Source of the DNA: a virus
DNA length: 21,221 nt
Reading direction: 5' to 3' (one strand)
IMG/VR virus record: IMGVR_UViG_3300021357_000291
Coordinates: 1 to 21,221 of that record
Shown here: one piece after another, positions 1 through 21,221 of the stretch
How the letters are laid out: each line of letters starts with the position of its first letter
Numbering within the stretch: the stretch's first letter is position 1
Program-made: the position numbers and the translations under genes
The notes under the pieces: generated by a model
What the model saw: only the letters and a program-made list of their open reading frames with translations
The model's database searches: none
What the model was told of the DNA's origin: nothing

Positions 1-240
1 TTCGACCGCCGCCGCATAATTGACTGTCGGACCCACTATAGCCCGCATCGGCATAATCTCGGTTCTAATGGAAGAACGAAGGCGCCCAGTATCCACTGGC
101 GCCAATTCCTTTGTTTTAGCCTCCACGATGAATCCTGCACGACTTAAAAAAACCCGCAGCGGTCCTCGAATGAATTCCGGGTTGCTTAATATGCGCCGAA
201 TCCGTTCGTCTCCCTCGATGGTAACTTTGATTTCAGGCAT
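1..240 (-). CDS. HK97 gp10-like head-tail/tail morphogenesis protein (partial, C-terminus off window)
   Basis: The reading frame starts at ATG 240 and is open to the window edge, giving 80 residues. The segment LAPVDTGRLRSSI followed by VNYAAAVE is the hallmark of the HK97 gp10 family, small proteins of the head-tail joining or tail-assembly region, whose members typically read AP.DTG.LR.SI and then YA..VE.GT. The start overlaps the stop of the upstream gene as TAATG, so translation is probably coupled. Position after the connector and tail-terminator-like genes fits the usual late gene order. The C-terminal half lies outside the window. Family assignment is by motif only; the precise structural role is inferred. 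Confidence 0.8.
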   Translation of the reverse strand, partial: MPEIKVTIEGDERIRRILSNPEFIRGPLRVFLSRAGFIVEAKTKELAPVDTGRLRSSIRTEIMPMRAIVGPTVNYAAAVE

Positions 241-665
241 TATGCGACCGTCAGCACAAAGGGCAGTATCACGTCAAAACCGATATAAAGATGCTCCCCG
301 ATCGATTTGGCGCCTATGTTCTGGACTGAGGCTATGAAACTGGAATCGACGCTAGTACCCAACGTCGGGTCGGCTTTCAATGCGGCAATCACACTTGTAC
401 CAGATCCGGTCGTATCCATCATGTCGTACATCCGGAGCCAAGCTTCTTTGGCTTCCGCCCTTTCCACCAAGCAAATGATGCGCAAGGTTCCCTGGAACGA
501 ATTCCCCCTCACGACCATGGCCATATCGAGGCTTTCTACTATCGGAATAATCGCCGGGAACTGGTTCACGCTATCGGGTGGGTGCTGGTAAATCTGACTA
601 TTCGACACCCGGCTGCCGATCGTTGTCCCAGCGGCTATCACGATGCTACGTATATTTGTCGCCAT
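240..665 (-). CDS. Probable tail terminator / head-tail joining protein
   Basis: A 141-residue protein in the connector region. An early proline-rich stretch (YQHPPDSVNQFPA, residues 26-38) is followed by alternating hydrophobic strands, a helix around residues 68-84, then ALKADPTLGTSVD (about 95-107) and a final strand segment GFDVILPFVL. The 'AL..DPTLG..V' stretch before a closing strand is common in phage tail-terminator-like and neck proteins of this size. No catalytic motif or membrane segment is evident. It begins 3 nt after the connector gene stops, with GGTGGG upstream of the ATG, and its stop overlaps the gp10-like start. Assignment rests on size, secondary-structure pattern and position; a head-completion (stopper) protein is the main alternative. 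Confidence 0.55.
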   Translation of the reverse strand: MATNIRSIVIAAGTTIGSRVSNSQIYQHPPDSVNQFPAIIPIVESLDMAMVVRGNSFQGTLRIICLVERAEAKEAWLRMYDMMDTTGSGTSVIAALKADPTLGTSVDSSFIASVQNIGAKSIGEHLYIGFDVILPFVLTVA

Positions 666-668
666 GGG

Positions 669-1526
669 TCAGCCCACCGAGTATTTAACGTAGCTGTTGA
701 GCAGCATTTTTACATCTTTATCCAATCCTCCAGTAAAGACGAACATCTGGCCAGTATCCCCCATTCCAACCTGAGCGCCAAAACCGGAATCACGACGTTT
801 CCACAGGCGGGCGGTTTGGATAAACGCCGCCTCTTGAACCGGGCCTGGATAAACGACGATTTGGACATTAGCCGTAGCCGTATGGGTTGCAGCGGTACTA
901 TTGTTGATTGCGCGTTCGAGAGTAAGATTGCTGCCGCTTCCCGTAGCCGTGATATTGAATTGCTCAGTATCGATAACTAGCGTCTCGCTCCGGCTCACCG
1001 TGCCCGCGCTGGTTAATGTCATCGTGGTGACGGTGGAATCGATGCTAGCACTCAGATTCCCAGCTACGTCGACCAGCATCCGGCTGTAACCCCAGGTCCC
1101 GGTTATTTGATAGTTCCTTTGCGCCTTCAGGAACTCGTCCTGTGTGCCATCGCTTCGCTGATTGACTTCCAGACGGCCGTATGGCTTCGCCAATCCAAAT
1201 GTGCTTGTTGGGGCCGCGTTATAAGGTGCGTAGAGAAAATCAGCCGAGGCCCAAACCGTCTCGAATGTACCATCCAGGTTCGTGTCTTCTCTGAGGCCGG
1301 AACCCGGAATGGCAATCAAATCGGGGACGAGAAGGAAGTTTTTCCCCAGACCCGAATATTCTCTCGTTTCGGCTTGGGTGAAATAAAAATACCGTTCGCA
1401 ATAACGGTCTATCTGACGGGAGACGTTTTCAATGAGCGAAACTAAACGGTCATCATAGGCCGTGCCAGCAATGTCCAGGCCGGCACTGCTTTTCAGCGTC
1501 GTCAGGGAGATGTACGCATTTGCCAT
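669..1526 (-). CDS. Head-tail connector (gp6-like adaptor) with inserted beta domain
   Basis: A 285-residue protein. The N-terminus (YISLTTLKSSAGLDIAGTAYDDRL, then a helix SLIENVSRQIDRYCERYF, about residues 30-47) matches gp6-like head-tail connector adaptors, in which a short stretch feeds into helices that pack on the portal ring. The C-terminal helix (QEAAFIQTARLWKRRDSGFG) is also typical. Between them lies an extra block of roughly 70 residues (about 155-225) rich in Thr/Ser/Val that looks like a phage beta module: TMTLTSAG, then ETLVIDTEQFNITA, then LTLERAINNSTAATH. Usual adaptors are about 100-200 residues, so the insertion explains the length. GGAGAT sits upstream of the ATG. Family confidence is moderate to good; the role of the insertion is unknown. 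Confidence 0.7.
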   Translation of the reverse strand: MANAYISLTTLKSSAGLDIAGTAYDDRLVSLIENVSRQIDRYCERYFYFTQAETREYSGLGKNFLLVPDLIAIPGSGLREDTNLDGTFETVWASADFLYAPYNAAPTSTFGLAKPYGRLEVNQRSDGTQDEFLKAQRNYQITGTWGYSRMLVDVAGNLSASIDSTVTTMTLTSAGTVSRSETLVIDTEQFNITATGSGSNLTLERAINNSTAATHTATANVQIVVYPGPVQEAAFIQTARLWKRRDSGFGAQVGMGDTGQMFVFTGGLDKDVKMLLNSYVKYSVG

Positions 1527-1539
1527 GTCTCATCTCCCA

Positions 1540-2166
1540 TCATCCGATGGCTGTAACGTAAACGGCGAATGTGACCTGGCTAGTGGCGTTCGATCCTACG
1601 CTATAACGTACCCGCATATTGTCTCCGAAACCGCCACTCCGCACCGCACCGGCGGCAGCATCAGCGTTAGCTGAAGCTATCTGACCGCCCGTTGCCGGAG
1701 ACCGATCGAGAATTATCAACGCCGCCTGTGGTCCCACCATCAAAGTGGTACGGGCGATGTTGATAAAACGAGTGCCCCCAAACTGACTATCGATGAAACA
1801 ATCCAATGTCGGATCGGTGCCGCCAGTGGCGGTCACATCGACCAGCACCATCACATGGTGCATAGCGCCCAACCCTACAAGAGTTGTGCCAGTGGAGGTA
1901 GTCTGCGTTCCAGCGGTTGTCGTCGAAAACAGGGTTATAGCATCAAAATGTGGGTTTACGTAGCCGCGCTCATCAACCCAGGTCACGATGTCCAACGTGC
2001 CGGTAGCACTGCCAGGCTGCTCAGTATGGCGACCACCGACCCGCAGGAATTCTACGTTAGCGCTGAGAGCAGGCGACGCCGTGCCGTGCTGACCCAACAC
2101 ATAGTTCAGTATGCTATCAGCAGGCCAGGCATGAGTGCCGGTATAGTTAGCCGTCGGATATGGCAT
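1540..2166 (-). CDS. Unknown Gly/Thr/Ala-rich virion-associated protein
   Basis: A 208-residue protein with no family I recognise. It lacks Cys-pair motifs, a signal peptide or membrane segments, and is rich in Gly, Thr, Ala and Val with alternating hydrophobic strands, as in beta-structured capsid decoration or fibre-like proteins. A Thr-rich stretch (FSTTTAGTQTTSTGTTLVG, about residues 79-97) sits between strands, and the C-terminus ends in strand-like VTFAVYVTAIG. A strong AAGGAGGG lies 7 nt upstream of the ATG. It lies between the preceding decoration-like gene and the connector, where head decoration or accessory head proteins are usual. Function is inferred from position and composition only. 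Confidence 0.55.
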   Translation of the reverse strand: MPYPTANYTGTHAWPADSILNYVLGQHGTASPALSANVEFLRVGGRHTEQPGSATGTLDIVTWVDERGYVNPHFDAITLFSTTTAGTQTTSTGTTLVGLGAMHHVMVLVDVTATGGTDPTLDCFIDSQFGGTRFINIARTTLMVGPQAALIILDRSPATGGQIASANADAAAGAVRSGGFGDNMRVRYSVGSNATSQVTFAVYVTAIG

Positions 2167-2181
2167 CGAGAGTCCCTCCTT

Positions 2182-2688
2182 CTACGGTTGGACCCTCATG
2201 TAAGTGACGTAAAGGAATCCCGCTGCTGTGCTCGTTGTAGTGTCATTGTGGGTCAAATTGATGGAGTTGTTCGTGCCGGTGCCACCCGGACCGAAGAGCA
2301 ACCATTCCCCATCAACAGCACCGAGGGTTGCACTGGCCGCCACTGTGCCAAGGACAGTTCCGTAACTGTGAACGCCGACAGTCAAAGTGCCGCCATCGAT
2401 CCAGGTTGTCGCGTTACCTGTTCCATCGCTGCCCCGGCCCAGGTCAAACGTGCCGGTTCCGGCAGTGGTTATGATAAGACAACCTTTTGCCATTACAGTG
2501 CCATCTTCGGGATTGACCCAGTTCGTTGTCCCGTTCGCCGTAGACGTCAGCACTAGAGGAATACGGACATGAATCATCCCGGCAAAAAGTGTGCCAGTCG
2601 CTGTGATGGTCCCAAATCCGGTTCCCATGGGTCCCATTTTCTTGACTGCAAGCCCAGTCGGGTCTCCTCGGTTGAATGTGCCTGCCAT
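2182..2688 (-). CDS. Probable capsid decoration/head-stabilising protein (Gly/Thr-rich)
   Basis: A 168-residue protein directly downstream of the major capsid gene, the usual place for a head decoration protein. The sequence is strongly enriched in Gly and Thr with repeated short strands (GTGFGTITATGTLFAG near the start; TTSTAAGFLYVTYM at the end), suggesting an all-beta fold. The segment VNPEDGTVMAKGCLIITTAG (about residues 58-77) looks like one beta sheet of a small capsid-bound domain. No enzyme motif is visible. AAGGAGG lies 7 nt upstream of the ATG. It resembles its neighbour at 1540-2166 in composition but not obviously in sequence. A decoration role is inferred from position; a tail or fibre role is less likely. 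Confidence 0.55.
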   Translation of the reverse strand: MAGTFNRGDPTGLAVKKMGPMGTGFGTITATGTLFAGMIHVRIPLVLTSTANGTTNWVNPEDGTVMAKGCLIITTAGTGTFDLGRGSDGTGNATTWIDGGTLTVGVHSYGTVLGTVAASATLGAVDGEWLLFGPGGTGTNNSINLTHNDTTTSTAAGFLYVTYMRVQP

Positions 2689-2713
2689 GATTGGCCTCCT
2701 TCCCTGTTAATTC

Positions 2714-2744
2714 AGCGGGGCAGACGGATAGTTTCCGGCCCGCT
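2714..2744. repeat. Hairpin between capsid and decoration genes
   Basis: A 6-bp inverted repeat (AGCGGG at 2714-2719, CCCGCT at 2739-2744) encloses an inner 4-bp pair (CGGA/TCCG) in the 73-nt gap after the major capsid gene. No T-run follows in the direction of transcription, so it is not a standard terminator. It could be a processing or mRNA-stability element between the capsid and decoration cistrons. It may also be chance. Confidence 0.3.
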
Positions 2745-2761
2745 CTCCATAGAACTGCTAC

Positions 2762-4243
2762 TTAAATGCCCGTGATATTTCGAATCAGGCCCGTATGGGT
2801 CGCGCTGGTCCGCGTCCCGGTCCGTTCCGACAAGGCGATGCGGAAGCTGACATATAGCGTAGTTTGACCTTTCCCAGCCTCACGGTCTGGCTCGAAGGTG
2901 ATCTGACGCCGGAATCCTACGCGCCATTGCGTCGTATTCACCAGCAGAATGCGCCCAGTAGTGTTGAGCGAAGCAGTATTGGATACCAATCCGCCAGCGG
3001 AAGCTGCCCGCATCTGGTCGGTGCGGATTACCGGGATCGACATGAGTTCCCGGATTTCTCCAGCGCTCAACGTGGCCCTTTCACCGAAGTTCTGAATTCC
3101 CAACAAAGAAGCAATGCCCATGCAGGCCGCCATTGTCCGAGGGTCGATGATCCAGACCACTTCCCCACGCCGCCGCGCTACCCAATATTTGCCAGTCAAT
3201 CCCATTACGCCAACAAACATCGCTATGTCGGAAGCCGCATTCTGGTTACGCGTCAGGGTGGTATTGTCAACCAGCGGCAGATGGATCAGACCATCGAAAC
3301 CGATAAGCTGGTGCGCTCTGCCAGCCGTACTTTTGCTGATGGTGGTGCTGAGGTAGTTGATGTTGTCCACAGCGGTCGTATCGGCATTGAGCAGCACATC
3401 GTCAATGATCTGAGCGGCATTGCGGGCCAGACCAGCCCGAAGCTCGGCGACCAAGGCGATAACCGCATCCTCTTCGAGTTCGTCCGAAAATGGAATGCCG
3501 GTTTTCAGGCCATAGGCCGTAAGAGTAGTTTTGCCGGTGGTCGGATCGGTGGTCGTCACTTGGACATTTTCGTCGCTGGGATACCAGTTCGTATCACCCA
3601 ATTGGCGGGGGATCTCAAACGGGTTGGTGGGCATCGCTTGCTGAGGAAACAACGGCAAGATCAAAGTATCGAGGTTAACGTCAAGCCATAGCTCAGCAGC
3701 CTCGAAGGTCGGAACCAGTTCATCGCCAGCGGCAGCGGTGGTTGAATCCAGTGCCTTTTGCCGCTCAACCAATAACGCCCTGCTCCAACCCTTCAGAGCT
3801 CCTTGGAAAGCATCCCGGCTGGTTGAAGGTCCAACATTTGCTAAGCCTCGTGTACGATGATCCAACGCGGCCTCTTCCCAACCGAAAATCGCGGATTCCG
3901 TGAGCATCCCAGTCAATTCCTTCCGACCTTCGAAAATATGTTCCATGATGGGCGGCATAGCACTCCGCCGCTCATACCGGTCGACTAGAATTTTCTCTAG
4001 AATGCGAAGGTCCAAGAGGTCGAATCCAGCGAGTTTGCCGCTTTGCAACCGGACCTTACCTTCCCGCGAAATCATCCTTTGGGTTTGCCGCTGCAATTCG
4101 ACGAGTTTATTTTCCGTGGTCAGCAGTGCCTTGTTAAGGCGCTCTACTTCCTCTCTGATTGGTTGCACTCCCGTTTTCAGCCTATCGTCGAACGAATGGC
4201 TCAGTTGCTTCAGTTCATCAATGACCTGTTGAATCTCGCTCAT
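2762..4243 (-). CDS. HK97-fold major capsid protein with N-terminal scaffold domain
   Basis: A 493-residue protein. Residues 1-65 are a highly charged heptad-like coiled coil (VIDELKQLSHSFDDRL, then REEVERLNKALL), the expected delta/scaffold domain removed by the prohead protease. The capsid fold begins around residue 172 at AGDELVPTFEAAELW, corresponding to the conserved 'GG.LVP...' entry of HK97 capsid proteins. It continues through P-domain and E-loop type segments (NPFEIPRQLGDTNWYPSDE; TAYGLKTGIPFSDELEED) and a long spine-like helix (LRAGLARNAAQIIDDVLL). AAAGGAG lies 8 nt upstream of the ATG, inside the protease gene, and the start overlaps the protease stop as ATGA. It is longer than the usual 380-420 residues because of the N-terminal and linker parts. 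Confidence 0.9.
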   Translation of the reverse strand: MSEIQQVIDELKQLSHSFDDRLKTGVQPIREEVERLNKALLTTENKLVELQRQTQRMISREGKVRLQSGKLAGFDLLDLRILEKILVDRYERRSAMPPIMEHIFEGRKELTGMLTESAIFGWEEAALDHRTRGLANVGPSTSRDAFQGALKGWSRALLVERQKALDSTTAAAGDELVPTFEAAELWLDVNLDTLILPLFPQQAMPTNPFEIPRQLGDTNWYPSDENVQVTTTDPTTGKTTLTAYGLKTGIPFSDELEEDAVIALVAELRAGLARNAAQIIDDVLLNADTTAVDNINYLSTTISKSTAGRAHQLIGFDGLIHLPLVDNTTLTRNQNAASDIAMFVGVMGLTGKYWVARRRGEVVWIIDPRTMAACMGIASLLGIQNFGERATLSAGEIRELMSIPVIRTDQMRAASAGGLVSNTASLNTTGRILLVNTTQWRVGFRRQITFEPDREAGKGQTTLYVSFRIALSERTGTRTSATHTGLIRNITGI

Positions 4244-5001
4244 TTCGAATCTCCTTTGTTAGCCCGTGTTAAATCCTGGATGCCAACCAAAACGCTATCC
4301 CAATCAGGCGGTTCAATAACTGGTTGCTTGTTTTCAGAGCGTGGAACCTTGAAGTCCTTTAATACTTCATCCACTTCATCGCGCAAAGCTGATAATTGCT
4401 TGTGCATATCAGCAATGCGCTTTTCGGCGTCGACCTCGAACGGCAACCAAAAATGGGACCGTGTGCCAAGCGCCCTTCGCAGAGCCTTGGCGTTTGCTGG
4501 GACTGCAACAGCGGAAATCTCCAATAATTCCTGCTTCTTGAAAAGCAAACCGCCGGGTCTTTGATTAGGCGATTGGTCTTTTCTCGGCAGTTCCTCGAAT
4601 TCGAAAACCCTGAATCCCACCGAAACAGCTCTCATGAATCCACGTTCGTACTTGCCCTTGATCAGCTTGGCGAAATCATCATCATCATCCCAGATGGCTG
4701 ACCCCAGCAGTTGTTTTCCTTCTACGTGCACATTGTTCCAAAGCCCGATCGCAGGAAAGGTCTGGTCATGCATATAGAGAAACACTGGATTCTTTTTGAA
4801 ATTCACCAAGTCCCAGCCGGAAGCGCTGATGATATCGCCAGCGCGGTCTTCGGATTCCTCTGAGGCAATGAAAACCATTGGCTCCCCAGGCCTGCCCTCA
4901 ATTTTCGTCCCTTCGGCACGATACAAGACCGGCGCCGATTCAAGCCCTTTCCGGTATTGTTCCAGGGCTTCCAGTTCTTCTTCTCTCAGTTGGTCAGGCA
5001 A
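4240..5001 (-). CDS. HK97-type prohead serine protease
   Basis: A 253-residue protein with the HK97 protease fold. His78 in FLYMHDQ, Ser127 in AVSVGF and Glu161 in LLEISAVAVPANAKAL sit at the conserved positions of this family, with the typical upstream 'ASEESEDRAGDIISASGWDL' type segment (about 46-65). It cleaves the capsid scaffold domain during maturation. The C-terminal ~80 residues are charged and coiled (KRIADMHKQLSALRDEVDEV), possibly a scaffold extension. The start is TTG at 5001: the frame is closed just upstream by TGA and offers no ATG, and GGAGAG precedes the TTG by about 8 nt. The stop overlaps the capsid ATG. Confidence 0.88.
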   Translation of the reverse strand: MPDQLREEELEALEQYRKGLESAPVLYRAEGTKIEGRPGEPMVFIASEESEDRAGDIISASGWDLVNFKKNPVFLYMHDQTFPAIGLWNNVHVEGKQLLGSAIWDDDDDFAKLIKGKYERGFMRAVSVGFRVFEFEELPRKDQSPNQRPGGLLFKKQELLEISAVAVPANAKALRRALGTRSHFWLPFEVDAEKRIADMHKQLSALRDEVDEVLKDFKVPRSENKQPVIEPPDWDSVLVGIQDLTRANKGDSK

Positions 5002-5022
5002 CTGCTCAACTCTCCGGCGGCT

Positions 5023-5142
5023 TCAATGTTCTTCGGTTCGCCGCATCAATTCGGCGCAATAGGCTTCCGGATCATCTTTGTCCCGATTGGCCCGGATGCA
5101 AGCGGCGAAGTCTCGGTACTGGCAACGGTCGCCAAAGGGCAT
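5023..5142 (-). CDS. 39-residue Cys-containing small protein upstream of the protease
   Basis: A short frame, ATG at 5142 and TGA at 5023-5025, encoding 39 residues. It contains CQYRDFAACIRANRDKDDP and then EAYCAELMRRTEEH, a compact, highly charged peptide with Cys at 7, 15 and 29. I recall the 'D.DDPEAYC..l' pattern as a small motif in phage head-maturation and capsid-region proteins, which argues for a real product; that recollection needs a database check. It ends 21 nt before the protease TTG, so it may be an upstream small cistron coupled to the protease. No convincing ribosome binding site precedes the ATG, which lies just past the terminator-like hairpin. It may be a detached protease N-terminal domain. 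Confidence 0.55.
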   Translation of the reverse strand: MPFGDRCQYRDFAACIRANRDKDDPEAYCAELMRRTEEH

Positions 5143-5144
5143 AG

Positions 5145-5187
5145 AAAAAGCGCCAACTCCGGGCTGGTGCTCCCGAAAGTTGGCGCT
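5145..5187 (-). terminator. Rho-independent terminator-like hairpin at the cargo/capsid junction
   Basis: A perfect 10-bp inverted repeat (AGTTGGCGCT at 5178-5187 on the plus strand, AGCGCCAACT at 5149-5158) encloses an inner CGGG/CCCG pair. Read on the minus strand the second arm is followed at once by TTTTTC. The structure lies after the last cargo gene and before the 39-residue frame, so it could stop or attenuate transcription between cargo and capsid genes. Read-through or antitermination would be needed unless a promoter lies further downstream. Confidence 0.65.
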
Positions 5188-5221
5188 AAGGCAAAAGGAG
5201 GTGTGCGCCTTCCAGAACTTT

Positions 5222-5250
5222 AAATTAATCCGTTTTTAATGATTTGTCAA
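5222..5250 (-). promoter_or_regulatory. Candidate sigma70-like promoter
   Basis: On the minus strand a perfect TTGACA (5245-5250) is followed 17 nt later by TAATTT (5222-5227), a weak match (3 of 6) to the -10 consensus, in an AT-rich gap just after the isomerase stop codon. Transcription from it would begin near 5215 and run into the hairpin at 5187-5145. It could therefore make a short terminated RNA or feed a regulated capsid transcript. Host sigma specificity is unknown. Confidence 0.35.
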
Positions 5251-5253
5251 TAG

Positions 5254-5805
5254 CTATGGCAGCAGTTCTTTCAGAAGATGTATGCAGGCATCGTGGGCAA
5301 CCTCAACCGGTCCATATTCCGTCATCTCAAGCACTACTGCGGATTGGCAATATTGCAGAGCTTCTCCCCCTCTGGAACCGAGCAAGCCTAGAATTGAAAT
5401 ATCTCGCTGTAGTGATTCAGCTTTCTGCAAGACAGATAAGATATTCGGAGACCGGCTCGAACCAGATATCACTATCAGCGCGTCGCCAAAAACAGCCTGA
5501 AACTCGAAAAGTCTAGAAAACACCTCGGCATAGGAATAATCATTAGCTATAGCGGTCAGGCAGGCGCTATCCGCTGTTAAGTCTACGGCCCGGAAATTTA
5601 CCTCTCTCAAGTGCAGAGTCAGATGCGCAGCATTGGCGCATGACCCGCCGTTGCCAGCTATATAGACTGTATTCTTCCGCGTTCTGATTAACCGAAGCTT
5701 CTCGGCCATGAGGAGCAATGACTCAGCGTCAATAAGAAACAGAGCACGGCTGTATTCAATCAGCCGCTCTCTCAGCATAGAAAGCTCGGATGCTACTGAT
5801 GACAT
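5254..5805 (-). CDS. GmhA-like SIS-domain phosphosugar isomerase
   Basis: An SIS-fold protein of about 183 residues. GNGGSCANAAH matches the phosphate-binding loop of sedoheptulose-7-phosphate isomerase (GmhA), and the central blocks AIANDYSYAEVFSR, VISGSSRSPNILSVL and LGLLGSRGG follow GmhA closely. GmhA converts sedoheptulose 7-phosphate to heptose 7-phosphate, the first committed step of nucleotide-heptose synthesis. By eye alignment to E. coli GmhA metal/catalytic residues H61, E65, Q172, H180, this protein has His, His, Glu, His (67, 71, 174, 182 counted from the 5823 GTG), so the acidic ligand seems to have moved. The gene overlaps the aminotransferase. I prefer ATG 5805; GTG 5823 and ATG 5778 are alternatives, none with a strong ribosome site. 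It is the last cargo gene. Confidence 0.82.
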   Translation of the reverse strand: MSSVASELSMLRERLIEYSRALFLIDAESLLLMAEKLRLIRTRKNTVYIAGNGGSCANAAHLTLHLREVNFRAVDLTADSACLTAIANDYSYAEVFSRLFEFQAVFGDALIVISGSSRSPNILSVLQKAESLQRDISILGLLGSRGGEALQYCQSAVVLEMTEYGPVEVAHDACIHLLKELLP

Positions 5806-6901
5806 ATTGGATTTGGTCCTCACTCAAATATTCGTGCACCGGCAATGACAAAATCCGGTCGGCTTGCTCCTCGGCCTTTGGCAGACTCCCACGGCGGTAG
5901 CCCAGGAACTCATAGCCTTTTTGTAAGTGGATTGGGATGGGGTAATGGATTTTGGTCTCGATGCCACGGTTGGCAAGGAAGGCCATAAGTTGCCGTCGGT
6001 ATGAGACCTGCACGACGAAAGTATGGTACGCTTGTCGGACTGAACTGCCAGGAGGGTCAAGCGGCGGCAGGAGCACGTCAGGAGCCAGCGCCTCTAAGCC
6101 TTGGCGGTACTGTCGGGCGTTGGCGTTGCGTCGTGCTGTGATGTAGTCCAGCTGCTCCAACAGGTGCCAAGCTGCGATGGCTTGCAGCGTGTCCAAACGG
6201 CTATTGATGCCCGCCACTGTAACGTGGTCTCGATCAACTAGGCCATGATTGCGGTAGAGCCGCATCCATTCGGCCCAGTCGTCGTTGTCGGTGACAATCA
6301 TTCCGCCATCGCCGCAGGCATGGACGTTTTTGAGAGGATGCAGGCTGTAAGCGGCGATATGGCTCAGTTTGGCCGAGGACTGGCCGTTGTAAGTCGCCCC
6401 GATGCTCTGGCAAGCGTCCCGCAGAATCCAGGTACCGTAAAGTCCCGCATCACGCCATCCATGCACGGCCGGTCGGCCGGTGAGGTCCACCGGGATGATG
6501 GCCTTGGTCTTGTCCGTCAGCAATCCGCTCACCTGTGTCATATCTATCAGGTAATCATCGCCCACGTCACAGAATATGGGCCTAGCGCCCACGGCTACGA
6601 TAGCCCCGACGGTGGAGACAAAACTGTTGGGCACTGTTATGACTTCATCCTCAGGGCCGACGCCGAGGATCTTGAGGGCGATTATAAGGGCATCGGTGCC
6701 GCTGTTGACGCCTATGGCGTGTTTCATGTTGCAGACTTCCGCCCAGCGCCGCTCCAGTCGTTCCACGGCTGGGCCCAATGTGAACCAGCCCCGTTCCAAC
6801 TCTTGCCGCCACTCCGTCAGGATGGCCTTACCAACTTCGCCATCCGGCGCAAGTTGCTGGTCAAGGTAGCTATACGGAACTTTCTGCGCCACGTTTACCA
6901 T
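5756..6901 (-). CDS. DegT/DnrJ/EryC1/StrS-family PLP aminotransferase
   Basis: A 381-residue fold-type I PLP enzyme of the sugar aminotransferase family. Seen in order: GVNSGTDAL (64-72) for PLP phosphate binding, PNSFVSTVGAI (91-101), RDACQSIGA (161-169) with the Asp that pairs with the pyridine nitrogen, the Schiff-base Lys191 in SLHPLKNVHACGDGG, and the C-terminal FVVQ...YPIPIHLQ segment. Members transaminate keto-sugar nucleotides to amino sugars, usually with glutamate as donor; a dehydrating minority exists but keeps His in place of this Lys. It starts 3 nt after the epimerase stop and its last ~50 nt overlap the isomerase gene. It implies that the cargo's sugar is, or is accompanied by, an amino sugar. 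Family is clear; substrate is unknown. Confidence 0.92.
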   Translation of the reverse strand: MVNVAQKVPYSYLDQQLAPDGEVGKAILTEWRQELERGWFTLGPAVERLERRWAEVCNMKHAIGVNSGTDALIIALKILGVGPEDEVITVPNSFVSTVGAIVAVGARPIFCDVGDDYLIDMTQVSGLLTDKTKAIIPVDLTGRPAVHGWRDAGLYGTWILRDACQSIGATYNGQSSAKLSHIAAYSLHPLKNVHACGDGGMIVTDNDDWAEWMRLYRNHGLVDRDHVTVAGINSRLDTLQAIAAWHLLEQLDYITARRNANARQYRQGLEALAPDVLLPPLDPPGSSVRQAYHTFVVQVSYRRQLMAFLANRGIETKIHYPIPIHLQKGYEFLGYRRGSLPKAEEQADRILSLPVHEYLSEDQIQYVISSIRAFYAERAAD

Positions 6902-6904
6902 CGT

Positions 6905-7882
6905 CTATTGCTCCCGCATCATCGGCGCCATACGCCTATTGTTGTACCATAGGTCCGAGTTTGGGTCTGCGATGTGCCCGGCCTGGAACCAGGCCAGATT
7001 GTCTCGCACTGCATCCTCGAGGGTGCGCCGGGGTTTGAATCCCAAAGTGTTGCGCAGTTTTGCCGCACTCATGCGATAACTCCGTGGGTCGCGTTTGTCG
7101 GCGTCAACCTGGATGTCGCCCCCCGCTACCTTCTGGACGATGCGGGCTATCTCCAGAGCGGTGTGGTTCCCCGCGGTGATGTTGAATATCTCACGGTTTA
7201 CCATAGCGGTGGGTGTATTCAACAGACGTGTGAATAGCTCGACTACGTCGGCGACATGGACGTTAGTCCGGTACTGGTCGCCACCATGCACCGTAATAAC
7301 CTTGTCGAAGTACGCCTGTTTACTGAAAATATTAACAATAGTGTCCAAACGCATCCGGGGCGCGGGGCCGCACAACGTGGCCGACCGCACAATCACGGCA
7401 GGAGTTAGGCTTGTGTTGGCCAGCACCATCTTCTCTTGTCCCCACTTCTGCAACCCATATTGGGTCTGAGGCCTCGGCGTCATCGTCTCGTCAGCGGGGG
7501 AGCCATCGGTGTTGCCATATACACTGGAGGATGACATAAGGATGAGTTGTCGCACATTATGGGCGTCGCAGAGAACCAGGAGACCCATCATAGCGTCGCA
7601 ATTGATTTGCCTCGCCTTCTCTACATTCTGTGCCACGAGCTCATCTGTCACGATCCCAGCTAGGTGGACCACGTCAGTTACGCCCTCCATTGCTCGTCCC
7701 AAGGAGTCCCAATCCCGTATATCGCCCTGCACATGCTCTACGTTTGGCGTTCCAGCGATGGCATTCCCGAAGGTCTGGCTGTCATAGGCCCGCACGGGCC
7801 AATAGTTAGCTAACGCTGGCACCAACGCGGTGCCAACGTAGCCGGTTCCACCGGTGACGAGGATAAGTCTGTCTTCAGCCAC
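6905..7882 (-). CDS. NAD(P)-dependent nucleotide-sugar epimerase/dehydratase (extended SDR)
   Basis: A 325-residue extended short-chain dehydrogenase. The N-terminal GGTGYVG (11-17) binds NAD(P), GDIRD (53-57) is the usual adenine-side motif, the catalytic Ser is in SSSSVYG (117-123), and Tyr142 and Lys146 form YGLQK. Homologues act on nucleotide sugars such as UDP-hexoses, and HldD, which epimerises ADP-heptose, is a member of the superfamily. The length is normal. The start is GTG 7882 preceded by GGTGGAGCA; it lies 73 nt inside the upstream kinase gene. In this context it could epimerise an activated heptose or prepare a keto sugar for the adjacent aminotransferase. UDP-glucose 4-epimerase-like activity cannot be excluded. 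Confidence 0.9.
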   Translation of the reverse strand: MAEDRLILVTGGTGYVGTALVPALANYWPVRAYDSQTFGNAIAGTPNVEHVQGDIRDWDSLGRAMEGVTDVVHLAGIVTDELVAQNVEKARQINCDAMMGLLVLCDAHNVRQLILMSSSSVYGNTDGSPADETMTPRPQTQYGLQKWGQEKMVLANTSLTPAVIVRSATLCGPAPRMRLDTIVNIFSKQAYFDKVITVHGGDQYRTNVHVADVVELFTRLLNTPTAMVNREIFNITAGNHTALEIARIVQKVAGGDIQVDADKRDPRSYRMSAAKLRNTLGFKPRRTLEDAVRDNLAWFQAGHIADPNSDLWYNNRRMAPMMREQ

Positions 7883-8727
7883 TGCTCCACCTCTTCTCTC
7901 GTAACAACCTTATTGCCCATTTTCCCAACCTTGATGCCACCTGCGATATTGCCCACTAACCCAACCACCTCAGCAGGTGCGCCAGCCCATACTAGCAGTG
8001 CCGTCACCGCTAGGAATGCATCACCGGCGCCCATACGGTCCACGACCCGATCTGCCACTGCTGGCACCCAGACTCTTTTGGCACCATTGATCACCAAACA
8101 GCCCTCATGACCGAGTGTGACAGCAAACATTTCAGTGCCCATTCGTTCAGCTTGTCTTCGCGCCAAAGATTCAATATCACTATAACGATCAGCACAAGCG
8201 AGACGTAATTCAACCTCATCCACCACTACATAATCGGCGCGAGGCCATTTGGTGAGAAGATTGAACCCCCAATTAGCTGAGTTACTTTGGACGGTCAGGG
8301 CGAGAAAAGACTGATGCGATATTTTATAGACCGCTTCCGCTCCCAAAAGACCGTGTCCGTAATCAGCAATCAGTAAAATATCGCATGGCGGAAACACCCC
8401 TGGAGACTCCGGTATTTGGATATTTTCGACTATAGAGAATAGAGTTTGTCTAAAGGGATGCTCCACGTAGCGTTGTTTCAGAACCGGGGTAAGATGTGTG
8501 TCCCGATAACACACGCTTTTGGCAAAAGCTCCGGCATGGGCAGCAACAATCCATCCCCCGCCACGGTAATCGGTAGTGCCGATGGGAGTAAAAGTTACGA
8601 TTGATTCCTTCGCACTTTTGCCCAGAGGTCGCACATGAATATAACGGTCAATGATGGGTTCGCCAATCACAACAACGTTAGCTTCTGCCGCCCTGTCAAG
8701 CCAACCCCGTATATCGGACGCTAACAT
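7810..8727 (-). CDS. PfkB-family sugar kinase, HldE/HldA kinase-domain-like
   Basis: A 305-residue ribokinase-superfamily enzyme. It has an N-terminal IGEPIIDRYIHV strand, YRGGGWIVAAHAGAFA (54-69) in place of the GG..NVA substrate motif, ADYGHGLL (121-128), and the catalytic DRMGAGDAF (230-238) with the Asp base at 236. The gene order (separate nucleotidyltransferase, kinase, then epimerase) mirrors nucleotide-heptose synthesis, in which the kinase phosphorylates heptose 7-phosphate at C1. The substrate-side stretch QSNSANWGFN (147-156) differs from the canonical HldE 'DPKG' region, so the substrate may differ. The C-terminal ~25 residues (PVEPATLAPRW) overlap the epimerase start and look like an added tail. 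Fructose- or ribose-type kinases are less likely given the neighbours. Confidence 0.85.
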   Translation of the reverse strand: MLASDIRGWLDRAAEANVVVIGEPIIDRYIHVRPLGKSAKESIVTFTPIGTTDYRGGGWIVAAHAGAFAKSVCYRDTHLTPVLKQRYVEHPFRQTLFSIVENIQIPESPGVFPPCDILLIADYGHGLLGAEAVYKISHQSFLALTVQSNSANWGFNLLTKWPRADYVVVDEVELRLACADRYSDIESLARRQAERMGTEMFAVTLGHEGCLVINGAKRVWVPAVADRVVDRMGAGDAFLAVTALLVWAGAPAEVVGLVGNIAGGIKVGKMGNKVVTREEVEQWLKTDLSSSPVEPATLAPRWCQR

Positions 8728-8736
8728 ATGATGGCT

Positions 8737-9222
8737 TCAGATGTAATAGGGGAATTGTGAGTTGGTAGTGAGGCCTATACGATCAATGAGTTCGGTAGAA
8801 CTTTGTTTGGCACCATTAGTGAACCGCAGGCAACCGCCGATAGCTTCTACTGCCCGCCTCTCGGTATCCAGATTTCCTGCGTGGTCTTCTCCGGCAGCAT
8901 AGTCCGGACCTTTGACATATACAGAGGGTCTCAGAGTTTGAATGAGTTCCACAGCCGATGATGAATCCATAATGATTACGTAGTCTACGAATTTTAAGGC
9001 GTCCAACAAAATCGCCCGTTGATATTCTGGAAACAACGGGCGCCCGGGGCCCTTTTCTATGTGGCGGTCGCCAGTGACCCCCACTACCAGAATGTCCCCC
9101 ATAGCTTTTGCTTGGCTGAGATGGTTAATATGACCGACATGCAGCAGATCGAAGCAACCGACGGAAAGAACGATACGCATACCTCCGTGCTTTTCAACCA
9201 ACTCCGCAAGACTGGTAATCAT
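8737..9222 (-). CDS. HldE/RfaE2-type nucleotidyltransferase (cytidylyltransferase fold)
   Basis: A protein of about 161 residues with the nucleotidyltransferase signature GCFDLLHVGH (22-31), including the HxGH motif that binds the nucleotide phosphates. It continues through GDILVVGVTGD, RPLFPEYQRAILLDALKFVDYV and YVKGPDYA, matching the adenylyltransferase half of HldE, which joins heptose 1-phosphate to ATP to form ADP-heptose. Kinase and nucleotidyltransferase are separate genes here, as in HldA/HldC systems. I prefer ATG 9222, after the upstream stop; ATG 9252 would overlap the upstream gene by 22 nt. Glycerol-3-phosphate cytidylyltransferase is an alternative of the same fold, less likely given the kinase and isomerase neighbours. 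Confidence 0.85.
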   Translation of the reverse strand: MITSLAELVEKHGGMRIVLSVGCFDLLHVGHINHLSQAKAMGDILVVGVTGDRHIEKGPGRPLFPEYQRAILLDALKFVDYVIIMDSSSAVELIQTLRPSVYVKGPDYAAGEDHAGNLDTERRAVEAIGGCLRFTNGAKQSSTELIDRIGLTTNSQFPYYI

Positions 9223-9230
9223 CGATAGGA

Positions 9231-9914
9231 TTACTTCACCACAATGCTGCATCGAGCATTGTCCGGCATCTTCGAGAGCTCTTCGATTATGTTGGCCCTC
9301 ATGTCGGACGGCGGTCTGAGCAACGTGACCTGAACATCGGTGTCCTGATATAGGTTAACCCCACAGGATGCCAAATACTCAAAGATATAGGCCTCCTCGC
9401 TGACAATCAACGGGTCGGTGAAGATACGGCAACCGGCCAATCGCGCGACTCTCAGGTCCAGCAAAAGGCAATTGGTGGTGTGCCATTGAAGACGCTGAAT
9501 GCCCTGGTTCGGATAGTAAGCGGGCCAGGATACTCGGCGAAACTTGTCTACCGTGGTGAACGAGCTTTGGTCGAACCAAGGAACGATGCATAGCCGGTTC
9601 CGCTCAACCAGTTTCTTGATAGTGTCTGGATCACTCAGCAGCACGTCGTTATCAAGAATGAGAATATGGCTGGCATTGTTATTTAAGGCACTCATTATGG
9701 CCTGGTTCCGCATGGCTCCCAAACCTTGATACGGTTTGATGCACAGATTTCCCACACTGCCCAGGGCGCCAGTCCAGTCCATTTCCCAGATGCGTTTAGC
9801 CGCTGCGGTCGCCGCCTCTTTGACACCAGGCATGAAATTATCACCCATGAAAGTGATAAAGACATTGGGCAGATCCGAGATTGCTTCGCCTTCTATCATT
9901 TTGGGTGTTGTCAT
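9231..9914 (-). CDS. GT-A-like glycosyltransferase (paralogue 3)
   Basis: A 227-residue protein related to two other genes of the block. It has an N-terminal VFITFMGDNF strand, YQGLGAMRNQAIMSAL (62-77) and a DXD-like DND at 88-90 in LILDNDVLL, the expected nucleotide-sugar and metal site of GT-A enzymes, then a hydrophobic segment TNCLLLDLRVARLAG and an acidic EEAYIFEY near residue 180. It is the most divergent and shortest of the three and has no transmembrane segment, so it should be cytoplasmic. It sits between the radical SAM gene and the nucleotidyltransferase. Sugar donor and acceptor are unknown. Confidence 0.7.
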   Translation of the reverse strand: MTTPKMIEGEAISDLPNVFITFMGDNFMPGVKEAATAAAKRIWEMDWTGALGSVGNLCIKPYQGLGAMRNQAIMSALNNNASHILILDNDVLLSDPDTIKKLVERNRLCIVPWFDQSSFTTVDKFRRVSWPAYYPNQGIQRLQWHTTNCLLLDLRVARLAGCRIFTDPLIVSEEAYIFEYLASCGVNLYQDTDVQVTLLRPPSDMRANIIEELSKMPDNARCSIVVK

Positions 9915-9946
9915 GCTCTATCCGTGTCCCATAAGCCTGACAGTTC

Positions 9947-11104
9947 TCACAGAAAATCGATATGCAACGGCGCCGGACTTTCGGCTTTCCGCAAAGATTC
10001 TATCCCTTTCATGTGCCTGTCTAATGCCGTGTTAGCGAGATGCTGGATGCAAAGCGCCCCGCACATGCGCTGTGCATCAAATTGGTCACTCGCTAGGTAA
10101 TGCATGACCTCCCAATAGCGGTCCGACTGCCAGATGTCCCACCAACGCTGCTCGCAGATATTGCCGATGTGAAACTTGGCATACCGGTCATTGAAGAGCA
10201 TCCCGCAAGGCGCAACGAGACCGGACCCAGACATCTGAATCAGGAATGGCGGACCGTAACAACGCTGATAGGATCGGGCATTCGTCTCCGTTTCCGCATC
10301 CCTGATTTTATTCCATTTGACTGCGACCCGGTAACGGTCAGTGGATAAGCTTTCGGCCTGGCGGAGTAGATCATGCAGTTCGTTATATTCCTGATATTTG
10401 ATTCCCAAAGTCCGGTATTCGTCATCGGAGCAGTGCTTGATTACTGCATAATCAACGCCAAGCTCTTTCCCCAATTCAGCAAAAGGTAGAATCTGGTCCG
10501 AGTCCTTGGGCATCAAGACCATCTGGATGCCCAGAGTAACACTTAGATTTCTTTCCTGTTTAATACGGACGGCGGCGCGCACATTAGAAATGACTCTTTC
10601 CCAGAACGATGGTTTGACTCCCATGATTTGGCAATATCGCTGCTGAGTGCCGCCGGAGATGTTGAAGCGAAGATATGAAAGACATGGGAGCACCTGGGAC
10701 AGCAGAGATTCAGTGAAGCGAAATCCGTTTGTTCCTGATGCCATAGACAACCCGAGGCTATACCCTTGGGTGATGGTATGACCATAGATCGGTGAGACGA
10801 GGCTTTCTCCGTCGCTGACGAGTGAAATTCCTCTGACTCCCATTCGAGCCGAATCTTCCAGAAACGCATCGATGACCCCCTCAGTTATTTCTTGCCGGTC
10901 GTTTTCCTGCATCTGGGCATAACAAAATCCGCAGGCCGCATCGCAGGCCCTGGTGAGAGCCATATCGATCGTGATCGGCGCAATTCGTTCCCCACGCTCC
11001 CAAGCCTGTACTCGGTCCATATGCCACGCGAGTTTGTGGCCATCGAGCACCATCTTGGTATGGTCTTCAATGGGGGACAAGACATTATGTGGGACGTGTT
11101 TCAC
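9947..11104 (-). CDS. Radical SAM protein with SPASM domain
   Basis: A 385-residue radical SAM enzyme. The N-terminal CDAACGFC (C54, C58, C61; C-x3-C-x2-C) binds the SAM-cleaving 4Fe-4S cluster, followed by TIM-barrel segments such as GISLVSDGESL. The C-terminus holds Cys282, 300, 317, 348 and 352 in a SPASM arrangement (APCGMLF, NICEQRWWDIW, MCGALC) that would carry an auxiliary Fe-S cluster. SPASM enzymes modify peptides, proteins or sugars; members also occur in sugar and peptidyl-modification clusters. The GTG start at 11104 overlaps the preceding small gene by 20 nt. It might modify a sugar intermediate or a virion protein; the substrate is not visible from the sequence. Confidence 0.88.
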   Translation of the reverse strand: MKHVPHNVLSPIEDHTKMVLDGHKLAWHMDRVQAWERGERIAPITIDMALTRACDAACGFCYAQMQENDRQEITEGVIDAFLEDSARMGVRGISLVSDGESLVSPIYGHTITQGYSLGLSMASGTNGFRFTESLLSQVLPCLSYLRFNISGGTQQRYCQIMGVKPSFWERVISNVRAAVRIKQERNLSVTLGIQMVLMPKDSDQILPFAELGKELGVDYAVIKHCSDDEYRTLGIKYQEYNELHDLLRQAESLSTDRYRVAVKWNKIRDAETETNARSYQRCYGPPFLIQMSGSGLVAPCGMLFNDRYAKFHIGNICEQRWWDIWQSDRYWEVMHYLASDQFDAQRMCGALCIQHLANTALDRHMKGIESLRKAESPAPLHIDFL

Positions 11105-11339
11105 TGAAGCTCACACCACGGAGTTTTTGTCTCAATTTATTCTGGTCAAGTTTTGGCTCCAACAATACTTCTAGGACGGGATTTACCTGACCCCTTAGCT
11201 GTTTTTCCAATGATAATAAACGCCGACCACGTTCGGCAGTCGGCAGATGCTCCGGCAATTTGACTATCACATAGCGATCCTTCAAGGCAACCAAGGTGCA
11301 CGTGCCGTTCAAATACGGCGTGATTTCGTCAGGCTCCAT
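11085..11339 (-). CDS. Small unknown protein
   Basis: An 84-residue protein with no recognised family. The N-terminal half reads as a short beta hairpin (GTCTLVALKDRYVIVKLPEH, residues 12-31) and the C-terminal half as a charged helix (ERGRRLLSLEKQL) followed by a Lys/Leu-rich helix. It follows the preceding small gene with a 1-nt gap, has AAGGCGG upstream of ATG 11339, and overlaps the radical SAM start, so it is probably translated. It could be a partner of the radical SAM enzyme, by analogy with small carrier or precursor proteins next to SPASM genes, but it lacks an obvious core-peptide motif. Confidence 0.55.
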   Translation of the reverse strand: MEPDEITPYLNGTCTLVALKDRYVIVKLPEHLPTAERGRRLLSLEKQLRGQVNPVLEVLLEPKLDQNKLRQKLRGVSFSETRPT

Positions 11340-11340
11340 G

Positions 11341-11535
11341 CTATGCCGCCTTTTTGGGCCGGCCTTTCTTTTTAACGACTATTGGCGGGATCATCTCTCC
11401 TGCCGTAGAGGCTTGCTGCTGCTGTAATGTCTCCAATATCTCGATTAACAACACGAAGCCCAGGACTTCATTCGGGGGAAGCCTGAATTGGTCCTTCAGC
11501 TCCGTGAGGGCCTCTCTATAATCCGCCGCTTTCAT
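11341..11535 (-). CDS. Small unknown protein with AT-hook-like basic tail
   Basis: A 64-residue protein. ATG 11535 overlaps the stop of the upstream glycosyltransferase as ATGA; a GTG at 11544 would add three residues. The body is a predicted helix (YREALTELKDQF, then VLGFVLLIEILETLQQQQAS) and the C-terminus is KKKGRPKKAA. GRPKK resembles an AT-hook core that binds the DNA minor groove or RNA, though such tails also arise by chance in small basic proteins. No catalytic residue is evident. Its role in the cargo is unknown. Confidence 0.55.
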   Translation of the reverse strand: MKAADYREALTELKDQFRLPPNEVLGFVLLIEILETLQQQQASTAGEMIPPIVVKKKGRPKKAA

Positions 11536-12305
11536 CGCTGCCACATAGCGTTCTGAATGGCTTCTTTCGGCGCTAATTGCTGGTAATTTCTTTTGATGTG
11601 GTCAAAAGGAAAATGGGGAGCGTTCTGTACTTTGACCACCGTATTCGTATCGACGATGGGATGGTGACCGGTCATGGCCAAGCGGTCGAAATGAAATTCC
11701 TCATCGGCTCCGCGGGCGTTATCCCAGAATGGCGTCAAAGCCCAAGGGAGAAAAATCTCAGTGCGCATCAGCAGACAAGACAGGAGCACGCTATGAGCTA
11801 CCAAAAGTCCGCCACCTTCCGGGTAACTAGCCTGCCTGATCCCATAATCCTTGCCGTCAATATACCGCACCAGAGGAGCAATAACTGGCATCTGCCATTC
11901 CTGAAGCTTCATTAGAGTGTCTGGTTCTGGAAGTATGTCGTTATCGACATACATCAACCATTCGAATCCTTCCCGGAGTGCCCGCATATAGGCCAGATTC
12001 CGCATTGTGCCCAGACCATCATAGGGTTCGTAGCAGCGGTCTTGCTCGGCATAAAAGCGGACCAGAATGCCGCCCTCTTGCCAGGAATGTTGCGCCATCG
12101 CCAGAACTGCCTCATAGCTCCCAGGATGCCAGTGCTTACCTATGGCGGCGATGATAGTAGAGCCTGGATAAAGATGCGGGCGCATCCCAGCTTTGGCTCT
12201 TTTATTCCATACCTCGGCCTGATGCTTGGTTTCCGCAGGACCGAAATAAAGCTCCGGCGCCAGAGTTGCAGCCCGGTAGACCGCTGGAGTCAGTTCGTCT
12301 ACCAA
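11532..12305 (-). CDS. GT-A-like glycosyltransferase (paralogue 2)
   Basis: A 257-residue protein. The core has IIAAIGKHW (50-59), EQDRCYEPYDGLGTMRN (88-104) and the DXD-like DND at 121-123 in YVDNDILPEPDT, then LQEWQMPVIAPLV and GADEEFHFD (about 206-214), where the acidic pair could serve as catalytic base. It is closely related to the gene at 14406-15482 (shared QDRC.xPYD.LGTMRN, WQMP..AP and GADE..HF). The fold suggests transfer of a sugar from a nucleotide donor. The start is TTG 12305, chosen because GGAGGG lies just upstream within the preceding gene. No membrane segment is visible. Donor and acceptor are unknown. Confidence 0.75.
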   Translation of the reverse strand: MVDELTPAVYRAATLAPELYFGPAETKHQAEVWNKRAKAGMRPHLYPGSTIIAAIGKHWHPGSYEAVLAMAQHSWQEGGILVRFYAEQDRCYEPYDGLGTMRNLAYMRALREGFEWLMYVDNDILPEPDTLMKLQEWQMPVIAPLVRYIDGKDYGIRQASYPEGGGLLVAHSVLLSCLLMRTEIFLPWALTPFWDNARGADEEFHFDRLAMTGHHPIVDTNTVVKVQNAPHFPFDHIKRNYQQLAPKEAIQNAMWQR

Positions 12306-12592
12306 TCGCCCTCCGTGAGGCCTAGCGGGCCCAATATCTCTGCTGGTATTTTGAAAGGCGTTCCATTGGTTTGTTCCCGTGTCTTCAGTTGCTTTCTGCC
12401 AGTCATCAAAATAACTTTCCAGTTCTCCGGGCTGAATCTGAGAATTGCGAGGGCATTAGGTTTCGATGATGATGGTGGACCATTCGAAGGGACGGGGCTT
12501 TTATGGAGGACCAGCATGACGCCAAGGGGATTTTCGTACAACTGGAAGAGATCGGAATATAGGTCAGGGCATTCGCTATCTAGTTCAGGCAT
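12299..12592 (-). CDS. Small protein, DUF3467-like beta-sandwich candidate
   Basis: A 97-residue protein starting at ATG 12592, with GAGG six nt upstream; a TTG at 12604 overlapping the upstream stop is less likely. It reads LYSDLFQLYENPLGVMLVLH (around residues 11-30), a proline/serine linker, ILRFSPENWKVILMTGRKQL, and ends GPLGLTEGDW. The layout (YSD.f....nP.gv.L.f near the N-terminus, then a helix ending R.QLK) resembles small phage and bacterial DUF3467-like proteins of unknown function. That comparison is from memory and tentative. It lies between the TPP-enzyme beta gene and a glycosyltransferase and overlaps the latter by 7 nt. Confidence 0.5.
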   Translation of the reverse strand: MPELDSECPDLYSDLFQLYENPLGVMLVLHKSPVPSNGPPSSSKPNALAILRFSPENWKVILMTGRKQLKTREQTNGTPFKIPAEILGPLGLTEGDW

Positions 12593-12600
12593 ATGTATCC

Positions 12601-13134
12601 TCAATCCAAATGTTCAACGATTAATGTTGACCCGGTATTGTGAACAGCGCGCTCGTAGACGAGGGGAATATATTCAGGAGTTGCAATATATTCCACCTGT
12701 ACAGCGGTCAAGAGTTTCAAAAAAGCGTCCGTATGATTCTGCGTATGTTGTGGCCCCGCATTCAAGGGCGTTTTAGAGCCGACCTTGGTTCGGATGATTA
12801 TTTTCGGGCGGAACTGGTTCCGGGACATCAGGGGCATTTTGTCAAGATGATTCACCAATTGGTTCATTGCCAAGAGGAGAAAATCCATGCGGGGATACAT
12901 GCTGATGGGCAGGAAACCTTGCAGGGCCAGGCCGATGCTCATTCCCATCTGGAGTTCCTCCGCCACCGGCAATTCCAGACGTTGAGAATTCGGCACTCCG
13001 TCGAGATGCTTGAACATGACATTGCCATCATATTTGACGTTTTGGCCAAGAAAGATCGCACCTGGCTGACCTGCCAACATCAGCATAGCTTGATTAAGTA
13101 GTTCATCGGTCCTTGTTTTCTGTCTGGTAGTCAT
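12601..13134 (-). CDS. TPP-dependent enzyme, E1-beta/transketolase pyrimidine-domain subunit (minimal)
   Basis: A 177-residue protein matching the pyrimidine-binding domain of 2-oxoacid dehydrogenase E1 beta and transketolase C-type subunits. The conserved Glu that activates thiamine diphosphate is Glu59 in LPVAEELQMG. It is followed by SIGLALQGFLPI, YPRMDFLLLAMNQLVNHLDKM and AGPQHTQNHTDAF (126-138). It ends at STLIVEHLD, where the pyrimidine domain normally ends, so the ~140-residue transketolase C-terminal domain of standard E1 beta (about 325 residues) is missing. It overlaps the alpha subunit gene as ATGA, implying a 1:1 complex. The likely role is C-C bond cleavage or formation on a keto acid or ketose. 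Confidence 0.82.
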   Translation of the reverse strand: MTTRQKTRTDELLNQAMLMLAGQPGAIFLGQNVKYDGNVMFKHLDGVPNSQRLELPVAEELQMGMSIGLALQGFLPISMYPRMDFLLLAMNQLVNHLDKMPLMSRNQFRPKIIIRTKVGSKTPLNAGPQHTQNHTDAFLKLLTAVQVEYIATPEYIPLVYERAVHNTGSTLIVEHLD

Positions 13135-13700
13135 CCGAAATTCACAAACTGCCCAATGCCCACATGCGGGAAGATACGTGTGTATTTATAGTAATGATAT
13201 TTGTTCTGTGCACCACACCCTCCCCCCCAGACCTCGCGTGTGGGTGTATTGGTTGAGACTCCGTTGTCCTCTACGACTATTGTTAGCGGGAGAACATGCC
13301 CAGCTGCATATCTCGCTGTTTCGTACCAGATTCCAGTCAGGGCAGTCATGTCCCCGATGAATGCCCAGACTCTTTCGGTCCCTTCGTTCCTTTTGATTCC
13401 CATCGCTAGACCACAAGCGATTGGAAGAATTCCGCCTACAATACTCGAAGAAATGAATCTGTGCTTTTCGCTCATGATATACATGCTGCGTCCGTCGAGA
13501 ATTTGTTGGAACAATTCTTCGGCTGGAATGCCCTTTAGTAACGCATGATAATGGCTCCGCCAGGTCGACAGGACCCAGTCCCGATCATCGACCCCTTTGA
13601 AAATTCGCAGGAGATCATCTTCATTGCCGCCGGACAGATGCACCGGCGCGTGAATTTGTTTCGCTAGAAACGCATCAATAACCCGTTGCTCGAAAGCCAT
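13131..13700 (-). CDS. TPP-dependent enzyme, E1-alpha-like diphosphate-binding subunit (minimal)
   Basis: A 189-residue protein (from ATG 13700, preceded by AAAAGGGGAG; ATG 13739 would add 13 residues and overlap the upstream gene). It follows E1 alpha: STWRSHYHALLKG (46-57), ISSSIVGGILPIACGLAMG (about 83-101) and the diphosphate/Mg motif from GDM (116-118) to EDNG (144-147), which replaces the usual GDG...ENNG. The catalytic site should form with the beta subunit. Standard E1 alpha chains are about 320-360 residues, so this one is reduced to the cofactor-binding core. It may supply a ketose such as sedoheptulose phosphate or modify a keto sugar. The substrate is unknown. Confidence 0.8.
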   Translation of the reverse strand: MAFEQRVIDAFLAKQIHAPVHLSGGNEDDLLRIFKGVDDRDWVLSTWRSHYHALLKGIPAEELFQQILDGRSMYIMSEKHRFISSSIVGGILPIACGLAMGIKRNEGTERVWAFIGDMTALTGIWYETARYAAGHVLPLTIVVEDNGVSTNTPTREVWGGGCGAQNKYHYYKYTRIFPHVGIGQFVNFG

Positions 13701-13722
13701 GAGCTCCCCTTTTGTTACTTTC

Positions 13723-14172
13723 TCACGAACGATTATCATTTTCTACCTGTGTCCGTAATTCCATCGCTCGGCTACTTAGCTCCAAGAGCTCCCGATACTG
13801 CCTGTGTTTGACCCCATATGGCGAAGCGTCCCCGCCAACAGGACTTTGAATCCCTTCCTCATCTTCAAACCAATACGAACAGGGTGTCGCCGCCACTTGC
13901 TCCGGGAATTCCGGAAATACTCGGCAAGCCTCGGGACGTTTATCGTAGATGGAGCAGCGGTCGTTCCTGTGTTTGGGGCATGGCACAAAAGAATCGGCGA
14001 TGATTTCTAAGCCAACTCCCTGCGGCGTGACGGCAGGTTTGAAACCACGGACGCTGAGGAATTCCCGGTCGCGGTCATTTGGTTCTTTGATGAACAAACG
14101 GGTGCGGTTAACTGAAAACATACAGCAGAAACCACAATGAATACATTCCCCTTTTCGTACCCATTTAACCAT
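13723..14172 (-). CDS. YkgJ-family CxxCxxCC metal-cluster protein
   Basis: A 149-residue protein beginning MVKWVRKGECIHCGFCC; Cys10, 13, 16 and 17 form the CxxCxxCC signature of the YkgJ/UPF0153 family, with further Cys at 65, 73, 83 and 98 in PCPKHRNDRCSIYDKRPEAC. Family members are thought to bind an Fe-S cluster or zinc; their activity is poorly defined. Most sit near other modification enzymes in genomes. Here it overlaps the upstream small CxxC gene by 8 nt and lies 22 nt before the TPP alpha gene. The length and Cys layout are normal for the family. It might assist the radical SAM enzyme or act on a glycan acceptor, but nothing in the sequence settles this. Confidence 0.82.
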   Translation of the reverse strand: MVKWVRKGECIHCGFCCMFSVNRTRLFIKEPNDRDREFLSVRGFKPAVTPQGVGLEIIADSFVPCPKHRNDRCSIYDKRPEACRVFPEFPEQVAATPCSYWFEDEEGIQSPVGGDASPYGVKHRQYRELLELSSRAMELRTQVENDNRS

Positions 14173-14413
14173 TGCCTAGGACTTCTCGCACAAATGACAG
14201 AACGGCAGAACCATCGGTCGTCCCCGAAACCTGGCGTAATATTTCCTGAATGGACAACGATCCCGTATGGTAGGTCCCATGGTGCCGGCTTATAATTTCA
14301 ATCCCGTCATGCGTGATTTCAGCCAGTTTCTGATGCCCTGGATGGGCGCAGGAACAGACATTGCAGAATAAATTTATCGGCTTACTATTTGTGCCGTTGC
14401 CTCGATTACGCAT
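14165..14413 (-). CDS. Small Cys/His protein (zinc-knuckle-like)
   Basis: An 82-residue protein. I place the start at ATG 14413, 8 nt inside the glycosyltransferase gene; an upstream ATG at 14452 would overlap it by 47 nt. FCNVCSCAHPGHQKLAEI (about residues 16-33) has a C-x2-C-x-C..H..H cluster able to bind a metal, followed by ISRHHGTYHTGSLS, which adds three His. The C-terminal part is a short helix (EILRQV) and tail. It may be a small zinc-binding protein, resembling phage-encoded zinc-ribbon proteins. It is followed directly by the CxxCxxCC protein. No function is assigned. Confidence 0.55.
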   Translation of the reverse strand: MRNRGNGTNSKPINLFCNVCSCAHPGHQKLAEITHDGIEIISRHHGTYHTGSLSIQEILRQVSGTTDGSAVLSFVREVLGNG

Positions 14414-15482
14414 TGCCAGCTCGAGAAAACGCCAAGCCACGCGCGAGATCATCCGGATTTATACCTACCGGGAGCTTGCCGTTAACTTGGGGAAGTGTTG
14501 AGAGCGCTTTTTGGGCCTCCTTCTGGGCCTGCTCCGCTTTAACTAGGAAAGGTGCGTACTCTCCATCCTTGATCCATGGACTATTGGGATCTATCGGACG
14601 GCGATCTGGCGGCTCAACAAACCGTTCTATTTTCTGTTGCAGCATGATTTCTCGGTCACCCTTGCTAGCGCGAACGAATTCCACGAGCCCTGCTGTAAGT
14701 TCTGCTCGGTCGGATTCTATCAAAATCGTCCCTCGCCGTTGCAGGATGCCCGCCAATTTGCTGCTTAAAATATTTGCCGCCTGCTCCACGTCAGCCATAG
14801 AACCGCTACTTAGACGATTCAAAGCCAAGGGATACAAAGGCCGTCCGCCCACCTCTAGCTGCAAGGTCGTGTCGATATAGAGATGGTATCCGTAGTATTG
14901 GAGTAGATTGAAATGATAGCCTTCATCGGCACCGATCGCATCGCGCCAGAATGTAGGTCCCGTTTGCCGAAACACCGTTGTATTGAACAGCAGCATCGAC
15001 AAGACCGCCCATTTTGCGCGTTGCAACCCACTATTGACTTGTATATGCCCCGGTCCGAATAACCGGTTGCCAGTGCCCGGTTCAGCGACAAAGGGCGCCA
15101 CAATGGGCATCTGCCACTGCAATAAACGCAAGAGGGTGTCCTTCTCTGGTTTGACATCATTGTCGATGTAGAGAATGAATTGGAACCCTTCCCCTAAAGC
15201 GGTTAATATCGCCTCATTGCGCATGGTCCCCAGGGCATCGTAGGGATTAAAACAACGGTCTTGAATCTCGGAGAGTGCCGCATAAACGCCCTGAGTCTGG
15301 GTGTGGTCAATCATGTCGACGACTTTGTTCCAACTGCTCTGCCGCCAATGATTCCCCATCGCCGCCACCAGAACTGAATTCGGTCGGATGTGGGTCCACG
15401 AACGGTCCATCTGTTGATGGGCAGCAGACATTTCGGGATTAGAGGGATAGCTGCGCAGTACCGTGTGGCGCGACGAAGGCAA
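14406..15482 (-). CDS. GT-A-like glycosyltransferase with C-terminal extension (paralogue 1)
   Basis: A 358-residue protein, first gene of the cargo. The catalytic core (about 35-225) has VLVAAMGNHW, EIQDRCFNPYDALGTMRN, DXD-like DND at 107-109 in YIDNDVKPEKDT, LLQWQMPIVAPFV, and GADEGYHFN (about 183-191). It is the closest relative of the gene at 11532-12305. About 125 further residues (from GGRPLYPLALNRL) contain charged helices (EQAANILSSKLAGILQRRG; KAEQAQKEAQKAL) absent from the other two and may mediate binding to partner or virion proteins. The start is uncertain: TTG 15482 has no clear ribosome site and the frame stays open upstream to the portal gene, where AAAGGG precedes an ATT. Confidence 0.75.
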   Translation of the reverse strand: MPSSRHTVLRSYPSNPEMSAAHQQMDRSWTHIRPNSVLVAAMGNHWRQSSWNKVVDMIDHTQTQGVYAALSEIQDRCFNPYDALGTMRNEAILTALGEGFQFILYIDNDVKPEKDTLLRLLQWQMPIVAPFVAEPGTGNRLFGPGHIQVNSGLQRAKWAVLSMLLFNTTVFRQTGPTFWRDAIGADEGYHFNLLQYYGYHLYIDTTLQLEVGGRPLYPLALNRLSSGSMADVEQAANILSSKLAGILQRRGTILIESDRAELTAGLVEFVRASKGDREIMLQQKIERFVEPPDRRPIDPNSPWIKDGEYAPFLVKAEQAQKEAQKALSTLPQVNGKLPVGINPDDLARGLAFSRAGNA

Positions 15483-15531
15483 AACGGGATAACGTTCTTT
15501 TTGCAGGTATGGCGAGGGAGTATCCGTAATA

Positions 15532-17730
15532 TTACCCTTTGCCGTTGGTTTGGATGACTGATACTATCGGTGGCGTCCAAGCCCGTCGTGAAATGACTGG
15601 GGCTACGGTGCATCGGCAATTGATCGCATTTCCAGGGCTGCCTTCCCCCGGATGGCTGATTGCCTCGCCGCCAACCAGGAAATTGGCTTCCACTTCCACC
15701 ACCTGCCGGTGAGCTTCCAGATGCGCATCACGCACCCTGGCATCTAAGGTTGCCAGCCACATTTTCCGCTCAACTACGCCGCTTTGGCGGTAGGCTTCAA
15801 CCGCACCTTCGTTCATGGCCGCCTGCGTCTCCGTTCTGGCGATGCGTTCTGACCGCACGGCATCGGAGAAATCAAAGACGCGCTCTACTCGCATTTGAAT
15901 TTGTTTGATGTTTTCCTGTTGCTGGATCGCTTCGGTCAGTTCCTCCATCAACAGACGCCCAGTTTCCTCGTTTACGCGGCCTGCCCAAAACTCTACCCGC
16001 TGACTTAGCCAGGGTTGTATCTTCTCCAAATCCAAGGATACTCCTAGAGAAAAGGCATTATTCTGTTGTGTCGCCCCGAGAACAAGAGCATCAATAAAAA
16101 GCGGGCGCCCCCGTTGGCTGAAGCGGTGTATCCACTTTGCTAAGTTGAAGATGTCCAGTATAGGCAAGGCTTTAATATTCCAATTGTCGGCATTGCGCTG
16201 CAGCCGCACACGTTGCATTACCTCCGTTTGTTGCGCCCGAAACAAACTGCGCTGTAATCGCAGAAACTCGGTCTCAATCTTGTCGAGCCCTCGATCGTGC
16301 AATTCGAGGACTTTCTCGATAAAACTATCGCTGAATATCGGCTCCTGATACTTGCGCCATTCACCATTACCAGGTAATAACCGTTTTAGACTAGGAATCA
16401 ACAACCGCCGTTCCGGTTCTTCTTCCTGGCCCATGGCTGGCGCTAAGGGCGCAGCGATCCCGTCCTCCGGAATCTCAATCGGTCGCACCGTGAAGGGCAA
16501 CCAAGCCACATCGCCCCAAGGCACAGGTTCCAAGCCTTGTAATTCTCGCACCTCATTTATCGTGCGAATACCAGCTTGCACCTCTTTGATATGCCGCTCG
16601 GCGGCAGCATTGGCGTCCTCTTGCAGGGCCTCGATAACAGTGGTGTCAAAGGCGCACTCCACGTCATCACCGAACATCGGCAAAAGCATTTCATTGAGTT
16701 CATCTTGGATGAACCGCAAGTGAGGCACCATAGCGGAACGCCAAAATATCCGTTCCGCCGCGTCGACATTCTCATAGGTGGCCTTTTCTAGATCGCCAAG
16801 CATAATTTTAGGCACACTATACACGCGGGCAACATCCTCAAGAGACCACCGCAAAGCCGCCATGAACTCCATGTCGCGGTTCGTCAATCCCAAGTTTTTC
16901 ACATCGAAGTTGCCAGTGATAATCGGAATGTGGCTGTTCGCTGGCTGACTGTACCGTTGTTTCAGAGCCTCGCGGAACTCAGTGGCCTGATCCGCCGTCA
17001 TCGTCCCGTCCCGGGAGGCGAACGACAAATTGCCTGCCAAAATACCATTACGAAAGATGTTCCGGTTATGCTGCAGACCTTCGTGTCCCATGTCAATACT
17101 GAGACGGGCCGGTGCTATCGGTGAGAGGCCTGCGTATTCGTCCAGCGGGTTGAGCTGGCGCATCCAAATCACTTCGTCGGTGCGAAATGGGATGCGTCTG
17201 CCTATGCCGGACTGATACCAAAACCCTTCGATGTAATTAGCTTGGCTGGGGACAATGCGCATCCGGTCCGGACGCGGAATCCACACCTCGGTGGGGGGAC
17301 TGGCAGGACCAGCTTTTTTCAAAATCCAGAACACCGAGCCCCATAAATCGAGATAAATGCTCGTGGCCCGCAGCAGGTCGCCTTTGGTCCACCAGGGGTT
17401 GACCTTTGACAAAAGGATGGCAAGAGGATGGTCCGATGGAAGCTCTTCTCGATTGTCATCTTCCATGCGCCGGTAGACCTTCAAGGGCGCAGCCAACACC
17501 GAATCGGCACGGAGTTTTACCGCAGCATAGACAGCCGGATATTTGGCGTAATATTCCGCATAGGCCTGGGGCATCCAGTCAGTGCCAGTGCCCCAAGCCT
17601 CGGTGCGAGTATCGAGATAAGCGGGCCCTAGTTTGGGGATTTGCTTGCAGACGTGGGGGAAAGCGAAACGGCGAATACCAGGCAAGTTGAGGAGAGGCTG
17701 TAGCTCAGTGTTGCAAAGGGCGCATTGCAT
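15532..17730 (-). CDS. Portal protein fused to MuF-type minor head protein
   Basis: A 732-residue fusion. Residues ~50-440 are an HK97-family portal: YPAVYAAVKLRADSVLAAPL, DHPLAILLSKVNPWW, DEVIWMRQLNPLDEYAGLSP, RDMEFMAALRWSLEDVARVY and MLGDLEKATYENVD. The C-terminal part (about 590-720) is a MuF/phage head morphogenesis domain, shown by RIARTETQAAMNEGAVEAY, WLATLDARVRDAHLEAH and GNAINCRCTVAP. The portal forms the DNA entry ring; MuF proteins ride in the capsid. A preceding short segment (CALC at 3-6, HVC at 26-28) could bind zinc. ATG 17730 is 2 nt after the preceding stop but lacks a strong ribosome site; ATG at residue 52 is an alternative. Portal and MuF are separate genes in many phages. 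Confidence 0.9.
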   Translation of the reverse strand: MQCALCNTELQPLLNLPGIRRFAFPHVCKQIPKLGPAYLDTRTEAWGTGTDWMPQAYAEYYAKYPAVYAAVKLRADSVLAAPLKVYRRMEDDNREELPSDHPLAILLSKVNPWWTKGDLLRATSIYLDLWGSVFWILKKAGPASPPTEVWIPRPDRMRIVPSQANYIEGFWYQSGIGRRIPFRTDEVIWMRQLNPLDEYAGLSPIAPARLSIDMGHEGLQHNRNIFRNGILAGNLSFASRDGTMTADQATEFREALKQRYSQPANSHIPIITGNFDVKNLGLTNRDMEFMAALRWSLEDVARVYSVPKIMLGDLEKATYENVDAAERIFWRSAMVPHLRFIQDELNEMLLPMFGDDVECAFDTTVIEALQEDANAAAERHIKEVQAGIRTINEVRELQGLEPVPWGDVAWLPFTVRPIEIPEDGIAAPLAPAMGQEEEPERRLLIPSLKRLLPGNGEWRKYQEPIFSDSFIEKVLELHDRGLDKIETEFLRLQRSLFRAQQTEVMQRVRLQRNADNWNIKALPILDIFNLAKWIHRFSQRGRPLFIDALVLGATQQNNAFSLGVSLDLEKIQPWLSQRVEFWAGRVNEETGRLLMEELTEAIQQQENIKQIQMRVERVFDFSDAVRSERIARTETQAAMNEGAVEAYRQSGVVERKMWLATLDARVRDAHLEAHRQVVEVEANFLVGGEAISHPGEGSPGNAINCRCTVAPVISRRAWTPPIVSVIQTNGKG

Positions 17731-17732
17731 CG

Positions 17733-17927
17733 CTATTTATCTATTGTTTCCACCGGATGGTTTTGCTTCAGTCCAGCTTTTTCTGTGGCGTTGTGACGTA
17801 CACAGACTAACAGATGTTCGCTCAGCCTAAACAAATCCACAACAATACCGCAGTAGGGGCAGATATCTTTATGCTCGGTGGTGAGCCACCATTTGGGTCT
17901 CATCTGGCGTAGATTATAACAGGTCAT
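17733..17927 (-). CDS. Small C2HC zinc-finger-like protein
   Basis: A 64-residue protein whose ATG 17927 overlaps the large terminase stop as ATGA, the natural choice over upstream starts lying inside terminase. CPYCGIVVDLFRLSEHLLVC gives C-x2-C-x11-H-x3-C, a compact zinc-finger pattern, flanked by basic residues (RPKWW; VRHNATEK). Small zinc-finger or HNH-related proteins are common beside terminase and portal genes and may assist packaging; there is no HNH catalytic core here. The portal gene starts 2 nt downstream of its stop, so expression is probably coupled. Confidence 0.65.
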   Translation of the reverse strand: MTCYNLRQMRPKWWLTTEHKDICPYCGIVVDLFRLSEHLLVCVRHNATEKAGLKQNHPVETIDK

Positions 17928-19192
17928 ACGAGCATCCATGCCTTTGCTCCAAGCATGAGTTCGCTGAAAGCCCAAACGAGAGCATCCATTCGGTCCGGAG
18001 ATTTCGGGTCGTCCGGCAACCAGGTGCACATTTGATCCTCCAGTTCCGGGAATATTCTAACATGATACATTTTACCTTGCTCGTAAAGAGCAGCCACTGG
18101 CTCTGCTCGCGTATGTTTGCCCACGGTGGCATGGACCAATTTGACCGGCACGGTTGGGTCCACGGTGCGAATTACGTGTTGGATCATCTCGCCGCCGTTG
18201 TTGGCCTCGGCTACAACGAAGTTCGCTTTGAAATGATGATAAGCGGACACCACTTTGCGGCCCCAAATATCTGGGCTACCCCGGAGCGAGTAATCGCCGA
18301 GCACGACGCCCATATCTTTCACATCCACGGCGGCGATCACGATACCCGTTTCGTCAGCCGTTTCGTCCGATGTAATCGCCGGGTCAACCGCCACACATAT
18401 ACGCCGCAGTTCTATGGATTCACGATGCAAGATAAGATTACGATGCCAAAGGGCGCCGGGTAAATCGTCCAAGAGTTCGCCCATGATTTCCTGGCGACCG
18501 CGTGTCGTATGTTCGTACTTAGCGAGTATTTGTTGGCGGAACAATGGAGCCAAATTCGCCAGATTGTCATAGGTAGAACCACGGGTGATATGCGTGGAAG
18601 GCGCAGCTGCAATTTCCTTCAGCACACTAACAGGCCGGGGAGTGGTGGTAATGATCTGGCGGGGATTGGGACCGAGACGCAGGGTCAATTGTCCGTTATC
18701 CCAGGTCTCACGTAGATATTGGTAGGCGGCTAACTCGTCCCACCAGATAGTATCGTGCTGCGGCCCACGCAATTGGTCCGGTTCGTAGGACGTGAAGGTC
18801 AGGGCCATTGCGCCATTGGGCCACGTCAGCCGGCGTTTGGATGCCTCGTATCGTGGCCGGTTTGTCTCGGGGCAACAGGCCAGGATGCCCGATTCACCCT
18901 CCACCATGGTATCCCTGACATCGGCGGGAGTCCGCCCCACTAAGCCGATCCGCCTAGCACCTTCCTTTTCGACTCGATGTCTGACCCATTCCGCACCGCC
19001 GCGGGATTTCCCCCAACCACGTCCAGCTAAGATCAGCCAGGTCAGCCAATCGCCGGGCGGGGGGAGTTGTTCAGGTCTGGCCCAGGATGCCCAATCATAG
19101 AGCAGATCATGACGTTCCTGAAGCGATAAGGCACTGAGCAGGATATCGGCGCCCGCTTTCCGAACAACTTGCTCAATCAGACTTGGCGCCAT
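17924..19192 (-). CDS. terL: Terminase large subunit (ATPase-nuclease)
   Basis: A 422-residue DNA-packaging motor. The Walker A-type AGRGWGKS (56-63) and Walker B DTIWWDE (147-153) form the ATPase; TTTPRP (182-187) is the expected coupling region. The C-terminal RNase H-like nuclease shows VAVDPA (267-272), VVAEANNGG (326-334) with an acidic residue, and PDRMDALVWA (399-408). It powers DNA entry through the portal and cuts concatemers. I choose ATG 19192 because GGAGG lies 9 nt upstream within the small terminase gene; ATG 19234 would overlap that gene by 62 nt. The stop overlaps the zinc-finger gene. The length is typical for this terminase type. Confidence 0.93.
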   Translation of the reverse strand: MAPSLIEQVVRKAGADILLSALSLQERHDLLYDWASWARPEQLPPPGDWLTWLILAGRGWGKSRGGAEWVRHRVEKEGARRIGLVGRTPADVRDTMVEGESGILACCPETNRPRYEASKRRLTWPNGAMALTFTSYEPDQLRGPQHDTIWWDELAAYQYLRETWDNGQLTLRLGPNPRQIITTTPRPVSVLKEIAAAPSTHITRGSTYDNLANLAPLFRQQILAKYEHTTRGRQEIMGELLDDLPGALWHRNLILHRESIELRRICVAVDPAITSDETADETGIVIAAVDVKDMGVVLGDYSLRGSPDIWGRKVVSAYHHFKANFVVAEANNGGEMIQHVIRTVDPTVPVKLVHATVGKHTRAEPVAALYEQGKMYHVRIFPELEDQMCTWLPDDPKSPDRMDALVWAFSELMLGAKAWMLV

Positions 19193-19664
19193 TTGTCTGA
19201 GCCTCCAGCAGAGCGGGCAGACCATCGGTAGCATTGACCAGTCGTTGCAACTTCTGCGTCAATAGCAAGGCAGCGATTTCGATAGGCCCGCCATCTCTGC
19301 CAACAAGTTCCTGCTTTACCGGGGCATCCAGGCCCAAGAGCTTCGCCTTACGCGCCAGAATCTTCAGTACCATATCGATGTCATCCAGGCTGCCCTGGCG
19401 GGCACGGGCCCAGATAGCCAGCAGCATAGTGTTCAGCCGCTCCAAGTCAAGTTTACGGAGTTCATCCGCTGGTTCCTGAAGCGTCTTACGCAATGCGGCT
19501 TCCACCGCCAAGGCAGCACCCGCCCTGCTTGAATAGCCTATTGTTTGCGCGATGCTGTCATAAGTGGCCCCCGCCTTCCGCAATTCCAAGGCTTGACTCT
19601 GCTTCTCGACAGCGGCGATGCGGCGAGGGCTGGTGCGGGACTCGGTTCTGTGGCGGGGAGACAT
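19173..19664 (-). CDS. Probable terminase small subunit (HTH)
   Basis: A 163-residue protein directly before the large terminase. Residues 22-60 form a helix-turn-helix-like stretch (KQSQALELRKAGATYDSIAQ, then IGYSSRAGAALAVEAAL), resembling the DNA-recognition region of small terminases. The rest is helical (RKLDLERLNTMLLAIWARA) and ends with a charged tail. Small terminases recognise the packaging site and stimulate the large subunit. It overlaps the large terminase by 20 nt and follows the preceding gene by 3 nt. Assignment rests on the HTH, size and position. Confidence 0.75.
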   Translation of the reverse strand: MSPRHRTESRTSPRRIAAVEKQSQALELRKAGATYDSIAQTIGYSSRAGAALAVEAALRKTLQEPADELRKLDLERLNTMLLAIWARARQGSLDDIDMVLKILARKAKLLGLDAPVKQELVGRDGGPIEIAALLLTQKLQRLVNATDGLPALLEAQTNGAKSD

Positions 19665-19667
19665 CAG

Positions 19668-20027
19668 CTACCCCAAATGAACCATGAAACGTTGTGCGCC
19701 ATCGAAGTTTTGTTCTTCATTCCTAAACATAATGTCATGAACCACTTGTGTTACACGATAGAATTTCGCGTGTATTTTTATCGTTTCGCCAACCCGTGGG
19801 ATTACACTTATCCAACTCGCTCCGACTGAATCCTGGTAGTCTTTGAACGGTTCAACAAAAAAGCGTACGAAATACTTCGGCGTTCTGTCTTTCTCATATT
19901 GTAGTTTGGCCGAATATTTATCAATTCTTTCTTGGACTAGTCTATCCCTCTCTGCCTTTTTCTCTTGCCTTGTCTGTCGCTGGTCCTCTACTATGACCAT
20001 ACCTTGTGGACTGGGCGCTTCTGTCAT
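19668..20027 (-). CDS. Unknown charged protein upstream of terminase
   Basis: A 119-residue protein with AAGGAGAT six nt before its ATG. The N-terminal half is a highly charged helix or coiled coil (RQTRQEKKAERDRLVQERID, about residues 17-36). The C-terminal half is beta-like (WISVIPRVGETIKIHAKFYR) and ends MVHLG. I do not recognise the family. It lies between the methyltransferase and small terminase genes in the late transcript, so a role in packaging or DNA handling is possible but unproven. Confidence 0.6.
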   Translation of the reverse strand: MTEAPSPQGMVIVEDQRQTRQEKKAERDRLVQERIDKYSAKLQYEKDRTPKYFVRFFVEPFKDYQDSVGASWISVIPRVGETIKIHAKFYRVTQVVHDIMFRNEEQNFDGAQRFMVHLG

Positions 20028-20052
20028 AGATTATCTCCTTGAGCGTTTGGCA

Positions 20053-21221
20053 TCAGCTAACCAGCCTCGGCTCCAGGCCCATGCCAGCCATGCGCTCCAG
20101 TGCCACGGCAACATACTTGGGCTCTATCTCATAAGCAATACAAGTACGGTTCAGGCGTTCAGCCGCAACCATCGTCGTGCCAGAACCGCAAAACGGCTCC
20201 CAAACAACTGCTCCTTCGTCGGAGTGAGCCCGTAAAACCCTTTCCGGTAGGCATACCGGAAAGGCTGCAACATGCCTAGTCAATGGATGGTCTTCAGTCC
20301 CTTCCTGTCGAGTATCCCAAACGGCACGACTACTAATTTCCCAATCATAGACCCGATCCCCATCGCCACCGGGTAAACGCCATGTCCAAAGGTGCTCCCA
20401 TTCCTGATAATGGGGGATACTTGTATGGTACGTCCAAAAAGGCTGCTGAAGGCGATTAAACGGCTTGTACCAGATACATTGAGCGTAAAGGTCATACTCA
20501 ACGGCCCGGAAGATGCGCCAATAATCACCGGAAATCGGGTAGAGGCATTGCCGGTCGGAACCAGTCAAGAGCTTTGTGTGAGATTGAGCCGCAATCTCAC
20601 CAAAATTAATGACGAAGAACCCACCGGGGCGTATTACGTTCAAACCTATCTGAGACAATCCAGTCAAGAGTTTCAGATGATCCTCAAACGAAATACCCTC
20701 TTCGTATTCTTTTCCGACAGCATACGGGGGGCTAGTAAATCCCAAGTCTACGGATATTCCCGTAGCTGTAAGGCAATCAGCACAATAGAGTCGGTGCTTC
20801 CCAATCTCCCATACCTGCCCTCGTGCCGTGCCCCACTTTTGCTGCAGTTCCGCCGCCCGGTCTATTTGCGGCCCCGGATCTGGCTGTGGTTCATGGAGGG
20901 GCAGCAAGGGTGTTAGCGACTGATAATTATCGTTGGCAAGAGCCTCCAGCAGGTCATTGACAGCCTGGTCCTGAAACTTGACGGACTCCAGCAGCGTCAG
21001 CAAGGCTTCTTGGTCATGCTGGGCCATGGCACCGAGTGGATCGTAGGTCGCCAGGAGCTTCCTGGCTTCCTCGGCGTCCACATCGAGCACTAGGACGGGG
21101 ATCACGGCGTTGGGGTCTAGGCCGGAGCGCATGTGGCCGTCCACGAGGGTAAGTTGGCTGTCGGCGTCCTGGTACGCCAGGGCCGCGCCGGCAAAGCCGA
21201 TTTCGGCCAGGATGCCCCCGG
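20053..21221 (-). CDS. ParB-like domain fused to DNA methyltransferase (N-terminus off window)
   Basis: The frame is open to the window edge, adding at least 25 residues before the internal Met at 21144, so this gene is truncated. The N-terminal part (LTLVDGHMRSGLDPN, then VPVLVLD-type IPVLVLDVDAEEARKLLATYDP) is the ParB/sulfiredoxin-like domain that often precedes phage DNA methylases. The methylase has motif IV FTSPPY (136-141, counting from 21144) before motif I EPFCGSG (316-322), the beta-class order; SPPY favours N4-cytosine methylation, though N6-adenine is possible. It may protect phage DNA from host restriction. It is separated from the next gene by 25 nt. Confidence 0.88.
   Translation of the reverse strand, partial: GGILAEIGFAGAALAYQDADSQLTLVDGHMRSGLDPNAVIPVLVLDVDAEEARKLLATYDPLGAMAQHDQEALLTLLESVKFQDQAVNDLLEALANDNYQSLTPLLPLHEPQPDPGPQIDRAAELQQKWGTARGQVWEIGKHRLYCADCLTATGISVDLGFTSPPYAVGKEYEEGISFEDHLKLLTGLSQIGLNVIRPGGFFVINFGEIAAQSHTKLLTGSDRQCLYPISGDYWRIFRAVEYDLYAQCIWYKPFNRLQQPFWTYHTSIPHYQEWEHLWTWRLPGGDGDRVYDWEISSRAVWDTRQEGTEDHPLTRHVAAFPVCLPERVLRAHSDEGAVVWEPFCGSGTTMVAAERLNRTCIAYEIEPKYVAVALERMAGMGLEPRLVS
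20239..20264. repeat. Perfect 11-bp hairpin inside the methyltransferase gene
   Basis: CCTTTCCGGTA (20239-20249) and TACCGGAAAGG (20254-20264) form an 11-bp perfect inverted repeat with a 4-nt loop. On the minus strand it is followed by GTTTT after a G, so it resembles a terminator with a short U-run. It encodes the FPVCLPERV segment of the methylase, so coding constraint may explain part of it. Confidence 0.6.

What the first reader, a model, noticed from the sequence alone, without database searches (positions are those of the whole stretch)
5254..15482. A ten-kilobase sugar-modification cargo sits between portal-MuF and prohead protease
Seen: fourteen co-oriented, overlapping genes interrupt the usual portal-protease-capsid order, including three GT-A-like glycosyltransferases, a TPP enzyme, a radical SAM enzyme and a heptose-like pathway. 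Known: sugar genes occur in phages, usually away from the head genes. Inference: late co-expression with virion proteins points to glycosylation of virion components or of the host surface at the end of infection. I know of no described system with this combination at this position.
Basis: partly seen in the sequence, partly recalled or inferred. Interest (0 to 1): 0.85.

Follow-up and report, generated by a model that had tools for sequence, protein, structure and literature searches.

The report
Phage heptose cassette inside head genes
A bacterial virus carries, wedged between its head-building genes, a compact set of enzymes that probably makes an unusual seven-carbon-type sugar and attaches it to proteins, most likely of its own particle; the same set sits among the head genes of several other kinds of virus, so it is a recurring viral device and not an accident of assembly.

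Summary
Between portal-MuF (15532-17730) and prohead protease (4240-5001) lie 16 co-oriented ORFs, 11 of 15 internal junctions overlapping: three GT-A glycosyltransferases, a two-subunit TPP (E1-like) enzyme, a radical SAM/SPASM enzyme, GmhA-like isomerase, HldE-like kinase and nucleotidyltransferase, SDR epimerase, DegT aminotransferase. The block recurs, same order and place, in three further IMG/VR records and in two truncated ones, so it is not a chimera. A core (HldE, GmhA-like, TPP enzyme, small protein, rSAM) occurs in 57 viral contigs; 31 have a portal, terminase, protease or capsid gene nearby, over several portal types. The TPP slot is filled by three different enzymes: short E1, full E1, or a JanthE/YerE-like carboligase; E1-type and YerE-type enzymes are known to make branched-chain sugars. 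Cellular counterparts lie in glycan gene clusters of Nitrospirota and Pseudomonadota. Best reading: the cassette makes an NDP-activated, modified (perhaps C-branched) heptose-like sugar that the glycosyltransferases attach to virion proteins. Sugar biosynthesis is well supported; the acceptor is inferred from position, GT folds and GT41 enzymes beside the cassette in other phages. Known kind (phage glycosylation), new variant.

The parts
15532..17730 (-). portal fused to MuF domain (upstream boundary)
   Evidence: PF04860 E=6.6e-63, PF04233 E=1.5e-17
14406..15482 (-). GT1, GT-A glycosyltransferase directly after portal; orthologues follow the portal in L091-L095
   Evidence: Anp1 E=0.003; AF2 core pLDDT about 90, best PDB folds COLGALT1, LH3, STIV A197; DND motif
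14165..14452 (-). hypA, small ORF of unknown function; no relative in any fetched locus
13723..14172 (-). YkgJ-type CxxCxxCC metal-binding protein; no relative in the other cassettes
   Evidence: PF03692 E=7e-7
13131..13739 (-). TPPa: short E1-alpha-like subunit, TPP motif GD-(x)-N
   Evidence: E1_dh E=3.7e-15, phrog_34187 E=8e-46; motif; tree
12601..13134 (-). TPPb: short E1-beta-like subunit without C-terminal domain; catalytic Glu and GPxHxQ kept
   Evidence: Transket_pyr E=1e-5, phrog_34187 E=1e-29
12299..12604 (-). hypB, small ORF of unknown function
   Evidence: no match
11532..12305 (-). GT2, paralogue of GT1 (38% identical)
11341..11544 (-). hypC, small ORF of unknown function
   Evidence: no match
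11085..11339 (-). hypD, small conserved partner just upstream of rSAM; motif EVFLEPxxDxNxLRxxLRGV
   Evidence: 75 ORFs in 75 loci (some loci overlap); alignment; model without PDB match
9947..11104 (-). radical SAM/SPASM enzyme, CxxxCxxC
   Evidence: PF04055 E=2e-9, PF13186 E=4e-6; 44-65% identical relatives in about 70 viral contigs
9231..9914 (-). GT3, third GT-A glycosyltransferase
   Evidence: Anp1 E=7.5e-6
8737..9252 (-). HldE domain II-like nucleotidyltransferase (HxGH)
   Evidence: TIGR02199 E=4e-36
7810..8727 (-). HldE domain I-like PfkB sugar kinase (GAGD); fused to the nucleotidyltransferase in relatives
   Evidence: TIGR02198 E=1e-18; fusion
6905..7882 (-). SDR NAD-dependent sugar epimerase/dehydratase
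   Evidence: PF01370 E=2e-35
5756..6901 (-). DegT/DnrJ/EryC1 PLP aminotransferase
   Evidence: PF01041 E=2e-92
5254..5823 (-). GmhA-like SIS phosphosugar isomerase (last gene before protease)
   Evidence: TIGR00441 E=4e-20, below the equivalog cut-off
4240..5001 (-). prohead protease (downstream boundary)
   Evidence: PF04586 E=1.9e-4, phrog_11321 E=4.5e-32
2762..4243 (-). HK97-fold major capsid protein
   Evidence: PF05065 E=1.5e-11

Best explanation
The block is a phage-borne glycosylation cassette. A GmhA-like isomerase, an HldE-like kinase and an HldE-like nucleotidyltransferase make a nucleotide-activated heptose-like sugar. The E1-type TPP enzyme, acting without E2/E3 partners, adds a two-carbon unit, probably from pyruvate, to a keto form of the sugar and gives a branched-chain sugar; the radical SAM enzyme with its small partner hypD, the SDR and the aminotransferase make the keto/deoxy/amino changes. 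Soluble GT-A glycosyltransferases then attach the sugar to protein, most likely head or neck proteins translated from the same late transcript. Shown: gene content, order, conservation, recurrence, swap of the TPP enzyme. Inferred: substrates, order of steps, C2 branching, acceptor, late expression.
For: Same block at the same place in G001-G003, and directly after portal+GT1 in truncated L094 and L095. Core cassette in 57 viral contigs; 31 have portal/TerL/protease/capsid genes within about 9 kb and 12 have them on both sides: between SU10-type portal and gpT-like capsid, between TerL and portal, next to a head-tail-connector portal. TPP slot filled by three non-orthologous enzymes: the short-E1 clade with the window is split 100/100 from the full-E1 clade of its own phage relatives; in 17 loci an acetolactate-synthase-superfamily protein takes the slot, best PDB match JanthE 8rph at 2e-118. 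YerE-like, alpha-KADH2 (E1-like) and split transketolases are the ThDP enzymes known or proposed to branch keto sugars (PMC12247030). Cellular copies of the cassette lie with GT2, ABC-transporter, NeuB and sugar genes. GT1 folds like collagen hydroxylysine galactosyltransferase. GT41 genes occur in four cassette-bearing phages, in two of them directly after the portal. No clear membrane protein and no flippase or polymerase in the block. Catalytic motifs intact.
Against: No glycan, transcript or proteome data exist. The GmhA Glu65 position is His here and His or Asp in other cassettes, so the substrate may not be sedoheptulose 7-phosphate. No GmhB phosphatase. GT1 model is only partly confident (mean pLDDT 69.5) and fold matches are remote (TM about 0.35). 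Cellular homologues serve glycan clusters, where the acceptor is usually a surface glycan. About half of the cassettes have no structural gene detected nearby with the profiles used, and many contigs are short.
Confidence: 0.5

Rival explanations
1. The sugar is put on the host cell surface (LPS, capsule or S-layer glycan) late in infection or during lysogeny, to block superinfection or stop new virions from sticking to debris.
For: This is the published reading of sugar clusters in cyanophages and pelagimyophages (PMC7824862; PMC7029224). Related TPP/kinase/NT/isomerase sets are in P-TIM68 and S-SM2. Cellular copies of the cassette sit in glycan clusters.
Against: No export, lipid-carrier, polymerase or membrane-bound enzyme in the block, though host machinery could be used. 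Location is within packaging/head genes, not a tail-fibre or plasticity region, and this recurs in unrelated phages. GT41, a protein-glycosyltransferase family, accompanies the cassette in four phages.
Confidence: 0.25
2. The TPP enzyme is only a transketolase that supplies sedoheptulose 7-phosphate, so the product is a plain or amino heptose without a carbon branch. (A rival on the chemistry, not on the acceptor.)
For: A heptose pathway starts from a transketolase product; cyanophage homologues are annotated as transketolase; weak hits to transketolase N domains.
Against: Closest characterised relatives are E1-alpha/beta of 2-oxo acid dehydrogenases. The same slot is taken in other phages by a JanthE-like decarboxylase-superfamily carboligase, a family not known for transketolase activity. 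Hosts have their own transketolase.
Confidence: 0.25
3. The glycosyltransferases glycosylate phage DNA bases to evade restriction.
For: Phage GTs that hypermodify DNA are known (Pyle et al. 2024, cited in PMC12619734).
Against: No thymidylate-synthase/hydroxymethylase homologue in 25 of 26 cassette-bearing records and no TET/JBP in 26, though that search had no positive control. GT1 folds like protein GTs. Placement with head genes.
Confidence: 0.06
4. Assembly chimera of a phage contig with a bacterial sugar cluster.
For: The cassette also exists on bacterial chromosomes.
Against: Same junctions in independent contigs at 46-51% capsid identity; most block genes are most similar to the same phage relatives.
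Confidence: 0.01

Closest known systems
Cyanophage sugar clusters (Prochlorococcus phage P-TIM68, Synechococcus phage S-SM2; cyanophage clusters in Iyer et al. 2021 PMC7824862)
   Same: E1-like TPP enzyme (fused, 37-41% identical), HldE-like kinase and nucleotidyltransferase, phosphoheptose isomerase, SDR, GTs side by side
   Different: T4-like phages, cluster away from the head genes, no rSAM/hypD pair of this family, read as surface-polysaccharide modification
Pelagimyophage host-recognition cluster (PMC7029224)
   Same: GTs, rfaE-like genes and radical SAM gene cassettes
   Different: in the tail-fibre region of T4-like phages; reported GTs mostly GT8
Virion glycosylation of mycobacteriophages (Freeman et al. 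2023, cited in PMC12619734)
   Same: phage GT(s) that decorate capsid and tail-tube subunits
   Different: no dedicated sugar-synthesis pathway of this kind was noted in the text read here; the original paper was not available
YerE/JanthE-like and alpha-KADH2 branched-chain-sugar carboligases (PMC12247030, PMC12188165)
   Same: both enzyme types occur, alternatively, in the same cassette slot
   Different: known ones act on CDP/TDP keto-deoxyhexoses in LPS or antibiotics; here the partner genes are heptose-type and viral
ADP-heptose pathway GmhA-HldE-GmhB-HldD
   Same: GmhA-like, HldE kinase and nucleotidyltransferase homologues
   Different: no GmhB, SDR not HldD, extra TPP, rSAM and DegT enzymes

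Membership tests
ADP-heptose biosynthesis (GmhA/HldE/GmhB/HldD) | GmhA-type isomerase with catalytic Glu65/His180 | tested here: inconclusive
   SIS/GmhA homologue at 72 bits against cut-off 209; Glu65 position reads His (His or Asp in other cassettes), C-terminal His kept (residue numbers from general knowledge)
ADP-heptose biosynthesis (GmhA/HldE/GmhB/HldD) | HldE kinase and adenylyltransferase domains | tested here: inconclusive
   Best matches are rfaE_dom_I and II, motifs GAGD and HxGH kept, fused in relatives, but below equivalog cut-offs
ADP-heptose biosynthesis (GmhA/HldE/GmhB/HldD) | GmhB HAD phosphatase in the set | tested here: not met
   No HAD domain in any block protein
ADP-heptose biosynthesis (GmhA/HldE/GmhB/HldD) | HldD epimerase | tested here: not met
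   TIGR02197 55.6 bits against cut-off 274.6; GalE and RmlB models score higher
Branched-chain-sugar ThDP carboligases (YerE-like / alpha-KADH2) | E1-alpha/beta or decarboxylase-superfamily ThDP enzyme with cofactor motifs | tested here: met
Branched-chain-sugar ThDP carboligases (YerE-like / alpha-KADH2) | Encoded with sugar-nucleotide genes and without E2/E3 partners | tested here: met
   No lipoyl/E2/E3 protein in the window block; sugar genes adjacent
Branched-chain-sugar ThDP carboligases (YerE-like / alpha-KADH2) | Carboligation onto a nucleotide keto-sugar | not testable with these tools
   Needs enzyme assay
Pyruvate dehydrogenase complex | E2 and E3 partners, full-length E1 subunits | tested here: not met
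   None in the block; window subunits 202 and 177 aa lack the E1-beta C-terminal domain
Phage virion glycosylation systems | Phage-encoded glycosyltransferase | tested here: met
   Three GT-A proteins
Phage virion glycosylation systems | Glycan on capsid or tail proteins | not testable with these tools
   No virions
T4-like cyanophage/pelagimyophage surface-sugar clusters | Located in plasticity or host-recognition region of a T4-like genome | tested here: not met
   HK97-type portal, protease, capsid flank the block
DNA base hypermodification | Hydroxymethylase/thymidylate-synthase homologue or TET/JBP in the phage | tested here: inconclusive
   Absent in 25 of 26 related records for PF00303, 0 of 26 for PF12851 without a positive control; window is a fragment
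Anp1 (GT62) glycosyltransferases | Score over the Pfam Anp1 cut-off | tested here: not met
   26.0, 18.7 and 17.4 bits against 28.8

The most novel reading that the evidence does not exclude
A virus-adapted pathway for a C-branched, possibly amino, heptose that exists to decorate virion proteins: a dedicated head-sugar operon passed as a cassette between unrelated tailed phages, in which the branching enzyme is exchanged for non-homologous ones of the same chemistry.
Probability: 0.3. Interest if true: 0.9.

Novelty: new variant of a known kind. Interest (0 to 1): 0.72.

Why it matters
If right, many uncultured phages spend some 5-10 kb of a 40-70 kb genome on making their own rare sugar for their particles, which would bear on particle stability, host and antibody recognition, and phage glycobiology. 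The exchange of three TPP enzymes in one slot is comparative evidence for what reaction that step performs, and it offers a set of viral carboligases and a radical SAM family whose chemistry can be tested directly.

Tried and rejected
Single-protein scans of viral contigs with TPPa gave nothing and with portal only remote loci; alignments were needed. GT1, hypD and capsid have no match in 50,697 GenBank phages; rSAM is matched only at about 23% identity over its length, or 31% over a short stretch. hypD structure: no PDB fold match, so no function proposed. Literature searches for a phage heptose/rSAM/portal combination returned nothing relevant. DNA modification tested through PF00303 and PF12851. 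PDH-complex reading rejected for lack of E2/E3. I first took the TPP enzyme for a heptose-feeding transketolase; the JanthE-like replacement moved me towards carboligation. Host could not be named: the window is an IMG/VR fragment without tRNA.
Full report
1. What is there. The window is a 21,221-base virus record, all genes on the minus strand. In transcription order: DNA methylase, small ORF, TerS, TerL, portal-MuF, then 16 ORFs (15482 down to 5254), then protease, capsid, neck/decoration genes. Junctions inside the block run from -73 to +32 bp and 11 of 15 overlap; a 252-bp gap separates the last block gene (SIS) from the protease. Active-site motifs are intact in every enzyme checked: TPP GD-(x)-N, E1-beta Glu and GPxHxQ, PfkB GAGD, nucleotidyltransferase HxGH, SDR YxxxK, DegT SxHPxK, radical SAM CxxxCxxC, GT DND. 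The one departure is the GmhA-like isomerase, where the position of the catalytic Glu reads His (His or Asp in other cassettes).

2. It is not a chimera and not unique. Profile searches with the GTs found five other IMG/VR contigs in which the portal is followed by GT1 and the block. Full maps of G001 and G003 show portal, GT1, TPPa, TPPb, hypD, rSAM, kinase+nucleotidyltransferase (fused in G001), SDR, DegT, SIS, protease, capsid; G002 shows the same order if its contig is circular. Capsid identity to the window is 46-51%. Of further capsid relatives, those at high identity with enough upstream sequence mostly carry SIS or more of the block (L202-L204, L212, L215, partly the same contigs), one (L210) does not within 10 kb, and more distant ones lack it.

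3. A core cassette spread over phages. A scan with the radical SAM alignment gave 74 viral loci, nearly all at 44-65% identity. Among 88 loci (some are pieces of the same contig) the neighbours within 9 kb were HldE-like kinase/NT in 65, TPPb 62, TPPa 55, SIS 55, hypD 54. After removal of duplicates 57 cassettes remain; 31 have a portal, TerL, protease or capsid gene nearby and 12 have them on both sides. The settings differ: HK97-type portal to protease (window lineage); TerL, cassette, portal, then GT41 (G006; in G007 too the cassette is just upstream of the portal and GT41 after it); SU10-type portal, cassette, methyltransferase, GT, gpT-like capsid (L144, L146, L148, L149, L152, L153, L166); head-tail connector next to the cassette (L030, L140, L164); TerL, cassette, SU10-type portal (L172, L191). 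This repeated placement among head genes is the main new observation. The hypD and rSAM frames overlap by 4 bp in about 18 cassettes.

4. One slot, three enzymes. The window's TPP pair is 44-57% identical to pairs in cassettes of unrelated phages but only 29-37% to those of its own capsid relatives, although rSAM, DegT, SDR, GT1, hypD and capsid are closest to those relatives. A tree places the window in a short-E1 clade split 100/100 from the full-length E1 clade that holds its relatives. In 17 loci, nearly all without E1 subunits, the slot is filled by an acetolactate-synthase-superfamily protein, whose best solved relative is JanthE (8rph, E=2e-118). JanthE is a YerE-like enzyme; according to a 2025 review the ThDP enzymes known or proposed to use ketone acceptors and branch sugars are YerE-like decarboxylases, E1-like alpha-KADH2 enzymes and split transketolases (PMC12247030; PMC12188165). 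Recruitment of two of these types to one slot suggests that the shared chemistry, adding a 2-oxo-acid-derived unit to a keto sugar, is what the cassette needs. This is an inference; a transketolase role is the chief chemical rival.

5. Cellular counterpart. Close rSAM homologues occur in 25 of 296 Nitrospirota and 19 of 398 Pseudomonadota genomes sampled. On long contigs (727 kb, 281 kb, 98 kb) the set SDR, SIS, HldE-like, TPPa, TPPb, hypD, rSAM is complete and flanked by further rSAM, GT2, ABC-transporter and sugar genes; a Nitrospirota contig of 31.7 kb with a similar set has NeuB as well. So the pathway exists in bacteria, in clusters that look like surface-glycan loci, and phages carry a compact form. 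The phylum labels come from the genomes in which the starting loci lie (record titles).

6. Acceptor. For protein, and virion protein in particular: position; no export or lipid-carrier genes and no clear membrane segment (two borderline hydrophobic stretches lie in soluble enzyme families); GT1's best structural matches are collagen hydroxylysine galactosyltransferase and LH3, with viral GTs A197 and R699 also high (model mean pLDDT 69.5 with a confident GT-A core, TM about 0.35); GT41, the O-GlcNAc-transferase family, in four cassette-bearing phages. For surface: published readings of cyanophage and pelagimyophage clusters and the cellular context. DNA is unlikely. I put about 0.5 on the full virion reading and about 0.8 on a modified nucleotide heptose-like sugar as the product (judgement).

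7. Known or new. The parts are known; cyanophages P-TIM68 and S-SM2 have a related partial set away from the head genes, and a 735-kb phage has TPPb-rSAM-TPPa with a remote rSAM. In 50,697 deposited phages the rSAM is matched only remotely, and GT1, hypD and capsid not at all. No paper found describes this cassette in head modules (open-licence library only). Verdict: new variant of a known kind.

Noticed in passing
L077:6628-8304; G006 (L127:1446-3146); G007:18099-19652; G009:13082-14107: GT41 (O-GlcNAc-transferase family, with TPR repeats in L077) genes in four phages that carry the cassette; in G006 and G007 right after the portal.
   Followed up: partly
window 2182-2688 and 1540-2166: Thr/Ser/Gly-rich small proteins just after the capsid gene (20-23% Ser+Thr); the first is conserved after the capsid gene in G001-G003 and may be a decoration protein and glycan acceptor.
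   Followed up: partly
L011-L090: At least 573 viral contigs encode a relative of the short E1-alpha TPP subunit, against 22 loci in 85,000 cellular genomes by the same kind of scan: a largely viral TPP enzyme family.
   Followed up: partly
L044:9998-14398: TPPa-TPPb-rSAM occurs twice in tandem, as if two sugar modifications were made by duplicated modules.
   Followed up: no
rSAM C-termini (window 9947 end; alignment A8): The rSAM homologues, even remote ones, end in a conserved F-[LVI] tail, mostly H-x-x-F-[LVI]; meaning unknown.
   Followed up: no
L011:10347-12764: 805-aa ORF with weak Hint and LAGLIDADG matches upstream of an SU10-type portal, probably an intein in a packaging gene.
   Followed up: no
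window 13723-14172, 14165-14452, 12299-12604, 11341-11544: YkgJ-type CxxCxxCC protein and three small ORFs in the block have no relative in any other cassette fetched.
   Followed up: no
window 20053-21219: DNA N4/N6 methylase, possibly with a ParB-like N-terminal part, shortly before TerS; similar methylases stand before TerL/portal in L091-L094.
   Followed up: no
L265, L267, L269, L270: Nitrospirota and Pseudomonadota genome contigs with the complete cassette plus a second rSAM next to the SDR gene; a bacterial glycan pathway I could not match to a described one.
   Followed up: partly

Follow-up and report, generated by a model that had tools for sequence, protein, structure and literature searches.

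We analyzed a stretch of 21,221 nucleotides from an uncultured virus (IMGVR_UViG_3300021357_000291, positions 1-21,221), the whole of which we refer to as the window. ORF calls and a domain scan placed a sugar cassette at 5254-15482, where it forms one minus-strand operon within a head-gene operon; every window gene described below, including those on the flanks, lies on that strand. The domain scan recognized a major capsid protein (2762..4243) and a prohead protease (4240..5001) on one side and a portal protein with a Mu-F domain (15532..17730) on the other. The original prediction, which spanned 5254-9222, described a GmhA-like isomerase, an HldE-type kinase and nucleotidyltransferase as separate genes, an extended SDR epimerase, and a DegT/StrS aminotransferase. 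All five ORFs (5254-9252) were recovered with Pfam matches, tightly spaced or overlapping. The limit of the predicted range did not hold: the operon extends to 15482, and this further part encodes a thiamine-diphosphate (ThDP) enzyme of two subunits, three glycosyltransferase-like proteins, a radical-SAM/SPASM protein, and a small conserved protein.

Synthesis of ADP-heptose proceeds through GmhA, a kinase, the GmhB phosphatase, a nucleotidyltransferase, and HldD. By sequence, the isomerase, the kinase, and the nucleotidyltransferase of the cassette each match heptose families best. Since every NCBIfam score falls below the curated cut-off, the sugar skeleton is putative. For the SIS-domain isomerase (5254..5823; PF13580, 30.1 bits, cut-off 27), the best NCBIfam row was gmhA at 72.4 bits, below the TIGR00441 cut-off of 209. 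When compared with the zinc ligands of GmhA (PMC5387315), the positions matching H61, E65, Q175, and H183 read H/H/E/H in the window, a set that is plausible chemically but differs from GmhA. The Glu65 position is occupied by His in the window and by Asp in most viral relatives, and the zinc site is chemically retained in nearly all of the 54 viral SIS proteins compared. The PfkB-family kinase (7810..8727; PF00294, 50 bits) belongs to a viral subfamily with an HldA-like fold and an intact GAGD motif; its best NCBIfam row was rfaE_dom_I (67.4 bits, below the TIGR02198 cut-off of 345). Among solved structures, HldA ranked first by sequence and also against the predicted kinase model (pLDDT 90), with Z scores of 27.4 and 26.5 followed by 25.0 for the next structure. 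Finally, the HldC/RfaE-II-like nucleotidyltransferase (8737..9252; HVGH motif; PF01467, 60 bits), for which an inner ATG at 9222 is an alternative start and marks where the predicted range stopped, matched rfaE_dom_II at 124 bits (TIGR02199 cut-off, 181.5). Comparison with HldA/HldC-type families, part of the suggested check, put heptose families first, by sequence for all three enzymes and by model for the kinase.

Two further genes complete the predicted range. The extended SDR (6905..7882; PF01370, 123 bits) has a GalE-like motif, SSSSVYG...YGLQK, and no acidic residue at the dehydratase position. Its score against the HldD model TIGR02197 was 55.6 bits, with a cut-off of 274.6, and GalE and RmlB models scored higher. 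The DegT/DnrJ/EryC1/StrS aminotransferase (5756..6901; PF01041, 310 bits, cut-off 19.8) carries the PLP lysine motif HPLKN.

The core extra step beyond a heptose-type route is the ThDP enzyme, which the original prediction did not include. Its alpha subunit (13131..13739) is a minimal PDH-E1-alpha-like protein with the ThDP motif GDM...EDN, and its PDH-E1-beta-like beta subunit (12601..13134) consists of the pyrimidine domain only, with the catalytic Glu that is present in 28 of 28 beta subunits compared. At 202 and 177 aa, versus about 300 aa in full-length alpha-KADH2, the window subunits lack a C-terminal domain. Full-length subunits occur in relatives L121 and L124, as does a full-length beta subunit in L127. 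Because the window subunits are minimal, the donor and acceptor of the enzyme are uncertain. We considered membership in a pyruvate dehydrogenase complex and rejected it for the window form: the beta subunit stops short of a C-terminal domain, and neither an E2 nor a lipoyl gene was seen.

Several further components lie on either side of the ThDP genes. The radical-SAM/SPASM protein (9947..11104; CxxxCxxC motif) is 62-64% identical to its counterparts in L124 and L121, and it overlaps the gene for the small conserved protein h11085 (11085..11339). Three genes are glycosyltransferase-like: GT3 (9231..9914), which is Anp1-like with a DND motif, GT2 (11532..12305), and GT1 (14406..15482), which is 60% identical to L124 GT1 over 223 aa. 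Their assignment as glycosyltransferases is tentative, drawing on a weak Pfam match and on a low-confidence GT1 model (pLDDT 58) that is too poor for a class finer than a GT-A-like fold. The operon also encodes a CxxCxxCC (YkgJ-like) protein found by the domain scan (13723..14172), an uncharacterized ORF (14165..14452), and another (12299..12604) with no recognized domain and no relative in the examined loci.

To find related viral loci, alignments rather than single proteins were needed: scans of viral contigs with a single kinase or SDR protein gave no matches, and those with the portal gave distant portals only. The resulting set comprises 49 non-redundant viral loci with the kinase subfamily, drawn from a kinase scan made without the ThDP gene and counting the window and one locus from a ThDP scan; the loci are not phylogenetically independent. 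A nucleotidyltransferase was present in 43, a SIS protein in 36, a ThDP enzyme in 45, and a radical-SAM protein in 36. Fusion of nucleotidyltransferase and kinase, seen in L121, L124, and L127, was called in 23 loci; such fusions come from ORF calls and could reflect sequencing errors in single contigs, but this one is recurrent. Of 46 loci, 29 have portal, capsid, or terminase genes that were recognized no farther than about 10 kb away, always on the strand of the kinase. Gene identities, fusions, a conserved module, replacement of one ThDP type by another, and a place among head genes can all be read from these sequences.

The distribution of the SDR and aminotransferase bears on the suggestion that the product is a different activated sugar, perhaps an amino sugar. 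An SDR and DegT acting together to yield an NDP-amino-sugar would fit the intact PLP lysine and the SDR-DegT-SIS gene order retained in L124 and L127. However, DegT occurs in 7 of the 49 loci and the SDR in 20, so this explanation fits a subset only, and the SDR is without the acidic residue of 4,6-dehydratases. While an amino sugar is possible for the DegT-bearing subset only, a mainly amino-sugar product is decidedly unlikely. The broader part of the suggestion fared better. The product is probably not plain ADP-heptose, because the SDR does not reach HldD-level similarity, an aminotransferase is present, and the conserved module includes a ThDP enzyme and a radical-SAM protein.

The ThDP enzyme itself varies in type. 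It is PDH-E1-like in 27 loci, transketolase-like in 3 (with a second copy in L143), and YerE/JanthE-like in 15, and the last type shares no locus with either of the others. In proteins from 2 of the 15 YerE-like loci, scores against JanthE (8rph) far exceeded those against acetolactate synthases (L142, 389 versus 281 bits; L129, 200 versus 146). In each of the three ThDP superfamilies, there are enzymes known or proposed to build a two-carbon branch onto keto-sugars (PMC12247030, PMC4425429). Alternatively, the enzyme could be a transketolase making the ketose phosphate used by the isomerase (sedoheptulose 7-phosphate or a homologue), in which case an unbranched NDP-sugar would arise from central metabolites. 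Transketolase-type subunits in L143, L148, L164, and L167, a SIS-E1alpha fusion in L168, and a transaldolase-family gene beside SIS in three loci (L129, L130, and L134), a possible source of sedoheptulose 7-phosphate, are in keeping with this idea. Yet most of the ThDP subunits are PDH-E1-like, the other type is JanthE/YerE-like, and the three transaldolase loci also hold a YerE-like enzyme. To our knowledge, no enzyme of the JanthE/YerE kind synthesizes sedoheptulose 7-phosphate. A transketolase supplying sedoheptulose 7-phosphate was the initial idea; once the YerE-like alternatives and the transaldolases had turned up, we downgraded it to a rival, which we now think quite unlikely.

A GmhB-type phosphatase was reported missing from the region, and our analysis agrees: the domain scan of window ORFs gave no HAD family, tblastn with L124 GmhB against the window gave a best E value of 0.13 or worse, and the 252 bp that separate the isomerase and protease genes were searched for a GmhB remnant and showed none. 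In L124, the nearest relative, a GmhB-type gene adjoins the isomerase (1 of 48 records), and none was found in the remaining 47 related records. This neighbor marks a GmhB-type phosphatase as part of the predicted pathway. Because none was found in those 47 records, GmhB probably comes from the host as a rule. Each of the two earlier alternatives, host supply of GmhB and a different activated sugar, thus finds some support. Viral NDP-heptose gene sets in general are without a phosphatase (PMC11461863), and the window matches the definition given there (isomerase, kinase, and nucleotidyltransferase, no phosphatase). With such enzymes published and a GmhB-type gene in L124, lack of the phosphatase is unremarkable on its own.

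Another view is that, with GmhB from the host, the product of the cassette is ordinary ADP-heptose or its 6-epimer, which alters host LPS against superinfection, and that the ThDP and radical-SAM proteins serve an unrelated function. Heptose families do rank first, viral NDP-heptose enzymes make ADP-heptose (PMC11461863), and Pelagimyophages carry rfaE among LPS-type sugar genes in a variable cluster (PMC7029224). Against this stand an SDR that is not HldD-like, a ThDP enzyme that adjoins the kinase in 45 of the 49 loci and is fused through E1alpha to SIS in L168, and a position among head genes that suggests a virion target. We regard plain ADP-heptose as unlikely.

The radical-SAM protein could instead belong with h11085 to a separate peptide-modifying (RiPP-like) unit beside the sugar genes. 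SPASM proteins frequently modify peptides, and h11085 shows a conserved motif at its C terminus and adjoins the radical-SAM gene in most loci holding both. But where h11085 is absent, the radical-SAM gene still comes after the ThDP genes, and it is partly exclusive of the SDR (Fisher p 5e-4, for loci that are not phylogenetically independent), as if the two were interchangeable in one pathway. A separate peptide-modifying unit seems a rather improbable account. Many loci have no SDR, and from the partial anticorrelation we would guess that the radical-SAM protein makes a ketone.

The leading interpretation, at roughly even chances, is that the cassette supplies virion glycosylation with a nucleotide-activated sugar of the heptose type, probably C2-branched. 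The NT-kinase and SIS-E1alpha fusions, the GmhB-type gene of L124, and the transaldolase-family genes beside SIS speak for it. The reactions, their order, and the target, including the branching step and the virion, are our proposals. The SIS isomerase would start from a ketose phosphate, for which sedoheptulose 7-phosphate is the likeliest candidate, and form an aldose phosphate, the PfkB kinase would phosphorylate C1, a GmhB-type phosphatase, usually from the host, would remove the terminal phosphate, and the nucleotidyltransferase would yield an NDP-heptose-type sugar. Next, the SDR, the radical-SAM protein, or both would create a ketone, to which the ThDP enzyme would add a two-carbon unit, probably from pyruvate, like AviB1/B2 and YerE. 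Where present, DegT might aminate a ring or branch keto group, and the glycosyltransferase-like proteins would transfer the sugar to its acceptors, which are most likely proteins of the virion.

The cassette shares with the canonical ADP-heptose pathway its best-matching isomerase, PfkB kinase, and RfaE-II nucleotidyltransferase, and in L124 a GmhB-type gene; it differs in scores below cut-offs, the lack of GmhB and HldD in the window, and the extra ThDP, radical-SAM, and DegT proteins. The viral NDP-heptose enzymes of Tang et al. 2024 likewise comprise isomerase, kinase, and nucleotidyltransferase with no phosphatase, but the commentaries consulted on them (PMC11461863, PMC11573728) describe no ThDP/radical-SAM module, ThDP replacement, or head-gene location. 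Cyanophages S-SM2, P-TIM68, S-CAM1, and P-SSM2 cluster the same kinds of enzymes, again with no GmhB annotated in the stretches compared, and the fullest clusters hold Zn-ADH, fused E1alpha-beta, kinase, SDR, nucleotidyltransferase, and a short SIS. However, their kinases are 21-24% identical, E1 is one chain accompanied by Zn-ADH in S-SM2 and P-TIM68, and the clusters lie outside the portal-capsid interval in those stretches. Both superfamilies represented by AviB1/AviB2 and other alpha-KADH2 (E1-like) and by YerE/JanthE alternate in the viral cassette, although in the sources consulted the known enzymes use LPS or antibiotic keto-sugars rather than phage heptoses, and the E1 pair of the window is minimal relative to alpha-KADH2. 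A 2025 review points to viruses as a possible source of surprising branching-ThDP orthologues (PMC12247030); with a few search terms and open-license papers only, we found no literature linking phages with branched-sugar ThDP enzymes.

Commentaries state that the purpose of viral NDP-heptose enzymes is not known (PMC11461863, PMC11573728). The cassette gives them a concrete candidate purpose, a modified heptose-type sugar on the virion, and some 50 viral loci offer small enzymes with which the idea of virion decoration can be examined. A bolder version, which we find somewhat unlikely, is that tailed phages of no close kinship have in common a head-gene cassette for a nine-carbon, C2-branched heptose and glycosylate their own capsids with it, interchanging three ThDP superfamilies at a single carbon-carbon bond-forming step and making the ketone with either a radical-SAM protein or an SDR. 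The branched sugars that ThDP enzymes are so far known to make come from LPS and antibiotics. Since the core set occurs in about 50 other viral sequences, on the same strand as any capsid genes recognized nearby, it may be that certain phages cover their own virions in a rare branched sugar.

The 21,221-base IMG/VR record is linear, and its minus strand carries, in order, DNA methylase, small and large terminase, portal, a sugar-gene cassette (5254-15482), prohead protease, major capsid protein and head-tail genes. Searched against 50,697 deposited phages, the portal matched distant relatives only, the best at ~27% identity across most of its length. The five enzymes of the original prediction, a near-complete nucleotide-heptose pathway, were all found tightly packed in the window with correctly assigned families, and no gene for the GmhB-type phosphatase it had reported missing was found there. 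For the GmhA-like isomerase, the PfkB-family kinase and the nucleotidyltransferase, the top curated families were gmhA, rfaE domain I and rfaE domain II, with scores far under the cut-off in every case. The extended SDR is generic, closer to GalE than to HldD, with motifs SSSSVYG and YGLQK and without the acidic dehydratase residue; the DegT/StrS aminotransferase retains its PLP lysine motif.

The cassette extends beyond these five genes. By simple ORF selection, the operon upstream of them encodes GT3, a radical-SAM/SPASM protein, the small conserved protein h11085, GT2, the beta and alpha subunits of a PDH-E1-like thiamine-diphosphate (ThDP) enzyme, a CxxCxxCC protein and GT1, the first gene directly after the portal. 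The glycosyltransferase-like GT1, GT2 and GT3 are paralogues with a DND motif, and the predicted model of GT1, a low-confidence one, matched GT-A folds. No counterpart of the CxxCxxCC (YkgJ-like) protein (13723-14172) turned up in the relatives examined.

Viral contigs gave at least 573 stretches matching a ThDP alpha-subunit profile, against only 22 loci in 84,980 prokaryote genomes, and the family is therefore largely viral as sampled here. At many viral loci, nucleotidyltransferase, kinase, isomerase, beta-subunit and radical-SAM genes adjoin the alpha gene. To guard against circularity, viral contigs were scanned again by kinase alignment only, which detects only proteins carrying two conserved motifs and gave 56 loci; after addition of the window and of L024, which came from the ThDP scan, and removal of weak matches and near-identical copies, 49 remained. 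Among these loci, which are not independent of each other and whose IMG/VR contigs may be fragments, the ThDP enzyme occurs in 45 (two of the four exceptions, L135 and L138, stop at the cassette), the nucleotidyltransferase in 43 (23 with a kinase-nucleotidyltransferase fusion), the isomerase and radical-SAM protein in 36 each, h11085 in 25, the SDR in 20, DegT in 7 and GmhB in 1. In the portal-B phage group, an uncharacterised protein of ~305 aa lies just before the nucleotidyltransferase-kinase gene (L142 8610-9527 and 23 other loci); its N-terminus looks glycosyltransferase-like, with no Pfam match. The cassette idea takes a second form in cyanophages, in Prochlorococcus and in several other bacterial MAGs (L004, L014, L105, L108, L109, L112): a Zn-alcohol dehydrogenase gene adjoins one for a ThDP protein of ~400 aa in which E1-alpha and E1-beta are fused, and a PfkB kinase often accompanies them.

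We propose, from the sequences, that the ThDP enzyme performs a sugar-branching step. The PDH-E1-like subunits are minimal in the window and full-length at the same place in L124, L127 and L121; yet the radical-SAM protein next to them in L124 and L121 shares 62-64% identity with that of the window, so the ThDP enzyme has been exchanged even between close relatives. Split transketolase-type subunits occur in L148, L164 and L167, and L143 has both kinds. Fifteen loci carry an acetolactate-synthase-like enzyme, never together with the other two types (nominal Fisher p 2.5e-9, uncorrected for relatedness), and the two such proteins compared matched JanthE (8rph, YerE-like) far better than any acetolactate synthase. 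According to a review, only the YerE-like, alpha-KADH2 and transketolase superfamilies are known to use ketone acceptors, mostly for sugar branching (PMC12247030), and a paper on paulomycin gives AviB1/B2 and YerE as the two known routes to two-carbon branches (PMC4425429). Furthermore, one ORF of L168 (10987-12501) fuses a GmhA-like isomerase domain to a full PDH-E1-alpha-like domain. A transketolase-like supplier of ketose remains a rival role for the enzyme; branching is proposed mainly because precisely these ThDP types interchange at one place and because of the L168 fusion.

The radical-SAM and SDR genes are partly exclusive across the 49 loci (radical SAM only, 27; SDR only, 11; both, 9; neither, 2; p 5e-4). 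Each may provide the ketone, but the window itself has both genes and the idea is only a suggestion. The h11085 gene (11085-11339, minus strand), present in 36 other loci (e.g., L142 11405-11602), usually directly precedes the radical-SAM gene. Its products, mostly 61-107 aa, end in a conserved motif approximating GDDSKLRxxMTxxQRxxL (GDxNxLRxRLRGV in the window's group), and h11085 is a possible substrate or partner.

Several lines of evidence favour a heptose product, short of proof because the cassette enzymes belong to divergent subfamilies. The kinase model (pLDDT 90) is nearest to Burkholderia cenocepacia HldA (Z 27.4 and 26.5; next entries 25.0), also its top match by sequence, and the structures nearest to the isomerase are GmhA. 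The zinc ligands of Neisseria gonorrhoeae GmhA are H61, E65, Q175 and H183 (PMC5387315); across 54 viral isomerases the corresponding positions hold H in 53, D/H/E in 53, E/Q in 52 and H in 51. At the E65 position, the catalytic Glu of GmhA is replaced by His in the related isomerases of the window (5254-5823), L124 (13265-13858) and L127 (9039-9644) and by Asp in most other viral isomerases; either residue could possibly still bind metal. In L129, L130 and L134, a transaldolase gene adjoins the isomerase gene.

The lack of GmhB is usual, because nearly all related records share it and published viral sets do too: viral NDP-heptose enzymes are functional and viruses lack the phosphatase, according to commentaries on Tang et al. 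2024 (including PMC11461863). Among 48 whole records searched, L124 alone has a GmhB-type gene. This relative, whose portal, protease and capsid are 44-51% identical to the window's, carries it beside the isomerase gene, which supports a heptose-bisphosphate-like intermediate; the HAD-family product scores 154 bits against PRK08942 (cut-off 178) and 113 against TIGR00213 (cut-off 149.6), with an FLDRDGV motif and the Cys/His pattern. In Prochlorococcus genomes L110, L112 and L114, genes for the fused ThDP enzyme and for an HldE-like protein adjoin a GmhB-type gene. A single ORF of the human faecal phage contig MT835644 (L017, 6064-7620) matches GmhB and isomerase profiles, apparently a phosphatase-isomerase fusion.

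Genomic position bears on the target of the sugar. Of 46 loci, 29 have a recognised portal, terminase, capsid or protease gene no more than ~10 kb from the kinase, on the same strand in every case, and cassette loci include three portal families in different PHROGs. In the window and L124 the portal and major capsid genes lie on either side of the cassette, and several other loci share this arrangement, for example L133, L140, L142, L156, L157, L160 and L164-L166. Late co-expression alongside head genes is more in keeping with a virion target than with a takeover of host LPS, though this evidence is circumstantial.
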